Positions 1 through 64,000 of a DNA stretch of 64,000 nucleotides are shown piece after piece; positions within the stretch are counted from its first letter, which is position 1; each line of letters opens with the position of its first letter. The notes beneath the pieces are model-generated. The model made no database searches, was not told the origin of the DNA, and was given only the letters and a program-made list of their open reading frames with translations. The translations under genes and the position numbers were made by a program. Origin of the DNA: Hymenobacter edaphi (GTDB lineage Bacteria; Bacteroidota; Bacteroidia; Cytophagales; Hymenobacteraceae); contig NZ_QHKM01000001.1 of NCBI RefSeq assembly GCF_003258365.1, forward strand, positions 310,001 to 374,000. Reading direction: 5' to 3'.

Positions 1-354
1 GGCGGTGAGAAACACCGCCAGCAGGTTGTAATCCTGCAGCAGGACCCCGACGGTGGGGGTAATGGTCGGGGGCACCAGGTAGCCGTAGGTCGGCAGTCCG
101 TTCAGAAAAGCGCCGTTGAGGCCGCGGTTGAGCCGGCGGGGCTTCACGTACCAGAGCGCCGTGTTGCTGGCCACCACCAGCGTCGAGTCGTTTTGGCGGG
201 CCGAGGTCAGCAGCAGGCGGTTGTAGCTCGTCAGCGACGAGTCCAGCGTCCAGGACCGGGCCGGGGCGGGCTCCGCCACAAGCTTGATCCGTTCCTTGGT
301 GCAGGCGCCGGTCAGCAGGGCCAGCAGGAGCAATAAACACGACAAACGGGACAT
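1..354 (-). CDS. Partial lipoprotein of unknown function (3' end outside window)
   Basis: Reading leftward from an ATG at 354, 118 codons are open to the window edge. The N-terminus is a short lipoprotein signal: MSR, a Leu-rich core, then the lipobox LLTGAC with the acylated Cys at residue 18. So this should be a lipid-anchored envelope protein. The mature part (SWTLDSSLTSYNRLLL, later LVVASNTALWYV) shows no motif I recognise. A GATATTGC sequence on the minus strand at 388-395 may be its -7 box. It is divergent from the exonuclease gene. Function unknown; the C-terminal part cannot be judged. Confidence 0.7.
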   Translation of the reverse strand, partial: MSRLSCLLLLLALLTGACTKERIKLVAEPAPARSWTLDSSLTSYNRLLLTSARQNDSTLVVASNTALWYVKPRRLNRGLNGAFLNGLPTYGYLVPPTITPTVGVLLQDYNLLAVFLTA

Positions 355-449
355 GCGAATCGGCGTTAAGGCAGGATAGAAACCGCCGCAATATCGGATG
401 CGCCCGGCATTTTCGGGCCGCGGCCGACGCGGGGCCGGCGCGCGGCCCG

Positions 450-457
450 TACCTTTA
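450..457 (+). promoter_or_regulatory. Bacteroidota -7 box TACCTTTA for the exonuclease-DUF294 pair
   Basis: TACCTTTA matches the Bacteroidota sigma-A -7 consensus TAnnTTTG except for the last base. It lies inside the longest possible reading frame of the next gene. It therefore argues that translation starts downstream, at the GTG at 491, and not at the ATG at 398. Confidence 0.45.
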
Positions 458-490
458 GCGGGCCTGCCCCCCGATTACCCCAGCCCCTGC

Positions 491-1204
491 GTGGACGATT
501 ACCTGCTCTTCGTGGACACCGAAACCACCGGCCTGCCGCGCCGCTGGGACCAGCCCTACGCCTCGGGCCAGTGGCCCCACGTGGCGCAGCTGGCCTGGCA
601 GCTCTACACCGCCGCGGGCGACTTTGTGAAGGAAGAAAACCACTTCCTGCAGATTCCGGTGGGCACCATGCCCGCCGCCGCCGTGGCCGTGCACGGCATC
701 ACGCCGGCGTTTCTGCACCAGCACGGGCAGGCGCCCGGCCCGGTGCTGCAGCGCCTGCTGGCCGATCTGGCGCGGTTTCAGCCGCGCGTCGTCGGCTACT
801 TTCTGCAGCTCGATTTTCACGTCATCGGGGCGGCGCTGCACCGCGCCGGGCTGCCCAACCCGCTGCCCGCCCTGCCGCAGTTTTGCACCATGAAAGTCAG
901 CGGCCGCCCCGACGACGGCACCCACCGCCGCTACCGCCGCCTGGCCGAGCTGCACGAGCTGCTGCTGGGCCAGGCGCTGCCCCGCCTGCACGACGCGCGC
1001 GAGGACGCCGCCGCCACCGCCCGCTGCTTTTTTGAGCTGCAGCGCCTCGGCCGCATCCCGCCCGCCGTACTCCGCGGGCAGCCGCCGCTGAGCCCGCCTA
1101 CCGGCCCGCCGCCCGCCGTTTGGCCGCCCCGCTCCTTGCTGCTCGTGGGCGGTGCCCTGCTTCTCGTTCTGCTTTTTCTAGCCCTGCTATGGATACTCGT
1201 TTAG
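491..1204 (+). CDS. DnaQ-like DEDDh 3'-5' exonuclease with C-terminal membrane anchor
   Basis: 237 aa from the GTG at 491; an in-frame ATG at 398 precedes the likely promoter. It has the DEDDh exonuclease motifs: ExoI FVDTETTGLP (Asp9, Glu11), ExoII around FLQLDFHVIG, and ExoIII-epsilon HDAREDAA with His and Asp five residues apart. It should remove nucleotides from 3' ends of DNA or RNA using two metal ions. Unusually, the last 25 residues are a hydrophobic segment (SLLLVGGALLLVLLFLALLW) after a Pro-rich linker, which suggests a tail anchor with the catalytic domain in the cytoplasm. The stop overlaps the next gene by 16 nt, implying translational coupling with the DUF294 protein. Such exonuclease-DUF294 pairs occur in other bacteria; their shared role is unclear to me. 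Confidence 0.85.
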   Translation: MDDYLLFVDTETTGLPRRWDQPYASGQWPHVAQLAWQLYTAAGDFVKEENHFLQIPVGTMPAAAVAVHGITPAFLHQHGQAPGPVLQRLLADLARFQPRVVGYFLQLDFHVIGAALHRAGLPNPLPALPQFCTMKVSGRPDDGTHRRYRRLAELHELLLGQALPRLHDAREDAAATARCFFELQRLGRIPPAVLRGQPPLSPPTGPPPAVWPPRSLLLVGGALLLVLLFLALLWILV

Positions 1205-3096
1205 CCTTTCTGCGCACCGTGGAGCCCTTTGCCTTCCTGCCCGACGAGGTGCTGGCCGGCGTGGTGGAGCTGCTGGAGGAAGTGAAGCACCCCAAGGAAA
1301 CCCTGCTCTACCAGCAGGACGTGTCGAAGCTGCGCCACCTCGACATCGTGGTAGAGGGCGCCTACGACACGTTTTTCCTCGACAGCGAGCAGCGCCAGCG
1401 CCTGCCCGAGGTGTACGGCCCGGGCACCAGCTACGGGGGCATGTCCATTTTGCTCAACAAGAAGCGCAGCCTGCGCACCGTGGTGGCCCGCGCCGGCACC
1501 CGGGTGCTGCAGCTGCCGCGCCGCGACTTCCGGGCCCTGTGCCTGGCCTACGAGCCGTTCTTTCAGTACTTCACCCACCGCTTCGGCCAGCGCATGCTCG
1601 ACGACGAGTACGCGCACTTCGTCAAGCCCGCCTCGCCGCCGGAGGAGAATTTCCTCGTCGCCGACCAGCTCTTCTCTCGCCGCATCGACTCGCTGGAAGT
1701 GCGGCCCATTGTGGCCTGCCCGGCCAGCACGCCCATTTTTCAGGTGGCCCGGCGCATGGCCACCACCAAGGTCAGCTGCCTGTTCGTGACCGACGAGAGC
1801 GGCGACAACCTCACGGGCTACTGCACCGACATCACCCTGCGCGACGCGGTGGTGGCCAAGTGCCTCGACGCCCAGCGGCCGGTGGGCGAGGTGGCGGCCA
1901 CCCCGCTGGTGTCCATTGCCAGCGCGGCCTACGTGCACGAGGCCATCCTGCTCATGTTTCAGACCAAGACGCGCTACCTGCTGGTGGAGCGCGCGGGGCG
2001 CTACGTGGGCTTTCTGAGCCGCAACAAGCTGCTCTCCGACCTGGCCCAGTCGCCGTTTATGTTCATTCAGGCCGTGAAGCTGGCCCAGAGCACCCGCGAG
2101 CTGAAGCGCCGCTGGGACATGGTGCCCGAGATGGTGAACCAGCTGCTCACCCGCGGCGTCCGGCCCGAAATCGTCAACCAGGTCATCAGCACCGTAGCCG
2201 ACACCATTGCCCTCAAGGTCATCGAGCACGTGCTGGAAGCCCACGGCCCGGCCCCGGCGCGCTTCGCCTTCATGGTGCTCGGCAGCGAGGGCCGGCAGGA
2301 GCAGACGCTCGTCACCGACCAGGACAACGCCATCATCTACGAGGACAAGGCCAACGAGCAGCGCGAGCTGGTGCGGGCCTACTTTCTGCGCTTCGCCACG
2401 GCCGTATCCGACGAGCTGAACCACATCGGGCTGCACTACTGCACGGGCGGCTTCATGGCCAAAAACCCGAAGTGGACGCACTCCCTCTCGCACTGGAAGC
2501 GCAATTACCAGGCGTGGATTCGCGAGTCGGTGCCCGAGACGGTGATGCAGTTCGCCACCTTCTTCGACTGCCGCCACCTCTACGGCGACGCCTCGCTGGT
2601 GCAGGAGCTGCAGGCCTTCGTGCGCGACGAGCTGCAGGCCGGCAAGTCGGAGCGCTTCCTGTTTTTCCTGGCCAAGAACGCCCTGCAGTACGAGCCCCCG
2701 CTGACGTTTTTCCGCGGCTTCCGCACCTTCGCCCAGGAAGGCCAGCAGGTGTTCGACCTGAAGAAAGCCATGACGCCCATCGTGGACCTGGTGCGCGTGT
2801 ACGCCCTGCAGCAGCAGGTGCCGGGCACCAACACCGGCGAGCGGCTGGCCCGCCTGCGCGAGCTGGGCGTGTTCAAGGAGCGTGAGTACGAGGAACTGCT
2901 GCAGGCCTACTACTACCTGATGGGCATGCGCCTCAAGAAGCAGGCCCGCCAGCTGATATCGGACCGCCGCGCCGCCACCAACTACCTCGACCCCAAGACG
3001 CTGACCCAGGTGGAGCAGGTCACGCTCAAGGAAATCTTCAAGGTCATCAGCGACTTCCAGGTGAAAATCAAGGTGGCGTTTACCAAGGCGCTGTAA
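1189..3096 (+). CDS. cNMP-binding / CBS / DUF294 putative nucleotidyltransferase
   Basis: 635 aa from the ATG at 1189, which overlaps the exonuclease stop. Domain order: cyclic-nucleotide-binding fold (about 15-135), two CBS repeats (about 165-290), DUF294 nucleotidyltransferase (about 310-450) and the DUF294 C-terminal helical domain (about 480-630). The transferase core has the expected GSEGRQEQ (from Gly365) and the Asp pair DQD (377-379). In the cNMP domain the phosphate-binding cassette reads GGMSILLNKKRS, lacking the usual Gly-Glu, so ligand binding may be lost or altered. Related proteins are annotated as signal-transduction proteins, often near acetate/cation symporters; none is visible here. 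Nucleotidyl transfer to an unknown target is inference from the fold. Confidence 0.88.
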   Translation: MDTRLAFLRTVEPFAFLPDEVLAGVVELLEEVKHPKETLLYQQDVSKLRHLDIVVEGAYDTFFLDSEQRQRLPEVYGPGTSYGGMSILLNKKRSLRTVVARAGTRVLQLPRRDFRALCLAYEPFFQYFTHRFGQRMLDDEYAHFVKPASPPEENFLVADQLFSRRIDSLEVRPIVACPASTPIFQVARRMATTKVSCLFVTDESGDNLTGYCTDITLRDAVVAKCLDAQRPVGEVAATPLVSIASAAYVHEAILLMFQTKTRYLLVERAGRYVGFLSRNKLLSDLAQSPFMFIQAVKLAQSTRELKRRWDMVPEMVNQLLTRGVRPEIVNQVISTVADTIALKVIEHVLEAHGPAPARFAFMVLGSEGRQEQTLVTDQDNAIIYEDKANEQRELVRAYFLRFATAVSDELNHIGLHYCTGGFMAKNPKWTHSLSHWKRNYQAWIRESVPETVMQFATFFDCRHLYGDASLVQELQAFVRDELQAGKSERFLFFLAKNALQYEPPLTFFRGFRTFAQEGQQVFDLKKAMTPIVDLVRVYALQQQVPGTNTGERLARLRELGVFKEREYEELLQAYYYLMGMRLKKQARQLISDRRAATNYLDPKTLTQVEQVTLKEIFKVISDFQVKIKVAFTKAL

Positions 3097-3765
3097 AGGG
3101 GAGAGTTGAACGGAAGAATTAGAACGTCAGGCCGAGCATGTTGCGCATCAAGCAAGGGACCGAGGCATCTCGCGTGCTTCGTTGAACGGCCAGCAGTACG
3201 ACCTACAAAGAACGTCATGCTGAGCCCCGCGAACCGAAGGTCGACGCAGTCAAGCAGCTCTCCCGCTTCGTCAGGTTGTCACTTCGAGCGAAGCCGAGGA
3301 ACCGAAGGAAGGCGTAGCAAACCTGGCGGGCTAATGGCAGGTAGCCTGCTTCGGGTTGGAGTTACTCTTGGATGTCAGCGCGCGAGATGCCTCGGCTTCG
3401 CTCGATACAACGTCCTGCCGTTGTTGCCCCTAACAGCCCGCCAAACAATTCTTTTCCGCAACGCACGCTTGGCACCGAGCCACTAGCTGCCAGCCGGTTG
3501 CAGCGCAGCCGATTGCAAAACTCATCGGCTTTCGGCCGTTAGGCTGGGCAGGCTATATCGTCGGCTACTGATTTTCTTGTTATTTTTCCCCGGAAGAGTC
3601 TAGCCAGCAGCCAGCAGGGCCCGGCCAGACCTTCCCGCGCGCCCCTTCGTCCGAGCCCACCCCCGAAGGTTGTTACCGTCCCTGTTTCGGCTTTCAACTC
3701 CTTCCGCCCGCTGAGCAGCTGCGCCTTGCGTGCTGCCCGGCGCCGGCTTCGACTCCGACTTATTT
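3097..3765. other. 669-bp gene-free, repeat-rich interval
   Basis: No convincing coding region on either strand. About 3121-3430 is a cluster of degraded copies of the dispersed GTCATGCTGAGC...GAAGCATCTC element (copies near 3121-3182, 3214-3240 and 3371-3410). The remainder to 3765 contains AT-richer stretches (for example near 3565-3590) that may hold the promoter of the galactokinase-like gene, but no clear -33/-7 pair could be assigned. Confidence 0.6.
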
Positions 3766-4956
3766 ATGGGTGCCTCTTCGTTGGCCGCCGACCTCGCGGC
3801 CGATTTTCAACTGCACTTCGGGGCTGCGCCCGTGGTGGTGCGCGCCCCGGCCCGCGTCACCCTGCTCGGCAAGCACCTGGAGCACTACGAGGGCTGGGTG
3901 CTGCCCGCCGCCCTCGACCGCGAAGCCGTGGTGGCCGTGGCCCTGAACCACACGGGCCGGGTGCGCCTCTATTCCTACGACTCCGATGTGATGGTGGAAG
4001 CCCCGCTGGCCGCCACCGGTCCGCCCGGCGCCAAGTCGTGGATGTACCGCCTGCTGGGCGTAGCCGCTGGCTTTCAGCAGCTGGGCTTCGCGCTGCCGGG
4101 CTTCGACTGCATGTTCGGCGGCAACATCCCGGTGGGGGCGGGGCTCTCGCCGGCCGCCGCCGTGGCCAGCGGCCTGGCCTACGCCCTCAATCACCTGCTG
4201 GGGGCCTGCCTCGATGGCCTGGCCCTGGCCCGCTTGGCCCAGCGCGCCGAGTACCTCGAAGCCGACCACCCCGCCGGCCTCATCGACTACGTGGCCGCGC
4301 TCTGCGGCAGCCCCGGCCACCTGCCCCGCCTCGACTGCCGCACCCTGCAGGTGGAGCTGCTGCCCTTCGACGCCGCGCAGTACCGCTTCGTGCTCTGCGA
4401 CGCGGGCATTTCGCGCAGCCGGGCCAGCGCGGGCTACGCCGTGCGCCACCAGGAATGCGCCGCCGGGCTGGCCGTGCTGCGCCGCCACTACCCCGAGCTG
4501 CGCGGCCTGCGCGACGTGACGCCCATGCAGCTGCACCGCTACCGCCAGGAAATGGGGGAGTCGGTGTACCGGCGCTGCGCCTTCGTGCTGGCCGAACACC
4601 AGCGCGTGGAGCTGGCCGCCATGCACCTGCAGGCCGGCAACGTGCGCGCCCTGGGCCAGCACATGTACGCCGCCCACGCCGGCCTGCGCAACGACTACGC
4701 CGTGAGCTGCCCCGAGCTGGACGAGCTGGTGCTCATTGCCCAGGAATTCGCCGGCACGCTGGGGGCCTGCATGCTCGGCGGCCTGAGCAGCTGCACCCTG
4801 AACCTGCTGCCCGCCGCCGCCGCCGATGCCTTCGTGCGCCACGTGGCCGCCGCCTACCAGCAGCGCCGCGACGGGGCCCTGGTCACCTACCAGGCCGGCA
4901 TCAGCCCCGGCGTAGGGCTGATCGACGAAGCCGCGCTGGCCGCCGTGGCGCGCTGA
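3766..4956 (+). CDS. Galactokinase-like GHMP kinase with altered sugar-binding motif
   Basis: 396 aa from the ATG at 3766; an in-frame GTG lies 36 nt upstream. Length and layout match galactokinase (GalK): N-terminal substrate motif, Gly-rich ATP loop GGNIPVGAGLS (118-128), the catalytic-Asp region GLIDYVA (Asp174) and a C-terminal GHMP motif. The catalytic Arg (Arg30) and Asp (Asp174) of galactokinases are kept. However, the signature normally read as GEHTDYNxG is GKHLEHYEG (35-43): the Glu and Asp that hold galactose hydroxyls are Lys and Glu. The third GHMP motif, usually GGGFGG, is GGLSSC. No galT, galM or galE is nearby. It may phosphorylate another sugar or be non-catalytic. Monocistronic by position. 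Confidence 0.8.
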   Translation: MGASSLAADLAADFQLHFGAAPVVVRAPARVTLLGKHLEHYEGWVLPAALDREAVVAVALNHTGRVRLYSYDSDVMVEAPLAATGPPGAKSWMYRLLGVAAGFQQLGFALPGFDCMFGGNIPVGAGLSPAAAVASGLAYALNHLLGACLDGLALARLAQRAEYLEADHPAGLIDYVAALCGSPGHLPRLDCRTLQVELLPFDAAQYRFVLCDAGISRSRASAGYAVRHQECAAGLAVLRRHYPELRGLRDVTPMQLHRYRQEMGESVYRRCAFVLAEHQRVELAAMHLQAGNVRALGQHMYAAHAGLRNDYAVSCPELDELVLIAQEFAGTLGACMLGGLSSCTLNLLPAAAADAFVRHVAAAYQQRRDGALVTYQAGISPGVGLIDEAALAAVAR

Positions 4957-5001
4957 GCCGGGGCGGCGGCCGACTTGGGCTAAACCATGCCGGCTACCTG
5001 A

Positions 5002-5418
5002 TTAGCCCCAGATCAGCACCAGGGTGCCCCCGATGATGAGTGCTGCGCCCAGGCCGGTCTGCCAGCTCAGCCGCTCCCCCAGAAACAGCACCGACAACCC
5101 GATGGCCAGGGCCACGCTTAGCTTATCCACCGGGGCCACCTGCGAGACGTTGCCCAGCTGCAGCGCCCGGAAGTAGCACAGCCACGACAGCCCCGTCGCC
5201 AGGCCCGACAGCCCCAGAAACAGCAGATTGGTGCGGGTGAGCAGCTGCAGCTGCCCCAGTCCGCCCCGCACGTACACCACGGCCCAGGCCAGCACCAGCA
5301 CGACGGCCGTGCGCACGGCCGTAGCCAGGTTGGAGTCGACGCCCTTGATGCCGATTTTGGCCAGCACGGCCGTCAGGGCGGCGAAGAAAGCGGAGAGCAG
5401 CGCGTATATCCACCACAT
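5002..5418 (-). CDS. Half-size EamA/DMT-family permease
   Basis: 138 aa, from ATG at 5418. It starts MWWIYALLSAFFAAL and has about five hydrophobic helices with the EamA features TGLSWLCYFRALQ and the C-terminal GERLSWQTGLGAALIIGG. Full drug/metabolite transporters carry two EamA repeats (about 300 aa); this has one, as in the small COG2510-type members that probably dimerise. Substrate unknown. It is convergent with the galactokinase-like gene (45 bp apart) and lies just downstream of the HD-domain gene on the same strand. Confidence 0.85.
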   Translation of the reverse strand: MWWIYALLSAFFAALTAVLAKIGIKGVDSNLATAVRTAVVLVLAWAVVYVRGGLGQLQLLTRTNLLFLGLSGLATGLSWLCYFRALQLGNVSQVAPVDKLSVALAIGLSVLFLGERLSWQTGLGAALIIGGTLVLIWG

Positions 5419-5478
5419 AGGTCGGGGCTGAAAAGGCCGGCCCGCTGTCCGGCACGGGCCTCGGCGGGAAAATGGGTA

Positions 5479-6078
5479 TCAGCCGGCTGCTGCCAACTCG
5501 GCCAGGGCGGCCCGCACTTCGGCCAGCCGGAGCTGCTTCTGCGGCTCGCGCAGGCGGGTGGCGGCCGCGGTCCAGTAGCGGTGCTGGCTCAGAAACTCCT
5601 GCTGCAGCTCCAGCCAGCCCCGCTTGTCGTAGGCCTGGCCCCGGGCGGCCAGCTCCTGGCGCAGGGTCTGGCTGATGGGCCAGTAGTCGGGGCGGCCGAG
5701 GTAGTCCAGGTCGGCGTCGCAGAGCAGGCGGGCCAGCGGCTCGGGGCCGGGCGACTGGGGCATCTGCGTGGCCATGATCAGCCGGCAGATCAGCTCGATG
5801 TGGACCTCGGAAAAGCCGAAACCGGGCAGCATCTGGCGGGCCAGCTGGCAGCCGGCGGCCTCGTGGCCCTGGTAAGTAGTGAGGAAGCCCGCGTCGTGGT
5901 AGTGGGCGGCGGTGCCGAGCAGGGCCAGCAGCTCGGGGTCGGTCAGGCCCTCGGCGGCGGCCAGCGTTTGGACGGCCGTTACCACGTCGAGGGTGTGGTG
6001 CCGGCCGTGGTAGCTAAGGTCGGCGGGCAGGTGGCGGAGCTGGTCGAGCACGTAGGCTTCGGCGCGCGGGCAATCCAT
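5479..6078 (-). CDS. HD-domain phosphohydrolase-like protein
   Basis: 199 aa from ATG at 6078. Metal-binding HD motifs are visible: SYHGRHHT (His24-His28 region), the HD doublet in HYHDAGF (His61-Asp62), a further His in GHE (His72), and Asp121/Asp123 in LLCDADLDYLG. This is the HD superfamily layout of small metal-dependent phosphohydrolases; the substrate cannot be told. The gene lies 60 bp upstream of the EamA permease on the same strand and is divergent from the NTT-type transporter. Confidence 0.85.
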   Translation of the reverse strand: MDCPRAEAYVLDQLRHLPADLSYHGRHHTLDVVTAVQTLAAAEGLTDPELLALLGTAAHYHDAGFLTTYQGHEAAGCQLARQMLPGFGFSEVHIELICRLIMATQMPQSPGPEPLARLLCDADLDYLGRPDYWPISQTLRQELAARGQAYDKRGWLELQQEFLSQHRYWTAAATRLREPQKQLRLAEVRAALAELAAAG

Positions 6079-6147
6079 CGGCGGCAGCGGGGAAGTAAAG
6101 CGGGGGCGTAATTACCGGAAAAATCCGCGTCGGGCCGCGCCGGCCGC

Positions 6148-6155
6148 TATCTTGC
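6148..6155 (+). promoter_or_regulatory. Probable -7 box TATCTTGC for the NTT-HEAT-cNMP gene
   Basis: TATCTTGC resembles the Bacteroidota -7 element and sits 45 bp before the ATG at 6200. It overlaps the upstream-extended reading frame (from 6152) and so supports the later start. Confidence 0.4.
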
Positions 6156-6199
6156 GGTTTCAAATCCGGGCGGCCCGCCGCCCGCTTCACGTATCCGGA

Positions 6200-8947
6200 A
6201 TGACACTACTTGCACGCTGGCGCCAGTTGCTGGGCATTCGCGCCGAGGAAGGGCGCACGGTGGGCTTGTTTTTCCTGCACAACTTCCTGCTGGGCATCGG
6301 CACCATCCTGGTGTACGTGTCGGCCAACGTCATCCTGCTCGAAAACCACCCCGAGCGCAACCTCCCGCTGGCCTACCTGGCCGCCGCCGGGGCCATGATC
6401 GGGGCCGGCCGGATCTACTCCCGCTACGAGCACCACCTGGGCCTGCAACGCGTGGCCGTGCGGGTGCTGCTGGCCAGCCTGGTGCTGACCGGCGTGCTGG
6501 CCGCGCTGGTCGCCTGGGGCCACTCGGCCGCTACGGCCGTGGCCATCATGGCCGGCTACCGCGTCATCTACCTGCTCACCAACCTGGAGTTCTGGGGCGT
6601 GTCGGCGGTGGTGTTCGACGTGCGCCAGGGCCGGCGGCTGTTCAGCGTCATCAGTTCCGGCGACATGCCCGCCAAGGCCCTGGGCGCCGTGCTGGCCATT
6701 CTCATCCATCACCACTCCGACCTGCTCTGGCTGCTGCTCACCGCCTTCGGGGCCTACCTCGGGGCCCTGCTGGTGCTACGCGCCACCGGCCGCGGCCACG
6801 CGGTGGAAGTGCGCGAGGCGGCCCGCGCCGCCCGGCAGCAGGCCGTGGCCCCGGCCCTGCAGCGCTGGTTTGGCAGCAGCCGCCTGGTGCTGACGATGTG
6901 CCTGGGCATGCTCAGCATTGCCGCCGTCACGGCCGGCATCGAGTACTCGTTTTTTGTCAACGTCAAGCACCGCTTCCACGACCAGGCCACGGTGATGCAG
7001 TACGTGGGCTCGGTGCTGGTGGCCGCCTACCTGCTGGCCCTGCTCTTCAAGCTCCTCTTCTCCCGCGCCGCCACCGACCAGGTAGGCGTGCGCCGGATGC
7101 TGGTGCTGCTGCCCGGCGTGCTGGCCGCCGCCATGCTGCTGGCCGTCTGGCTCTGGTACGCGCAGGCCGATGAAGGCACCCGGCTGCTGTACTTCTGCGG
7201 GGTGTTCGTGACCCTGGAAGTGCTGCGTCGGGCCGTGTTCGACCCGCTGTTTCTCACCCTGTTTCAGCCCCTCTCGCCGCCCGAGCGCCTGCAGGCCCAC
7301 ACCCTGGCCAAGGGCGTGTACGAGCCGCTGGGCCTGGGCCTGGGCGGCCTGCTGCTGCTGGGCCAGCACCTGCGGCCGGGCTTGTCGGCCTGGGCGCCGT
7401 TTGTCTGGATGAGCCTGTTCGTGGCCCTGGCCTGGTACTGCCTCTACCGCACCCACGGGCACTACCTGGCCGAGCTGCAGCACGCCCTGCGCCGCCGCTT
7501 CTCCGCCGGCCCCGACACGGCCACCACCCTGCGCTGGGCCGCTGCCGCCGATGAGGGCGGCAGCGCCGACCCCGCCTTCGACCCCACCAACTTCGTACCG
7601 GCCGAAACCAGCCAGCTCATTGCCGCCCTGCGCGACAAAACCACCCGCCCGGCCGCCACCCAGGCCCTGCTGCAGGGCGGCCCCGCCGTGGTGCCGGCCC
7701 TGGCCGAAACCCTGGAAAGTCCCGAGGCCGATGACGCGCTGGTGCGTCGCGTGGCCCTGCTCTGCGCCCGGCTGCCCCTGTCGGCCAGCCACCAGGCCCT
7801 CGTCACGCTGGCCTGGCAGCCCAACCTCTTCCGCCGCGAAGCCGCCCTGCGCGCCCTACGCGGCTACACCCCGCAGCCCTCGGAGGCGCCGGTGTTCGAG
7901 GCCCTGGTGCAGGAGGAGCTGACGCTGGCCCGGCACCTGCTCACCGGCCTCACCGAGCTGGCCCCCGCCGAGCCGCTGGCCCTGAGCCTGGAGTACGAGC
8001 TGATGCGGGTGCAGCAGCGTTTGTTCGGGCTGCTGGGCCAGCTCTACCCGCCCCAGCTCATTGCCGATGCCCAGCGCGGCGTGGCCCAGGCGGCCCGGGA
8101 GCGGCAGGCCAACGCCCTCGAAATCCTCGACAACCTGATTCCGCAGCCGGTGTACCAGGCCCTGCAGGCCCTGCTGGAAGTGGCCCCGCCCGCCGCCCGC
8201 CTGCGCACCTTCGAGCGGCTGCTCACCTACGACGAGCCCCTGGCCGCCATCGTGCCCACGGTGGTGCGCCGCGGCGAGACGGTCTTTACCGACTGGACCA
8301 TTGCCCTGGCCCTGGGCCAGTGGCAGCCCACCGCCGCCCTGGCCGATGCCGCCGCCCTGCTCGCCCGCCTTGGCAGCAGTAGCCCGCTGGTGCAGGAGGC
8401 CGCCAAGGCCCTGACCCGGCGCGTGCAGCAGCAGGAGCCCGCGCTGTTTGGGCAGCTGCTGGCCCACCAACCCACCCTCGAAACCGTTCTTATGAGCCAT
8501 TCTGCGCCCGAATCCCGCATTTCCGCCGCCGAGCGGGTGGCCCTGCTCAAGCACACCGCCCTCTTCGCCGCCACCCCCGAAAACGTGCTCAGCAGCATCG
8601 TGCCCATCATGAAGGAAGTCAGCTTCGGGGCCGGGGAGCAGATTTTCGCCAAGGGCGACCTGGGCACCTCGCTCTTCATCGTGCAGACGGGCGAGGTGGG
8701 CATCTTCTCCGGGGCGCAGCAGCTGGCCACCTTCGGCCCCGGCGACTTTTTCGGCGAGCTGGCCCTGCTCGACGCCGAGCCGCGCTCCGCCTCGGCCGTC
8801 ACCCAGGGCCCCGTGCTGGCCTTCCGCCTCGACCAGGACGACTTCTACGACGTGATGGAGGAGCGCCCCGAAGTGCTGCGCAACATCCTGCGCGTGCTCT
8901 GCCAGCGCCTGCGCCGCCAGAACGAGAAGTCGGTAGCGGCGGGGTAG
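6200..8947 (+). CDS. NTT/MFS-like nucleotide transporter fused to HEAT repeats and a cNMP-binding domain
   Basis: 915 aa from ATG at 6200. Residues about 10-430 hold around 12 membrane helices, starting LLGIRAEEGRTVGLFFLHNF, in the style of Npt1/NTT ATP:ADP-type transporters. About 480-760 is an Ala/Leu-rich helical HEAT-like scaffold. About 775-900 is a cyclic-nucleotide-binding domain with an intact cassette FGELALLDAEPRS (Glu853 and Arg862 would bind ribose and phosphate). HEAT- and cNMP-fused NTT proteins are known in free-living Bacteroidota, where the substrate is not established. The intact cassette suggests gating or regulation by cAMP, and a predicted adenylate cyclase is encoded convergently next door. 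Confidence 0.82.
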   Translation: MTLLARWRQLLGIRAEEGRTVGLFFLHNFLLGIGTILVYVSANVILLENHPERNLPLAYLAAAGAMIGAGRIYSRYEHHLGLQRVAVRVLLASLVLTGVLAALVAWGHSAATAVAIMAGYRVIYLLTNLEFWGVSAVVFDVRQGRRLFSVISSGDMPAKALGAVLAILIHHHSDLLWLLLTAFGAYLGALLVLRATGRGHAVEVREAARAARQQAVAPALQRWFGSSRLVLTMCLGMLSIAAVTAGIEYSFFVNVKHRFHDQATVMQYVGSVLVAAYLLALLFKLLFSRAATDQVGVRRMLVLLPGVLAAAMLLAVWLWYAQADEGTRLLYFCGVFVTLEVLRRAVFDPLFLTLFQPLSPPERLQAHTLAKGVYEPLGLGLGGLLLLGQHLRPGLSAWAPFVWMSLFVALAWYCLYRTHGHYLAELQHALRRRFSAGPDTATTLRWAAAADEGGSADPAFDPTNFVPAETSQLIAALRDKTTRPAATQALLQGGPAVVPALAETLESPEADDALVRRVALLCARLPLSASHQALVTLAWQPNLFRREAALRALRGYTPQPSEAPVFEALVQEELTLARHLLTGLTELAPAEPLALSLEYELMRVQQRLFGLLGQLYPPQLIADAQRGVAQAARERQANALEILDNLIPQPVYQALQALLEVAPPAARLRTFERLLTYDEPLAAIVPTVVRRGETVFTDWTIALALGQWQPTAALADAAALLARLGSSSPLVQEAAKALTRRVQQQEPALFGQLLAHQPTLETVLMSHSAPESRISAAERVALLKHTALFAATPENVLSSIVPIMKEVSFGAGEQIFAKGDLGTSLFIVQTGEVGIFSGAQQLATFGPGDFFGELALLDAEPRSASAVTQGPVLAFRLDQDDFYDVMEERPEVLRNILRVLCQRLRRQNEKSVAAG

Positions 8948-8952
8948 AGGTT

Positions 8953-9120
8953 CGTTTTTCGTTGTTGGTTGTTCGTTTTTCGACGAACGGCCCGGCTCCG
9001 ACGCAAAAGCCCCCGACCGTGCTGGTCGGGGGCTTTTGCGTCGGAGCCGGGCCGATAGGAAGCGTGGTACGTCGTTCGTGAGTCGTCCGACGAAAAGCGA
9101 ACAACCAACAACGAAAAACG
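8953..9120. terminator. Nested inverted repeat filling the convergent gap, bidirectional terminator
   Basis: The core is a perfect 31-bp inverted repeat (8988-9018 with 9024-9054, loop of 5). It includes an A4/T4-flanked GC stem (AAAAGCCCCCGACC and its complement), usable as a terminator for both converging genes. Outside it, 8953-8982 pairs with 9091-9120 at 29 of 30 positions. Nearly the whole 178-bp gap therefore folds back on itself. Confidence 0.8.
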
Positions 9121-9125
9121 CTCCC

Positions 9126-10172
9126 CTACGCCACCACCTCGTAAATCATCACCGGCTGGGTCTTGTTTTTCAGCGTCACCTCGTGCAGCGGGCGGCACTG
9201 AAACGACTCCTTCACCAGCTCGTAGGTGGCCTCGGTGATGATGACCTGCCCGGGCTGGGCTACCGACTGCAGGCGCTGGCTCACGTTCACCGTGTCGCCG
9301 ATGACGGTGTAATCCAGGCGCTTGAGCGAGGCCGAGCCGATGTTGCCCGATACCATTTCGCCGGTATTCACCCCGATGCTCACCTGCGGCTGGTACTTGC
9401 TGCCGTCGGGCAGGGTGTACTCGTTGGCCTGCACCACCGCGCGCACCGCCAGGGCCGCGTCGATGGCGCGGTCGAGGTGGTACTCGCCGCGGAAGACGGC
9501 CATCACCGCGTCGCCCATGAACTTGTCGACGTGGCCGTGCTGGGCAATGATTTCCCGCACCATCTGGTCGAAGTAGGTATTGAGCATGCCCACGATGTCG
9601 CCGGCGGGCAGTACTTCCGAGAGGCTGGTGAAGCCGCAGATGTCGATGAACACCACGCTGGCCTGCACCGTCTCGCTCACCATCAGCGTGTGCTCAAACT
9701 CGGGCCGGGCCATCACGTTCAGCACCGTCTCGTCGACGTACATGCGCAGGATGTTGTTTTCCTGGATGGCGCGCAACGTGTCGCGCAGCTGCTGCACGTG
9801 CTGGGCGGTCTTGTCCATGGTGGTTTCCAGGTCGGCGAAGTCCACCGGCTTGGTCACGAAGTCGAAGGCGCCGCGGTTCATGGCGGTGCGGATGTTCTGC
9901 ATGTCGCCGTAGGCCGAGACCATCACCGTTTTCACCACCGGGTTGGCCTCCTGCAGCTTGGTGAGCAGCGTGAGGCCGTCCATCACCGGCATGTTGATGT
10001 CGGAGAGGATAATGTCGGTATCGGGGTGCTGGGTGAGGGCGCGGAGGGCTTCCTGCCCATTGGCGGCAAATATGAACTCGTAGACGTTTTCGCGGATTTT
10101 GCGCCGGAACTTCTGCTTGATGAGCAGCTCCAGGTCCGCCTCGTCGTCGACGACCAGAATCTTAGTTTTCAT
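9126..10172 (-). CDS. Response regulator fused to class III adenylate cyclase
   Basis: 348 aa from ATG at 10172. Residues 1-120 are a CheY-like receiver (DDE at 9-11, phospho-acceptor Asp58, Lys108 in TKPVD). About 165-330 is a class III nucleotide cyclase domain: metal-binding Asp177 (FIDICGF) and Asp221 (KFMGDAV), transition-state Asn296 and Arg300 (DTVNVSQR). The specificity pair is Lys217/Thr289, a pairing typical of bacterial adenylate cyclases, so cAMP is the predicted product. Its start overlaps the stop of the upstream receiver gene by 11 nt. Together with the membrane histidine kinase farther upstream it forms a likely phosphorelay that controls cAMP synthesis. Confidence 0.9.
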   Translation of the reverse strand: MKTKILVVDDEADLELLIKQKFRRKIRENVYEFIFAANGQEALRALTQHPDTDIILSDINMPVMDGLTLLTKLQEANPVVKTVMVSAYGDMQNIRTAMNRGAFDFVTKPVDFADLETTMDKTAQHVQQLRDTLRAIQENNILRMYVDETVLNVMARPEFEHTLMVSETVQASVVFIDICGFTSLSEVLPAGDIVGMLNTYFDQMVREIIAQHGHVDKFMGDAVMAVFRGEYHLDRAIDAALAVRAVVQANEYTLPDGSKYQPQVSIGVNTGEMVSGNIGSASLKRLDYTVIGDTVNVSQRLQSVAQPGQVIITEATYELVKESFQCRPLHEVTLKNKTQPVMIYEVVA

Positions 10173-10554
10173 GCGGTTCCATGGCGGCCAGCTTGGCCTT
10201 GAGGGCGGCAAAATCGACGGGTTTGGTCAGGAAGTCATTGGCCCCGAGGCGCAGGGCCTGGTCGTGGCTTTCCTGGTCGCCGTAGGCCGTAATCATCATC
10301 ACCTGCGGGGGCGGCGGGGCGGGGTACTCCTCGCGGATGTGGCGCAGCAGCTCCAGCCCGCTCATGCCGGGCATGTTGATATCGGAGAGGATCAGCACGA
10401 CTTCCGAGGCGTGGGCGTGCAGGTAATCCAGGGCTTCTTCGCCGGAGTAGGCAAAGGAAAAGGCGAACTGCCCGCTGCGGATTTCGCGCCGGAACCGCTG
10501 CTCAAACAGCGTGCGGACGTCCGCCTCGTCGTCGACCACCAGTATCTTCATCAT
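10162..10554 (-). CDS. Single-domain CheY-like response regulator
   Basis: 130 aa from ATG at 10554; ATGs at 10563 and 10551 are equally possible. It is a lone receiver domain: acidic triad DDE near residues 9-11, phospho-acceptor Asp58 in LSDINMPG, Thr in MITAYGD and Lys in LTKPVD. It has no output domain, so it works by protein contact or as a phosphate relay. Its last codons overlap the start of the receiver-cyclase gene (ATGAAAACTAA), so the two are co-translated. Both receivers resemble each other and probably arose by duplication. Confidence 0.9.
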   Translation of the reverse strand: MMKILVVDDEADVRTLFEQRFRREIRSGQFAFSFAYSGEEALDYLHAHASEVVLILSDINMPGMSGLELLRHIREEYPAPPPPQVMMITAYGDQESHDQALRLGANDFLTKPVDFAALKAKLAAMEPHEN

Positions 10555-10580
10555 AGCAAGCAAAGCTAGGGCAATTCGAT

Positions 10581-10697
10581 GTAGCGCGAACTTTTAGTTC
10601 GCGTTTTCTGAAACGACCTCTTGAACCGCTAACGCAACAACATCAGCAACGATACGCGAACTGAAAGTTGGCTTCGCCGACCTTCGGTTCGCGCTAC
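10581..10697. repeat. Dispersed inverted repeat, GTAGCGCGAAC...GTTCGCGCTAC family
   Basis: It begins GTAGCGCGAACTTTTAGTTCGCG and ends with GGTTCGCGCTAC, with a second GCGAACTGAAAGTT copy in between. A close relative lies at 52341-52428 and a fragment near 53205-53217. It separates the histidine kinase gene from its downstream regulators; co-transcription would place it in the mRNA as a hairpin. Confidence 0.6.
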
Positions 10698-10704
10698 ACT
10701 CGCG

Positions 10705-12075
10705 CTACGCCGGCAGGGTGATGATAAACTCGGTGCCCTGGCCGGCGGCGCTTTCCACCTCGATGGTGCCGCCGTGGCCCTTCGTGACGATGTCGTAGCT
10801 CAGGGAGAGGCCCAGGCCGGTGCCTTCGCCGGTGGGCTTGGTGGTGAAGAAGGGCTGGAAAATCTTCTGCCGCACGTCCTCCGGGATACCCGTGCCGTTG
10901 TCCTGCACCCGGATTTCGATGTCGCCCTGCGCGTTGCGGCGGGTGGCCACGCTCACGGTGGGCACGAAGCCGGCGCCGGCGGCTTCCTGGCGCTTCTGCA
11001 CGGCGTAAAAGGCGTTGGTAAACAAATTCAGCAGCACCCGCCCCAGGTCCTGCGACACGGCCTCGATGCTGCCCACGGCCGGGTCGAAGAAGGTGGTGAT
11101 GGTGGCGTTGAAGGCCTTGTTTTTGGCCCGCAGGCCGTGGTAGGCCAGGCGCAGGTACTCGTCGGCCAGCTGGTTGAGGTCGGTGGGCTGCCGCTCGCCG
11201 GTGCTCTGCCGGGAGTGCTCCAGCATGCCGCGCACGATGCTGGCGGCCCGCTGCCCGTGGTGGTGAATCTTCTCCAGGTTCTGCTTGAGGTCCTGCAGCA
11301 GCTCGGCCTCCAGGTCCGGGTCGCGGTCGGGGCGCTGCTGCTCCTCCAGCAGCTCCTGCACCAGCTCGGCCGACACGTCGGAGAAGTTGGTGACGAAGTT
11401 GAGCGGGTTCTGGATTTCGTGGGCAATGCCGGCGGTCAGCTCGCCCAGCGAGGCCATCTTCTCGCTCTGAATCAGCTGGTCCTGGGTGATTTTTAGCTCG
11501 TCGAGGGCGTGCTGCAGCTCCTGGGTCTGCTGGGTAAGCGTGGCGGTGCGCTCGGCCACCATGCGCTCCAGCTGGCTGTTTTCGGCCTCGATGCGCCGCT
11601 TATCCTCAGCCTCTTTTTCCCGCTCCAGCCGCTCCCGCTCCAAGTGCTTTTTCTGGTTGCGGGCGATGAGCACGAAGGTCACCAGCCAGATGATGGTGAA
11701 GCCCTGGGAGGTTTCGAATACATCGTCGTAGCTCTTGAGCAGGCTTTTGCCGAAGGCGGCCACCAGCAGCTCCACCAGCGAGTAGGCCACGAACGGGGCC
11801 AGGGCCAGCACCAGGGTGCGGGCGGGGCGGTGGTCCTGGCAGCGCAGCAGCACGTAGAGCACCACCCCGAAGATGAACAGCTGGTACACTTCGTCGAGCA
11901 GGTGGGAGTCCCAGCCCACCGACAGGGCCAGCAGGGCCACGCCCGGCGCCCAGATCCAGTCGAGCAGGCGGTTGAGGCGGGGCAGGCGGGTGGGCAGATC
12001 CAGCAGCTGCCGCAGCCAGCGCACGGCTACCAGGCTCAGCCCAATAGGAATGACGAGGGAGGTATTGACGTCCAT
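10705..12075 (-). CDS. Membrane-bound sensor histidine kinase
   Basis: 456 aa from ATG at 12075. About five hydrophobic helices occupy residues 5-138, followed by a long charged coiled coil (140-205). Next come the phospho-acceptor H-box [19 protein letters not shown] (His219) and an HATPase_c domain with N-box ([10 protein letters not shown]), G1 (DNGTGIP), F ([16 protein letters not shown]) and G2 regions. No extracellular sensor domain is evident, so the signal is probably sensed in or near the membrane. It lies 150 bp upstream of the CheY-like and receiver-cyclase genes on the same strand and is their likely kinase partner. Confidence 0.9.
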
Positions 12076-12093
12076 AGCGGCCGGGCAGGGAAG

Positions 12094-12405
12094 TTAGTTT
12101 TTCTTGGGTTCGGACGAAGCTTCATCCTTTTTGCCGGATAGCAGCTGCGGCAGCGGCACCGTAAACACCAGCACCGGGTTGCTGGTGCGCGGGGCCGATT
12201 TGCCGGCGGGCTTGTCGTCCTTGCTCAGCAGCCGCATGGCGTAGCCCACGGCCGTGGGCAGGGTCACGCGCAAGGTCATGACCTGCTGGGCCGTGGCCGG
12301 CTGGGCGGCCGGCGGTGCGGGCTCCGGCCGGGTCTGGGCCCGGGCCGAGGTGGCCGCCAGCAGGAGCAGGGCAAGCAGCAGAAACAACCGGTGGCTGACA
12401 GACAT
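12094..12405 (-). CDS. Small secreted protein of unknown function
   Basis: 103 aa from ATG at 12405. A clear signal peptide (MSVSHRLFLLLALLLLAATSARA) is followed by a Pro/Ala-rich stretch. Then comes a short segment with alternating hydrophobic residues (QQVMTLRVTLPTAVG), and a Lys/Glu-rich tail KKDEASSEPKKN. No lipobox and no family I recognise. It ends 18 bp before the histidine kinase start and is probably first in that operon, so it could be a periplasmic input to the kinase (inference from position only). Confidence 0.7.
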   Translation of the reverse strand: MSVSHRLFLLLALLLLAATSARAQTRPEPAPPAAQPATAQQVMTLRVTLPTAVGYAMRLLSKDDKPAGKSAPRTSNPVLVFTVPLPQLLSGKKDEASSEPKKN

Positions 12406-12595
12406 TAAAAAGCTATTGGCGGCCAAAGATGCGACTATATGCGAAGCGGCACCAAAGCCGAAGCCCGGTGCCGCCGAATTAGATTCGAAAAGGTGCGGGG
12501 CCGTTGCCTGGGCGGCGGGTATTTGGGGGGGCTGGTGGCTAGTGGGGTAGAGCGTCCCTAGAATATCGGTAGCTTGTCGAACTACCTTGATACTC

Positions 12596-13333
12596 ATGAC
12601 CGACAAATCAAGCCGCGAGCTTTATCTGCTGGAGAGGTTTCTGCCTCAGTTGTTTCCCAATGAAGAGTATTCACTAACGCAGCCACTGCCACCATTGCCA
12701 GATGTGGTGGTGGAATTGAATAGCCGACGAATCGGTATTGAAATAACCGATCTGATACCAGATGAGGAAGCTCGACGTCAGGAGAAGCTTCAAGACATGA
12801 TATTGCGGGAAGCGCAGCGGGCTTTCGAGAATAAATGTGAGCTGCCGCTCCACGTCACAGTTGATTTCTCGCCAGCAATTACCCAAAAAGGGATTCAGCG
12901 TCAGCAAGTAGGGCAGCAGCTGGCAGATATCATCTGGCAGTCAGTTGAGTCTGTAAAAGACCAGCCGGGTAATCAGGACCAGTTTTATATCCAAATAGAG
13001 AGGCAGCATGACGCCTATTTTCACGACATAGGTGTCTTCTACCTTAACCGAATTACGGATGCCTGCTGGTCACCTATAACGTCGTTCTGGGTGCCGGCAG
13101 CACCGATAGATTCTATCCAGGAAATCATTCGGCGCAAGAGCCAGAATGTGCCCGGCTACCTGTCCGGGTGCGACGAAGTATGGCTGCTAATTCTTGAAAC
13201 GGGCAGTCCATCGTCGTATTTCGACCATTACGAGCAACTGCGAGAAAGCACCTTCGATAGTGCTTTCTCGCGCACGTTGGTTGGGCGAATTAGTCATGCT
13301 GAAATCGTTGAATTGAAGTCAGAAGCGCAATAA
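12596..13333 (+). CDS. Orphan hypothetical protein, possible PD-(D/E)XK-type fold
   Basis: 245 aa from ATG at 12596; a TACCTTGA sequence just before it could be the -7 box, which would make the mRNA nearly leaderless. Base composition is clearly lower in GC than its neighbours and codon use is different, suggesting recent acquisition. No signal or membrane segment. The stretch [18 protein letters not shown] resembles the D...ExT/ExK strand pattern of restriction-endonuclease-like proteins (Asp, then Glu-Ile-Thr), but Lys is absent and the match is weak. Charged helices follow ([18 protein letters not shown]). Function unknown. It lies between the divergent small secreted protein and the convergent gltD. 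Confidence 0.75.
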
Positions 13334-13345
13334 TCCCGCTTCACA

Positions 13346-14815
13346 CTACGCCCACATCCCCACCGCGTTCTTGCTGGGCAGCGCCGTTTTGCCCATCAGA
13401 AACTGGTCGACCTGCCGGGCGGCTTCGCGGCCTTCCGAAATGGCCCAGACCACCAACGACTGCCCGCGGCGCATGTCGCCGGCCACGAACACCTTCGCCA
13501 CGCTGGTCTGGTAGTCCTGCTCCGAGGCCCGCACGTTGCCGCCCTCATCCAGGGCCGCGCCGAGTTGCTGGAGCAGGCCGCCCGGCTCGGGGCCGGTGAA
13601 GCCCAGGGCCAGCAGCACCCGCTGGGCCGGAATTTCGCGCGCCGAGCCCTCGATTTCCTGAAAGCCCAGGCGCCGGCCCAGCACGTCGGTTTCCCAGCTG
13701 ATGTCGGACACCAGCAGGGCGCGCACCCGGCCGTCGGCGTCGCCCAGGAAGGCCTTGGTTTTGATGCCCCAGTAGCGCTGGCAGCCTTCCTCATGCGAGG
13801 TGCTGCTGCGGAAGATGGCCGGTTCCAGCGGCCAGGGCGTGTGGGCGGGCCGCTCGGCGGCGGGCTCGTTCATCTGGGCAAACTGCGTGACCGAGCGGGC
13901 CTGCTGCCGGTTGGCCGTGCCCACGCAGTCGGAGCCGGTGTCGCCGCTGCCGATGACCACCACGTCTTCGCCCGTTACCAGCAGTTCCTCCCCTTCGATG
14001 GGCAGGCCGGCTACGCGGCGGTTGTGCTGCGTCAGGTACGGCATGGCGAAATGGATGCCCGCCAGCTCCCGGCCGGGAATAGGCAGGTCGCGCGGGGCCA
14101 GGGCGCCGCCGGCCAGCACCACCGCGTCGAAACCTTGCAGCAGCTCCGTGGCGGGCAGGTCGCGGCCGATTTCCACGCCGCAGCGGAACTGCACGCCGTC
14201 CTGCGCCAGTAGCTCGATGCGGCGGTCGATAACCCATTTTTCCAGCTTGAAATCGGGCACGCCGTAGCGCAGCAGCCCGCCGGGACGGTCGTCGCGCTCA
14301 AACACCGTCACCGCGTGCCCGGCCTTCACCAGCTGGGCCGCTGCCGCCAGCCCCGCCGGCCCCGAGCCCACCACCGCTACCGTCTTGCCCGACTTGAGCA
14401 CCGGCGCCGTGGGCCGCACGTAGCCCTTGGCGAAGGCTAATTCGATGATGTGCTTCTCGATTTCCTCGATGGCCACCGGCGCCCGGTTGATGCTCAGCAC
14501 GCAGGCCGCCTCGCAGGGCGCGGGGCAGATGCGGCCGGTGAATTCGGGAAAGTTGTTAGTCGACGCGAGGATCTGGTAGGCCTGCTCCCAGTCCTGCCGG
14601 TGCACGGCCTCGTTGAACTCCGGGATGATGTTGCCCAGCGGGCAGCCCGAGTGGCAGAATGGAATGCCGCAGTTCATGCAGCGGGCAGCCTGCACGGTCA
14701 GTTGCGCCTCTTCGTAGCGGCCCACAAACTCTTGGTTGTGCTGCACGCGCTCCTGCGGGGCCGCCTTGGGGGGCAGCTCACGGGCAAATTCCTTGAAACC
14801 GGTGATGTGTGCCAT
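13346..14815 (-). CDS. gltD: Glutamate synthase small subunit
   Basis: 489 aa, the usual length. N-terminal Fe-S ligands [17 protein letters not shown] and [12 protein letters not shown] are followed by an FAD-binding [13 protein letters not shown] motif and an NADPH-binding [11 protein letters not shown] motif. GltD takes electrons from NADPH and passes them through flavin and Fe-S clusters to GltB, giving glutamate from 2-oxoglutarate and glutamine. The C-terminus has the [21 protein letters not shown] signature. gltB is 209 bp upstream on the same strand. The neighbouring preT at 26544 is a paralogue of the same flavoprotein family. Confidence 0.97.
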
Positions 14816-14817
14816 GT

Positions 14818-15025
14818 GCGCCTCACCCCCCGGCCCCTCTCCTTGGGGAGGGGGGCAGCCTGACGACTGCGGGAGGCTAGTTTTTTGTCGTTGATGAATG
14901 ATTTTGAAGAGGTGCTAATCCGCTCGTCACCTCAGCTGCCGTCCGCATGCTGATGTAGTAGAGCGCCGTTGCGGCCGGTTGGCACCTCCTCTCCTTTTTT
15001 GGAGAGGGGCTGGGAGTGAGGCGCC
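14818..15025. repeat. Inverted repeat in the gltB-gltD gap
   Basis: GCGCCTCACCCCCCGGCC... at 14818-14842 is matched in reverse complement by GGAGAGGGGCTGGGAGTGAGGCGCC at 15001-15025, with internal CTCTCCTT/AAGGAGAG-like pairs. The element overlaps the gltB stop region and would form a long hairpin in a gltB-gltD transcript, possibly reducing read-through. Confidence 0.55.
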
Positions 15026-18000
15026 TACCGCTCGGCCGGCTCGTACCGGGCCGCCTGCAGCACCTTTTTGTACTCCGAGGGAAACACCTTCACGAAGCGG
15101 CTGGCTTCCTCGGGCCAGTTGTCGAGCAGGAAGGCGGCCAGCCGGGAGCCGGTGAGCTGCTGGTGGCGCTGCAGCAGCTGCCGAATCTGGTCTTCGTCGT
15201 CGGCGTCGAGCGGGTCCAGCTCCACCATTTCCCGGTTGCAGTTGGCGGGGAAGCTCCCGTCCGGGTCGTACACCCAGGCTAGGCCCCCGCTCATGCCGGC
15301 GGCGAAGTTGCGCCCGGTGCGGCCCAGGATGAGGGCCCGGCCGCCGGTCATGTACTCGCAGCCGTGGTCCCCCACGCCTTCCACCACCGCCGTGGCCCCG
15401 GAGTTGCGCACCGCAAACCGTTCCCCGGCCTGCCCGCGCACGAACAGCTCCCCGGAGGTAGCCCCGTACAAGGCCACGTTGCCGATGATGATGTTCTGCT
15501 CGGGCACGTAGCGCGCTCCGGGCGGCGGACCGATAACCAGCTGCGCCCCGCTCAGGCCCTTGCCCACGTAGTCGTTGGCCTCGCCTTCAAGCTTGAAGGA
15601 CAGCCCTTTGGCGCAGAACGCCCCGAAGCTCTGCCCCGCCGAGCCGCGGAACGTGTAGTTGATGGTATCGGCGGGCAGCCCCGCGCCCTGGTAGCGCTTG
15701 GTTACCTCGTTCGAGAGCAAGGTGCCGATGGTGCGGTCGGTGTTGTGCACCCCGAACGTGGCGAAGACCGGAACCCGCTCGTTCAGCGCCGATTCGGCTT
15801 GCGCCAGCAGCTGCCAGTCGAGGATGTGGCTCAGGCCGTGGTCCTGCGCCTCGCTCTGATACAAGGTTCCGCCCGAGGGGTTGGGCACCGGTTGCAGCAG
15901 GTCGGTCAGGTCCAGAGTGCGGGCCTTCCAGTGCGTCAGGTTCTCGCGCACCTTCAGAAACTGCGGCCGGCCCACCATTTCCTGCACCGTGCGGAAGCCC
16001 AGTTCGGCCATGATTTCGCGCAGCTCCTCGGCCAGGAAGCGGAACAGGCTGACGATGTGCTCGGGCTGGCCGGTGAAGAGCTTGCGCAGCTCCGGGTCCT
16101 GCGTCGCCACGCCCACCGGGCAGGTGTTCAGGTGGCACTTACGCATCAGGATGCAGCCGCCCGCAATCAGGGCGGCCGTGGCCACGCCCCATTCCTCGGC
16201 GCCGAGCAGGGCCGCCACGGCCAGGTCGCGGCCGGTTTTCACCTGCCCGTCGGCCTGCAGCACCACCCGGCTGCGCAGCTGGTTGCGCACCAAGGTCTGG
16301 TGGGCTTCGGCCAGGCCCAGCTCCCAGGGCAGCCCGGCGTGCTTGATGGAGCTGATAGGGGAGGCGCCGGTGCCGCCGTCGTAGCCGGCAATCAGGATGA
16401 CGTCGGCGTGGGCCTTGGCGACGCCGGCCGCAATAGTGCCCACCCCGGCCTTCGACACCAGCTTCACGCTGATGCGGGCCGCGCGGTTGGCGTTCTTGAG
16501 GTCGAAGATGAGCTGGGCCAAATCCTCGATGGAGTAGATGTCGTGGTGGGGCGGGGGCGAGATGAGCCCGACCCCGGGCGTGGCGTGGCGCACCCGGGCA
16601 ATCCACTCGTCCACCTTGTGGCCCGGCAGCTGCCCGCCCTCACCGGGCTTGGCGCCCTGGGCCATCTTGATCTGCAGCTCGTCGGCGTTGGTCAGGTACT
16701 GGGCCGTCACGCCGAAGCGGGCCGAGGCCACTTGCTTGATGGCCGAGCGCATGGAGTCGCCGTTGGGGAGCCGCTCGTAGCGCATCGGGTCCTCGCCGCC
16801 CTCGCCGGTGTTGCTCTTGCCGCCGATGCGGTTCATGGCAATGGCCAGGGTGCTGTGCGCCTCGTGCGAGATGGAGCCAAACGACATGGCCCCGGTGGCA
16901 AAGCGCCGCATGATGTTTTCGGCCGGTTCGACCTCTTCGAGCGGAATAGCGGGCCGGTGCCGGGCAAAGTCCAGCAGCCCGCGCAGCGTGAACAGCCGCT
17001 CCTGCTGCTCGTTCACGAGGCGGGCGTAGCGTCGGTACACTTCGTAATTGTTCGTGCGGGTGGCGTGCTGCAGCAGGTGCACGGTTTCGGGATTGAACAT
17101 GTGCGCCTCCCCGCGCCGCCGCCACTGGTACACCCCGCCCTCCGGCAGCAGCGGCTGCTCCTCCGCCGACGAGGCCTTGAAGCCCTGAAACTGCTTGTAG
17201 AGCGTCTCCCGCGCTATTTCATCCAGCCCCAGCCCGCCGATGCGCGTCACCGCCCCGGTGAAATACCGGTTGACTACCGCCTGGTTGATACCCAGAATTT
17301 CAAACACCTGCGCGCCCTGGTACGACTGCAGGGTGCTGATGCCCATCTTCGAGAAAATCTTCAGCAGCCCGTCGCACACCGCCTTGATGTAGTTCTGCCG
17401 CAGCTTTTCGGCGTCGAGGCTGGTGCGCAGCTGCCCGCCCGCGTGCATGGTCTGCACCGTCGACAGCGCCAGGTACGGGTTGATGGCCGTGGCCCCGAAG
17501 GCCAGCAGACAGGCGAAATGGTGGACTTCCCACACGTCGCCGGCCTCCACCACCAGGCCCACCGAAGCACGGTTGCCCAGCCGGATCAGGTGGTGGTGCA
17601 CCGCCGACACGGCCAGCAAGGACGGAATCGGAGCGTGCTTGGAGTCCACGGCGCGGTCGGATAGGATGAGCACCTCGAAGCCGTCCCGCACCGCGTCCTC
17701 GGCGTAGCGGCACAGGCGGGCCAGGCCGTCGGCCAGGGCGCCGGGCTGCCCGTCGGCCTTGAAATAGGTCTGCAGGGTTTTGGCGTTGAACAGCCCCGTG
17801 TCGATGCTGCGCAGCTTTTCCAGCTCGTGGTTGGTCAGCACCGGCTGGCGCAGGGCCACGCAGTGGCAGTGCATCTTGTCCTCGTCGAGGATGTTACCAT
17901 TGTTGCCGATAAAGGTGGCCAGGCTCATCACCAGCCGCTCCCGGATCGGGTCGATGGGCGGGTTGGTGACCTGGGCAAAAAACTGCTTGAAGTAGCTCGA

Positions 18001-19545
18001 CAGGTGCTGGGGCTGGTCCGACAGCACCGCCAGCGGCACGTCCACGCCCATCGAGCCGATGGGTTCCTTGCCCTCCAGCGCCATCGGCGTAATCAGCGTG
18101 TCGATATCCTCGCGGGTGTAGCCGAACACCTGGTGGTACTTGAACACTGCGTCGGCCGCCAGGTCCGTAAACACCTGCCGGGGCTCGGGCAGCTCCTCCA
18201 GCCGAATCTGGTATTCCGCCAGCCACTGCCCGTACGGCTGCTGCCGCGCCGCCTGGGCCTTCAGCTCCTCGTCGGTGATAATCTTGCCCGCCCGCGTGTC
18301 AATGAGCAGCATCTTGCCCGGCTGCAAACGGCCTTTCTTGGTGATAATGCTTTCTTCGAGCGGCAGCACGCCGGTTTCGGAGGCTACCAGCACCCGGCCG
18401 TCGTCGGTGAGGGTGTAGCGCAGGGGGCGCAGGCCGTTGCGGTCCAGCATAGCCCCGAGCAGGTGGCCGTCGGTAAACAGCAGCGCGGCCGGACCGTCCC
18501 AGGGCTCCATAAACGTGGCGTGAAACTCGTAGAAGGCCTTTTTCAGCGGGTCCATCTGCTCGTTGCCGTCCCAGGCTTCGGGCACCAGCATCATCAGCAC
18601 GTGCGGCAAGGGCCGGCCCGAGTGCAGCAGCACCTCCACGATGTTGTCGAGGCAGGCCGAGTCCGACTGCTGGCTGTCGATAACCGGCAGCAGCATGTCC
18701 ATTTCCGCCCGCGTGAAGTAGGGCGACACGTAGCTGCGCACCCCGGCGTAAAACCAGTTCAGGTTGCCCCGCAGCGTGTTGATTTCGCCGTTGTGGGCCA
18801 AATGCCGGAACGGCTGGGCCAGCTTCCACGAGGGCAGCGTGTTCGTCGAAAAGCGCGAGTGCACCATCCCGAACGCCGACGTGACCCGCGCATCCGACAA
18901 ATCCGGGAAGTAGCTGCGCACCTGGCTGGTCCGCAGCTGCCCCTTATAGACGATATTCTGGCTCGACAGCGACGTGAAGTAAAAGTCATCAGCCGTTGGC
19001 ACTGTTTCGGCCACCGTCTTGGTGATGAAGCGCCGCAGCACGTACAGCTTCCGCTCGAAATCCTCGGCCGTAGCCAGCCCCGGCGGCCGCAGCACGAACA
19101 CCTGCTCAATGCTCGGTTCCGCCGCCAGGGCCGTCGGGCCGATGCCGGCGGGGTTCGTGGGTACTGGTCGATACCCGAGGATGGGCAGGCCCAGCTGCTT
19201 ACCCGCCGCGTTGATGATTTGGCGGCAGGCGGTTTGCGCCGTGGCGTCCTTGGGTAGAAACAGCATGCCCACGCCGTAGCCGCCGGGCTCGGGCAGCCGG
19301 ATGCTCAGGGCGGTGCATTCTTCGAGCAGAAACCAGTGGGGGAGTTGGAGCAGCAGCCCGGCGCCGTCGCCGGAATCTGCGTCGCAGCCGCAGGCGCCGC
19401 GGTGCTCCATGTTTTCCAACATGGTCAGCGCGTCGCTGATGATCTGGTGCGACTTCTGCCCGTTCAGGTACGCGATGAATCCCGTCCCACAGGCGTCGTG
19501 CTCGAACTCCGGGCGGTAGAGGCCCAGGGAAGGAGTTGGCGTCAT
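15025..19545 (-). CDS. gltB: Glutamate synthase large subunit
   Basis: 1506 aa, full length. The class II glutamine amidotransferase nucleophile is Cys19 (HDACGTGFIAYL), exposed after removal of an 18-residue propeptide. Central and FMN-binding synthase domains follow, with GEGGEDPMRYERL and the region PPPHHDIYSIEDLAQLI. The [3Fe-4S] ligands are in KCHLNTCPVGVATQD. The C-terminal GXGXG beta-helix carries GNVALYGATSGELFVRG. The amidotransferase releases ammonia from glutamine, which is channelled to 2-oxoglutarate. No regulator gene is adjacent. It stands first in a gltB-gltD unit, although the 209-bp gap with a hairpin may give unequal expression. Confidence 0.97.
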   Translation of the reverse strand: MTPTPSLGLYRPEFEHDACGTGFIAYLNGQKSHQIISDALTMLENMEHRGACGCDADSGDGAGLLLQLPHWFLLEECTALSIRLPEPGGYGVGMLFLPKDATAQTACRQIINAAGKQLGLPILGYRPVPTNPAGIGPTALAAEPSIEQVFVLRPPGLATAEDFERKLYVLRRFITKTVAETVPTADDFYFTSLSSQNIVYKGQLRTSQVRSYFPDLSDARVTSAFGMVHSRFSTNTLPSWKLAQPFRHLAHNGEINTLRGNLNWFYAGVRSYVSPYFTRAEMDMLLPVIDSQQSDSACLDNIVEVLLHSGRPLPHVLMMLVPEAWDGNEQMDPLKKAFYEFHATFMEPWDGPAALLFTDGHLLGAMLDRNGLRPLRYTLTDDGRVLVASETGVLPLEESIITKKGRLQPGKMLLIDTRAGKIITDEELKAQAARQQPYGQWLAEYQIRLEELPEPRQVFTDLAADAVFKYHQVFGYTREDIDTLITPMALEGKEPIGSMGVDVPLAVLSDQPQHLSSYFKQFFAQVTNPPIDPIRERLVMSLATFIGNNGNILDEDKMHCHCVALRQPVLTNHELEKLRSIDTGLFNAKTLQTYFKADGQPGALADGLARLCRYAEDAVRDGFEVLILSDRAVDSKHAPIPSLLAVSAVHHHLIRLGNRASVGLVVEAGDVWEVHHFACLLAFGATAINPYLALSTVQTMHAGGQLRTSLDAEKLRQNYIKAVCDGLLKIFSKMGISTLQSYQGAQVFEILGINQAVVNRYFTGAVTRIGGLGLDEIARETLYKQFQGFKASSAEEQPLLPEGGVYQWRRRGEAHMFNPETVHLLQHATRTNNYEVYRRYARLVNEQQERLFTLRGLLDFARHRPAIPLEEVEPAENIMRRFATGAMSFGSISHEAHSTLAIAMNRIGGKSNTGEGGEDPMRYERLPNGDSMRSAIKQVASARFGVTAQYLTNADELQIKMAQGAKPGEGGQLPGHKVDEWIARVRHATPGVGLISPPPHHDIYSIEDLAQLIFDLKNANRAARISVKLVSKAGVGTIAAGVAKAHADVILIAGYDGGTGASPISSIKHAGLPWELGLAEAHQTLVRNQLRSRVVLQADGQVKTGRDLAVAALLGAEEWGVATAALIAGGCILMRKCHLNTCPVGVATQDPELRKLFTGQPEHIVSLFRFLAEELREIMAELGFRTVQEMVGRPQFLKVRENLTHWKARTLDLTDLLQPVPNPSGGTLYQSEAQDHGLSHILDWQLLAQAESALNERVPVFATFGVHNTDRTIGTLLSNEVTKRYQGAGLPADTINYTFRGSAGQSFGAFCAKGLSFKLEGEANDYVGKGLSGAQLVIGPPPGARYVPEQNIIIGNVALYGATSGELFVRGQAGERFAVRNSGATAVVEGVGDHGCEYMTGGRALILGRTGRNFAAGMSGGLAWVYDPDGSFPANCNREMVELDPLDADDEDQIRQLLQRHQQLTGSRLAAFLLDNWPEEASRFVKVFPSEYKKVLQAARYEPAER

Positions 19546-19703
19546 TGGTAGCTAGTGCTAAGCGGGAATGCGGTAGGCAGGAGCGGAGCGAATCAGTAAG
19601 GTAGGATTCCTGGCGTTAGCAGACAACGAGTGCCACCGCTTGGGTATTAACTTTTTGTCATGGATACCTATTCGCCCAACATTCAGTAGCTTAAAAGCTG
19701 AAC

Positions 19704-20276
19704 TTGACCGCCGTGCCAACTCCTGCAAAATTCACGTTTGCTACGTCACTGACGCTTAACCTGTATGCTATGAGCATGGCGCTGCCCTTTGTGTTGCTCG
19801 TCATGGCCTCCCAACCTAAGGGCCTCGGCATTGGTGTGCTGTTGCTTGACTTCCTTGCGTTGTGTACCTTGTTGATTACCAGTATTATAATTACTGTTAA
19901 GGCCTGGAAGCGTGGGCGCGGGTGGCTTTATTCCGTTGGCGCAGTAGCAGCGGTGGTGCTGTTCTTTCTGTGCGTCAAGCCCATCCGCAAAACAGTGGAC
20001 TACTTCGGGTTCAAACTCAAGCAGCGCCATCTAGAGGTGCTGGTGCTGAATCCGAATAATTCCCAGCAACTAGATGCCACTGGAATCATGCGCGTCGAAA
20101 CGTCCCAGCCCGGCGTGCTTTTGTTCGTGGAAGATGGGGAGGCAAGTTACCAGTACTGGGGTGTGGCCTACTCCCCAATGGATAAAAAACCGAGCAGTCG
20201 TTACTTGGCCCATAAGCTGTATTACTGGCACCATCTGGAAGGTCACTGGTACAGTTGGGCACGGTATGATGATTGA
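19704..20276 (+). CDS. Hypothetical membrane protein
   Basis: 190 aa if it starts at the TTG at 19704; a GTG at 19713 is the alternative. Two or three hydrophobic helices lie between residues 20 and 105 (MALPFVLLVMAS, LLDFLALCTLLITSIIITV, VGAVAAVVLFFLCV). A soluble C-terminal part ends with an aromatic-rich tail YYWHHLEGHWYSWARYDD. GC is lower than in neighbouring genes. No family recognised. It stands 100 bp upstream of mmsA on the same strand but a separate promoter is likely for mmsA. Confidence 0.65.
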   Translation: MTAVPTPAKFTFATSLTLNLYAMSMALPFVLLVMASQPKGLGIGVLLLDFLALCTLLITSIIITVKAWKRGRGWLYSVGAVAAVVLFFLCVKPIRKTVDYFGFKLKQRHLEVLVLNPNNSQQLDATGIMRVETSQPGVLLFVEDGEASYQYWGVAYSPMDKKPSSRYLAHKLYYWHHLEGHWYSWARYDD

Positions 20277-20376
20277 TAAATATTCTAGATAGCGACGATT
20301 TTTTGCAAAATTTTCAAAAATAGCTTGCACGTGTGCCGCAAACCCATTACTTGCATCGGCTTAACAATTCGGTAAC

Positions 20377-21849
20377 ATGGAAGTCGCAGTTTTGAAGTAC
20401 CCGGCGGTCCGCAACTACGTCGCTGGTCAGTTTGTCGAAGACGCCGGGGCCCGCGCCCTCGACGTGTACAGCCCGCTCACCGGCGGAGTGATTTCTACGG
20501 TGCCCTTGTCGGGCGCTGCTGCCCTGGACAAAGCCGTCGAGGCCGCCAAAGCCGTGTTTCCCGCCTGGTCGGCCATGCCGATCAAGGAGCGGGTGCAGAT
20601 TTTCTACCGCTACAAAACCCTGCTGGAGCGCGACATGAAGGCCCTGGCCGACCTGGTGCAGGAGGAAAACGGCAAGACCTTCGACGAAGCCCGCGCCGAA
20701 GTGGAAAAGGCCATCGAACTGACCGAGTTTGCCTGCTCCATGCCCCAGTTGATTCAGGGCGAGTTTCTGGAAGTGAGCAAGGGCGTGGAAGCCCGGGTGG
20801 AGCGCAAGCCCCTGGGCGTAGTGGCCAGCATCGCGCCCTTCAACTTCCCCAACATGGTGCCGCACTGGACCATCCCCAACGCCCTGGTGCTCGGCAACTG
20901 CATGATCCTCAAGCCCTCGGAAGTAGTGCCGCTGAGCGCCGGCCGCATTGCCGAGCTGCTGAAAGAAGCCGGCCTGCCCGACGGCGTGCTCAACATCGTG
21001 CACGGCGACCGGGAAATCGTGGAAGCCATCTGTGACCATCCGGGCATCGAGGCCGTGTCGTTCGTGGGTTCCACCAAGATTGCCAAGGTGGTCTACATCC
21101 GCGCTACCTCGAACCTGAAGCGCTGCGTAGCCCTCGGCGGGGCCAAAAACCACCTGATGGTGCTGCCCGATGCCCACCCCGACATGACCGCCTCCAACGT
21201 GGCCGCCTCGATGTCGGGCTGCGCGGGGCAGCGCTGCATGGCCGGCTCCACGATGGTCGGAGTAGGGGCCGTCGACCACATCGTGCAGAAACTGGTGGAC
21301 GAGGCCCGCAAAATCGTGCCCGGGCAGAACCTGGGCTCGGTTATCAGCAAGGAAGCCAAGGAGCGTATCGAAAAGCACATCACCGAGGCTGAGGCTGCCG
21401 GCGCCAAGGTGCTGCTCGACGGCCGAGGCGCCCGCGTGGAAGGCCATGAGGACGGCTACTACGTGGGCCCCACCGTGGTCGACTACGTGACGCCCGACAT
21501 GCGCATTGCCCAGGAAGAAGTGTTCGGTCCGGTGCTGGCCATCCTGCGCACCAATACGCTGGACGAGGCGCTGGCCATCGAAAACGCCAACCCCTACGGC
21601 AACGCGGCGGCGGTATTCACCCAAAGCGGCAGCATGGCGCGCTACGTGATGGACCACGCCAACGCCGGCATGATTGGCGTCAACATCGGCGTGCCGGTGC
21701 CGCGGGAGCCGTTTTCCTTCGGCGGCTGGAACGAGTCGAAGTTCGGCGCCTGCGACATCACCGGCAAAAGCTCCATCGAATTCTGGACCCAGCTCAAGAA
21801 AACCACGACCAAGTGGAACCCCGAGTCGCGGGTAAACTGGATGAGCTAG
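20377..21849 (+). CDS. mmsA: CoA-acylating (methyl)malonate-semialdehyde dehydrogenase
   Basis: 490 aa from ATG at 20377, matching MmsA/IolA length. Aldehyde dehydrogenase features: IAPFNFPNMVPHW, the NAD-binding FVGSTKIA, and the nucleophile Cys287 in AGQRCMAGST; this family lacks the general-base Glu of hydrolytic aldehyde dehydrogenases. It converts malonate or methylmalonate semialdehyde, NAD and CoA to acetyl- or propionyl-CoA, CO2 and NADH. In this cluster it should finish the degradation of beta-alanine and beta-aminoisobutyrate derived from uracil and thymine. A possible -7 box (TTACTTGC, 20347-20354) with TTG near 20324 precedes it. A strong hairpin repeat separates it from the aminotransferase gene. 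Confidence 0.93.
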   Translation: MEVAVLKYPAVRNYVAGQFVEDAGARALDVYSPLTGGVISTVPLSGAAALDKAVEAAKAVFPAWSAMPIKERVQIFYRYKTLLERDMKALADLVQEENGKTFDEARAEVEKAIELTEFACSMPQLIQGEFLEVSKGVEARVERKPLGVVASIAPFNFPNMVPHWTIPNALVLGNCMILKPSEVVPLSAGRIAELLKEAGLPDGVLNIVHGDREIVEAICDHPGIEAVSFVGSTKIAKVVYIRATSNLKRCVALGGAKNHLMVLPDAHPDMTASNVAASMSGCAGQRCMAGSTMVGVGAVDHIVQKLVDEARKIVPGQNLGSVISKEAKERIEKHITEAEAAGAKVLLDGRGARVEGHEDGYYVGPTVVDYVTPDMRIAQEEVFGPVLAILRTNTLDEALAIENANPYGNAAAVFTQSGSMARYVMDHANAGMIGVNIGVPVPREPFSFGGWNESKFGACDITGKSSIEFWTQLKKTTTKWNPESRVNWMS

Positions 21850-21866
21850 CACGGCTTCGTAAGAAC

Positions 21867-21955
21867 GTCATGCTGAGCCTGTCGAAGCATCTCTACCGCT
21901 TCGTTGAATAAACCCAGACGAAGCGGTAGAGATGCTTCGACAGGCTCAGCATGAC
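21867..21955. repeat. Perfect 38-bp inverted repeat, GTCATGCTGAGC family
   Basis: 21867-21904 is the exact reverse complement of 21918-21955, with a 13-base loop. Each arm begins or ends with GTCATGCTGAGCCTGTCGAA. It belongs to a dispersed family also seen at 3121-3410, 27884-27910 and 48919-49037 and may terminate the mmsA transcript; there is no T-tract. Confidence 0.85.
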
Positions 21956-21988
21956 GGCCTGAATTATTACTGAGTGATTGTAGGCAGT

Positions 21989-21998
21989 AATAATTATT
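21989..21998. promoter_or_regulatory. AATAATTATT palindrome upstream of the aminotransferase gene
   Basis: Perfect 10-bp palindrome placed just before a TACATTTA -7 box at 22014-22021, with a half-site AATTATTA at 21962-21969. The same core recurs twice in front of the dihydropyrimidinase gene. It may be an operator for a regulator of this pathway. Confidence 0.4.
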
Positions 21999-22013
21999 CG
22001 CCGCTTTTTTGCC

Positions 22014-22021
22014 TACATTTA
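22014..22021 (+). promoter_or_regulatory. -7 box TACATTTA for the class III aminotransferase gene
   Basis: TACATTTA, with TTG at 21979-21981 as a possible, rather distant -33 element. It is 49 bp before the ATG at 22070, which favours that start over the ATG at 22034. Confidence 0.45.
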
Positions 22022-22069
22022 AAGAACGCCGCAATGCGTTCCTGTTCCCCTTTTCTTCCACAGCCAACA

Positions 22070-23422
22070 ATGGAAACGTTTACCGAAACCGACAAGGAGC
22101 AAATCCTGCGGGATAATCTGGACCATACCCTGTTTTCCTGGTCGAAACAGGCCGGGCTGAACCCGATCAGTGCCGAGCGTGCCGAGGGCGTGTATCTGTG
22201 GGACCGGGACGGTAAGCGCTACATCGATTTCTCGTCGCAGCTGATGAACGTCAACATCGGCCACGGCAACCAGAAAGTGACCGAAGCAGTGGCCGCCCAG
22301 ATGCGGGAGCTGAGCTACGTGTACCCCGGCATGATTACCAAGGCCCGGGGGGATTTGGGCAAGCGGTTGGCGGAAATCACCGCGCCGAACCTGACCAAGG
22401 CCTTCTTCACTCTGGGCGGGGCCGAGGCCATTGAAAACGCCATCAAGCTGGCCCGCATCTACACCGGCCGGCACAAGATTGTGTCGCTGTACCAGTCGTT
22501 TCACGGCGCTTCGTACGGGGCCATCAGCGTGGGCGGCGACCCGCGCAAGTTCGCCGTCGACTCGCAGGCCATGCCCGGCACGGTGCACGTCGAAAACCCC
22601 TACTTCTACCGCTGCCCCTGGTACAGCAGCACGCCCGAGGAGTGCGCCGAGCGGGCCGCCGCGGCCATGGAGCGCATCATCGGCTACGAGAATCCCGGCA
22701 GCGTGGCGGCCATCGTGCTGGAGGGCGAGTCGGGCACCTCGGGCTGCATCAAGTACCCGCCCGGCTACTGGCAGCGGGTGCGCGAAATCTGTGATAAACA
22801 CGGCATCCTGCTCATTGCCGACGAGGTCATGTCCGGTTTCGGGCGCACCGGCAAGTGGTTCGGCTCCGACCACCACGGCGTGAAAGTCGACCTGATGTGC
22901 ATGGCCAAGGGCATCACCGCCGGCTACCTGCCCCTGGGCGCCGTAATGGTGGACGACGCCATTGCCCACTACTTCGACGAGCGGCCGCTGCCGCTGGGCC
23001 TCACGTACTCGGCCCACCCCGTATCCTGCGCCGCCGCCGCGGCCGTGCTCGATATCTACGAGGAGGAAAATATGCTGCAGAACGTGCAGGAGCTGGGCCA
23101 CTACCTCGACGCCCGCGTCTGCGACCTGATGGGCCAGCACCCGAGCATCGGCGACTGGCGCAACACCGGCCTCTTCGGCTGCCTGGAGCTGGTGAAAAAC
23201 CGCGACACCAAGGAGCCCATGGCGCCCTGGAACGCCACGGCCGAGCAGATGGCGGTGATGAACCAGGTGGCGGCCAAAATCCGGGAGCTGGGCATGTACA
23301 CCTTCGTGCGCTGGAACCTCATCTTCATCGCGCCCCCGCTCAACATCACCAAAGACGAGCTGGACCAAGGCCTCGATATTATTTCCCAGGCCCTGCGCAT
23401 CGCCGATCAGCACGTAAATTAA
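22070..23422 (+). CDS. Class III PLP aminotransferase (probable beta-alanine / beta-aminoisobutyrate transaminase)
   Basis: 450 aa from ATG at 22070. Fold-type I class III features: FSSQLMNVNIGHGNQKV near the N-terminus, FHGASYGAISVGG, the cofactor-binding IADEVMSGFGRTGKWF, and the Schiff-base Lys280 in MAKGITAGYLPLGA. It should move the amino group of beta-alanine or beta-aminoisobutyrate to a keto acid such as pyruvate or 2-oxoglutarate. The product is malonate or methylmalonate semialdehyde, the MmsA substrate. This assignment rests on context, since class III members share these motifs. It lies between mmsA and hydA with its own probable promoter. Confidence 0.88.
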   Translation: METFTETDKEQILRDNLDHTLFSWSKQAGLNPISAERAEGVYLWDRDGKRYIDFSSQLMNVNIGHGNQKVTEAVAAQMRELSYVYPGMITKARGDLGKRLAEITAPNLTKAFFTLGGAEAIENAIKLARIYTGRHKIVSLYQSFHGASYGAISVGGDPRKFAVDSQAMPGTVHVENPYFYRCPWYSSTPEECAERAAAAMERIIGYENPGSVAAIVLEGESGTSGCIKYPPGYWQRVREICDKHGILLIADEVMSGFGRTGKWFGSDHHGVKVDLMCMAKGITAGYLPLGAVMVDDAIAHYFDERPLPLGLTYSAHPVSCAAAAAVLDIYEEENMLQNVQELGHYLDARVCDLMGQHPSIGDWRNTGLFGCLELVKNRDTKEPMAPWNATAEQMAVMNQVAAKIRELGMYTFVRWNLIFIAPPLNITKDELDQGLDIISQALRIADQHVN

Positions 23423-23477
23423 TCGGCGCTGTAACATGCAATTCAGGAGTCAATTCAGGCTCCTGAATTTTCAGTCG

Positions 23478-23489
23478 CAATAATTATTG
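23478..23489. promoter_or_regulatory. Palindrome CAATAATTATTG upstream of dihydropyrimidinase
   Basis: Perfect 12-bp palindrome in the 206-bp gap before hydA. A second, shorter copy (ATAATTAT at 23545-23552) follows 60 bp later. It shares the AATAATTATT core with 21989-21998, so it is a candidate operator. Confidence 0.45.
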
Positions 23490-23628
23490 GTAGTGTTTGT
23501 CGTCTCGCACTGCGCGGGGTAGGGTGGCTATTTTCTGCGCGGTAATAATTATGGCCTTGAGTAAATTGAAATCAGCGCGGAAAAGCTTATATTTTCCATC
23601 TGATTCCGGTACTTCTTTTCCCCGTTGA

Positions 23629-25005
23629 ATGGCGTCTTTGCTGATTAAAAATGGCCGCGTCGTGACGGCCGATTCCGACGCGGTGTGTGACATCCTGATT
23701 GAGGGCGAAACCATTGCCGCCATCGGGAAAAACCTGCCCGTGCAGGCCGACGAAGTCATCGACGCCACTGGCAAAATCATCGTGCCCGGCGGCATCGACC
23801 CGCACGTGCACCTGGATATGCCCTTTATGGGCACGTTCAGCTCCGATACTCACGAGACGGGCACCCGCGCCGCCCTGCACGGCGGCACCACCACCGTCAT
23901 CGACTTCGTGCTGCAGAAACAGGGCCATAGTCTGCGGGAGGCGCTGGCCGAGTGGCAGGGCCGGGCCACCGGCACCGCCGTGGGTGACTACTCGTTCCAC
24001 ATGGCCGTGACGGACTTCAACCCGAGCACCAAGGAGGAAATCAAGGACATGGTGGCCGAAGGCATTACCTCCTTTAAGACCTTCATGGCCTACAAGGGCG
24101 CGCTCATGATTGACGACGCGCAGATGGTGGGGCTGATGCAGGAGGTGCGCCGGCACGGCGGGCTGGTAACGGCCCACGCCACCAACGGCGACATGATTGA
24201 CACGCTTATTGCCCAGCACCGGGCCCAGGGCAAGCTTACGCCGCGCTACCACTACCTCTCCCAGCCCGAAGTGACGGAGGCCGAAGCCTCGGGCCGATTC
24301 GCCGACATTGCCAACTACACCGGCGTCAACGCCTACATCGTGCACCTGACCTGCGAGGGAGCCCTGAATCAGGTGCGCCGCGCCACCGAGCGGAATCAGC
24401 GGGTGTTTGTGGAAACCTGCATTCAGTACCTGCTGCTCGACGCCTCGCTCTACGGCGACGATTTTGAGGGCGCTAAGTGGGTGATGTCGCCGCCGCTGCG
24501 GGAGAAAAAAGACCAGCAGACGCTCTGGGCCGGCATCAACCAGGGGCTGGTGCAGGTGGTGGGCACCGACCACTGCCCGTTTATGTGGGAGCAGAAACGA
24601 ATGGGTGCCGACGACTTCTCCAAGATTCCGAACGGGCACCCGGCCATCGAGCACCGCATGGAACTGCTGTTTTCGGAGGGCGTGAGCAAGGGCCGCATTT
24701 CGCTGCAGAAGTTCGTGGAAGTCACGAGCACCAACGCGGCTAAGATCTTCGGCATGTTTCCGCGCAAGGGCACCATCAGCATCGGCGCCGACGCGGATCT
24801 GGTGCTCATCGACCCCGAGAAAAAGCACACGATTTCGGCCACCACGCACCACATGAACGTGGACTACTCCGGCTACGAAGGCTGGGAACTGACCGGCAAA
24901 ATCGACACGGTGCTGCTGCGCGGCAAGGTGGCCGTCGACGCGGGCGAGACGAAAGTCGGGCGCGGTTACGGGCGGTTTATCCGCAGAGGGCCAGTTAATT
25001 ACTAA
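23629..25005 (+). CDS. hydA: Dihydropyrimidinase
   Basis: 458 aa from ATG at 23629. It is a cyclic amidohydrolase with a binuclear metal centre: His59 and His61 in DPHVHLD, the lysine that becomes carboxylated at Lys150 (TSFKTFMAYKGAL) and His183 in TAHATNGD. It opens dihydrouracil or dihydrothymine to N-carbamoyl-beta-alanine or N-carbamoyl-beta-aminoisobutyrate. Retention of all metal ligands plus the preT/preA and ureidopropionase neighbours makes a hydantoinase-only role less likely. The upstream gap has two AATAATTATT-type palindromes. Second step of the reductive pathway encoded here. Confidence 0.94.
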   Translation: MASLLIKNGRVVTADSDAVCDILIEGETIAAIGKNLPVQADEVIDATGKIIVPGGIDPHVHLDMPFMGTFSSDTHETGTRAALHGGTTTVIDFVLQKQGHSLREALAEWQGRATGTAVGDYSFHMAVTDFNPSTKEEIKDMVAEGITSFKTFMAYKGALMIDDAQMVGLMQEVRRHGGLVTAHATNGDMIDTLIAQHRAQGKLTPRYHYLSQPEVTEAEASGRFADIANYTGVNAYIVHLTCEGALNQVRRATERNQRVFVETCIQYLLLDASLYGDDFEGAKWVMSPPLREKKDQQTLWAGINQGLVQVVGTDHCPFMWEQKRMGADDFSKIPNGHPAIEHRMELLFSEGVSKGRISLQKFVEVTSTNAAKIFGMFPRKGTISIGADADLVLIDPEKKHTISATTHHMNVDYSGYEGWELTGKIDTVLLRGKVAVDAGETKVGRGYGRFIRRGPVNY

Positions 25006-25019
25006 CTTACTGAGGGCAG

Positions 25020-25195
25020 TTCTTCCGACCGCCGGGCAGAACGCAGCGAAGCATCTCGCTCGTTTCGTTGGCCAATCCTCTCAAAGCGACAATACCATCT
25101 TAGCTGACGCTGGCGCCCGGTTACGGCTCGACCGTCCAGCATGGTAATACCGGGAACGTCAGCACGCGCGGTGCTTCGCATGGCGGCCCTTTTCG
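25020..25195. repeat. Degraded dispersed repeat between hydA and the ureidopropionase gene
   Basis: Contains GAACGCAGCGAAGCATCTCGCTCGTTTCG-like sequence near 25039-25068 and an inverted, diverged partner near 25155-25190 (GAACGTCAGCACGCGCGGTGCTTCGCA). It is related to the GTCATGCTGAGC family. No coding region in this 250-bp gap. Confidence 0.45.
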
Positions 25196-25255
25196 GCGGC
25201 TAGCCAGTGCTGCCTACAGAAACCCTTTCCCAACCAAATAACCGCGTACCCCACA

Positions 25256-26122
25256 ATGCCACGAATGATTAAATCCGGGCTCATTCAGATGAGCCTGCCC
25301 ATGACCGAAGGCGAAGGCTCGATTGAGGAAATCAAGGAGGCCATGGTGCAGAAGCACATTCCGCTGATTGAGGAAGCCGGCCGGCAGGGCGTGCAGATTC
25401 TGTGCCTGCAGGAAATCTTCAATACGCCCTATTTCTGTCCCGGCCAGGACAAAGCCTGGTACGCCTCGGCTGAATCGGTGCCGGGCCCCACGACCGAGCG
25501 CATGGCCGAGTACGCCAGGAAGTACAACATGGTCATTATCGTGCCGGTGTACGAAAAAGAGCAGGCCGGCTTCCTCTACAACACGGCCGCCGTAATCGAT
25601 GCCGACGGGACGTACCTCGGCAAGTACCGCAAGAACCACATTCCGCACACCTCGGGCTTCTGGGAAAAGTACTTTTTCAAGCCCGGCAACCTGGGCTACC
25701 CGGTGTTCCAGACCAAGTACGCCAAAGTGGGCGTGTACATCTGCTACGACCGGCACTTCCCCGATGGCGCCCGGGTGCTGGGCCTGAACGGGGCCGAAAT
25801 CGTGTACAACCCCTCGGCCACGGTGGCCGGCCTCTCGCAGTACCTCTGGAAGCTGGAGCAACCCGCCCACGCGGCGGCCAACGGCTACTTTATGGGCTGC
25901 ATCAACCGCGTCGGGGAGGAGAAGCCCTGGAACCTGGGCCGCTTCTACGGCTCCAGCTACTTCGTGGACCCGCGCGGGCAGATTTTTGCCCAGGCTTCGG
26001 AAGATAAAGACGAGCTGCTGGTGGCCGACTTCGACCTGGACATGATTGACGAGGTGCGCGCCACCTGGCAGTTCTTCCGCGACCGGCGCCCCGAGACTTA
26101 CGAGAAGCTGGTGGAGCTGTAA
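25256..26122 (+). CDS. Beta-ureidopropionase (N-carbamoyl-beta-alanine amidohydrolase), nitrilase superfamily
   Basis: 288 aa from ATG at 25256. The nitrilase-superfamily triad is visible: Glu53 (LQEIFNTPYF), Lys126 (KYRKNHIPH) and nucleophile Cys163 (YICYDRHFPDGAR). The family hydrolyses N-carbamoyl-beta-alanine to beta-alanine, CO2 and ammonia. The context (dihydropyrimidinase directly upstream, dihydropyrimidine dehydrogenase downstream) supports that substrate over N-carbamoylputrescine, for which close relatives are known. A small membrane protein gene follows after 9 bp and is probably co-transcribed. Confidence 0.92.
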   Translation: MPRMIKSGLIQMSLPMTEGEGSIEEIKEAMVQKHIPLIEEAGRQGVQILCLQEIFNTPYFCPGQDKAWYASAESVPGPTTERMAEYARKYNMVIIVPVYEKEQAGFLYNTAAVIDADGTYLGKYRKNHIPHTSGFWEKYFFKPGNLGYPVFQTKYAKVGVYICYDRHFPDGARVLGLNGAEIVYNPSATVAGLSQYLWKLEQPAHAAANGYFMGCINRVGEEKPWNLGRFYGSSYFVDPRGQIFAQASEDKDELLVADFDLDMIDEVRATWQFFRDRRPETYEKLVEL

Positions 26123-26131
26123 GCCGCCTCT

Positions 26132-26449
26132 ATGGAGCCAACGCCTCCGGCCGGTGCAAGCCGGGCCGCAATTGTAGGGTGGTACAAACGGGCAACAGTC
26201 TGCTACGCGCTTCCCTTTGGTTTGGGGTTGTTAGGAGCAGTTGCACCGCTCTTTTTCACGCTGGCGCTGCTTGGCCAGCTGCCGCTCACCCTGACGGGCC
26301 TCTTCTTCACGAAACGCGGCTGGACGCTGGCCGTCCGGAGCGGCGACGTGGAGAAAAAGGATGTCGGCTTCGCGAATTTCATTCTCGGGGCCATCCTCCT
26401 GGTGCTTGGCCTCCTCGGTTTCGGTCTTGCTTACGTCATGACCGGTTAG
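26132..26449 (+). CDS. Small two-helix membrane protein in the pyrimidine cluster
   Basis: 105 aa from ATG at 26132, only 9 bp after the ureidopropionase stop. Two hydrophobic stretches (LPFGLGLLGAVAPLFFTLAL and, C-terminal, FILGAILLVLGLLGFGLAYV) flank a basic loop TKRGWTLAVRSGDVEKKDVG. No family recognised. It is too small for a known uracil permease. Its position suggests an accessory membrane role, but this is inference only. Confidence 0.7.
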   Translation: MEPTPPAGASRAAIVGWYKRATVCYALPFGLGLLGAVAPLFFTLALLGQLPLTLTGLFFTKRGWTLAVRSGDVEKKDVGFANFILGAILLVLGLLGFGLAYVMTG

Positions 26450-26458
26450 CTCCGGCAG

Positions 26459-26509
26459 CCCGGGCTATGGCGCGCAACGGAACAGCCCGGCGGCGCGCCA
26501 TAGCCCGGG
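26459..26509. repeat. Perfect 16-bp inverted repeat before preT
   Basis: CCCGGGCTATGGCGCG at 26459-26474 is mirrored at 26494-26509, starting 10 bp after the stop of the small membrane protein. It may act as a terminator-like hairpin or be a dispersed repeat. An ATATTTA sequence just after it could serve as the preT -7 box. Confidence 0.6.
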
Positions 26510-26543
26510 TCATATTTACCTTCTCTCCGCAACCAACGCCGCA

Positions 26544-27872
26544 ATGGCAGAATTTTCTACCCCCACTACCGAGCAGGAGTTTGATGCGAATTTCGCCCAG
26601 ATCAAGCCCCTGATGAGCAACACCGAGGCGCTCTATGAAAGCTCCCGGTGCCTGTTCTGCTTCGATGCGCCCTGCATCAAGGCCTGCCCCTCGGGTATCG
26701 ACATCCCGCAGTTTATCCGGCAGATCAACACCGGCAACCCCACCGGCGCGGCCAAGACCATTTACGAGGCCAACTACTTCGGCAACGCCTGCGGCAAGGT
26801 ATGCCCCACGGAAGTCTTGTGCGAAGGCGCCTGCGTGTACAACCTCAACGAGCAGAAGCCCATCGAAATCGGGCGGCTGCAGAGCCACGCCACCCGCAAG
26901 GTTATCGACAGCGGCCACAAGCTGTTCGGGCCGGGGCCGGCCAATGGGCGCAAGGTGGCCGTTATCGGGGCCGGGCCGGCGGGCATTTCGGCGGCCTGCG
27001 AGCTGCGGGCGTTGGGCTACGAGGTGGATGTGTTTGAGGCCCGGGCCCAGCCGTCGGGGCTGACGCTGTACGGCGTGGCGCCCTACAAAATCACCAACGC
27101 CGAGACGCTGGCCGAAATGGATTACCTGGAGCAGCAGTTTGGCTACCGGGTCCGCTACAACCAGCGCATCAGCCGCCGCGAGGAGCTGCAGGCGCTGGAA
27201 GACACCTACGACGCCATCTTCCTCGGCATCGGCCTGGGGGCGACCAACGCCCTGCTGCTGCCCGGCGAGGAGCGGCAGAACTGCGTGGGCGCGGTGGAGT
27301 TCATCGAGCAGCTGCGCATCGGGCACCAGCAGGTGCAGGTGGGCAAGAAGGTCGTCGTGCTCGGCGGCGGCAATACGGCTATGGACGCGGCCTCCGAATC
27401 GGCGCGGATGGGGGCCCAGGACGTGGTGCTGGCCTACCGCCGCGGCAAGGACGAAATGGGCGCCTACGAGTTCGAGTACGACCTGGCCAAGGCCGTGGGC
27501 GTGAAGGGCTTGTTCAACGTGGCGCCGGTGGAAATCGTGGGCAACGGCAAGGTGGAGGGCGTGCGGTTCATCCGCACCGCTACCGTCGACGGGCAGGTGC
27601 AGGCGGTGCCCGGCTCGGAGTTCGTGGAGCCCTGCGACATGGTCATCAAAGCCACCGGGCAGGCCAAGCAGACCGGTTTTCTGCACCTGATTCCGGGCCT
27701 GCAGCTCGACGGCAAGGGCCGCATCGTGGCCGATGCCCGCACCGGGCAAACTTCCAATCCGAAGTATTTCGCCTCCGGCGACGCGCTAAACGGCGGGGCC
27801 GAGGTCGTTAACGCCGCCGCCGAAGCCAAGCAGACGGCGCGGGGCATTCACGCATTCCTGAGCGGCAACTAA
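26544..27872 (+). CDS. preT: NAD-dependent dihydropyrimidine dehydrogenase subunit PreT
   Basis: 442 aa from ATG at 26544. Like GltD, it begins with two [4Fe-4S] cysteine groups (CLFCFDAPCIKACPSG and CGKVCPTEVLCEGAC). An FAD-binding GAGPAGISAACELR and an NAD(P)H-binding GGGNTAMDAASES motif follow. PreT transfers electrons from NADH to PreA. It corresponds to the N-terminal half of the eukaryotic dihydropyrimidine dehydrogenase DPYD. preA follows 61 bp later with a small hairpin between. A stand-alone GltD paralogue is the alternative, but the immediate preA partner decides it. Confidence 0.95.
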   Translation: MAEFSTPTTEQEFDANFAQIKPLMSNTEALYESSRCLFCFDAPCIKACPSGIDIPQFIRQINTGNPTGAAKTIYEANYFGNACGKVCPTEVLCEGACVYNLNEQKPIEIGRLQSHATRKVIDSGHKLFGPGPANGRKVAVIGAGPAGISAACELRALGYEVDVFEARAQPSGLTLYGVAPYKITNAETLAEMDYLEQQFGYRVRYNQRISRREELQALEDTYDAIFLGIGLGATNALLLPGEERQNCVGAVEFIEQLRIGHQQVQVGKKVVVLGGGNTAMDAASESARMGAQDVVLAYRRGKDEMGAYEFEYDLAKAVGVKGLFNVAPVEIVGNGKVEGVRFIRTATVDGQVQAVPGSEFVEPCDMVIKATGQAKQTGFLHLIPGLQLDGKGRIVADARTGQTSNPKYFASGDALNGGAEVVNAAAEAKQTARGIHAFLSGN

Positions 27873-27883
27873 CCTCCCTGGCC

Positions 27884-27910
27884 GTCATGCTGAGCGCAGT
27901 CGAAGCATGA
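27884..27910. repeat. Short GTCATGCTGAGC-family hairpin between preT and preA
   Basis: GTCATGC...GCATGAC, a 7-bp stem containing TGAGCGCAGTCGAA, lies in the 61-bp preT-preA gap. It is a short member of the dispersed family found elsewhere in the window. Confidence 0.55.
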
Positions 27911-27933
27911 CGTTCATTTTCAACTGACAACCA

Positions 27934-29346
27934 ATGCCTGACCTTTCCATAAATTTTGCCGGCATCAAGTCGCCGAACCCGTTCTGGCTGGCATCGGCGC
28001 CGCCCACCAACTCCGGCTACCAGGTGATGAAAGCCTTCGACGCGGGCTGGGGCGGGGCCGTGTGGAAGACCTTGGGCGTGCCCGTGGTGAACGTATCGAG
28101 CCGCTACGGCGGGGTGAACTACCGCGACAAACGCCTCATCGGCTTCAACAACATCGAGCTGATTTCGGACCGCCCGCTCGCGGACAACCTGCGCGAAATC
28201 GAGGAGGTGAAAAAGCGCTTCCCCCACCACGCCGTCATTGCCTCGCTGATGGTGCAGAGCCGGCAGGAGTGGCACGACATCGTGCGCGACGTGACCAATG
28301 CCGGCGCCGACGGCATCGAGCTGAACTTCGGCTGCCCGCACGGCATGTGCGAGCGGGGCATGGGCTCGGCCGTGGGCCAGGAGCCGGAGGTGCTGCGCAC
28401 CATCGTGGAGTGGGTGATGGAAGTGGCCCGGATTCCGGTTATCGTCAAGCTCACGCCCAACATTTCGGACGTGACCGAGCCGGCCCGGGCGGCCCGGGCC
28501 GGCGGCGCCGACGCCATTTCGCTCATCAACACCATCCAGAGCATCGTGGGCGTGGATCTGGACTTGTTCGCGCCGTACCCCATCGTCGACGGCAAGGGCA
28601 CCAACGGCGGCTACTGCGGCCCGGCGGTGAAGCCCATTGCCCTGAACATGGTGAAAAACTGCGCCCAGGACCCCGACGTGCGTCTGCCCATTTCGGGCAT
28701 CGGCGGCATCGAAAACTGGCGCGACGCGGTGGAGCACATTCTGCTCGGCGCCTCCTCGGTGCAGGTGTGCACGGCGGCCATGCACTTCGGCTTTGGTATC
28801 ATCCGCGAAATGACGGCCGGGCTGGAGCAGTACATGACCGAGAAGGGCTTCCATACGATTTACGATTTCGTGGGCAAGGCCCTGCCGAACGTAAAGCACT
28901 GGGAAGATTTGAACCTGAAGTACAAGGTCACGGCCAGCATCAACGAGGACAAGTGCATCGGCTGCCAGCTGTGCTATACGGCCTGCGAAGACGGCGCCCA
29001 CCAGGCCATCCGGCTGCAGGAAGGCACCCGCACGCCCGCCATCATCGAGGAAAACTGCGTGGGCTGCAACCTCTGCTCGTTGGTGTGCCCGGTGGAGCAG
29101 TGCATTACGATGGAGCGCACCGACGACGGCACCCAGCACCGCACCTGGAAGGAGCGCACCGCCGCCGACGATATTCCGGTGACGTTCAACGACGAGCGGG
29201 CCGGCGGGCTGCACCACTGGGTGCCCGCGCCGGCCGCCGCGCTGGGCAAGGAGCGGCACAAGACGCTGCCCGGCAAAGCCCGCGCCCTGGGCAGTCCGCA
29301 GGACGCCGTGGCGTCGAAAGCTACGGACGTGCTCAGCGCCTCGTAA
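27934..29346 (+). CDS. preA: NAD-dependent dihydropyrimidine dehydrogenase subunit PreA
   Basis: 470 aa from ATG at 27934. Residues 1-310 are an FMN-binding dihydroorotate-dehydrogenase-like barrel. The catalytic loop NFGCPHGMCERGMG has Asn131 and Cys134, equivalent to the general acid Cys of mammalian DPYD. About 335-400 carries two [4Fe-4S] clusters (CIGCQLCYTACEDG and CVGCNLCSLVCPVEQC). With PreT it reduces uracil and thymine to their dihydro forms, the first step of the pathway. An extra C-terminal tail of about 60 residues, basic and Ala-rich, follows the ferredoxin domain. A strong terminator follows immediately. Confidence 0.96.
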   Translation: MPDLSINFAGIKSPNPFWLASAPPTNSGYQVMKAFDAGWGGAVWKTLGVPVVNVSSRYGGVNYRDKRLIGFNNIELISDRPLADNLREIEEVKKRFPHHAVIASLMVQSRQEWHDIVRDVTNAGADGIELNFGCPHGMCERGMGSAVGQEPEVLRTIVEWVMEVARIPVIVKLTPNISDVTEPARAARAGGADAISLINTIQSIVGVDLDLFAPYPIVDGKGTNGGYCGPAVKPIALNMVKNCAQDPDVRLPISGIGGIENWRDAVEHILLGASSVQVCTAAMHFGFGIIREMTAGLEQYMTEKGFHTIYDFVGKALPNVKHWEDLNLKYKVTASINEDKCIGCQLCYTACEDGAHQAIRLQEGTRTPAIIEENCVGCNLCSLVCPVEQCITMERTDDGTQHRTWKERTAADDIPVTFNDERAGGLHHWVPAPAAALGKERHKTLPGKARALGSPQDAVASKATDVLSAS

Positions 29347-29394
29347 AGCAGCAAGCCCCTTCGGCCAGCGCGGTCGAAGGGGCTTTTTGCTGCT
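29347..29394. terminator. Bidirectional hairpin terminator after preA
   Basis: AGCAGCAAGCCCCTTCG pairs with CGAAGGGGCTTTTTGCTGCT around a short loop. The stem carries a T5 run on the plus strand. It ends the preA transcript and lies just before the stop of the convergent gene. Confidence 0.85.
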
Positions 29395-29409
29395 GGGGGC
29401 TCCTCGGGG

Positions 29410-29940
29410 TTAGGCCGGCACAGCCGCCGCGGCCGATAGCACCGATGTCAAATCCAGTACGTCCGACAGCTGCCGGATGCGGCTCAGCTGGCTGGGGCGA
29501 ATGACCAGCCGGTGGGCATTCACGTGCGTGCTCATTTTCACCAAACCGGGTACAACCGCATGCGGGATTTGCAGTGCGTATTCGATGCCGAAATCCTCGT
29601 TGAACGCGACGATAATCAGGTATTCGAAATGCTCGTGGTGCAAACCCCGGATGGCACTGAATTCTACGTTCTTATCCTTGGAACGCATCCGCCGACCCTT
29701 GATCTGGTAACGGATTTTCGGGGCGGCAGGCGTGGCTTGCCGGTACGCGTCGTACCAGAGCTTCGAGTTGTTTTCAAGCCCCAGCCCCAGTTTTTGGGCG
29801 ACCAGCCATTCGGTGTAGTCACCGATGGGGCTGTTATTCGTTCGGCAAACCTTTAGCTCGGTCAGGCGTCGGAGCACGGTCCCGTATTGTTGCATCAGGT
29901 CCAGGGCTTCGGTGGCGGACGAAGCGGCGGTTTCAGGCAT
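29410..29940 (-). CDS. Hypothetical protein, possible PD-(D/E)XK-like nuclease fold
   Basis: 176 aa from ATG at 29940. N-terminal helices (LDLMQQYGTVLRRLTELK) are followed by IGDYTEWLVAQKLGL, then WYDAYRQ..., and RYQIKGRRMRSKDKNVEFSAIRG. This acidic residue followed by a strand with QIKGRR is the layout of restriction-endonuclease-like D...(E/Q)xK proteins. Similar GDYxEWLVAxxLGL proteins occur as orphan genes in many bacteria, possibly the DUF6998-type family (recalled, not verified). It has no restriction-modification partner here. Convergent with preA, sharing the terminator; 64 bp downstream of the gliding-CTERM gene on the same strand. Confidence 0.7.
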   Translation of the reverse strand: MPETAASSATEALDLMQQYGTVLRRLTELKVCRTNNSPIGDYTEWLVAQKLGLGLENNSKLWYDAYRQATPAAPKIRYQIKGRRMRSKDKNVEFSAIRGLHHEHFEYLIIVAFNEDFGIEYALQIPHAVVPGLVKMSTHVNAHRLVIRPSQLSRIRQLSDVLDLTSVLSAAAAVPA

Positions 29941-30004
29941 AAAAGGTGGGATAATGGCGAGTTGGCTGGGGGCTAAGCTCCATTGCCTACCTGTGTAAAC
30001 CAAG

Positions 30005-31924
30005 CTATTTCAGCACTTCCAGCCAGCCCTTGTACTTGCGGCCGTTGGTGTAGGTGACGAGGTAATAGTAGGTGCCCGCCGTACCCGCGCCGGGCCAGCG
30101 GAACGTGCGCTCGGGCGAGTGGTACACCTCGTTGCCCCAGCGCGTAAAGATGCGGACCCCGGCAAAGCGCTGCTCGCAGAAATCGGGCGGCAGGCTGGGC
30201 AGGGTAAAGGCGTCGTTGAGGCCGTCGCCGTTGGGCGTGATGACGTTGGGCGGCAGGAAGGCCACGGTATCGGCGCTGGGCAGCAGCTGGAAGCGCACGG
30301 TGCGCTGCTGCGGAAGCGGGGTGCAGGTGGCGGTTTCGGTGAGCTGAAACACCACGGTCATTTCCTGCCGGGTAGGGGCCGCGCAGTCGGCCCGCCACTG
30401 GAAGGTGCCGTCGGCGCGGCCGGTGCCGCCCTGGGCGCTGAACTGCATGCCCGCGGCCGCCAGGTCGAAGCCCTGGCCGGTGGCGGTGAGGGTGAGGGCG
30501 TTCTGGTCGGCGTCGGTGCCGAGCAGGGTGGCCGAGTACGTCTCGCCCAGGCGCACGGGCACCAGCACGGGCGGGTCGGCGGCGTCGAGCGGGGCGGGCG
30601 GAAAGGTGCTGGTCAGCAGCGGGGCGCGGTTCACGGCCGGGCGGGCCGTAAAGGCCAGGCGCACGGTGTCGCGCTTGGGCAGGGCGCAGCCGTTGTCGGC
30701 CACGATGAGGTCGAGCAGAAACACCTTACCCTGCGAGTCCATACAGTCGGGGAAGCAGAGGGTGGCGCGCAGGGTATCGGGGGCGCCGGCGGTGCGCACG
30801 GTGCCGCTGGTGGTGCCGGCGGTGAAGGTCGGGCTGTTGGCGGCGCTGGCCGTGAAGTTGACCGGCCGGGTCGTCAGCGTCAGTTGGGAGCTGGGGTTAG
30901 GGTCGGTGAAGACGAGCTGCACGCAGTGGTCGGCGCCGGGCAGCAGGCGCAGCGTGTCGCGGGTGGGCTGGTAGGCGCGGGGGCGGCCGGGCAGCTGCAC
31001 GGCCACGCTCGGGGCCGCGTTCAGGGGGCAGGCCAGCACGTACAGCTGAAAGTCGCGGCGCGTCTCCCCGATTTTGACGCCCCGGCGGTACTCCGCGCAG
31101 CGCACTCCGAACACGAACAGGCCCAGGCGCGTGGGCCGCACCGTCAGGCGGCCCGTGCGGGCATCGATGCCGAGCGTGGGCGTCCCCGGAATCTGGTTCT
31201 GGGCGCTCAGACCGCTGCTCCAGGTGATGGGGCTGAAGGGCGCGGCCTGGCTGCTGGTCAGGGTGGGGGCGCTGGCGCTGGTGTGCCCGTTGAGCGGCGT
31301 CACCATGTCGTAGACCAGCGAGTCGCCGTCGGCATCCTGCCCGCCGAAGTCGTAGTAAAACAGCTCGCCCACGCAGGCGTAGTCGCCCAGCGGGGGAAAG
31401 ATGCGCGGGGTGGAATCGACGAACGGCTGGCCGCCGCGCACCACGGCCGGAAACTCCAGGTAGAACGTCTGGGCCGCCGCGCCGGGCCCCACGATGTTGC
31501 CGATGGCCAGGTTGCGGCAGCAGCGCTCCACGGCCGCGTAGTAGCCGGCCGCGCCGGTGTACGTGGCCGCATCCAGGGTCACGGCGCGGCTGTAAACCAG
31601 CTTGCGCGTGCTCAGCGAGCCGGTGGTGCAGGCCGGGTTGGTGTAGCTGACGAAGGTATTGCTGACCAGCGGCAGCGTGAGCTGCTGCATGCGCTGGTTG
31701 GTGGCCTTATCGAAGATGCCGGCCAGCAGGGCGTTGTCGAGGGCGGCGGCGTTGCCGTTGACGGCGTCGAAGTACAGGTTCAGGGTGAGCGTGTAGGTGC
31801 TGCCGCTTTGGTGCGTCAGCTCCATCTCGCCGCCCACGATGTGCGTGGCGCGGGCCGGCCGCAGCAGCCCCAGGCAGCACAGCAGCAGCAGGCCGCGCAG
31901 GAAAAGAGAAAAGGAAGGCGCCAT
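30005..31924 (-). CDS. Secreted protein with gliding-motility-type (T9SS type B) C-terminal domain
   Basis: 639 aa from ATG at 31924; an ATG at 31945 would add seven residues. A signal peptide ending RPARA is followed by THIVGGEMELTH, a start common to Bacteroidota surface proteins with a gliding C-terminal domain. The middle has repeated beta-rich modules (LTLTTRPVNFT, DADQNALTLTATG) resembling cadherin- or Ig-like folds. The last 85 residues (PNVITPNGDGLNDAF, then FTRWGNEVYHS, ending YTNGRKYKGWLEVLK) are the CHU_C/gliding-CTERM sorting domain. It should be exported by T9SS and held on the surface, probably in adhesion or motility. No T9SS machinery gene is in the window. Confidence 0.9.
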   Translation of the reverse strand: MAPSFSLFLRGLLLLCCLGLLRPARATHIVGGEMELTHQSGSTYTLTLNLYFDAVNGNAAALDNALLAGIFDKATNQRMQQLTLPLVSNTFVSYTNPACTTGSLSTRKLVYSRAVTLDAATYTGAAGYYAAVERCCRNLAIGNIVGPGAAAQTFYLEFPAVVRGGQPFVDSTPRIFPPLGDYACVGELFYYDFGGQDADGDSLVYDMVTPLNGHTSASAPTLTSSQAAPFSPITWSSGLSAQNQIPGTPTLGIDARTGRLTVRPTRLGLFVFGVRCAEYRRGVKIGETRRDFQLYVLACPLNAAPSVAVQLPGRPRAYQPTRDTLRLLPGADHCVQLVFTDPNPSSQLTLTTRPVNFTASAANSPTFTAGTTSGTVRTAGAPDTLRATLCFPDCMDSQGKVFLLDLIVADNGCALPKRDTVRLAFTARPAVNRAPLLTSTFPPAPLDAADPPVLVPVRLGETYSATLLGTDADQNALTLTATGQGFDLAAAGMQFSAQGGTGRADGTFQWRADCAAPTRQEMTVVFQLTETATCTPLPQQRTVRFQLLPSADTVAFLPPNVITPNGDGLNDAFTLPSLPPDFCEQRFAGVRIFTRWGNEVYHSPERTFRWPGAGTAGTYYYLVTYTNGRKYKGWLEVLK

Positions 31925-32063
31925 CACCACGTCAACGAAAAGCATATTGGCCGGGGCCGGGAGCAGGCCGGGGCACGGGTAAGAGAAACAGCATGCGGAA
32001 GCCGGAAAGCGCGACCGGGCGCGGCCGGCCGGTCGGTTGAGGGCGGGCAAACCCGCAAAGCAG

Positions 32064-32089
32064 CGGCCGGCCCGGATGCCGGCCGCTGC
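32064..32089. terminator. GC-rich hairpin after the mini-lipoprotein gene
   Basis: CAGCGGCCGGC pairs with GCCGGCCGCTG just downstream of the minus-strand stop at 32097. There is no T-tract, so termination is uncertain. Confidence 0.4.
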
Positions 32090-32096
32090 CCGGGGC

Positions 32097-32261
32097 TTAG
32101 CTGGCGCCGCCCGTGCCGGTGGTGGTGGGGGTGCTGGTGGGCGTGCCGCAGCCGCCGCCCTTGCCGCCTTTCGGGCTGACGTCGGGCGTTTCGCAGCTGC
32201 TAACCGCCAGCGCAAGGCCGGCCAGCAGCAGGCCGGAAAAACGAAGTGAAAGGTTGCGCAT
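32097..32261 (-). CDS. 54-aa mini-lipoprotein, Gly/Thr-rich
   Basis: Starts at ATG 32261. The signal MRNLSLRFSGLLLAGLALAVSSC has a lipobox with Cys23 as the lipidation site. The mature 31 residues are ETPDVSPKGG, a KGGKGGGCG stretch and a Thr/Pro/Gly tail. With so short a mature part it is probably an envelope-attached peptide of unknown role. It lies downstream of the urea-transporter/peptidase operon on the same strand but is separated from it by a terminator. Very short, yet the lipobox and clean start make it credible. Confidence 0.65.
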   Translation of the reverse strand: MRNLSLRFSGLLLAGLALAVSSCETPDVSPKGGKGGGCGTPTSTPTTTGTGGAS

Positions 32262-32688
32262 AAGGAAAACGGGTTGAAGGGTGAAACACGGGCTGAACTG
32301 GCATTGCCCGCGCCGGCCAGCCCTGTCGGCGCGGGCAGGTAGCAGAGGCTGTTCCCGCCGGCAGGGCGGGGCTACGGCTCCAAAGCAAGAGCAATGCGCG
32401 CGGGGCGCTAAACGCAATAGACGACCCGCCCCCGGACGCCGACGAATGGCCCTGATTCGGTGCTATATAAGCTCGGAAAAAATCACCAGATAGTTGCCGC
32501 TGAAAGGCGGCGGCGGTACAAAAAAAAGGCCGCCGGTATCAGCCGGTACCGGCGGGCCGCCGCGCCCCGCGCCCCGCCTCCCGGATGTCGCACACAAGGC
32601 AAGGCAGAAAAAGCGCTGGGGTAAGGTTTACGAGCGGGCTGATCGGGCTTTGGCAGCCTGCTCAGCGCATCGGAATGCCCCTGATTCC
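32262..32688. other. 427-bp gene-free interval with two hairpins
   Basis: Contains the minus-strand terminator at 32520-32557 and a GC-rich hairpin near 32306-32337 (TGCCCGCGCCG paired with CGGCGCGGGCA), which lies in the leader of the mini-lipoprotein gene. No coding region seen. Confidence 0.5.
32520..32557 (-). terminator. Intrinsic terminator of the UT-M23/TPR operon
   Basis: On the minus strand, a GC-rich stem (GGCCCGCCGGTA with TACCGGCGGCC) is followed by a run of seven T. It lies 130 bp after the TPR gene stop and faces the right way to end that operon. Confidence 0.7.
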
Positions 32689-33300
32689 CTACTGGGTCCG
32701 TTTCAGGCCGGCGGTGGCGGTGGCGTCGCCGGGACGGATGAGCAGGGCTTTGCCGTAGAGCACGCGGGCCTCGGTTTTCTTGCCCAGGTTCAGGTAGGCC
32801 CAGGCCAGCGAGAGGTTGGCGTCGTAGTCGAAGGGGTAGAGGTTGACCACCTTCTCGAAGTAGCGGGCCGCGGCCTCGTAGCTTTTGCGGTTGAGCAGGA
32901 TAACGCCCAGCCAGTAGTTGGCCTGGGTGTTCTGCGGGTCGATTTTCAGAATGGCCTGGTACAGCTCCTGCATGCGCTCCACCTTGCTCAGGGCGTTGAG
33001 CGGCTTTACCAGGCCCAGCTTCGGCTCGATGGCGTAGGGGCGCTGCTCCACGGCTTTCTGGTAATACGCCTCCGACACCGGGTAGTTTTTGGCCAGGAAA
33101 TACAGCCAGCCCAGGCGCAGATTCTGCTCGTAGGTGCCGGCGTAGCCCTTTTTCAGGGCCGCAATGGCCTCGGCGTACTCGCCCTTGGCCTCGGCGGCGT
33201 AGCTGCTGGCAAAGGCAGCCTGCAGGTCCTGGGCGCGGGCGCCCAGGGGCACGGTGAGGGCCAGGAGCAGCGCAGCGGTGAAGGGTTTTACCAGGTCCAT
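32689..33300 (-). CDS. Secreted tetratricopeptide-repeat protein
   Basis: 203 aa from ATG at 33300, which overlaps the end of the upstream gene by 13 nt. A signal peptide (MDLVKPFTAALLLALTVPLGARA) precedes about five TPR units: ASSYAAEAKGEYAEAIAAL, LGWLYFLAKNYPVSEAYYQKAV, then NYWLGVILLNRKSYEAAARYF and LSLAWAYLNLGKKTEARVLY. It should sit in the periplasm or on the outer membrane as a protein-binding scaffold. It is the last gene of an overlapping three-gene operon with the TPR-barrel protein and the urea-transporter/M23 fusion, so a structural partner role with these is likely (inference). Confidence 0.88.
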   Translation of the reverse strand: MDLVKPFTAALLLALTVPLGARAQDLQAAFASSYAAEAKGEYAEAIAALKKGYAGTYEQNLRLGWLYFLAKNYPVSEAYYQKAVEQRPYAIEPKLGLVKPLNALSKVERMQELYQAILKIDPQNTQANYWLGVILLNRKSYEAAARYFEKVVNLYPFDYDANLSLAWAYLNLGKKTEARVLYGKALLIRPGDATATAGLKRTQ

Positions 33301-34664
33301 GTGGCGGCGAGGGTCAGCGTGTGTTGGGTGTAAAACGTAAGAGTCTGAATCTGGGTGCGCGCTTCGGCGCCGTAGTAAAGGCGCGTCTGCCAGTGGCCGC
33401 CGGGCAGCGGCACCAGCAGCCCCAGGCCCAGGCGGCGGCGCAGCGGGTCGAGCAGGTTGTACACGTAGGCCCCGTCCTGGTCGGCCAGCACCGGCACGCG
33501 CCCCCAGCCCGCGTAGCCTTCGGCCCACAGGCGCGAAGCCAGCCGGGCGCCGGCGCCCAGCAGCGCGTGCGGGTAGGTGCGCCCGGCCGAGCGCACGAAG
33601 GCCGCCCGCGTGAAGCCGTAGAGACGCAGGTTGCCCAGCGGCAAGACCGTCAGCTGCACCTCGGCCTGGGTGCGGCTGGTGTCGGTGAGGCGGCCGGCGT
33701 AGAGGCCGGCCTGCAGCTGCCAGTACGGGCGCCCGTAGCGCAGCGCCGCGTACGCGAGGTGGCCGGGGTAGCGCGTCTCGTGGAAGCGGCTGCTGGTGAA
33801 GTGGTAGCCCAGGCGCCCCTGCAGGTGCAGCGGCAGCGGCACCGTTAGCAGGGCCTGGTAGTCGAACTGCCGCACCGGCACCCAGCGGGGGCGCAGCGGC
33901 TCGGGGTAGGGGCTGGGGCGCGAGTCGGGGTCGGCCACGGCCACGCGCACCTGCTGGGCGTAGTGCGAGGCAGCCTGCCAGAGCGTCCAGCCGCCGCCAA
34001 ACTGGCTGCCCACGCCCAGGCGCCCGAAGCTGGCCGTGCTGCGGTCGGGGCTGCTGGGCCACTGCGCGCCCAGCTCGGCTTCGGCGCGGGCCACGGCGCG
34101 GGGGCGCAGGCGCAGCGCCCGCCGCAGCGAGTCGGGCAGGGGCCGGGCCAGCCGGGCGGCGGTTTCGCGCTGGTTCAGGGCCAGCCAGCCGTAGGCCAGC
34201 CCCAGGCGCGCAAGCGGGTCGGCGGCATTGGCCCGCCGGGCGCGTTCGTAGTGCCCGATGGCCGCCGCGGGCCGGCCGCGCAGGGCGGCGGCGTAGCCCA
34301 GCCGCCGGCGCAGCACCGGGTAATCGAGGCCCAGGGCGAGGGCGCGGCGGCCGGCCGAATCCAGCGCCGCCCAGCGACCTTGCGCCAGCAGCGCGGCCGT
34401 CACACTGTCGGCAAAGGCGTAGTCCGACAAGTCCCGCGGGCCGGTGCGCTGGGGCCGCCGGGCCGAATCGGCCGCGGCCGGCGCCACGGGCTCCACCACC
34501 AGGCTGTCGGCGGCGGGGCGCAGGGTGTCGGCCGGCGGCGGCTCCACCACCAGGCTGTCGGGGCGGGCGGGCGGCGCGGTCTGGGCCCCGGCCGGCCGCA
34601 GGCGCAGCCCCGGCAGCAGGCCGAGCCAGAGCAGCAGGGGCAGAATCAGGCGACGGGGCGGCAT
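33288..34664 (-). CDS. TPR-containing outer-membrane beta-barrel protein
   Basis: 458 aa from ATG at 34664, overlapping the upstream gene by 19 nt. A signal peptide ends near PAGA at about residue 27. Residues about 30-70 are Pro/Ala/Asp-rich, with a duplicated DSLVVEP. About 75-185 is TPR-like (RRRLGYAAALRGRPAAAIGHYERA). About 200-458 is made of alternating amphipathic strands ending ...YTQHTLTLAATWTW with a C-terminal Trp, as in outer-membrane barrels. The plan recalls YaiO-type TPR-plus-barrel proteins, though I cannot confirm membership. Middle gene of the UT-M23 operon; it could give that system an outer-membrane component. Confidence 0.82.
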   Translation of the reverse strand: MPPRRLILPLLLWLGLLPGLRLRPAGAQTAPPARPDSLVVEPPPADTLRPAADSLVVEPVAPAAADSARRPQRTGPRDLSDYAFADSVTAALLAQGRWAALDSAGRRALALGLDYPVLRRRLGYAAALRGRPAAAIGHYERARRANAADPLARLGLAYGWLALNQRETAARLARPLPDSLRRALRLRPRAVARAEAELGAQWPSSPDRSTASFGRLGVGSQFGGGWTLWQAASHYAQQVRVAVADPDSRPSPYPEPLRPRWVPVRQFDYQALLTVPLPLHLQGRLGYHFTSSRFHETRYPGHLAYAALRYGRPYWQLQAGLYAGRLTDTSRTQAEVQLTVLPLGNLRLYGFTRAAFVRSAGRTYPHALLGAGARLASRLWAEGYAGWGRVPVLADQDGAYVYNLLDPLRRRLGLGLLVPLPGGHWQTRLYYGAEARTQIQTLTFYTQHTLTLAATWTW

Positions 34665-36853
34665 ACGAAGCGAAGAGGCGAAGACGAAGCGGGCAGTTGC
34701 ACGCGGAAGCCGGCCAGGGCGCCGCCGGTCAGCTCGATTTCGGCCTGCTGCAGCGGGCGCACGCGGCCGAAGTAGCGCAGCTCGGCGCGGCTGCTGAGTT
34801 GCAGGCGGCGCGGGTGGTAGGCGTCGTCGGCTCCGTGGCAGCGCAGGGCGAAGCAGGGGCGCACAAAGCGCACAAAGGGCGCCACCACGTCCTGGGCCCA
34901 CCGCAGCGCGGGGTTGCGCACCAGCGTCAGCGGAAAGGCGTCGAGCAGCTCGGCCTGGGGCTGGTAGCTGAGCAGCACCCGGTAGGCGGCGCGGTAGAAG
35001 AAGTAAAGCGCGGTGGTTTCGGGGCCGTAGTAGGCCGTGAAGCTGAAAGTCGCCGTGCTGCGCTCGAAGTAAGCCACGGCCCCGGAGTGGTGGCAGTAGA
35101 GGTAGGTGTGGTTGTAGGCATCGGTAAACACTTCCCAGCGCTGGGCCGGGGCTGCTTCGTCGTCGGGGTTGCGCACGTCGAGGCGGAAGCCGGGCGGCAG
35201 GTCGAAGGCCTGGCTGAGCAGCGGGCTCGGCGGCAGGTTCTGCACCGTTTCGCCCTCGGCCGGCACCCGGAAGCTGCGCACCTGCGCCTCGGGGCCGCGG
35301 CCGCTGAGGTAGTAGGCCAGCGGGTAGGCGAGGGTACGCGAGCCGATGTAGGGCGTAGCCTGCACCTGGAAATGCACATGCGGCTCGGCCGAGCGGCCCG
35401 AGTTGCCGCAGGTGCCCAGCAGGTCGCCGCGGCGCACCCGCTCGCCCACCTGCACCGGCGTGCTGTGCGGCCGCAGGTGCGACACCTTGCTGAACAGCCC
35501 CGGCCCGTGCTCCAGCACCACGGTGTTGCCCCAGTTCTGGCGCGTATTCACCTGCCCGATGGGGTTATCGTCGATGTGCGACACGACTTCCACCACCACC
35601 CCGTCGGCCGGAGCCAGCACGGGCTTGTTGTAGCAGTAGTAGTCGGCCAGGTTGGCGCCGGGGCCCCGGTAGGTGCGCCCGTCGACGTCGCGGATCATAA
35701 AGTCCAGCGCATCAGCCCATTCTCCCTGGTGCGTGGGCTGGCCCGCGTAGCCCTGCGTCACCTGCCACTCGCCCAGAAAGGGCAGGCTCAGGTGCACGTA
35801 GAGCTGGCTTTGCAGCCGCTCCCGGTCGTTGGTGTAGGCGTAGAGGTTGCGCTCGGGTGAGTAGCGCTGAATGGGCGTAAGCGGCAGCCAATCAGCGCGC
35901 TGACGCAGCAGCAGCACGTACAGAAACAGCTGCGACGTCAAGCAAAACGGCAGCGCAAAGGCCGGCAGCCCCAGCCGCGCCAGCAGGGTCGTCAGCCCCG
36001 CCACCAGCACCGCCGTGACGGGCACGCTCAGCAGCGCCCACAGGTACGAGGCCGCCGACGGAATGACGAACACCCCGCCCACCGCCACGGCCGCCATGAT
36101 GTAGTTGGCGCCCAGGTTGTAGTGGTTGATGCCGCCCGGCGCGTAGGCCCCGGTGGCCATGCCGAAGGCGTAGGCCCCCAGAAACGCCACTATCGACAGC
36201 GAAAACGCAATGCGGGAGTGCCAGAGCAGCCCGGCGGCCATCAGCAGGCCCACCAGCGGACTGTCCTGAAAAAACACCGAGCTCAGGGCCCGCAGGTAGG
36301 TGTCGGGCATCAGCGGCAGGTGCCAGCCGTTGAGCCAGTGGATGACGTGCAGCAGCGGCGCCCCGCCCACGGCGTACATTTCGTTGAGCCAGTAGATGCC
36401 CCGCTCGTTCAGGGCCAGGGCGTGAAACTGCTCGGCCGCGGGCGTGAGCAGCCAGATGACCAGCAGAAACGGCAACGACAGCGGCGGCAGCCCCCGCGGG
36501 GCCAGCCAGCCGCCCAGGGCCACCGTCAGCAGCAGGGCCAGCAGCGCGCCCACCAGCAGCACCAGCCCGTAGGCCCAGCCCGGCTCGTAAAACGTGCCCA
36601 GCGCCAGCCCCACCAGCAGGGCGTTGAAGCTGTGGCCGCCGGTGGCCAGCACTTCCCGGTTGAAGCCCAGCAGCCAGCCCGCGCCCACCGCCAGTACCGC
36701 CGCCGCCAGGCCGGCCGCCCCCGCGCCGGGGTTGGCAAACGAGAGCAGCAGCAGCAGGGCTGCGAAACCCCGGTGCTGGGAAAAGAAAATCAGGCTGTAG
36801 CTGCGCAACACGGCCAAAGCGAGGGTGCGCAGGGGCGTATTGGCTCGGAGCAT
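34646..36853 (-). CDS. Urea-transporter-family membrane domain fused to M23 (LytM-type) peptidase
   Basis: 735 aa from ATG at 36853; a GTG at 36880 is possible. Residues about 8-330 have roughly ten membrane helices and urea transporter (UT/SLC14-like) features: LRSYSLIFFSQHRGF and the repeat signatures around GHSFNALLVGLALGTFY and NHYNLGANYIMAAVAVGG. About 360-510 is an M23 metallopeptidase with metal ligands His375 and Asp384 (HQGEWADALDF) and His492/His494 (EPHVHFQV). About 520-735 is an unrecognised beta-rich C-terminal region. Two domains normally found apart, joined and co-encoded by overlap with a beta-barrel and a TPR protein, suggest one envelope complex. Whether urea is the substrate is unknown. 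Confidence 0.85.
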   Translation of the reverse strand: MLRANTPLRTLALAVLRSYSLIFFSQHRGFAALLLLLSFANPGAGAAGLAAAVLAVGAGWLLGFNREVLATGGHSFNALLVGLALGTFYEPGWAYGLVLLVGALLALLLTVALGGWLAPRGLPPLSLPFLLVIWLLTPAAEQFHALALNERGIYWLNEMYAVGGAPLLHVIHWLNGWHLPLMPDTYLRALSSVFFQDSPLVGLLMAAGLLWHSRIAFSLSIVAFLGAYAFGMATGAYAPGGINHYNLGANYIMAAVAVGGVFVIPSAASYLWALLSVPVTAVLVAGLTTLLARLGLPAFALPFCLTSQLFLYVLLLRQRADWLPLTPIQRYSPERNLYAYTNDRERLQSQLYVHLSLPFLGEWQVTQGYAGQPTHQGEWADALDFMIRDVDGRTYRGPGANLADYYCYNKPVLAPADGVVVEVVSHIDDNPIGQVNTRQNWGNTVVLEHGPGLFSKVSHLRPHSTPVQVGERVRRGDLLGTCGNSGRSAEPHVHFQVQATPYIGSRTLAYPLAYYLSGRGPEAQVRSFRVPAEGETVQNLPPSPLLSQAFDLPPGFRLDVRNPDDEAAPAQRWEVFTDAYNHTYLYCHHSGAVAYFERSTATFSFTAYYGPETTALYFFYRAAYRVLLSYQPQAELLDAFPLTLVRNPALRWAQDVVAPFVRFVRPCFALRCHGADDAYHPRRLQLSSRAELRYFGRVRPLQQAEIELTGGALAGFRVQLPASSSPLRFVCRPVA

Positions 36854-36927
36854 TTGGGGGCCTCGCCCCCGGCTTCCCACAAGAGTGAGGAAGCCGAGGC
36901 AGTGCGAACAATGAATTGGTGGAAAAG

Positions 36928-36935
36928 CAAATGTA
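36928..36935 (-). promoter_or_regulatory. -7 box TACATTTG for the UT-M23 operon
   Basis: On the minus strand it reads TACATTTG, a perfect TAnnTTTG, 75 bp before the ATG at 36853. It indicates a transcription unit separate from the upstream PLP decarboxylase gene. A GC-rich hairpin (36943-36977) lies between them. Confidence 0.55.
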
Positions 36936-36990
36936 GAACGGGCGGGGCCGCGCAGCGCGAGCGGAGCGGCCCCGCGGCGTCAGAACGACA

Positions 36991-38400
36991 TCAGCCGGGC
37001 GTCGCCGTTGCTGACGGCTGGCTCCCCCTTGCTTGGGGAGAGGAGGCCGGAGGATGAGGCCCCAGGTGCGCCGGTACTTCCTCCAGCTGCTGCAGGTAGT
37101 CCAGCGTTTCGGCCTGGCGGATGCGGTGGGGGCGGCCCTGCTCGTCGAGCAGCACCACGGCCGGGCGCAGGGTGATGAACTGCATCCACTGGGTCATGTT
37201 GTAGGCGCCCACTTTGTGCACCACCACCTGGTCGCCGCGGTTGAGCAGGGGCAGGTTCACGCTGTCGCGCAGCACGTCGATGTTCATGCACAGCGGCCCG
37301 TAGAGCACCGTGTCCTCGGTGTGCTGCGAAAAGTCACCGGCCGGGCTTATCTTGTGGTCGTACCAGAAGCTGGTGAAGAGCACGTTCACCCCGAAGTCGA
37401 GGATGGTGGCGCGGCGGCCGTCGGCCAGGCGCTTGGTGGCCAGCACCGTGCCCAGCAAATAGCCCGCGTCGTCGACGAGCAGGCGGCCGGCTTCGAGGAT
37501 GAGCAGGGGCAGCTCGTCGGGCCGGAAGCCCGCCCGCTGCAGCGTATCGGCAATGACTTCGGCAAACTCGTCGATGCCGGGCGCGGTGTCGGTGCCGGGC
37601 AGGTAGGCGCCCTTCAGGGTGTTGGTCGACGGGAAGCCGCCGCCCAGGTCGAGGTACTGAATGGGCGTGTTCAGCTGGGTGCGGCAGCTCCAGGCCAGGT
37701 CGGCCAGCTTCTGGGCGGCCACGCCGTAGGGCTTGGTTGTGAGCAGGTAAGTGCCCAGGTGGCAGTGCAGCCCCACCAGCTCCAGCCGCCCCGAGCCCAC
37801 GATGCGGCCGATGGCGTTCCAGGCCTGCCCGTTTTCCAGGTTGAAGCCGAACCGGTCCCACTGCGGGTACACGCCCGCGTCGAGGTTGACGCGCACCGCC
37901 ACCCGCGGCCGGCGCGGCAGCCCGGCGGCCAGGTCCAGCAGCTCGTACAGCTCGTCGAAGTGGTCGAGGTGAATCACCGAGTCCAGCGCGCAGGCCCGCT
38001 GCAGCTCCGCCCGCGACTTGCCCGGCCCGTTGAAGATGATCTGCGGGCCGGGCACGCCGTTCAGCAAGGCCTTTTCGTACTCGAAACCCGACACCACCTC
38101 GGCCCAGGCGCCCTCCTGGTGAAACACCCGGCACACGGCATTGAGGTAGTTGGTTTTGTACGACCACGCCAGCTGCACCCGCGGGTAGCGCGTGCGAAAC
38201 GCCCGCACCGCCTGCTGGTAGTTGCGCCGCAGCTGCTTTTCGCTGAGCACGAACAGCGGCGAGCCGAACGCCCGCAGCAAGTCCTTCACCGGCGCCCCGT
38301 CGATATCGGGCACCGGCTGGGCCTCGGTGCGCGCGCCGAACTTGTTGAGCGGCCCGGCGCTGAGCTTTTTGATGAGCGGCCGTTCGTAGCGTTGTTTCAT
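36991..38400 (-). CDS. Fold-type III PLP decarboxylase, diaminopimelate-decarboxylase-like
   Basis: 469 aa from ATG at 38400. An alanine-racemase-like barrel carries the PLP Lys82 (AWSYKTNYLNAV), the phosphate-side HCHLGTYL, GGGFPS, and LEAGRLLVDDAG (family usually EPGR). The second domain holds the partner-subunit Cys in YGPLCMNIDVL. The family includes LysA, ornithine/arginine decarboxylases and BtrK, which acts on a carrier-bound glutamyl group. The C-terminal 35 residues are Pro/Ser-rich and probably disordered. It is not beside other lysine genes; its neighbours are an ATP-grasp ligase and a PqqD-like protein. A dedicated pathway rather than lysine synthesis is therefore more likely. Confidence 0.86.
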   Translation of the reverse strand: MKQRYERPLIKKLSAGPLNKFGARTEAQPVPDIDGAPVKDLLRAFGSPLFVLSEKQLRRNYQQAVRAFRTRYPRVQLAWSYKTNYLNAVCRVFHQEGAWAEVVSGFEYEKALLNGVPGPQIIFNGPGKSRAELQRACALDSVIHLDHFDELYELLDLAAGLPRRPRVAVRVNLDAGVYPQWDRFGFNLENGQAWNAIGRIVGSGRLELVGLHCHLGTYLLTTKPYGVAAQKLADLAWSCRTQLNTPIQYLDLGGGFPSTNTLKGAYLPGTDTAPGIDEFAEVIADTLQRAGFRPDELPLLILEAGRLLVDDAGYLLGTVLATKRLADGRRATILDFGVNVLFTSFWYDHKISPAGDFSQHTEDTVLYGPLCMNIDVLRDSVNLPLLNRGDQVVVHKVGAYNMTQWMQFITLRPAVVLLDEQGRPHRIRQAETLDYLQQLEEVPAHLGPHPPASSPQARGSQPSATATPG

Positions 38401-38512
38401 GGGGTTAGGGAGGAGTCAGAAGCTAGGAGTTAGGAGCTGGAATGGGAATAGGGAAGTGAGAATGTGGTTTTGTTATCTGGGCAGAAACCAAGCGCCGCGT
38501 TAGTCAGTAGCC

Positions 38513-38568
38513 TCCTAGCTCCTAGCTCCTAGCTCCTAGCTCCTAGCTCCTAGCTCCTAGCTCCTGGC
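38513..38568. repeat. Heptanucleotide tandem repeat (TCCTAGC)n
   Basis: Seven perfect TCCTAGC units (38513-38561) and one imperfect unit TCCTGGC (38562-38568), ending directly before the minus-strand stop codon of the ATP-grasp gene. An inverted, diverged match (AGCTAGGAGTTAGGAGCTGG, about 38418-38437) lies in the same gap, so the region can fold as a hairpin. The copy number is likely variable. Confidence 0.9.
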
Positions 38569-38569
38569 A

Positions 38570-39640
38570 TCACAGCTCGCCGAAAGCGGAAATCTGGTGA
38601 AACTCGTGGTTGTCGGTAATCAGGTCCCAGGCGTAGCGGATAAACATGCGGCCCACGGCGTACTCCGTCCAGGGCTCCGTGGGCAGGCCCAGGGCCAGGC
38701 GCACCAGCGCGGCGGGCTGGTTCTGGCCCGCCGCCGCCGTCAGGTAAATCCAGGCCGGAAAGCGCGGGTTGATTTCCAAGATGTAGGGCCGCCCGTCGGC
38801 GGTGCGCATGAGTTCCAGCTCGCAGCCGCCGCGCCAGCAGGTGCCCGCCACGAAGCGGCGCGCCAGCTGCAGCAGGGTCTCGTCTTCCAGCGTGATGCCG
38901 GCCCAGGCCTTGCCCTTGTCGGTGATGTAGAGCTTGCGCATGGGCACCACGCTCAGGGTGCGGCCGGTGCCGTCGCCCAGGGCCGCCACGTTGATTTCGT
39001 GGCCCTGCACGAATTCCTGCGCAATAACGGGCAGGCCCCACTTGGCGCTGAGCTGGTGAAAGGCCTGGCGCGCCTGCTCCAGCGTGTGGGCCACCGAGGC
39101 GTCGTAATACCGGCCCTTGATGACCAGCGGGTAGCCCAGCTGCTCGGCCGCCGGGGCCAGTTCGTCGGCGCGGTGCACGAGGCGCTGCTGGGGCACCAGC
39201 AGGCCGTGTGCCTCACCGAAAGCGCGCAGGTTCAGCTTGTCGCGGGCTTCCAGCTGCTCCATGGTGGGCAGGAAGGTGCGGATGCCCAGCGCCGCCAGCC
39301 GCGGGGCCAGACGCACGAAGTTGGGCAGCTCCGCGTCGAAATTCGGGACGATGACATCCAGCCCCTCCCGCTCGTGAATCTCGCCGAGGCGCTCCAGCAG
39401 CACCTGCGTGCCAGCCGAAGGGTAGGGTAGTTGGTAAGTTTTATCGACGAGGTCGTGCATGTAAATGCCCGGCTCCAGCGCCTCGTAGCTCAGCCCGATG
39501 ATGCGCACGGCAAAGGCCGGGCTTTCGCGCAGGGCCCGGATGACGGCCACGCCCGGCCCGGGGCTGTCGATGGCGTTCAGCCCGGTCACGCCGATGACGT
39601 AGCGCGGGCGGTGGTCGGCAGGGGGATGGGCGTCGGACAA
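38570..39640 (-). CDS. ATP-grasp ligase
   Basis: 356 aa, apparently from a TTG at 39640; no in-frame ATG lies between the putative -7 box (TATATTGC, minus strand, 39687-39694) and this codon. The pre-ATP-grasp region (VIGVTGLNAIDSPGPGVAVI) resembles that of carbamoyl-phosphate-synthase-type ligases. ATP-binding Lys175 (LVIKGRYYD), AQEFVQGHEINV and the metal-binding Glu289/Asn291 in LEINPRFPAW are present. Such enzymes form acyl-phosphates from carboxylates and join them to amines or thiols. Substrates unknown. It lies between a PqqD-like gene and a PLP decarboxylase gene on the same strand, suggesting the three act in one pathway. Confidence 0.87.
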   Translation of the reverse strand: MSDAHPPADHRPRYVIGVTGLNAIDSPGPGVAVIRALRESPAFAVRIIGLSYEALEPGIYMHDLVDKTYQLPYPSAGTQVLLERLGEIHEREGLDVIVPNFDAELPNFVRLAPRLAALGIRTFLPTMEQLEARDKLNLRAFGEAHGLLVPQQRLVHRADELAPAAEQLGYPLVIKGRYYDASVAHTLEQARQAFHQLSAKWGLPVIAQEFVQGHEINVAALGDGTGRTLSVVPMRKLYITDKGKAWAGITLEDETLLQLARRFVAGTCWRGGCELELMRTADGRPYILEINPRFPAWIYLTAAAGQNQPAALVRLALGLPTEPWTEYAVGRMFIRYAWDLITDNHEFHQISAFGEL

Positions 39641-39722
39641 GGGGAGTAGGGACAGGCGTTTCGGGGAATAACAAGGCGGGAGCAGAGCAATATAGCGCGG
39701 GCATGGCTGCGCCGACTCTCAG

Positions 39723-39772
39723 TTCAGCCCGCGTCTGCCTGAACGATGACGGCCACGCAAACGCGGGCTGAA
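39723..39772. repeat. 12-bp inverted repeat (TTCAGCCCGCGT / ACGCGGGCTGAA)
   Basis: 39723-39734 pairs perfectly with 39761-39772 in the gap between the PqqD-like gene and the ATP-grasp gene. GCCCGC/GCGGGC-rich, similar in style to the element at 40194-40267. It could form a hairpin in the shared transcript. Confidence 0.5.
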
Positions 39773-39782
39773 GCCCGCACTA

Positions 39783-40022
39783 CTAGTCCAGCAGCTGATG
39801 GTCGCGCAGCTGGGCCACGAGGTCGTCCCAGTCTTTTTCCAGCTGGTTGGGCTCCACGTCGTAGCGGTTGAGCAGGTGGGTTTTGATGGCGGCCGGGCTC
39901 TGGTCCTGCTTGAGCAGCTGCAGGATTTCGGTGGCCAGCGCGTTGGCCGTGAACGAGTCACCGGTAGCGGGGTTGAAGATGAACCCGGTTTCGCTGGTGG
40001 CAATATTCTTCTTGAGTTTCAT
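39783..40022 (-). CDS. PqqD-like small protein (RiPP recognition element family)
   Basis: 79 aa from ATG at 40022. It matches the PqqD pattern: a short N-terminal strand, GFIFNPATGDSFTANALATEILQLL, then PAAIKTHLLNRYDVEP and a closing DLVAQLRDHQLLD. PqqD-fold proteins bind the leader of a ribosomal peptide and present it to a modifying enzyme; stand-alone ones mark peptide-modification pathways. Here it heads a row with an ATP-grasp ligase and a PLP decarboxylase. No precursor peptide is obvious within the row. A TATGTTTA -7 box lies 79 bp upstream. Identification is by motif reading; the fold is short, so some doubt remains. Confidence 0.8.
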   Translation of the reverse strand: MKLKKNIATSETGFIFNPATGDSFTANALATEILQLLKQDQSPAAIKTHLLNRYDVEPNQLEKDWDDLVAQLRDHQLLD

Positions 40023-40100
40023 AGCAAACGCGGCTGCCGGCGCCGCGGCGGGTCGGGGGAAATCGGGGCAGTAGCGGCCGGGGCCGCCCCATCGGTCCGC

Positions 40101-40108
40101 TAAACATA
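40101..40108 (-). promoter_or_regulatory. -7 box TATGTTTA for the PqqD-like gene
   Basis: Minus-strand TATGTTTA, 79 bp upstream of the ATG at 40022, with a TTG at 40137-40139 as a rather distant -33 candidate. Confidence 0.4.
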
Positions 40109-40193
40109 CGACGCCCCGCCCGCCAGGGCGGCCGGCCAATCGACCAGCTCCGCAAATGTGCCGACAATTTCGCCCCGCCGCTGCTCCGTCGCA

Positions 40194-40267
40194 CGGGCTT
40201 TCCGCGTCCGGACGCTCGAAGTCGGGGCGACGATGCCCGGCCGACGCGACCGGACGCGGAAAGCCCG
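40194..40267. repeat. Perfect 18-bp inverted repeat
   Basis: CGGGCTTTCCGCGTCCGG (40194-40211) is exactly mirrored at 40250-40267. It is probably a dispersed element of the same kind as 39723-39772 and lies between the glycosyltransferase and PqqD-like genes. Confidence 0.75.
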
Positions 40268-40425
40268 CGCTACATCGTCCGGATTGCCCCGATGACCGCC
40301 GCGCCGGGCGTTACCCGCAAAACCCAAGCAGCGTTGCACTCATTCACCACCACTGGGGCGGGGGGCGCAAACGCCAGCGCCGGGCGGCCATCGGGAAGCG
40401 TAGCGGTGGGCTCGATAGCGGGCGG

Positions 40426-41592
40426 TCAGGCGGTGAGGTACTGCACAATATCGGTGAGCAGCCGCCCCTGCTGGGCGGCCGAAAAGTAGCTGCTCAGCTG
40501 CGCGTGCGGGGCCTCGGGCGGGGCCTGGCGGCCGGCCTGCAGCACCGCCCGCGTCTGCATGGCGCCGAAAGCCACGTCGCGGGCCGGAAACAGGTGGCGC
40601 AGACCGGGGAAGTCGGCGGCGCTGAGGCCCTCGGCCGCCACCACCGGGCAGCCGGCCGCCAGCGCCGCCAGCAGCAGCGGGTCGTAGTCATCGGTGGGGG
40701 CGGGGGAGAGCAGCGCATCGAGGGCGGGAAAAAGCAGGCCGCCGGCCTCGGGCGCGTGAAACGGCCGCAGGTACACGGCCTGCGAGAGGCCCAGCGCGCG
40801 GGCGTGCCGGCGCAGCCGCTGCCAGCGGCCGGCGTCGGGCCCGGCGTGGGGGTGGCCCACGATGACCAGCTCGGCCGGCAGGTTCAGCTCGCCGCGCAGG
40901 CGGTAGAGCACTTCCAGGGCAAAATAGCCGCTGTGGCCATCGTCGGCCACGCCCAGCAGCGGGGCCGCGGCGGGTAGGTCGAGCAGGCGGCGGGCCTGGG
41001 CGGGCGGCGTGGCGGCCACGCGGCGGGCGGTGGCGGGCAGGCCGGGCGGCACCACCCACAGCTGCCGCGCGTCGAGGCCGGTACGAGCTTCCACGGCACG
41101 GGCCGTGCCGGGCAGCGGGGCCAGCCAGGCATCGAGCGGGCGGCGGCTCAGGCGGGCCCACCACGCGGCGGGGGCCGCCGCGGCCAGGGGCTCCTGCTGC
41201 TGAAACAGCAGGCGCAGGCGCCCGCCCAGCAGCCACTTGGCGGCGCTGGCCACCGGCAGATCGAGGGCGCGGACCACCAGCAGCGTGCCAATGCGCTGCC
41301 GGCGCAGCCAGCGGGCCAGCAGCCAGGCCGCGCGCGGTACGCGGCGCAGGCTCCGGGGGGCCGCCAGGGGCTGCACCGGCAGCCGGCCGGTGGCGTGGGG
41401 GGCCAGGGGCGAATCGGCGGCCGCCACCAGCTGCACGGGCTGGGCGGCGGCGCGCAGCGTGGCGCACAGCCGCAGCAGTTGCTCTTCGGCCGGACCCAGG
41501 TCAGGGGCCAGGCTCAGCACGGCCAGCGGCTCGGCCAGCCCGGCCGGCGCACTGGGCCCAACAAGGACGGACGCGGAAACAAACGTGGGCAT
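40426..41592 (-). CDS. GT4-like glycosyltransferase
   Basis: 388 aa from ATG at 41592; a TTG 33 nt upstream is unlikely. It is Ala/Leu-rich with two Rossmann-like halves. The C-terminal half has features of family 4 transferases: LGVADDGHSGYFALEVLYRL, ELVIVGHPHAGPD and an acidic region SPAPTDDYDPLLLAALAAGCPVVAAEG, which resembles the EX7E nucleotide-sugar site with Asp in place of the first Glu. The N-terminal half is divergent and the sugar donor and acceptor cannot be told. It stands 400 bp upstream of the PqqD-like gene on the same strand. Membership in that cluster is possible but unproven. Confidence 0.75.
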   Translation of the reverse strand: MPTFVSASVLVGPSAPAGLAEPLAVLSLAPDLGPAEEQLLRLCATLRAAAQPVQLVAAADSPLAPHATGRLPVQPLAAPRSLRRVPRAAWLLARWLRRQRIGTLLVVRALDLPVASAAKWLLGGRLRLLFQQQEPLAAAAPAAWWARLSRRPLDAWLAPLPGTARAVEARTGLDARQLWVVPPGLPATARRVAATPPAQARRLLDLPAAAPLLGVADDGHSGYFALEVLYRLRGELNLPAELVIVGHPHAGPDAGRWQRLRRHARALGLSQAVYLRPFHAPEAGGLLFPALDALLSPAPTDDYDPLLLAALAAGCPVVAAEGLSAADFPGLRHLFPARDVAFGAMQTRAVLQAGRQAPPEAPHAQLSSYFSAAQQGRLLTDIVQYLTA

Positions 41593-42277
41593 AAGGCGGA
41601 AAGCGAGGCAGGAGCAGCGGCTCAAACATAGCCGCCCGCCCGGAGCCGCTTCCGCGAATCAGACCAGCCGCCCGATTGTCTCGACCAATCCGGCCCGGCA
41701 GCGGCCGGACGCCGGGTCCGGCGGGCGGCGCGGCCCGGCGCCCGGCCAGCTAGAAAAACCCGCCGTTCGTCTAGGTCCAGGGTCGATTGGGCGAATGCGC
41801 CAGCGCGGCAGCGGGCGGCTGCGTTGTTTTACCGCAGGTTTCTGCCCCGCGTCACCTGCGGCACCGTTCGGTCAGCTTCGCTGGACCCAGGGTAGCTGAC
41901 CGAAGGCTTAAACTTTATTGTGTTGGGGAAAAGGCCGCTTCGGTTCGAGGCGGTTTTTTTATTGTCAACTATCTGAAAATAAGCCGGTAAATAAGGAGTA
42001 TGTATCGGGAGCGGCCTTCTGCGCCGCGCAGGACGACGGACGACTACCCGAACACAGACTTCCTGGATGCAGGTGGTGCATCGACCGAGGAAAAGCCCGC
42101 GCCGGTCGGTAAACTTCGGCCGCTGGTGGAGTGCCGCTCCGGTGAAGGCGGCGCCGCCCGTAGCTTGCCGCCGATTGGCGGGGCCGCCCCGCCCGGGTGC
42201 CCGCCGCGGTCAACCCCGCCGGCCGCTCCTGCGTCTGAGGGCGCAGGGCCGGTGCCCGCTCCTCGATTCGCCTGCCC
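41593..42277. other. 685-bp intergenic region with candidate small RNA
   Basis: Divergent gap between the glycosyltransferase and LytS-type kinase genes. No convincing protein-coding frame. The section 41867-41960 has two ordered hairpins, the second a typical intrinsic terminator (separate entry). The rest (41970-42277) is GC-rich without a recognisable motif. Confidence 0.5.
41867..41960 (+). ncRNA. Candidate small RNA ending in an intrinsic terminator
   Basis: A perfect 11-bp stem (TTCGGTCAGCT at 41867-41877 with AGCTGACCGAA at 41894-41904) is followed by a short AT-rich spacer. A second hairpin (CCGCTTCG, loop GTT, CGAGGCGG; 41935-41953) then runs straight into seven T (41954-41960). No plus-strand gene lies upstream that would need this terminator. 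A promoter was not identified, so the 5' end is unknown. Confidence 0.3.
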
Positions 42278-43387
42278 ATGCCGCTGAATGCCGCATTCGT
42301 CCGTCACGCCTCCGCGCTGCTGCTGCACGCCCTCATCTGGGGGCTGATCGGGCTGCTGCTGGCCTCGCCGCCGCCGGGGCAGCCCAGCCCGCTGCCCACG
42401 GCCTTCTGGCTGAAGCAGGGCGCGGTGCTGCTGGCGCTGATGGTGGTGTTTTACGCCAACGCGCGCTGGGCCGTGCCGCGCCTGCTCTACCGCCGCCGGG
42501 GGTGGCTGTATCTGCCCCTGCTAGCGGCGGCCGTGGCGTGCGTGCTCGGGCTGCACCAGCGTCTGGAGGTGGCCCTGAACGTGCCCGAGCTGCTGGCCCA
42601 GGCCCGCGAAAACGCCCTGAACGTGAGTGCCTGGTGCGGCCCGCGCCCCCACGTGCAGCTCGGCCCCCAGGACGCGCCCGATCTGCTCAACCCCGGCATC
42701 CTGCTCATCACCCTGCTCACGCTGGCCATCAGCACGGGCACCACGGTGGTGCAGCGGGCCCAGCACGAGGCCCAGGTGCGGCGCGAGCTGGAGCAGGAAA
42801 AGCTGGCCACCGAGCTGAGCCTGCTCAAGGCCCAGATCAACCCGCACTTCTTCTTCAACACGCTCAACAACATCTACGCCCTCACGCTCATCGACGGCGA
42901 GCAAGCCCGCGCCGCCCTGCACCGCCTCTCGCGCATGATGCGCTACGTGCTCTACGAAACGCCCGCCGGTACCACCCTGCTGAGCCACGAATTGACGTTT
43001 GCCCGGGACTACATCGAGCTGATGCACCTGCGCCTGACCGACAAGGTGCAGGTGACCTTCGAGGCGCCCGAGCACGTGCAGGAAGTGCCGATTGCGCCCA
43101 TGCTGCTGCTGCCCTTCGTCGAAAACGCCTTCAAGCACGGCGTCAGCGCCACGGCGCCGAGCCGCATCTACATCGGCGTGCGCCAGCCGGATGCGCAGAC
43201 CGTGGAAATGGAAGTGCGCAATACCCTGTTTCCGGAGCGCCCGGGCAGCCTCGACGAGCCCGGCGGCATCGGCCTCGTCAACACCCGCCGCCGCCTGGAG
43301 CTGCTCTACCCCGGCCGCTACACCCTCACCGTCAACCCGCGCACCGCCCACCACGAGTACCAGGTGCTCCTAACCTTAGCCGTATGA
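42278..43387 (+). CDS. LytS/YehU-type sensor histidine kinase
   Basis: 369 aa from ATG at 42278. Four hydrophobic helices (about 10-30, 45-62, 76-92, 138-156) are followed by a short coiled coil. Next is the His_kinase domain with phospho-acceptor His190 (LKAQINPHFFFNTLNNIYAL) and an HATPase region with FVENAFKHGV and GGIGLVNTRRRLELLY. This is the family that pairs with LytTR regulators, and the stop overlaps the regulator start (ATGA), so the two are translationally coupled. The signal is unknown; the membrane part has no extracellular domain. Confidence 0.93.
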   Translation: MPLNAAFVRHASALLLHALIWGLIGLLLASPPPGQPSPLPTAFWLKQGAVLLALMVVFYANARWAVPRLLYRRRGWLYLPLLAAAVACVLGLHQRLEVALNVPELLAQARENALNVSAWCGPRPHVQLGPQDAPDLLNPGILLITLLTLAISTGTTVVQRAQHEAQVRRELEQEKLATELSLLKAQINPHFFFNTLNNIYALTLIDGEQARAALHRLSRMMRYVLYETPAGTTLLSHELTFARDYIELMHLRLTDKVQVTFEAPEHVQEVPIAPMLLLPFVENAFKHGVSATAPSRIYIGVRQPDAQTVEMEVRNTLFPERPGSLDEPGGIGLVNTRRRLELLYPGRYTLTVNPRTAHHEYQVLLTLAV

Positions 43388-44148
43388 TTCTCAGCTGCAT
43401 TGCCGTCGACGACGAGCCCCTGGCCCTGGGCATGGTGTGCGCCTTTATCGAGCAGACGCCGTTTCTGAAGCTGGCGGGGCGCTACGGCAGCGCCGTGGAA
43501 GCCCTGCGCGGCCTGCACCAGCCCGCCATGCAGGCGGACCTGATTTTCCTCGACATCCAGATGCCCGACCTCAACGGCCTGGAGCTGGCCCGCGTGCTCG
43601 GCCGCGGCGAGGACAAGGCCCGCATCATCTTCACCACCGCCTTCAACCAGTACGCCCTCGAAGGCTACAAAGTCGACGCGCTGGACTACCTGGTGAAGCC
43701 CTTCAACTACGACGAGTTTCTACGCGCCGCCCTCAAGGCCAAAAACTACTTCGAGCTGATTCGGCGCCCCGCCAGCGAGCCGGCCCCGGCCCCGGTAGCC
43801 GTGCCCGCCGCCCCGCCCGGCCCCGAGGACGAGTACCTCTACCTGAAAGTGGAGTACCAGCTGGTGCGCGTGCCCCTGAGCGACATCCTCTACATCGAGG
43901 GCCTGAAGGACTACATCAAGGTGTACCGCCGCAGCGAAACCAAGCCGCTGCTCTCGCTTTCCAGCCTCAAGGGCGTGGAAGACAAGCTGCCCGCGCGCCG
44001 CTTCATGCGCATTCACCGCTCCTACATCGTGGCGCTGGACCACATTACGTCCGTCACCCGCGGCACCGTGCAGATCGGCGGCGAAACCATCCCCGTCAGC
44101 GACAGTTACCGCGAGGCGTTTGATAAGTATTTGAGCCGGTGGAAGTAG
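43384..44148 (+). CDS. LytTR-family response regulator
   Basis: 254 aa from ATG at 43384. Receiver domain at 1-120 (DDE at 9-11, phospho-acceptor Asp57, Lys in LVKPFNYDEF), a Pro/Ala linker (about 128-148), and a LytTR DNA-binding domain (about 150-254) with YLYLKVEYQLVRVPLSDILYIEG and RFMRIHRSYIVAL. Encoded in overlap with the LytS-type kinase, forming a complete two-component system. Its target genes are not evident; the convergent T9SS-substrate pair lies next to it. A strong terminator follows. Confidence 0.95.
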   Translation: MILSCIAVDDEPLALGMVCAFIEQTPFLKLAGRYGSAVEALRGLHQPAMQADLIFLDIQMPDLNGLELARVLGRGEDKARIIFTTAFNQYALEGYKVDALDYLVKPFNYDEFLRAALKAKNYFELIRRPASEPAPAPVAVPAAPPGPEDEYLYLKVEYQLVRVPLSDILYIEGLKDYIKVYRRSETKPLLSLSSLKGVEDKLPARRFMRIHRSYIVALDHITSVTRGTVQIGGETIPVSDSYREAFDKYLSRWK

Positions 44149-44230
44149 GCCCGGCGCTGCCCTGACCGGAGCGATGCATCAACCCGAACCTCAGGCCGAG
44201 CGCAGCCAGGGTCTGACGCTCGAAAACCAG

Positions 44231-44264
44231 GAAAGGCCACCCGAATACGAGTGGCCTTTCTTAG
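44231..44264. terminator. Bidirectional hairpin terminator after the LytTR gene
   Basis: GAAAGGCCAC (44231-44240) pairs with GTGGCCTTTC (44251-44260). It ends the LytS/LytTR transcript and lies 20 bp beyond the stop of the convergent PID-CTERM gene. Confidence 0.8.
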
Positions 44265-44283
44265 TTCAATCAATTTGTTTGGG

Positions 44284-44472
44284 TTAGCGACGCTTGCGCA
44301 GGCCGCTCAGGGCGTAGGCCGCGCCGCCGGCCAGCAGCAGCGAGACCCCGCCGTCGAGGGGCACGGCCGTGGGCTCGGCGGGGGTACCGGGCTCGGGGCC
44401 GCCCGAGCCCGGCGTCTGGGCGGAAGCACCCGCGGCGCAGCACAGCAGCAAAAGCAGCAGATTGCGTTTCAT
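44284..44472 (-). CDS. PID-CTERM-type mini-protein
   Basis: 62 aa from ATG at 44472. A signal peptide (MKRNLLLLLLCCAAGASA) precedes a short Gly/Pro-rich mature region. The C-terminus is VPLDGGVSLLLAGGAAYALSGLRKRR, a P-(I/L)-D-GG motif, hydrophobic helix and basic tail, as in the PID-CTERM protein-sorting class of Bacteroidota. That class is thought to need an exosortase-like partner, not seen here. It starts 15 bp after the large T9SS substrate gene on the same strand, so the two are probably one transcript. The motif was recognised by eye. Confidence 0.75.
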   Translation of the reverse strand: MKRNLLLLLLCCAAGASAQTPGSGGPEPGTPAEPTAVPLDGGVSLLLAGGAAYALSGLRKRR

Positions 44473-44487
44473 CGGCGGCCCAGCAGG

Positions 44488-47400
44488 TTAGTTCAGCACG
44501 AGTTTGCGAGTGAGCGTGCCGGCCGCCGTGCGCACCTGCACGGTGTACACGCCCGCGGGCAGCTGCTCCACCGACAGCGTGTGCTCCAGCAGGCGGCCGC
44601 TGAGCGGGGCCGTTTCGCGGCGCACCAGCTGGCCCAGGCCGTTGAGCAGGCGCAGCTCGGCCTGCCCGCCCGGCAGCCCCGCGGCCGACACCGTGACCGT
44701 GCGGCCCTGGGCCGGGTTGGGGAACACATTTAGCTCGGGGGCGGCGAGGCGGGCGTTTTGCGTCGAGGTCACGCGCTGGGCGTTCAGGTGCAGCACGAAG
44801 CGCGTGGTGCTGGCCCCACCGGCGAGCTGGGCGGCGTAGTCGCCCTGGCGCAGGTCGTGCCAGGTGCCGCTGAGACGGTCCTCCAGGTAGAGGCCGGCCG
44901 CGGCGGGGAAGTTCAGCAGCTGCCGGGCCGAAAAGGTGTAGGTGCCGGCGGCGGGCGCGTAGAGGCCCAGCGGCAGGTCGACGGGCTGGGTGCCGTCGGG
45001 CAGGCCCTGAATGCTCAGCGCATCAGTACCGGCCTGCTGGTAGAGCGAGGGCTGCTGGCCGCCGTTGAGCTGCACCTTCAGCGCGTCGTAGCGGCCGTCG
45101 AAGTTCAGCGTGGCGCCGGCCTGCTGGTACACGAAAAGCACGTCTTCGCGGGCCGCCGCGCCGGCGGCGTTCGGGGCCGTCAGCGCCAGCGCCAGCAGCG
45201 GGCGGGTTTCCTGGGTGCGGTTCAGGGCCGGGTTTTCTAGCGTGGTGACGCGCACGGTGTTGTTCAGCGCCAGGGTGGGCGTGCCGGTAGCGGCCCGCAC
45301 GAAGAAGGCCTGGCCCATCGGAATCAGCTGGGCGCCGGGGGCACCCACGCCGTTGACGTAGCTCACGTAGCCGCCGGCGTAGGGGCCGGTGCTGCGGTAC
45401 ACGTAGGCCGCCGCGTTCATGCCGGCCGGGATGGTCACCAGCGTCCAGTCCAGGGGCGAGGGGTAGGGGTTGCCCACCAGGTTCCAGCCGGGGGCCGCCG
45501 CGCCGCGGGTCAGCGGAATGTTCACCGCGCCGTTGCCCAGCGTGCCCACGAAGTCCACCGTCTGCGGGGTGAGCTGCACGGTGTAGCCGCGGCCGGGCGT
45601 AAGCGCGTCGCCCAGGCTGCCCGGCGACTCCCAGCCGGTGTCGAAGGTATTGCCCGGGCCGGGCGTCAGGCGCTGCTCGTTGTAGCCGAACACGGTGGGG
45701 AAGGGCGTCACCGTGCTGGGGTTGGTGGCCGCGTTGTAGGCCGGGTTCACCACCGGGCTGAAGCTGCCGGTCGTCAGGTCGGCCACCGTCGAGCCGCTGA
45801 CCGGCGCCGAGAAGTGGCGGTAGCCGGGGCCGGCGTTGAGCGCGGGGCTGATCCAGCGCTGCACCGTGGCCGGGCCCTGCACCACGCCGCCGTTGTTGTA
45901 GACGGAAGCCGTGCCGGAGCTGTTCGAGAGCAACGTCAGCGCCTGTCCGTTGACGTTCAGGTTGCCGTTGAGCGTCAGCAGGCCCTGCACCCGCAGCGGG
46001 GCCACCAGCCGGGCGCCGGCCGAGCCCACGCTCAGGTTGCCGAAGTCGGTGCCGAGGCCGCCGAGGTCGTTGGGCGTGGCGCCGAGCAGGCGCACGGTGC
46101 CGCCGGTCTGGTTGAAGAAGCCGCTGTTGGTAAACTGGCCCATCACCGAGAAGCTGCCGCCCGTGAGCGTGACGGTGCCGCCGCTCAGGATGGTGATACC
46201 GCCCACCGCGGCGTTGGCGCTGATGACGGGGTAGCGCGGCATGCCGGCCGGAATGGTGATGTTGTCGGCGGCCGTGGGTACCACGCCGCAGGCCCAGTTG
46301 GCCGCGTTGTTCCAGTCGGTGCTCACCGCCCCGCTCCAGCTGAACTGCCCGCCCACGTTCACCACCACGGTAGCTTCGGCAAAGCAGCCGCTGTTCACGT
46401 TGGTGGCCCGCACGCGGTAGGTGGTCGTGGCCGTCGGGTTCACCAGTACCGCGGCGCCAGTGGTGCTGCTGATATTGGTGACCGGTGTCCAGGTGTAGGC
46501 AATGCCCTGGCGGATGGTGGCCGAGTTGTTGATCCAGCTCGGCGTGGTGGCGCCGCTGCCCAGAGTGCCGTTGTTGGCGTTGGCCGTCTGGTCCACGAAG
46601 GCCGAGCCGTTGCCCTCGTCGAGGCGGTAGTAGGCCACCAAGCCGGGCTGGGTGCCGAGCACGGTCTTGTTGTAGTCGGCCTGCACCTGGGCCTCGGTGC
46701 GGGCCAGGTTCCACACGCGCACCTCGTCGAGCTGGCCGTTGTAGTACTCGCTGAAGCCAGGCTGGTTGCCCAGGGCCAGGACGTTGCTGTTGGTCGTTAC
46801 GGTGCCGGTCAGGGCCTGGTCCAGCACCTTGGCCCCGTCGATGAAAATCTTCACCCGGCTGCCGTCGTAGCTGGCCGCCACGTGGTGCCAGCTGCCCTTG
46901 TAGGCCGTGTACGGGGTGGAAAATACCCGCCAGCTGCCGCCAACGTTCAGCCAGATGGCCAGGTCGTCCCAGCGCGTATCGGTGCGGGGGAATATGTAGC
47001 CGGTGTTGGCGCTGTTGCTCGATTTGCACACCACATCCTGCGTGGCGGCCCCCGTGCCCACCGGGTTGATCCAGGCCTCCATCGTCAGGGCCGAGGTCAG
47101 GTCCAGCGAGTTGCTGGCCGGCACGCTGGCCACATCGTCGGTGCCATCGAAGCGCAGGCCGCGGCCGGCTACCGAGGCGGTGCCGTTGGTGCCGGTGGCG
47201 GTGAGCGTGGTGGAGCCGCCCGAGCAGATGGTAGTGCTGCCCGCGGGCGAAATCGTCACCGACGGGGCCGTGTCGGCCATGATATTGAAGGGCGCCGAGG
47301 TGGCCGTGCAGCCCGCGTCGTTGGTCAGGCGCACCGAGTAGGCCCCGGTGGTCGTGATGTTGGAGAGGCCCGGCCCGTTGGCGCCAGTGACGCTGGCGGC

Positions 47401-48027
47401 CAGGTCCACGCCGTTGAGCTGCCACTGGTACGTCGCCGCCTCGTCCGAGAGGGCCACGGCGTCGATTTCGTTCCAGCCGGGCACGGCCGCCGAGTTGATG
47501 GCCAGGCGCACGTCGCGCACGGCAAAGGCAGTCAGCGGGAAGTTGATGTTCAGAATGCGCGAGTTGGCGCCGGCCGCGGCGGCCGTGGCGGTGTACACCG
47601 GCACCCAGGCGTTGGTCGAGGGGTTGCGCACAAACACCGTATCGATGGCGCCGGGGTTGTAGGTTTCCCAGATCAGGATGCGCTTGGCCGGCACCGGGTT
47701 GTCGAAGCGCAGCACCAGGTACTCGCGGGTGCCGTCGGCCGGGCCGCTGGCCCAGGTGCCGCTCAGGTCGCCGTATTGCGGGTACACGTTGGGGGCGCCC
47801 AGGGCCTGGGCGGCGGCCCAGCTGCTGTTGTTGTACTCCGAGCTGAAGCGCAGCATCGAGGCAGCGTAGCGCACCGGATTAGCCCCGAGCGTGGTGATGA
47901 GGCTCACCTGCCCGTTGCAGACGGAGGCGGCGCCGTTGGAGGTGACGGTGGGCGCGGGGCACTGCGCCAGGGCAGCCTGCGCGCCCCAGGTGCTCAGCAA
48001 CCCAAGCAGTGGTAAGATTCGGTTCAT
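44488..48027 (-). CDS. Large secreted protein with LamG-like domain and T9SS type A sorting signal
   Basis: 1179 aa from ATG at 48027. A signal peptide (ends QAALA) is followed by Ig-like modules (SVCNGQVSLITTLG; DTAPSVTISPAGSTTICSGG). A LamG/concanavalin-like domain covers about 285-455 (GRGLRFDGTDDVASV, LTMEAWINPVG, LDEVRVWNLARTEAQV), then parallel beta or filamentous repeats. The last 80 residues are a type A T9SS domain (LNVFPNPAQGRTVTVSAAG ... GVYTVQVRTAAGTLTRKLVLN). It should be surface-exposed or released and may bind glycans through the LamG domain. No hydrolase active site was noticed. Likely co-transcribed with the PID-CTERM gene downstream. Confidence 0.92.
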   Translation of the reverse strand: MNRILPLLGLLSTWGAQAALAQCPAPTVTSNGAASVCNGQVSLITTLGANPVRYAASMLRFSSEYNNSSWAAAQALGAPNVYPQYGDLSGTWASGPADGTREYLVLRFDNPVPAKRILIWETYNPGAIDTVFVRNPSTNAWVPVYTATAAAAGANSRILNINFPLTAFAVRDVRLAINSAAVPGWNEIDAVALSDEAATYQWQLNGVDLAASVTGANGPGLSNITTTGAYSVRLTNDAGCTATSAPFNIMADTAPSVTISPAGSTTICSGGSTTLTATGTNGTASVAGRGLRFDGTDDVASVPASNSLDLTSALTMEAWINPVGTGAATQDVVCKSSNSANTGYIFPRTDTRWDDLAIWLNVGGSWRVFSTPYTAYKGSWHHVAASYDGSRVKIFIDGAKVLDQALTGTVTTNSNVLALGNQPGFSEYYNGQLDEVRVWNLARTEAQVQADYNKTVLGTQPGLVAYYRLDEGNGSAFVDQTANANNGTLGSGATTPSWINNSATIRQGIAYTWTPVTNISSTTGAAVLVNPTATTTYRVRATNVNSGCFAEATVVVNVGGQFSWSGAVSTDWNNAANWACGVVPTAADNITIPAGMPRYPVISANAAVGGITILSGGTVTLTGGSFSVMGQFTNSGFFNQTGGTVRLLGATPNDLGGLGTDFGNLSVGSAGARLVAPLRVQGLLTLNGNLNVNGQALTLLSNSSGTASVYNNGGVVQGPATVQRWISPALNAGPGYRHFSAPVSGSTVADLTTGSFSPVVNPAYNAATNPSTVTPFPTVFGYNEQRLTPGPGNTFDTGWESPGSLGDALTPGRGYTVQLTPQTVDFVGTLGNGAVNIPLTRGAAAPGWNLVGNPYPSPLDWTLVTIPAGMNAAAYVYRSTGPYAGGYVSYVNGVGAPGAQLIPMGQAFFVRAATGTPTLALNNTVRVTTLENPALNRTQETRPLLALALTAPNAAGAAAREDVLFVYQQAGATLNFDGRYDALKVQLNGGQQPSLYQQAGTDALSIQGLPDGTQPVDLPLGLYAPAAGTYTFSARQLLNFPAAAGLYLEDRLSGTWHDLRQGDYAAQLAGGASTTRFVLHLNAQRVTSTQNARLAAPELNVFPNPAQGRTVTVSAAGLPGGQAELRLLNGLGQLVRRETAPLSGRLLEHTLSVEQLPAGVYTVQVRTAAGTLTRKLVLN

Positions 48028-48159
48028 GCAAAGCGTGCGGTTAGATGTTCACGATGGCCGCCCGCCGGCCGCGCACAGCGGACCCGGCAAAGCCTGCGCA
48101 AAGGACGTTGCCCGCCTTGCACTCAGCAATGACATGATTGGGTTTAGGCCACGCCGAGG

Positions 48160-48179
48160 CATCACATCATCATGTGATG
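48160..48179. other. Small hairpin upstream of the T9SS substrate gene
   Basis: CATCACAT, loop CATC, ATGTGATG: an 8-bp perfect stem in the gap between the NUDIX gene's 3' end and the T9SS substrate gene's 5' end (both on the minus strand). No T-tract; could be a regulator site or weak terminator. Confidence 0.3.
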
Positions 48180-48225
48180 AATGCGGCTTTCGTGGGCGCA
48201 GCTCCGGGCGCTGCAGGGCGCCGGC

Positions 48226-48861
48226 TCAGTCGCAGAGCGTGGGCAGCTCGGGCTGCCGGGCAAAGCGGAACATGGCCGCCAGCTGCGCCGCCGTGGCCCG
48301 CGCTTCCGACAGCGGCAGCGCGGGAATTTCGCTTTCGTGCACCCAGCGCACCTCGCCGGTTTCCAGGGTGTGGCTCTGGATGGCGCCGCCCACCACGCGG
48401 CACAGGATAAAGCACTTGTACACGTACCACGGCTCGACGGGGTGGCCGTGCAGCTTTTTATCGAAGAGGGCCAGCAGGCGCACGGCTTCCACCGCCAGTC
48501 CGGTTTCCTCGCGGGCTTCCTTCACGGCCACTTCCTTGGGCGTCAGGCCGATGTCGGCCCAGCCGCCGGGCAGGGTCCAGCGGTTGCCGTCCACTTTCTC
48601 CTGCACCATCAGCACCTCCTCGGTGCCCCGGAACACGACGGCCCGCACGTCGACTTTGGGCGTCTGGTAGCCGGTTTCGGTGGCGAAAAGCCGGGTGAGC
48701 TTGTCCACCGGCTCGTCGGTCAGGCGGTGCAGAATGTCCACGCTGACAGCGCGCAGCTGCTCGTAGCGCTCCGTGTCGTACACGTTCTGGCTGTACGTGA
48801 GCCCCGTTTGGGCAATAGCTTGCAGCTGCTGGGCAATGCCGAGCCAGTCGAGATTGGTCAT
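48226..48861 (-). CDS. NUDIX hydrolase with N-terminal helical domain
   Basis: 211 aa from ATG at 48861. Residues 1-65 are a helical domain (LDWLGIAQQLQAIAQTGLTYSQNVYDTERYE) typical of a subgroup of NUDIX proteins. About 68-200 is the NUDIX fold with the box GGWADIGLTPKEVAVKEAREETGL; the first Glu position of the canonical box is Leu, while the catalytic REEx...EE part is intact. Likely substrates are ADP-sugars or other nucleoside diphosphate derivatives, cleaved with divalent metal; exact substrate unknown. Monocistronic, with a dispersed repeat upstream. Confidence 0.88.
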   Translation of the reverse strand: MTNLDWLGIAQQLQAIAQTGLTYSQNVYDTERYEQLRAVSVDILHRLTDEPVDKLTRLFATETGYQTPKVDVRAVVFRGTEEVLMVQEKVDGNRWTLPGGWADIGLTPKEVAVKEAREETGLAVEAVRLLALFDKKLHGHPVEPWYVYKCFILCRVVGGAIQSHTLETGEVRWVHESEIPALPLSEARATAAQLAAMFRFARQPELPTLCD

Positions 48862-48918
48862 CAAGGAGGTGCGCCGAATGGGGCTGCAGGGCAGAAGTGG
48901 CCTTGCAGAACAAAGAAC

Positions 48919-49037
48919 GTCATGCCGGGCGTAGCCGAGGCATCTCGCGAGTTTGGTCCGGTAGTAAACTCCTCGTTGGACGAGAAGAATGTTAGCCAGC
49001 ATCAGCCCGCGAGATGCTGCGACAAGCTCAGCATGAC
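48919..49037. repeat. GTCATGC-family dispersed inverted repeat
   Basis: 48919-48951 (GTCATGCCGGGCGTAGCC... ending CTCGCGAG) pairs imperfectly with 49008-49037 (CGCGAGATGCTGCGAC... ending GCATGAC). Same family as 21867-21955. It separates the NUDIX gene from the molybdenum-enzyme genes. Confidence 0.7.
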
Positions 49038-49069
49038 GTCCAATATAGTTACAGTCTTTTGCCGCGCTA

Positions 49070-51319
49070 CTACGCCAGCAGCACCTTGTCGGGCGTGACG
49101 GGCAGTTCGCGCAGGCGCTTGCCGGTGGCGTTGAAGATGGCGTTGGTAATGGCCGGGGCCACGCCGATGATGGCAATTTCGCCGATGCCCTTGGTACCCA
49201 GCGGGTCCACCAGCAGGTCGGGCTTGTTGACGAAGAATACCTCCACCGGCGGCGCGTCGGCGTGCACCGGCACGTGGTAGCTGGCCAGGTCCCGGGTTAC
49301 GTAGCGCCCGTACCGGTCGTCGATGACGGCGCCCTCCGTCAGGGCCATGCCGATGCCCCCGATGGCGCCGCCGCTCATCTGGCTGCCGGCCGTTTTCTGG
49401 TTGACGATGGTGCCCGCGTCGGCGCACGATACCATTTTGGTCACGCGCACCTCGCCGGTCATCGTGTGCACGCGCACCTCGGCGAAGTGCACCGAAAACG
49501 AGTACATGGAATAGTTCTGCCGCGCATCCCCGCTGGGCTTCGACTCGACGGTCACCTCCACGTCCTGCCCGTTGTTGGCCTTGCGCAGGTCGGCGAAGCT
49601 CAGGCGCGGGCCGCCGTTGGCCTTCAGCCCGAGCTGCCCGTCGGCCAGCGTGAGCTGCTCGGGCTGCACGTTGGCAAACGAGGCGCCGCCCAGCTCCTGC
49701 AGCTTCTTTTTCAGGGCCAGGCAGGCATCGTTCACGGCCGAGCCCACGGTGTTCACCGTGGAGGAGCCGCCCTGCGAGGGCGCCTGCGGAAACAGCGAGT
49801 TGCCCAGCTCGAAGCGAATCTTGTCGGTGGGCAGCCCCAGCGCGTCCGAGGCAATCTGCACCATGGCCGTGCCCGTGCCGGGGCCGATGTCGGTGGTGGC
49901 GCTTTGCAGCAGCACCGTGCCGTCGGCCAGCAGGGCGGCGCGGGCCTTGGCCGCGCCGCGGTTGGCCCCGAACGTGCCCACGCCCATGCCGTAACCGATC
50001 AGCCAGTCGCCCTCGCGCAGGGAGCCGGGCTTCATCTGCCGCTTGTTCCAGCCGATGCGCTCGGCCCCGGCCTGAAAGCACTCTTTCAGGTACTTGGTCG
50101 ACCAGGGCCGGTTTTTCTCCGGGTCGGTGTCGGTGTGGTTGCGCAGGCGGAACTCCAGCGGGTCCATGCCAATCAGGTGGGCCATTTCGTCGATGGCCGA
50201 CTCCAGGGCGAAGGCGCCGGTGGCCTCGCCCGGGCCGCGCATCCAGATGGGCGTGCTCACGTCGAGCCCCAGGATGCGGTAGCGCGTGGTCACGTTCGGC
50301 GCCGCGTACATCATGCGCGTCTGCTGCACCGTCGACTCGGTAAACTCCTCGTAGGTCGAGGTCTGGCCCACCGAATCGTGCGAGATGCCCACCAGCTTGC
50401 CGTCCTTGGTGGCGCCCATGGCTATGCGCTGCCAGGTTTTGGGCCGGTACCCCACCATCGTAAACATCTGCTCCCGGGTCAGCATGAGCTTGACGGGCTT
50501 GCCCGTGACCTTGGCGGCAATGATGGCGGCCGTTTCGTGGGGCCAGTTGTGCAGCCCGTTGCCGAAGGCCCCGCCCACGAAGGTGGCAATGACTTTCACG
50601 TTCTGCTCGGGCAGGCCCCAGTCCTTGGCAAACGCCCGCTGCGTGCCTTTCACCGCCTGCACCTTGTCGTACACCGTGAGCCGGTCCGCGGCCTCCCAGT
50701 GCGCAATGATGCTCTGCAGCTCCATCGGGTGGTGCATCTCCGACTCGTGCCAGTACTCGGCCTCCAGCTTCACCGGGGCCGACTGGTAGCCGTCGGCCTG
50801 CCCGCGGGTGTAGTCGTTTTGCGCCGATTTGGGGTTGCGCCGGGCCTGCGTGGGCAGGAAGCCCTTGCTCTTGTTGGCCTCGAAGTTGGTCTGGTGCGCC
50901 TCGGCCGCGTACTGCGCCTTCACCAGCCCGGCCGCGTGGCGGGCCCGCTCCAGCGTATCGGCCACCACGATGGCAATGGGCTGGTCGTTGAAGTAGATTC
51001 GCTCGTCGTAGAACACGCGCAGGGGCTGTCCGATGGCCGGCGGCTCGTCGGGGTTGCTCTTGGCCGCGAAGCCGGGCACCTTGGGCGAGTTCAGGTGGGT
51101 GATAACGGCCAGCACGCCCGGGGCCCGCTCGGCCGCCTTGGTATCGATGCTGGTGATGCGGCCCTTGGCCACGGTGCTGCCCACCAGGGCGCCGTGCACC
51201 AGGCCCGGCAGTTCGTACTCGGCCGAGTACTTGGCCCCGCCGGTTACTTTCAGGCGGCCGTCCACCCGGCTCATCCGGTCCCCCACGGCCTTGCCGTCTT
51301 GCAGAAGTTGGTCTTTCAT
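49070..51319 (-). CDS. Molybdenum hydroxylase large subunit (xanthine dehydrogenase family, PaoC-like)
   Basis: 749 aa from ATG at 51319. It has the Ald_Xan_dh domains: VGDRMSRVDGRLKVTGGAKYSAEYELPGLVHG near the start, the molybdopterin-binding region (GGAFGNGLHNWPHETAAIIAAK, MRGPGEATGAFALESAIDEMA) and the catalytic Glu714 in KGIGEIAIIGV. It hydroxylates aldehydes or N-heterocycles with water as oxygen source. The partner FAD subunit carries the four-Cys insertion of E. coli PaoB, so a PaoABC-like periplasmic aldehyde oxidoreductase is the best guess. It starts 6 bp after the FAD-subunit gene, in one operon. Confidence 0.92.
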   Translation of the reverse strand: MKDQLLQDGKAVGDRMSRVDGRLKVTGGAKYSAEYELPGLVHGALVGSTVAKGRITSIDTKAAERAPGVLAVITHLNSPKVPGFAAKSNPDEPPAIGQPLRVFYDERIYFNDQPIAIVVADTLERARHAAGLVKAQYAAEAHQTNFEANKSKGFLPTQARRNPKSAQNDYTRGQADGYQSAPVKLEAEYWHESEMHHPMELQSIIAHWEAADRLTVYDKVQAVKGTQRAFAKDWGLPEQNVKVIATFVGGAFGNGLHNWPHETAAIIAAKVTGKPVKLMLTREQMFTMVGYRPKTWQRIAMGATKDGKLVGISHDSVGQTSTYEEFTESTVQQTRMMYAAPNVTTRYRILGLDVSTPIWMRGPGEATGAFALESAIDEMAHLIGMDPLEFRLRNHTDTDPEKNRPWSTKYLKECFQAGAERIGWNKRQMKPGSLREGDWLIGYGMGVGTFGANRGAAKARAALLADGTVLLQSATTDIGPGTGTAMVQIASDALGLPTDKIRFELGNSLFPQAPSQGGSSTVNTVGSAVNDACLALKKKLQELGGASFANVQPEQLTLADGQLGLKANGGPRLSFADLRKANNGQDVEVTVESKPSGDARQNYSMYSFSVHFAEVRVHTMTGEVRVTKMVSCADAGTIVNQKTAGSQMSGGAIGGIGMALTEGAVIDDRYGRYVTRDLASYHVPVHADAPPVEVFFVNKPDLLVDPLGTKGIGEIAIIGVAPAITNAIFNATGKRLRELPVTPDKVLLA

Positions 51320-51325
51320 CGGGGC

Positions 51326-52309
51326 TTAGGCTGCGCTTGCGGCGTTTTTCAGCGCCTGCACGATGGCGTTGGGCGCTAGTTTGAGCTTGTACTGGTTGTG
51401 CTTGAAGGCCTTGGCGCCCTGCATGGCCACGCGGGCCGCTTCCTGAAACGCGGCTTCCGTGGCCGGCTTGCCGATCAAACTTTTCTCCGCGTCGAGCAGG
51501 CGCCAGGGCTTGTGGGCCACCCCGCCCAGGGCCAGGCGGGCGTCCTTGATGGTCGTACCGTCGAGGCTGAGGGCGGCGGCCACCGACACCAGCGCGAAGG
51601 CGTAGCTGGCCCGCTCGCGCACTTTCAGGTAGTGCACGTGCCGGGTAAAGGCCGAATCGGGCACTTCCACGGCGGTTATCAGCTCGCCGGGCTCCAGGTT
51701 GGTGTCGCGCTCGGGCGTGTCGCCGGGCAGGCGGTGCAGGTCGCCGAAGGCCAGGCGCCGCTCGCCCTTGGGCCCGCTCACCAGCACCGTCGCGTCGAGG
51801 GCGGCCAGGGCCACGCTCATGTCGGAAGGGTGCACGGCAATGCACTTGTCGCTGAAGCCGAAGAGGGCGTGCATGCGGTTGATGCCCTCCAGGGCGCCGC
51901 AGCCCGAGCCCGGCTCCCGCTTGTTGCAGGGCAGGGCCGTGTCGTAGAAATAGGGGCAGCGGGTGCGCTGCAGCATGTTGCCGCCCACCGTGGCCATGTT
52001 GCGCAGCTGGGCTGAGGCACCGGCGTTCAGGGCCTGAGCCAGCAGCGGGGCCCGCTCCAGCACCTGCCGGTCCTCGGCCGTGGTGCTGTTCAGGGCCAGC
52101 GCCCCGATGCGCAGCCCGGTGCCCTGCCGCTCAATCCGGTCGAAGGGCAGGCGGTTGATGTCGATGAGCCGCTGCGGCGTCATCACCCCGCGCTTCATCA
52201 AATCGAGCAGGTTGGTGCCGCCGGCAATAAACTGGGCGTTGGCGTCGGCGGCGCGGGCATCGATGGCGGCCCTGGCCTTGGTGGCCCGCACGTACTGAAA
52301 TGGGTTCAT
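51326..52309 (-). CDS. Molybdenum hydroxylase FAD subunit with extra Fe-S ligands (PaoB-like)
   Basis: 327 aa from ATG at 52309. FAD-binding motifs [14 protein letters not shown] and [16 protein letters not shown] belong to the CO-dehydrogenase flavoprotein family. An insertion carries four cysteines (Cys118, Cys128, Cys137 and Cys156) in the arrangement of the additional [4Fe-4S] cluster of E. coli PaoB; ordinary xanthine dehydrogenase FAD subunits lack it. It passes electrons from the [2Fe-2S] clusters to an acceptor. It is the middle gene of the operon; 112 bp with a dispersed repeat separates it from the Fe-S subunit gene. Confidence 0.92.
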
Positions 52310-52340
52310 AATCCGCTACTGGTGGTAATTTGAGGAGAGT

Positions 52341-52428
52341 ATAGCGCGAACTTTCAGTTCGCGTATCGCAGCCCATCGGTCGTCCGGAAGGCAGCAACGA
52401 TGCGCGAACTAAACGTTCGGGCTACACT
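52341..52428. repeat. Dispersed inverted repeat, GCGCGAACT family
   Basis: TATAGCGCGAACTTTCAGTTCGCGTA... with an inverted partner GCGCGAACTAAACGTTCGGGCTAC at the other end. Second copy of the element at 10581-10697. It lies inside the molybdenum-enzyme operon. Confidence 0.6.
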
Positions 52429-53060
52429 TTCTGCCCGCCGCTTCTCACTTCCTGGATGGCCGCCACGATGTTGGGGTAGGCGCCGCAGCGGCAGATATTG
52501 CCGCTCATGTACTCCTTGATTTCGCCCTCCGAGTTGGCGTGACCCTCGCGGATGCAGGCCACGGCCGACATGATCTGGCCCGGCGTGCAGTAGCCGCACT
52601 GAAAGCCGTCGTGCTTGATAAAGGCCTCCTGCATGGGGTGCAGCTTGTCGCCGTTGGCCAGGCCTTCGATGGTGGTGATTTTGCGGCCGTCCTGCATCAC
52701 GGCCAGCGTCAGGCAGCTGTTCACGCGCTTGCCGTCGACGTGCACGGTGCAGGCCCCGCACTGCCCATAGTCGCAGCCCTTTTTGGTACCGGTCAGGTGC
52801 AGCTGCTCGCGCAGCAGGTCGAGCAGGGTGGTGCGCGGCTCCACCGAGAGCTTGTGTTTCACGCCGTTGACGTCCAGCTTCAGGGGCACCTGCTCGAAGG
52901 CGGCGGCCACTTTTTCGTCCAGCTCAGCCGCGGCGGCCCGCACCACAGCGCCCGGGGCCAGGGCCAGGGCCGTCAGCAGCGACGACTGCTTCAGGAAGGT
53001 GCGGCGGGCTTCGTTGTGGCCCGGGCAGTCCGGGGCCGGCTGGGGCTTCTCGTTTTCCAT
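52422..53060 (-). CDS. Molybdenum hydroxylase [2Fe-2S] subunit with Tat-type signal (PaoA-like)
   Basis: 212 aa from ATG at 53060. The N-terminus has [21 protein letters not shown], a twin-arginine-like signal, implying export of the folded, cofactor-loaded complex, as for E. coli PaoABC. Plant-type cluster ligands are in [21 protein letters not shown] and the second cluster in CGYCTPGQ and CRCGAY. It is first gene of the three-subunit operon. A CAGCTTTG sequence on the minus strand at about 53099-53106 is a weak -7 candidate. No XdhC/PaoD maturation factor is adjacent. Confidence 0.93.
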
Positions 53061-53234
53061 CGGTGCGTAGTAAAAGGGGCAGTAAAGGCAACGGCGCCGG
53101 CAAAGCTGACGGCCGCCGCCGGCTTTGGTTGCACGGCCGCAGAGGCGCGCCGCTGCCAAACCTTGCTCATACGCGCCCGCGCCCGTTTCGTTAGGCAAAG
53201 GCCCCGCGGTTCGCGCTACGACGCGGCCGGCCCG

Positions 53235-54575
53235 CTACCGCCGGCCGCGCAGCTGGCTCAGGCGGCGCCCGGCGTCGCGGCCCAGGCGCGGGTGCTTGGG
53301 TGTGCCCACCACCTGCGCCCCGTAGATGCCGTGGTGGCCCGAGGTCAGGTAAGCCACCACGCAGCCCAGGGCCAGGTAGGGCGCGGCGGGCAGCCCAAAT
53401 AGCTCCAGCCCCATCAGCGTGCAGGCCAGCGGGGTGTTGGCCGCGCCGCTGAACACGGCCACGAAGCCCACGCCCGCCAGCAGGGCCACCGGCAGCGGCA
53501 GCACCGCGGCCAGCGCTGAGCCCAGCGCCGCCCCCATAAAAAACAGCGGCGTTACCTCGCCGCCCTTAAAGCCCGCGCCCAGCGTAAGCGAGGTCAGCAG
53601 CAGCTTCAGCCCGAAGCTGTACCCGGGCAGCGGTGCTTCGAACGCGGCCACGATGGTGGGCACGCCCAGGCCCAGGTAGCGCATCACCTCGGGGCCGATG
53701 ACGAGGTAGAGCAGCCCGACCAGCGCCAGCAGCCCGGCCCCGCCCGCTGCCGGCCGCAGCGGCGGCCAGGCTATCAACCGGCCAAACCAGGCCTGCCAGG
53801 CGTGCAGCGCCGCCACGAAGCCCCGGGCCGTGAGGCCGCTCAGTAACCCCAGCAGCAGCGTGGCCGCCACTCCGGCCAGCGACAGCGCCGGCACTTCGGG
53901 CACCAGGTAATGGGTGTGGCCCACGCCCCAGGCCCGCGTCACCCAGTCGGCGCCGAAGGCGGCCAACAGGCTGGGCAGCAGCGCCTCGTAGCGCAGCCGC
54001 CCCACCCGAAAAACCTCCAGCCCGAACACGGCCCCGGCCAGCGGGGTGCCGAACACCGAGGCGAAGCCCGCGCTGATGCCGGCAATGAGCAGCAGGCGCC
54101 GCTCGCGCGGGCGGTGCAGGCGCAGGCCGCGCGGCAGCCAGCGGCTCAGCTGGTCGGCCAGGGCGCCGCCCAGCTGCACGGCCGTGCCCTCGCGGCCCGC
54201 CGAGCCGCCCACCAGGTGCGTGAGCAGGGTGCCCAGCAGCACCAGCGGGGCCATGCGCAGCGGCACCACGTCGCGGGGCTGGTGAATTTCCTCGATGAGC
54301 TGGTTATTGCCCCGCGCTACGCTCTGGCCGACATAGTGGTAGAGCAGCCCCACCAGCAGCCCGACCACGGGCAGCAGCCCGATCAGCCAGGGCTGCGCCT
54401 CGCGGGTGCGGGTTGCCGCGTCCAGCGCCACCAGGAAGCCCGCCGAGGCCGTGCCCGCCAGCGCGCTGACCAAGCCGCCGAGCAGCAGCCAGCGCAGCAC
54501 GAATTGCAGCTGGGGCAGCGGCTCGGGCCAGGGGCGGCGGCGGGCGGCGGGAGTGGGGGCGGCGGAGGTAGTCAA
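53235..54575 (-). CDS. ClC-family chloride channel/transporter
   Basis: 446 aa from a TTG at 54575, chosen because a perfect -7 box lies 24 bp upstream; longer frames extend back to 54662. About 10-12 membrane helices with ClC selectivity motifs: GSAGREGTAVQLGG (the gating Glu in GREG; the usual Pro is Thr), GFVAVFSGAANTPLAC and FKGGEVTPLFFMGAALGS. It should move chloride or exchange chloride for protons. The short C-terminus lacks CBS domains. It sits between the molybdenum enzyme operon (same strand, 174 bp upstream of it) and the divergent MocA-like gene; no functional link is evident. Confidence 0.92.
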   Translation of the reverse strand: MTTSAAPTPAARRRPWPEPLPQLQFVLRWLLLGGLVSALAGTASAGFLVALDAATRTREAQPWLIGLLPVVGLLVGLLYHYVGQSVARGNNQLIEEIHQPRDVVPLRMAPLVLLGTLLTHLVGGSAGREGTAVQLGGALADQLSRWLPRGLRLHRPRERRLLLIAGISAGFASVFGTPLAGAVFGLEVFRVGRLRYEALLPSLLAAFGADWVTRAWGVGHTHYLVPEVPALSLAGVAATLLLGLLSGLTARGFVAALHAWQAWFGRLIAWPPLRPAAGGAGLLALVGLLYLVIGPEVMRYLGLGVPTIVAAFEAPLPGYSFGLKLLLTSLTLGAGFKGGEVTPLFFMGAALGSALAAVLPLPVALLAGVGFVAVFSGAANTPLACTLMGLELFGLPAAPYLALGCVVAYLTSGHHGIYGAQVVGTPKHPRLGRDAGRRLSQLRGRR

Positions 54576-54598
54576 GCGGCGAAACGGAGCAGTAGGCG

Positions 54599-54606
54599 CA
54601 AAAGTA
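54599..54606 (-). promoter_or_regulatory. -7 box TACTTTTG for the ClC gene
   Basis: Minus-strand TACTTTTG, a perfect TAnnTTTG match, within 30 bp of a TTG codon at 54575. It decides the TTG start of the ClC gene. Confidence 0.5.
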
Positions 54607-54738
54607 GGGGAGTTGGGCGGGCCCGAAGCGGCCTTTCGGCGCCGCGTGCGTATGTAGTCCACTATTATTGCCGGGCCAAAGCACCCCGACCGCCTTCACC
54701 CGCCGGTTGGGGCGGCCCATCTTTCAGCGCCTCCTCGC

Positions 54739-55344
54739 ATGACCACCCCGCCCATTCCCGCCGTGCTCCTCGCCGCCGGTGCCTCCACCCGCATGGGCCA
54801 GCCCAAGCAGCTGCTGCCCTACCAAGGCCGCACGCTGCTGCGCCGCGCCGCCGAAACCGCCCTGGTCGCCGGCTGCCAGCCGGTTATCATCGTCACCGGG
54901 GCCCTGCACCAGGAGCTGGCCGCTGAAGTAGCCGACCTGCCGGTGCGGCTGGTGCACAACGCCGTGTGGGAAGCCGGCCTGGGCACCTCCATCGGGGTGG
55001 GCGTGCAGGCCGTGGAAGACGCCGCCCCCGAGGCGGCGGCCGTGCTCGTCATGCTCACCGATCAGCCTCTCGTCACCGCCGCGCTGCTGCGCGAGCTGCT
55101 GCACGCGTGGCAGCAGAGCGGGCTGCCCGTGGCCACCGGCTACGCCGCCACCGTGGGCGTGCCCGCCGTGTTTGGGCGCCTGGTGTGGCCGCAGCTGCTG
55201 GCCCTGCCCGCCGCCGCCGGCGCCAAGCTGCTGCTGCAGCGCCTCGGCGACGAGCTGGCCGTGGTGCCCTTCCCCGCCGCCGCCCTCGACGTGGACACGC
55301 CCGAGCAGTACCAGCAGCTGCTAGGGGAGGCGCCCGAGGTATAA
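54739..55344 (+). CDS. MocA-like molybdenum cofactor cytidylyltransferase / NTP transferase
   Basis: 201 aa from ATG at 54739. Starts PAVLLAAGASTRMGQPKQLLPYQG, the nucleotide-binding signature of the MobA/MocA family; LTDQPLVTAALL and GLGTSIGVGVQ follow. MocA transfers CMP to molybdopterin to give the dinucleotide cofactor used by xanthine dehydrogenase family enzymes, including PaoABC. The three-subunit molybdenum hydroxylase genes lie 1.7 kb away on the opposite strand, which supports this role. Other family members act on other substrates (for example CTP:sugar phosphates), so the exact assignment rests partly on context. Confidence 0.85.
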   Translation: MTTPPIPAVLLAAGASTRMGQPKQLLPYQGRTLLRRAAETALVAGCQPVIIVTGALHQELAAEVADLPVRLVHNAVWEAGLGTSIGVGVQAVEDAAPEAAAVLVMLTDQPLVTAALLRELLHAWQQSGLPVATGYAATVGVPAVFGRLVWPQLLALPAAAGAKLLLQRLGDELAVVPFPAAALDVDTPEQYQQLLGEAPEV

Positions 55345-55580
55345 CCCTGGTTTGGTCAGGCTTCGGCAAATGCCCTGAGCCCGTTACGCAAGCCTCTTGA
55401 CGGTGCGGAGTCGTTGAGCGGCCCCAGACGCCAACGCGCGAACCGTAGGAAGGCGTAGCGAGTACGCGTCGCGATGCCCCGTCCCCGGTCCGCCAACGGC
55501 CATGGCGCCGGGTGTCAGCCGGGCATGCTCTCGGTCGGTTGCGGACTGGCGGCCTCCGGACGCCGCGCAAGCACCCGACG

Positions 55581-56792
55581 CTACGCCAGCTCGATAAAGA
55601 AGGAGGTGCCCTGCTGCTCCTGGCTTTCCAGCCAGATGGCCCCGCCGTGCAGCTCCACGATCTGGCGGGCGATGAAGAGGCCCAGCCCGGTGGTGGTTTC
55701 GCCGTGCAGGCCGGCGCGGCGGGTAGGGTTGAACTTGTCGAACAGCTGGGCGTGGAGCTTGCCGGGAATGCCGATGCCGGTGTCCCGGACCATAAAACGG
55801 GGTTTGCCCTTCTCCAGGCGCAGGCCCAGGGTCACGGTGCCCCCGGCCGGGGTAAACTTCAGGGCGTTGGCGAGCAGATTGCCTATCACCCGGCCGAACT
55901 TGTCGGGGTGCAGGCGGACGTGCACCGGCTCGGCCGGCAGGTCCAGCACTAGGTTTATTCCCTTGGTGCGCGCCTCCAACTGGTGCAGCTCGGCCTGCGC
56001 CGCCAGGTACGCGTGCAGGTCGGTGGGGCGCTTTTCGAGGCCGTTCTGGTCCAGGTCACCCACGTAGAGCACGTCGTCGAGCAGGCTGCGGGCGCGGAAG
56101 CAGGCCGCCTGGATAAGGTCCAGGTAATGCACCATCTCGGGCGGGGGCGGCCCCTGCCCGCTGCGGCTGCTGACTTCGCGCTGCAGCAGGTCGGCGAGCA
56201 GCTCGATCTGGGCGATGGGGCCCTTCAGGTCGTGGGTGGCCAGCTGCAGGATGGTTTCCTGGGCGTCGTATACGCGCTTAAGCGAGGCTTCCAGGCTCTT
56301 GCGCTCGGAAATGTCTTCCAGGATGGTATAGCCCAGCTCGGCCCCGTCGTCGGGGAAGAGCACGGAGTGTACCTGGCACCAGAAGGAGGACCCGTCGGCG
56401 CGCACCAGGCAGGTTTCGAGCGAGAAGGCCGGCAGCTTGTGCTGCCACAGGCGCGTTTGCAGTTCCTGCCAGTCGGCGCAGTGGCTGGGGTGAGCAAACT
56501 CCAGGATTTTGCGCCCGACAAGCTCGGCGGGCTGCTCGTAGCCGAGCATGTTCACCACGGCCTGGTTGACCTGGCGAATGGTCAGGTCCGGGGTGATGAT
56601 TTTCTGGCCGAGCGGGGCATTTTCGAACACGGTCCGAAAACGGGCCTGGCTTTGGGCATACTGATCGGGCTGCGCCGGGGGCTCCGGAGCCGCGGCGAGC
56701 TGGGCGCGCAATTCGCCGATTTCCACGCGTAAGGCGTCGTTTTCCGCCTGAAGCGAAGGTTCGGGGTCGGCGGCAGGGGACGGATGGGGCAT
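55581..56792 (-). CDS. PAS-domain sensor histidine kinase
   Basis: 403 aa from ATG at 56792. A short coiled coil (about 12-35) precedes a PAS domain (about 48-165: RFRTVFENAPLGQKIITPDL, ending YTILEDISERKSLE). Then come the HisKA box LATHDLKGPIAQIELL (His187) and an HATPase_c domain (NLLANALKFT, DTGIGIP, GLGLFIARQIVELHGG). No membrane helix, so a cytoplasmic sensor. No response regulator is adjacent; it is an orphan kinase. It belongs to the HDLKxP kinases common in Bacteroidota. Confidence 0.92.
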   Translation of the reverse strand: MPHPSPAADPEPSLQAENDALRVEIGELRAQLAAAPEPPAQPDQYAQSQARFRTVFENAPLGQKIITPDLTIRQVNQAVVNMLGYEQPAELVGRKILEFAHPSHCADWQELQTRLWQHKLPAFSLETCLVRADGSSFWCQVHSVLFPDDGAELGYTILEDISERKSLEASLKRVYDAQETILQLATHDLKGPIAQIELLADLLQREVSSRSGQGPPPPEMVHYLDLIQAACFRARSLLDDVLYVGDLDQNGLEKRPTDLHAYLAAQAELHQLEARTKGINLVLDLPAEPVHVRLHPDKFGRVIGNLLANALKFTPAGGTVTLGLRLEKGKPRFMVRDTGIGIPGKLHAQLFDKFNPTRRAGLHGETTTGLGLFIARQIVELHGGAIWLESQEQQGTSFFIELA

Positions 56793-57371
56793 GGGCGCAG
56801 GACGAGGGTACCGGCTATACGGGCTGCCCACCAAAACAACCGGCCGCGGGCAACCCCATTTTGGTACTTGCATCCCGCGACAAGCCCAATGGCGTAACCG
56901 GCTATAGAACCCTCTGTCCGTAAGGTGATTCGAAAGGCTTGGGGCAGGACCGCCCTCGCCCCCCGCGCGCCGCCCCGGTGTCCTGTTTTGGGACCGGCCC
57001 CGGACGTAATCAGCCCCCCAGCGCGGCCAAACGGCCATTCCTATCGTCTGCCCCGGAGGACAGGTTGTCCGGAAAAACTGCCGACGAGCCTGCCGCTACC
57101 CGCAGGCCCGTTATTTTTGGCACCCGCCGCCTGGCGGGCCTGTGGAGAGGCATAGTTGCTGCTCCTCGTCCGCGCCGCCCGGACCGCCCGGGCCTAGATC
57201 GTTCAATGACCAGACGCCGGGTTGCGTCTCTACGCCCTGATTCTGGGCCAAAACCGCTGCCGCTTCGCGGCGACGGGACACCAACTTCACGCATTTGCCA
57301 ACTCGTGAACCACCGCCTGCCCCGATTCTGCGTAGTTTGCCCGTTGCCAACCCTCACCCCCCACGAGCTAC
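56793..57371. other. 579-bp divergent intergenic region
   Basis: No coding region seen. Two -7-like boxes face the UMF1 gene: TATTTTTG at 57112-57119 and TAGTTTGC at 57333-57340. A GC-rich inverted repeat (GCAGGCCCG... with CGGGCCTGT, about 57102-57143) surrounds the first. The promoter for the kinase on the other strand was not identified. Confidence 0.45.
57333..57340 (+). promoter_or_regulatory. -7 box TAGTTTGC for the UMF1 transporter gene
   Basis: TAGTTTGC lies 32 bp before the ATG at 57372, consistent with the short leaders of this group. Confidence 0.45.
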
Positions 57372-58796
57372 ATGACCACTGCCGCCGCGCCCGCCGCCGA
57401 CTCGGGCTTTGAAAGCGTACCCAAGGACGACAAGCGCATCACCCGCGGCTGGACGTTCTACGACTGGGCCAACTCCGTCTACCCACTGGTCATCACCAGC
57501 TCGATCTTCCCCATTTACTGGGGCTCGGTCACCAAGGAGCTGAGCCCGGAAACCGATGTGGTGCGCTTTCTGGGCTTTGAGGTGCCCGGCTCCTCGCTGC
57601 TGACCTACGCCATTTCGGCCGCCTTCCTGCTCATTGCCCTGGTCAGCCCCTTCCTCACGGCCCTGGCCGACTACTCGGGCCGCAAGAAGCTGTTCATGCA
57701 GATATTCTGCTACCTCGGGGCCATTTCCTGCGCCGCGCTGTACTGGTTCGACAAGTCCACGCTGGTCGTATCCACGTTCATTTTCATTGCCGCCACGGTG
57801 GGCTTCTCGGGCTCCATCGTGTTCTACAACAGCTACCTGCCCGTCATCAGCTCCGAGGAAAAGTACGACTCGCTGTCGGCCCGGGGCTTTTCCATGGGCT
57901 ACATCGGCTCGGTGCTGCTGCTGGTCATCTGCCTGGCGCTCATCATGGGCCACGAAACCTTCGGGCTCGAAACCGGGCAGGCCACCCGCATCGGCTTTTT
58001 GCTGACGGGCATCTGGTGGGCCGGCTTCGCCCAGATTCCCTTCGCCACCCTGCCCAAGGACCCCGGCCGGGCCGCCGGCGCCGCCACCTCCGACGCGGGC
58101 TGGGTGCTCAACGGCTTCCACGAGCTGGGCAAGGTGTGGGCGCAGCTCAAGCACCTGCCCAACCTCAAGCGCTTTCTGCTGGCCTACTTCACCTACAACA
58201 TGGGCGTGCAGACGGTGATGTACGTGGCCACCATCTTCGGCGACAAGGAGCTGCACCTGGAAAGCACCGCCCTGATTACCACCATTCTGCTGCTGCAGCT
58301 GGTGGGCATTCTGGGCGCCTGGCTGTTTGCCAAGCTCTCCGAGCGCATCGGCAACACCCGCGCCCTGAGCTGGGCGGTGTTTATCTGGATGCTGATTTGC
58401 GTGGCGGGGTATTTCGTGCAGGCGGGCTGGTCGTTTTACGCCCTGGCTTCCGTCATCGGCCTCACCATGGGCGCCATCCAGAGCCTGTCGCGCAGCACCT
58501 ATTCCAAGATTATTCCCGAAAACACGCCCAACACGGCCGCCTTCTTCAGCTTCTTCGACGTGACGGAGAAGCTCAGCATCGTGATTGGCACGGCCGTGTT
58601 TGGCCTCATTGCCCAGATTACCGGCTCGATGCGCAACAGCATCCTCTCGCTCATCGTGTTCTTCATCCTGGGCCTGCTGTTCCTGCTCACGCTGCGCGGC
58701 AAGAAGCTGCGCGACCAGGTGCCCACCGGCGACGCCGACGTGCTGGCCCCGCCGCCGGCCACGCCCAACATCGGGATGCCGGCCTCGGTGAAGTAA
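57372..58796 (+). CDS. UMF1-family MFS transporter (Atg22-like)
   Basis: 474 aa from ATG at 57372. Opens with the family signature ITRGWTFYDWANSVYPLVITS and has about 12 membrane helices, including SRSTYSKIIPENTPNTAAFFSFFDVTEKL between helices 10 and 11, typical of bacterial UMF1 members. The fungal relative Atg22 exports amino acids from the vacuole; bacterial substrates are unknown. The C-terminal tail is Pro-rich. Monocistronic, followed by a perfect terminator hairpin. Confidence 0.93.
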   Translation: MTTAAAPAADSGFESVPKDDKRITRGWTFYDWANSVYPLVITSSIFPIYWGSVTKELSPETDVVRFLGFEVPGSSLLTYAISAAFLLIALVSPFLTALADYSGRKKLFMQIFCYLGAISCAALYWFDKSTLVVSTFIFIAATVGFSGSIVFYNSYLPVISSEEKYDSLSARGFSMGYIGSVLLLVICLALIMGHETFGLETGQATRIGFLLTGIWWAGFAQIPFATLPKDPGRAAGAATSDAGWVLNGFHELGKVWAQLKHLPNLKRFLLAYFTYNMGVQTVMYVATIFGDKELHLESTALITTILLLQLVGILGAWLFAKLSERIGNTRALSWAVFIWMLICVAGYFVQAGWSFYALASVIGLTMGAIQSLSRSTYSKIIPENTPNTAAFFSFFDVTEKLSIVIGTAVFGLIAQITGSMRNSILSLIVFFILGLLFLLTLRGKKLRDQVPTGDADVLAPPPATPNIGMPASVK

Positions 58797-58810
58797 ACCC
58801 TTCGATTGCA

Positions 58811-58852
58811 ACGAAAAAGCCCCGCGACAAGAATGTCGCGGGGCTTTTTCGT
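58811..58852. terminator. Perfect 19-bp terminator hairpin after the UMF1 gene
   Basis: ACGAAAAAGCCCCGCGACA pairs with TGTCGCGGGGCTTTTTCGT around a 4-base loop, with T5 on the 3' side of the stem; usable in both directions. Confidence 0.9.
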
Positions 58853-58925
58853 TATTCCCGCCGTACTTGCGCCCGCCATGCGCCCCGCCCGGGGCGGGTG
58901 GCTGAACGTCCTTTCCCCTTTCCCC

Positions 58926-59438
58926 ATGAGCACCGTTACCGAACAACCCACCCTGCAAACGGCCTTCGCCGCCGAGCTGAAGCAGGAGCTGTACCTGACC
59001 CGGCGCCTGCTGGAGCGCGTGCCCACCGCGCAGTTCGACTGGCGCCCGCATCCCAAGTCCATGCCCATTGGCAAGCTGGCCTGGCACATGGCCAACCTGA
59101 CGGCCTTCCTCGAACTCTCGTTGCAGGGCCCGGAAACCGACATGACCACCGTGCAGTGGCCCACCGCCGCCACCACCACCGACGAGCTGCTGAGCCGCTT
59201 CGACGTCACCGCGGCCAGCGTGCAGCAAGCCGTAGCGGCAGTGGAGGACGAGCAATTGCACGGCCCCTGGACCATGCGCGTCGGCGAGCGGGTGGTGGGA
59301 ACCATGCCCCGCACCCGCGTGCTGCGCACCCTGGTGCTCAACCACCTGATTCACCACCGCGGGCAGCTCTCCGTGTACCTGCGCCTGCTCGACATCCCGG
59401 TGCCCAGCATCTACGGCCCCTCCGCCGACGAGCAGTAG
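58926..59438 (+). CDS. DinB-like putative metalloenzyme
   Basis: 170 aa from ATG at 58926. A TACTTGCG sequence at 58864-58871 may be the promoter. Four-helix DinB/YfiT-type fold with metal-ligand histidines in KLAWHMANL and near the C-terminus in NHLIHHRGQLSVYLRLL. The family binds a divalent metal and includes thiol-dependent S-transferases and stress proteins; no specific function can be given. A hairpin terminator follows. Confidence 0.9.
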   Translation: MSTVTEQPTLQTAFAAELKQELYLTRRLLERVPTAQFDWRPHPKSMPIGKLAWHMANLTAFLELSLQGPETDMTTVQWPTAATTTDELLSRFDVTAASVQQAVAAVEDEQLHGPWTMRVGERVVGTMPRTRVLRTLVLNHLIHHRGQLSVYLRLLDIPVPSIYGPSADEQ

Positions 59439-59468
59439 AGCGGGCTACCGAGTACCCCGTTGACAAGC

Positions 59469-59516
59469 GCAATACCCGGCCGGGAATCCACGTTCCAGCC
59501 GGGTATTGCTTTGTTG
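59469..59516 (+). terminator. Hairpin terminator after the DinB-like gene
   Basis: GCAATACCCGGC (59469-59480) pairs with GCCGGGTATTGC (59498-59509), followed by a T-rich stretch that runs up to the next start codon. Confidence 0.7.
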
Positions 59517-59523
59517 TTCCCGC

Positions 59524-60276
59524 ATGTTGTCTCGTTTCACTTGCCGCTTCCGGGCAGCTGGGCTTCTCGTAGGGCTATGGCTGCTGACCGCTGCGCCCGC
59601 CCGGGCTCAGGAACCGATTTTCTATAATTCCGACGAAACCCGCTACCGGTACCCGACGCCGGAGTACTTGGCCTACGTGGTGGCGGGCCTGCAGCAACCG
59701 GCTTTGCGCACCCTGCCGGCTCCGCCGCGCGACCTGAGCTTTGGCCTGCTGCTCAACGCCGACGGCAGCATTCGGGACGTGGTGCTTAACAGCCCGGTGC
59801 CGGAGCCGCAGGCCACTACGCTCAAAACCTTGCTGCGCCAGGGGCCCGCCCAGCCACCGTACCGCTACAAGGGGCAGCCGGTGCCCACCGTCATTCCCGT
59901 AGCGCTGGACTGGGCGAAGGCGCTGACCATTTCGGCCGCAGCACCCGAACAGGTAGAGACGGTACGGCTGACCTCGGTGGTGCAGCTGGGCAGCCCGGCC
60001 GGTGGCGTGTTTCTGCAGGAGGCCGCCCTGAAACCGCTGCGTCGGCGGCTGGTCAAGGACCTGGCAGGTCAGGCCCTGCAACTGGAACTGGGCTTGAACA
60101 AGCGCGGGCAGGTCGAGCTGTGGCAGGCACTCAACATTACCGATCCGGCACTGGCGGCAGAAGTCAGCAGGCGGCTAATGGCGGTAGTGCGTAGTGCAGG
60201 AGGAAGTGGCATTGCGCTGCAGTTTGGCAAGGTCAAGTACGTCAGCCGACAGCTGTATTTCTGGCCTTTGCCCTAG
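59524..60276 (+). CDS. Secreted protein, possibly TonB-C-like domains
   Basis: 250 aa from ATG at 59524. A signal peptide ends near PARA-QEPIF. Two segments look like TonB C-terminal-type beta-alpha-beta units: SFGLLLNADGSIRDVVLNSPVPE...LLRQGPAQPPYRYKGQPVPTVIPVALDW, and a weaker copy near QLELGLNKRGQVELWQALNITDP. Such domains in secreted proteins mediate binding rather than energy transfer. No membrane helix after the signal. Its ATG directly follows a terminator T-stretch, so the promoter may overlap that terminator. Confidence 0.7.
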   Translation: MLSRFTCRFRAAGLLVGLWLLTAAPARAQEPIFYNSDETRYRYPTPEYLAYVVAGLQQPALRTLPAPPRDLSFGLLLNADGSIRDVVLNSPVPEPQATTLKTLLRQGPAQPPYRYKGQPVPTVIPVALDWAKALTISAAAPEQVETVRLTSVVQLGSPAGGVFLQEAALKPLRRRLVKDLAGQALQLELGLNKRGQVELWQALNITDPALAAEVSRRLMAVVRSAGGSGIALQFGKVKYVSRQLYFWPLP

Positions 60277-60336
60277 AGCTGGCATACCGCAACCGAAGAA
60301 TCGGATTTTGGCGCTTTGGGAACAGTGCCGGCCGGG

Positions 60337-62016
60337 CTATTTCGCCCCAAACACCTTTTCCCCCTGAATAAAAGTGCCGAGCACCTTGGCGTCGCGCAGC
60401 TGCGCGGCCGGGGCGGTCATGATGTCGCGGTCCAGAATAACGAAATCGGCCCACTTGCCGGGGGTGAGCGTGCCTTTCTTATCGTCTTCGAAGGCAGCCC
60501 AGGCGGCCCACTCGGTCATGCCGCGCAGGGCCTGCTGGCGGGTGAGGGCGTTTTCGGGCTGAAAGCCGCCTTTGGGGAAGTTCTTGCTGTCCTGCCGGGC
60601 CACGGCGGCGTGAAAGCCGAACAGCGGGTTTAGGTACTCCACCGGGAAGTCGGAGCCCAGGGCCAGGCGGCCGGTGGCGCGCAGCAGATCCTGGTAGGCG
60701 TAGGCCATTTTCAGACGCTCCGGGCCCAGCCGCTCGCCGGCCCAGTACATGTCGGAGGTGGCGTGGGTGGGCTGCACCGAGGGCACGATGCCGTAGCGGG
60801 CAAACTTGGCCACGTCGGGGCGGCTGACCACCTGGGCGTGCTCGATGCGCCAGCGCCGGTCCGTCTGCCCGCGCAGCACCTCGCCGTAGATGTCGAGCAG
60901 CAGGCGGTTGGCCGAGTCGCCGATGGCGTGGGTGTTCATCTGGAAGGGGCTGGCCGCCAGCCGCTGGGCCAAGGCGCGGTACTCCTGCACCGAGGAAAGC
61001 AGAAAGCCCGTCTGCTTGGGCCGGTCGGCGTACGGGTGCAGCAGGCAGGCCCCGCGGGAGCCCAGCGCCCCGTCGGCATACACCTTGAAGGAGTTGACGG
61101 TAAGCCGGTCGGTGCGGGTAGGGCCTTGCTTAAGGTAGTACCGCACGTTGGCCGGCGAGGCACTGATCATGGCATCGAGGCGCAACTTAAGCTTGCCGGC
61201 CCGTTGCAGTGAATCAATGCGCTGAATCTGGGCGGGCTCCAGGCCGGCGTCGGCGAGGCTGGTCAGGCCCAGGGCCAGGCACTCCTGCTGGGCCTGCATG
61301 AGCAGCTTGCCGGCTTCGGCGGGCGTGGGCTCCGGAATCTTGGCCGACACCAGATCCACCGCGTTGTCGACCAGCAACCCCGTCAGGCGGCCCTGGGCGT
61401 CCTTTTCCAGCACGCCGCCGCTGATGGGCGTGCGGGCCGTCACGCCGGCCAGGTCCAGCGCCTTCTGGTTGACCAGCGCCGCGTGCCCGTCGATGCGGAT
61501 GAGGAACACCGGCACGTCCGGGAACTGCCGGTCCAGCGAGTCTTTGGTGGGGAACTGCTTGGTGGCCCAGTCGTTCTGGTCCCAGCCGCGGCCCGTCAGC
61601 CACCGGGCCTGCGGGTACTGCCGGCGCTGGGCGCGCAACTTCTGCAGCACGTCGTTCCAGGAAGTAGTGCCCACCAGCACGGCGTCGCGCAGGCCCAGGG
61701 CGTAGCGGTAGAAGTGGCAGTGCGCGTCGTAGAAGCCGGGGTATATGAACTTGCCCCGGGCGTCGACTTCCGCCTGGCCCTGGTAGCGCCGCCGAGCCTC
61801 GGCGGCGCTGCCCACAAACACCACGCGGCCGTTTTGCACGGCCAGGGCCTCGGCCTTGCTGAAGGTGGAATCGACGGGGTAAACGGTGGCGTTGTAGACC
61901 AGCAAATCGGCGGGTTGCCGGGCGCTGGGGCAGGCCGTGAGGCCCAGGAGCAGGGCGGGAAGGGCGGCCGGCAGCCAGAGCTGGCGCAGCCGCGGCAGGC
62001 GGAGCGGGCGAATCAT
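60337..62016 (-). CDS. Lipoprotein amidohydrolase (YtcJ-like)
   Basis: 559 aa from ATG at 62016. A lipobox LLGLTAC puts the lipid at Cys29, so this enzyme is attached to the envelope. The amidohydrolase core has DAHCHFY (metal His pair), the Gly-rich VNSFKVYADGALGSRGACL with a Lys, THAIGDSAN, RRWRIEHAQ and GSDFPVEY. This matches the YtcJ/AepA-like amidohydrolase_3 group, whose substrates are mostly unknown. Upstream (divergent in order, same strand) lies the SpoIIAA-like gene, 34 bp away. A general N-acyl or amide hydrolase is likely. Confidence 0.9.
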   Translation of the reverse strand: MIRPLRLPRLRQLWLPAALPALLLGLTACPSARQPADLLVYNATVYPVDSTFSKAEALAVQNGRVVFVGSAAEARRRYQGQAEVDARGKFIYPGFYDAHCHFYRYALGLRDAVLVGTTSWNDVLQKLRAQRRQYPQARWLTGRGWDQNDWATKQFPTKDSLDRQFPDVPVFLIRIDGHAALVNQKALDLAGVTARTPISGGVLEKDAQGRLTGLLVDNAVDLVSAKIPEPTPAEAGKLLMQAQQECLALGLTSLADAGLEPAQIQRIDSLQRAGKLKLRLDAMISASPANVRYYLKQGPTRTDRLTVNSFKVYADGALGSRGACLLHPYADRPKQTGFLLSSVQEYRALAQRLAASPFQMNTHAIGDSANRLLLDIYGEVLRGQTDRRWRIEHAQVVSRPDVAKFARYGIVPSVQPTHATSDMYWAGERLGPERLKMAYAYQDLLRATGRLALGSDFPVEYLNPLFGFHAAVARQDSKNFPKGGFQPENALTRQQALRGMTEWAAWAAFEDDKKGTLTPGKWADFVILDRDIMTAPAAQLRDAKVLGTFIQGEKVFGAK

Positions 62017-62049
62017 GCGGCGAAGGTACTGCCCCGCCTGATTTGCCGC

Positions 62050-62478
62050 CTAGGCCACCGCCGCGTCGTGGCTGGCGCAGAGCTGCAGCCAGCGGCGGGC
62101 CTCGGCTTCGCTGGTGAAGCGGGCCAGCTGGTAGGGGCGCCGGTCGTAGTGCGAGAGGTCGGCAATGCGCAGGTCGGCCAGGGCGCCGGCCAGCTGGTGC
62201 GGCGCCATGAGCAGGGCCAGGTAGGTGATGCCGCCGAGGGTGGCCGGCAGCTGCGGCAAAAACTCCTCGCGCATCCACTGCACGTCGCCGGCGTCGAGGC
62301 CCACGCGGCGCGGGGAGGTGTCAATCAGCCAGTAGCGGCACAGGTGCTTGGTGGCTACGTCGAGCAGGCGGGCGTAGCCGCGGCCCAGCTCGAAGGGCAT
62401 CACCATGCGCTGCCAGCGGCCGGTGAGCACACCGGTTTCGGCGTCGTAGTTGACGGTGAGGTAGTCGGACGTGGGCAT
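62050..62478 (-). CDS. SpoIIAA/STAS-like hypothetical protein
   Basis: 142 aa from ATG at 62478. A beta-strand start (YLTVNYDAETGVLTGRWQRM), then FELGRGYARLLDVATKHLCRYWLIDTS and a C-terminal YQLARFTSEAEARRWLQ. This resembles the SpoIIAA-like/STAS-related single-domain proteins frequent in Bacteroidota. No catalytic residues noted. A -7 box at 62501-62508 sits 23 bp upstream, inside the T-tract of the preceding terminator. It ends 34 bp before the amidohydrolase start, so the two may be co-transcribed. Confidence 0.75.
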   Translation of the reverse strand: MPTSDYLTVNYDAETGVLTGRWQRMVMPFELGRGYARLLDVATKHLCRYWLIDTSPRRVGLDAGDVQWMREEFLPQLPATLGGITYLALLMAPHQLAGALADLRIADLSHYDRRPYQLARFTSEAEARRWLQLCASHDAAVA

Positions 62479-62500
62479 GAGCAGGCTGACGAGAGAACGG

Positions 62501-62540
62501 CAAAAATAGCAAGACCCCGGCAATTTTGCCGAGGTCTTGC
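62501..62540 (-). terminator. Terminator of the AMP nucleosidase gene overlapping the next promoter
   Basis: On the minus strand GCAAGACCTCGGCAA pairs with TTGCCGGGGTCTTGC (one mismatch), followed by CTATTTTTGCC. The tract TATTTTTG (62501-62508) both completes the terminator and matches TAnnTTTG, the likely -7 box of the gene starting at 62478. Confidence 0.65.
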
Positions 62541-62597
62541 GGTAAATCAGCCAACAAAAACCGCGTTCAGTACCACGCGGCTCCGGCAGGCGCGGGC

Positions 62598-63371
62598 CTA
62601 TTCGAAGCGCATGTGCTTCACCGATTCGCCCGAGTTTTTCAGCTCCAGCAAGGACTCAATGCCGATCTGCAGGTGCGAGGTAACGTAATCGGAGGTGACT
62701 TTCTTGTCGCTTTCGGCCGTTTTCACGCCCTCCGGCGTCATCGGCTCGTCCGACACCAGCAGCAGGGCGCCGTGGGGAATTTCGTTGGCGAAGCCCACCA
62801 CGAAGATGGTAGCCGTTTCCATGTCCACGGCCATGGCCCGGATCTGGCGCAGGTAGTCCTTGAAGCCCTCGTCGTGCTCCCACACGCGGCGGTTGGTGGT
62901 GTACACCGTGCCCGTCCAGTAGTCCTTCTCGTGCTTCTTGATCATCGACGACACGGCCCGCTGCAGGCGGAAGGAGGGCAGGGCCGGAATTTCCGGGGGC
63001 AGGTAGTCATCCGACGTACCCTCGCCGCGGATGGCGGCGATGGGCAGGATCAGGTCGCCCACGCGGGTGTTGTGCTTCAGGCCGCCGCACTTGCCCAGAA
63101 ACAGGGCCGCCTTGGGCTTGATGGCCGAGAGCAGGTCCATCACGGTGGCGGCCATGGCCGAGCCCATGCCGAAGTTGATGATGGTGATGCCATTGGCCGT
63201 GGCCGTCTGCATGGGCTTGTCGAGCCCGCGAATCGGCACGCCGAACTGCTGGGCAAACATTTCCACGTAGTTGATGAAGTTGGTCAGCAGGATGTACTGG
63301 CCAAACTCCTCCAGCGGCACGCCCGTGTAGCGTGGCAGCCAGTTCTTGACGATGTCTGGTTTGGTTTTCAT
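62598..63371 (-). CDS. amn: AMP nucleosidase
   Basis: 257 aa from ATG at 63371. Nucleoside phosphorylase-type fold: IINFGMGSAMAATVMDLLSAIKPKAALFLGKCGGL, VGDLILPIAAIRGEGTSDDY, the ribose-binding AVDMETATIFVVGFAN and LLLVSDEPMTPEGVKT. This is the short Bacteroidota form of AMP nucleosidase, which splits AMP into adenine and ribose 5-phosphate; the E. coli enzyme has an extra N-terminal domain. A minus-strand TAGCATTG near 63491-63498 could be its -7 box, giving a leader of about 120 nt with an inverted repeat. Confidence 0.92.
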   Translation of the reverse strand: MKTKPDIVKNWLPRYTGVPLEEFGQYILLTNFINYVEMFAQQFGVPIRGLDKPMQTATANGITIINFGMGSAMAATVMDLLSAIKPKAALFLGKCGGLKHNTRVGDLILPIAAIRGEGTSDDYLPPEIPALPSFRLQRAVSSMIKKHEKDYWTGTVYTTNRRVWEHDEGFKDYLRQIRAMAVDMETATIFVVGFANEIPHGALLLVSDEPMTPEGVKTAESDKKVTSDYVTSHLQIGIESLLELKNSGESVKHMRFE

Positions 63372-63397
63372 GTATTGTGGGAAGGGGTCTTGGCTAA

Positions 63398-63497
63398 ATT
63401 GTTGGATTGTTGCATTGTTAAATTGTTGACTAGTTGAAGTTTAGGTGCGGGCTTACAGAACAGCCAGCAATTTGACAATTCAACAATGAAGCAATGC
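63398..63497. repeat. AT-rich imperfect inverted repeat upstream of amn
   Basis: 63398-63429 (AATTGTTGGATTGTTGCATT...) is roughly mirrored by 63468-63497 (CAATTTGACAATTCAACAAT...). It is the most AT-rich stretch near this end and lies in the amn leader. It may be a dispersed Bacteroidota repeat. Confidence 0.45.
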
Positions 63498-63508
63498 TAA
63501 TTGGGTAC

Positions 63509-63540
63509 AAAAAAACCGTCGTGCATGTGCTGAACGACGG
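63509..63540 (-). terminator. Orphan intrinsic terminator on the minus strand
   Basis: Minus-strand CCGTCGT...ACGACGG stem followed by seven T. No minus-strand gene lies to its right within the window; the next gene there runs on the plus strand. Confidence 0.5.
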
Positions 63541-63583
63541 CTCTGCGAAGCGAAAAGCGGGTGCAGGAGCCTGACTTGTGCCG

Positions 63584-63591
63584 TACCTTTG
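63584..63591 (+). promoter_or_regulatory. -7 box TACCTTTG for the HsdR-N gene
   Basis: Perfect TAnnTTTG only 6 bp before the ATG at 63598; transcription would begin at or within a base or two of the start codon, giving a leaderless mRNA. GGAGG lies between box and ATG but would hardly be transcribed. Confidence 0.5.
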
Positions 63592-63597
63592 GAGGTG

Positions 63598-64000
63598 ATG
63601 CAAGCGTTGAACCTGCCGCCTTTCGCCCACAAACTTACGCAATCCGGCGCAAATCTGCTGATCTGGGACGCGCTGCGCCGCCGCCACGTGGTGTGCACGC
63701 CCGAGGAATGGGTGCGCCAGCACGTGGTCCATTACCTGGTGGAGCACCTGGGCTACCCCCGCGGCCTGCTCAGCCTGGAGCGCGGCCACACCTACAACAC
63801 CCGCCGCAAGCGTACCGACCTGCACGCCCTCGGCCCCGACGGCCAGCCCCTGCTGCTGGTGGAGTGCAAAGCCGCCGCGGTGCCGCTGACGCCGGCCGTG
63901 ACCATGCAGATTGCCACCTACAACCAGACCGTGGGCGCCCCGCTGATGCTGGTGACCAACGGCGTGCAGCACTACTGCTGGCGCGTGCACCCGCTGGCGC
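63598..64000 (+). CDS. Type I restriction enzyme HsdR N-terminal-domain protein (3' end outside window)
   Basis: 134 codons are open to the window edge from ATG at 63598 (MQALNLPPFAHKL...). Helices with CTPEEWVRQHVVHYLVEHLGYP are followed by RTDLHALGPDGQPLLLVECKA: the Asp of RTD and Glu-Cys-Lys form the PD-(D/E)XK nuclease core of the HSDR_N/PF13588-type domain. Bacteroidota commonly carry this as a small stand-alone protein, usually about 150 aa, without HsdM or HsdS; only a few codons may be missing. Likely a nuclease-fold protein of unknown target. Confidence 0.85.
   Translation, partial: MQALNLPPFAHKLTQSGANLLIWDALRRRHVVCTPEEWVRQHVVHYLVEHLGYPRGLLSLERGHTYNTRRKRTDLHALGPDGQPLLLVECKAAAVPLTPAVTMQIATYNQTVGAPLMLVTNGVQHYCWRVHPLA

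Follow-up and report, generated by a model that had tools for sequence, protein, structure and literature searches.

The butirosin pathway includes the ATP-grasp enzyme BtrJ, LysW is a C-terminal amino-group carrier, and the PqqD chaperone of the HPr-rel-A system has a kinase partner. The butirosin decarboxylase BtrK acts on an amino acid bound to the carrier BtrI, and the same source (PMC7857480) places FigC in one group with SbnH, AcsE, MccE and BtrK, a group that also takes in diaminopimelate and D-ornithine decarboxylases from bacteria and plants. The substrates that it names for FigC, SbnH, AcsE, MccE and BtrK are citryl-, nucleotide-peptide- or carrier-bound amino acids. FigC, it also states, has a Met instead of the acidic residue beside the catalytic Cys, and T327, T330 and Y331 take the place of the residues by which basic side chains, or the distal carboxylate in the case of diaminopimelate, are bound (PMC7857480).

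The locus compared here with these systems lies in a window of 64,000 nucleotides of Hymenobacter edaphi DNA. On its minus strand, at 36991-40022, adjoining ORFs encode a PqqD-like protein, an ATP-grasp ligase and a fold-type III PLP decarboxylase, the best Pfam matches of which all exceed the curated cut-offs. The first-pass annotation had described this trio, and Pfam and the translations confirmed all three ORFs in place, length and common strand; the residues quoted for the decarboxylase (K82 in SYKTN, HCHLGT and YGPLC) and for the ligase (E289 and N291 in EINPRF) are also present. It had treated the trio as the unit; the row is real and conserved, but it is only the first half of a six-gene unit on the minus strand (32.7-40.0 kb), three further same-strand genes (32689-36880) having been missed. 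Unlike the BtrJ/BtrK/BtrI system, with its same-fold decarboxylase and carrier, no acyl carrier protein was found in the operon, Pfam giving no match to one in the six genes or the scanned orthologues.

All the parts are members of known families, and neither the combination nor the fusion of a urea transporter with an M23 peptidase was found described. The literature search on the operon set, to which most subscription papers were outside the coverage, gave no description, and the accessible part of PMC12710340 contains no mention of decarboxylase, M23, urea or Bacteroid.

Layout and conservation of the operon

Table 1. Features of the operon and its upstream neighbours (positions in the window)
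Feature	Position	Strand	Remarks
Gene 1, PqqD-like protein, 79 aa	39783..40022	-	PF05402
Gene 2, ATP-grasp ligase, 356 aa, TTG start	38570..39640	-	PF15632, PF02655
Gene 3, fold-type III PLP decarboxylase, 469 aa, motif C371-M372-N373-I374-D375	36991..38400	-	PF02784, PF00278
Gene 4, urea-transporter domain fused to M23/LytM peptidase and C-terminal beta domain	34646..36880	-	True start possibly ~36853
Gene 5, signal peptide (by eye), TPR domain and predicted 14-strand outer-membrane barrel	33288..34667	-	Start by eye, overlaps gene 4
Gene 6, TPR protein, ~203 aa, signal peptide (by eye)	32689..33300	-	Start by eye, overlaps gene 5
Terminator-like hairpin, 9 pairs then 8 T, 3' of gene 6	32530..32555	-	Scan of region
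LytS-type histidine kinase, divergent, upstream of operon	42278..43387	+	Relatives often near operon
LytTR response regulator, paired with the LytS-type kinase	43387..44148	+	Neighbour scan

The six genes are closely packed and conserved together as a single unit. Among 20 loci from the same taxonomic order as the window, genes 1-3 occurred in the same order in 19, gene 4 came next in 19, and genes 5 and 6 were found in 18 each; the exceptions were a decarboxylase standing alone (L049) and a locus ended by the contig edge (L052). At one more locus (L050) the PqqD-like match crosses an internal stop. Once start codons had been assigned by rule, contact or overlap was seen between genes 4 and 5 in 17 of 18 loci, and between genes 5 and 6 in 16 of the 18. 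Since the row is conserved, chance is excluded as an explanation of the arrangement of the trio.

A second set comprised the best 80 of at least 582 candidate loci, collected with patterns from the operon family and uninformative on distant relatives; it overlaps with the set of 20 (L049 and L154, for example, are one contig). Forward matches were obtained in these 80 loci for gene 1 (73), gene 2 (77), gene 3 (80), gene 4 (77), gene 5 (67) and gene 6 (65, including one chance TPR match at L154), and all missing genes are at contig ends, L154 and L156 excepted. The carriers among them include Hymenobacter, Pedobacter, Mucilaginibacter, Chitinophagaceae and Paludibacter.

In the survey of 395 sampled Bacteroidota genomes, with strict E limits that leave weak relatives uncounted, the decarboxylase (E <= 1e-70) was present in 34 and the ATP-grasp enzyme (E <= 1e-30) in an identical list of 34. 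The transporter and peptidase of gene 4 were present in the same 34 genomes, though split in one of them (G397) into two pieces, of which one contains a stop, and the M23 part alone was matched in 16 more. Co-conservation of the trio in relatives had been set beforehand as a test of the first-pass reading, and it holds. In the genus of the window, genes 1-3 were found in 3 of 8 genomes and none of them in the other 5, apart from weak ATP-grasp matches to other enzymes; within the taxonomic order, the decarboxylase was present at 59 percent identity or more in 32 of 390 genomes, again under a strict E limit that misses weak relatives.

In each of the draft genomes G136 and G193, genes 1-4 lie on four different contigs and all are kept, and the contigs bearing the ATP-grasp gene are without the other five operon genes. 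That the genes are retained although dispersed is the strongest indication of a joint function, to be read with caution as both genomes are fragmented.

The decarboxylase, the ligase and the PqqD-like protein

The decarboxylase encoded by gene 3 (PF02784, 96.3 bits; PF00278, 47 bits) is not LysA. Housekeeping lysine synthesis with misread neighbours could draw on the fact that TIGR01048 (lysA) is its best NCBIfam match, but the score of 212.8 bits is below the cut-off of 297.9. A separate LysA of the same genome reaches 402.8 bits on TIGR01048 and adjoins an aspartate kinase; it is on the contig of the operon, at a distance of about 158 kb, and no lysine genes were recognised among the scanned neighbours of the operon, in line with what had been claimed. 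That gene 3 might be the sole LysA had been set as a test as well, and the existence of this second, above-cut-off protein with different motifs answers it. The sequences also group apart: in a comparison of 19 operon sequences (of the 80) with 8 LysA sequences, the former carried CMNID and FT[SA]xWY[DEN] and the latter CESSD and RPALY; the acid following the catalytic Cys and the Arg of the RP motif are the substrate-binding residues of LysA. The LysA clade had a support of 1.000 on a long branch, which joins the tree among the operon sequences, as long branches may do. LysA matches within the genus of the window are 30-33 percent identical to the operon decarboxylase. The housekeeping explanation is thus refuted, and hardly any weight is left to it.

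Among the 80 decarboxylase relatives (the best 80 of at least 582 loci), K82, H212, H214, T217, G368, P369 and C371 are present in all, and C213, L215 and Y367 vary. The Met following the catalytic Cys, T343 and W346 are likewise found in 80 of 80 and Y347 in 78, and the Arg of the diaminopimelate position is absent from the alignment of operon decarboxylases. When the family profile was compared with solved structures, the nearest was N-citrylornithine decarboxylase (PDB 7kh2, 264 bits), followed by the best diaminopimelate decarboxylase (195 bits), BtrK (125 bits) and the SbnH-group entry 6knh (80 bits). BtrK, with the same fold and, according to PMC7857480, a carrier-bound substrate, is thus the more distant match. 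With FigC/FslC (7kh2) gene 3 has in common the catalytic Lys and Cys, and a Met where other enzymes bind the free side-chain amine; it differs in W346, aligned by eye with T330 of FigC, and in its surroundings, as no citrate-ligating synthetase was recognised by eye among the conserved flanking clusters. Because of the Met and Thr pocket residues, the missing diaminopimelate Arg and FigC as the nearest solved relative, we infer that the substrate is probably an amino acid with an acylated or tethered side chain.

The ligase encoded by gene 2 exceeded the cut-offs of PF15632 (39.1 bits) and PF02655 (34.2 bits) and matched 2pn1, an entry named carbamoylphosphate synthase large subunit, with 53 bits. 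Its K175, K236, E289 and N291 are present in 67 of 67 relatives. The catalytic residues of the ligase, the decarboxylase and the peptidase are kept.

Gene 1 matched PF05402, the family it has in common with PqqD and RiPP recognition elements, with 47.6 bits (cut-off 23.4), and TIGR04353, the PqqD chaperone of the HPr-rel-A system, with 37.1 bits, barely above the cut-off of 35. Residues A8, G13, F16, G21 and S23 are invariant in 74 close and 14 more diverse relatives; in the 74 close ones NPxxGDS[FY]xxN is near-constant and the N-terminal half strongly conserved. The alignments A1-A4 contained 16, 15, 12 and 14 of about 20 sequences, and the L050 PqqD-like gene, with its internal stop, was excluded from A4. 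A C-terminal carrier of the LysW kind was considered and rejected, as the end of the protein differs among relatives both in sequence and in length. The first-pass annotation had suggested that an amino acid is loaded and decarboxylated in tethered form: the part concerning a decarboxylase for a side-chain-acylated or tethered amino acid gained from the pocket motif and the nearest solved relative, but loading on the PqqD-like protein itself is unsupported, with an unconserved C-terminus and no carrier site in anything tested.

The PqqD-like protein also has a GDS motif, the likeness of which to a phosphopantetheine site is one seen only by eye.

Genes 4-6 and the flanking sequences

The product of gene 4 consists of a urea-transporter domain (residues ~16-350), an M23/LytM domain (~360-540) and a C-terminal beta domain hardly covered by the structure-match rows. 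The first domain has the UT fold and exceeds the cut-off of PF03253 with 179 bits, but remains below that of the equivalog TIGR03441 (106.8 against 274.6 bits). The peptidase scores 60.6 bits on PF01551 (cut-off 28.7), and the five zinc and catalytic His/Asp residues of the M23 motif are present in 59 of 59 sequences. Gene 4 differs from SLC14-type urea transporters (dvUT, UT-B) in the fused peptidase and in lacking the polar residue at the dvUT E187 position, where 57 of 59 sequences have Ala or Ser; several pore residues are kept. Loop charges favour a cytoplasmic M23 domain, but two stand-alone M23 relatives, the only ones with a usable frame among 6 M23-only regions, bear signal peptides (by eye).

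The barrel of gene 5 (predicted fold; model of the L094 orthologue) matches the outer-membrane channels FadL, TodX and CymD at 8-13 percent identity in the matched rows, and differs from them in an added N-terminal TPR domain; these matches represent a common fold and indicate no function. The predicted products of genes 4-6 are a peptidase joined to a channel of the inner membrane, a TPR-bearing barrel of the outer membrane and a TPR protein that is exported.

At least 3.5 kb of upstream sequence was available in 61 of the 80 loci (the best of at least 582). A LytS-type kinase and a LytTR regulator were located there in 32 of the 61, and a GNAT acetyltransferase just upstream of the operon in 15. 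The neighbouring LytS/LytTR pair perhaps controls expression of the operon; the link is only suggestive because such pairs are common in Bacteroidota. The promoter scan gave no sigma-70-type promoter, a type that to our knowledge is not used by this phylum, and Rfam gave nothing at gathering score in 30000-46000. The hairpin behind gene 6 was the strongest among 11 terminator-like sites in the region, where 6.4 are expected by chance.

Candidate precursor peptides were sought among ORFs of at least 22 aa not belonging to the six genes, at a BLAST E of 1e-4 and with pairs above 92 percent identity removed; clusters were counted if present in at least 6 loci and judged by position, the best 30 being listed. 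None in the flanks of the 80 loci was convincing among the clusters listed, in a search that divergent peptides could escape. The large same-strand clusters among those listed were the kinase, the regulator and the acetyltransferase, and the short-ORF clusters were mostly antisense to the genes of these three proteins.

Proposed pathway and its alternatives

We give even chances to the reading that the six genes are a biosynthesis-and-export operon of Bacteroidota for a modified small amino-acid product. The ATP-grasp enzyme would join an amino acid, via its side chain, to an acyl group, a peptide or a carrier, with the PqqD-like protein recruiting or presenting one of the ligation partners. 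The decarboxylase would strip the alpha-carboxyl from the joined amino acid to leave an amine, the M23 domain would trim or release the product, and the product would then leave through both membranes, a direction that is presumed, by way of the urea-transporter-like channel, the exported TPR protein and the barrel. The ligation and decarboxylation steps are proposed because of the enzyme families and pocket residues, and release and export because of predicted location only. Such an operon would mean one more metabolite pathway and a new role for the urea-channel fold. A narrower version, in which ligation and decarboxylation of the amino acid take place on a PqqD-held protein or peptide and the peptidase fused to a repurposed, exporting urea channel then frees it, is considered rather unlikely. 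If true, it would be an undescribed kind of production and export line, yielding a new class of small secreted product, and this tethered trans-envelope line would be present in about one twelfth of the sampled Bacteroidota genomes.

A free small acyl-amino acid, made as by the siderophore decarboxylases FigC, SbnH and AcsE and with the PqqD-like protein as a helper of the ligase only, is a possible though not a favoured alternative. FigC is the nearest solved enzyme, and the Met at the acidic position is common to both (PMC7857480), but no siderophore synthetase or receptor was recognised by eye among the conserved neighbours, and the score on the NCBIfam model for FslC/FigC (NF041039) was 201.7 bits against a cut-off of 500. 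It is more doubtful that the operon handles a ribosomal peptide encoded elsewhere, the leader of which would be bound by the PqqD-like protein and cut by M23, with the ligase and decarboxylase modifying the peptide and the fused channel or the barrel exporting it. The PF05402 and TIGR04353 (peptide-chaperone model) matches, the conserved N-terminal half of the PqqD-like protein and the joining of a peptidase to a membrane protein in gene 4 agree with this explanation; against it are the lack of a convincing precursor among the listed flanking clusters of the 80 loci and a urea-type pore that looks too narrow. The pore width, 2-3 Angstrom in solved urea transporters (PMC10541013), speaks against the biosynthesis-and-export reading as well, as it limits passage to very small things and agrees badly with a bulky product. 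Of the six gene products, the ATP-grasp enzyme alone resembles a known class of RiPP maturases.

Modification of the cell envelope, with a periplasmic M23 domain cutting or remodelling peptidoglycan and the enzymes altering the wall peptide, seems improbable. The solved M23 relatives of gene 4 are mostly peptidoglycan peptidases and the two stand-alone relatives carry signal peptides, but the loop charges favour a cytoplasmic M23, 34 of 395 genomes is a patchy distribution for a basic wall step, and the channel and barrel would be left unexplained. Urea uptake for nitrogen supply agrees with the PF03253 match and the retained pore residues, but is very improbable given the residue at the dvUT E187 position and the urease counts. 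Clear urease matches (E <1e-50) were obtained in 2 of 34 operon genomes and in 4 of 20 others, an unmatched set consisting of the genomes in earlier tables; with weak above-cut-off matches the numbers were 7 of 34 and 5 of 20. A supply of urea for urease was judged unlikely on these counts. The urea-transporter/M23 peptidase fusion is an oddity in its own right.

The decarboxylase was also matched in 7 plasmid records, all below 60 percent identity, and several of these are annotated lysA; where gene 3 is annotated in this way, metabolic models would be misled.

Flanking and additional genes

On both sides of the six-gene operon in H. edaphi lie large proteins with type IX secretion tail domains, which are of the CHU_C and Por_Secre_tail kinds. 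Further genes are present inside the operon in three of the regions fetched from relatives, and in two of these regions (L146 and L126) the C-termini of the gene products resemble, by eye, secretion-tail domains.

Coordinates of flanking genes, additional genes, gap repeats and an interrupted gene
Feature	Sequence	Coordinates	Remark
Large protein(s), type IX secretion tail domains	window	30005-32215	one side of operon
Large protein(s), type IX secretion tail domains	window	44488-48027	other side of operon
Additional gene, 315 aa	L169	11358-12305	between genes 3 and 4
Additional gene	L146	3555-4358	C-terminus resembles secretion-tail domain
Additional gene	L126	2305-4569	C-terminus resembles secretion-tail domain
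CTCCTAG array	window	38512-38565	between ATP-grasp and decarboxylase genes
Inverted-repeat-like sequence	window	39763-39778	gene 1/gene 2 gap
PqqD-like gene	L050	around 8095-8331	stop inside reading frame

Gaps between genes 1-3

The gap between the PqqD-like and ATP-grasp genes is longer in the window than in the genomes G002 and G006. It contains the sequence GCGGGCTGAAGCCCGC, which matches the window once. The CTCCTAG array is perfect and comprises 7.7 copies.

Interrupted, dispersed and stand-alone relatives

The decarboxylase match in genome G368 is split in two pieces, one of them with a stop. This interruption and that of the L050 PqqD-like gene could reflect either decay or sequencing error. 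In G136 and G193, fragmented drafts of one genus, genes 1-4 are each found on their own contig (regions L154, L184, L185, L192, L193 and L199). Relatives of the peptidase part of gene 4 also occur as M23 proteins standing alone (L188 and L190), both with signal peptides as recognized by eye.
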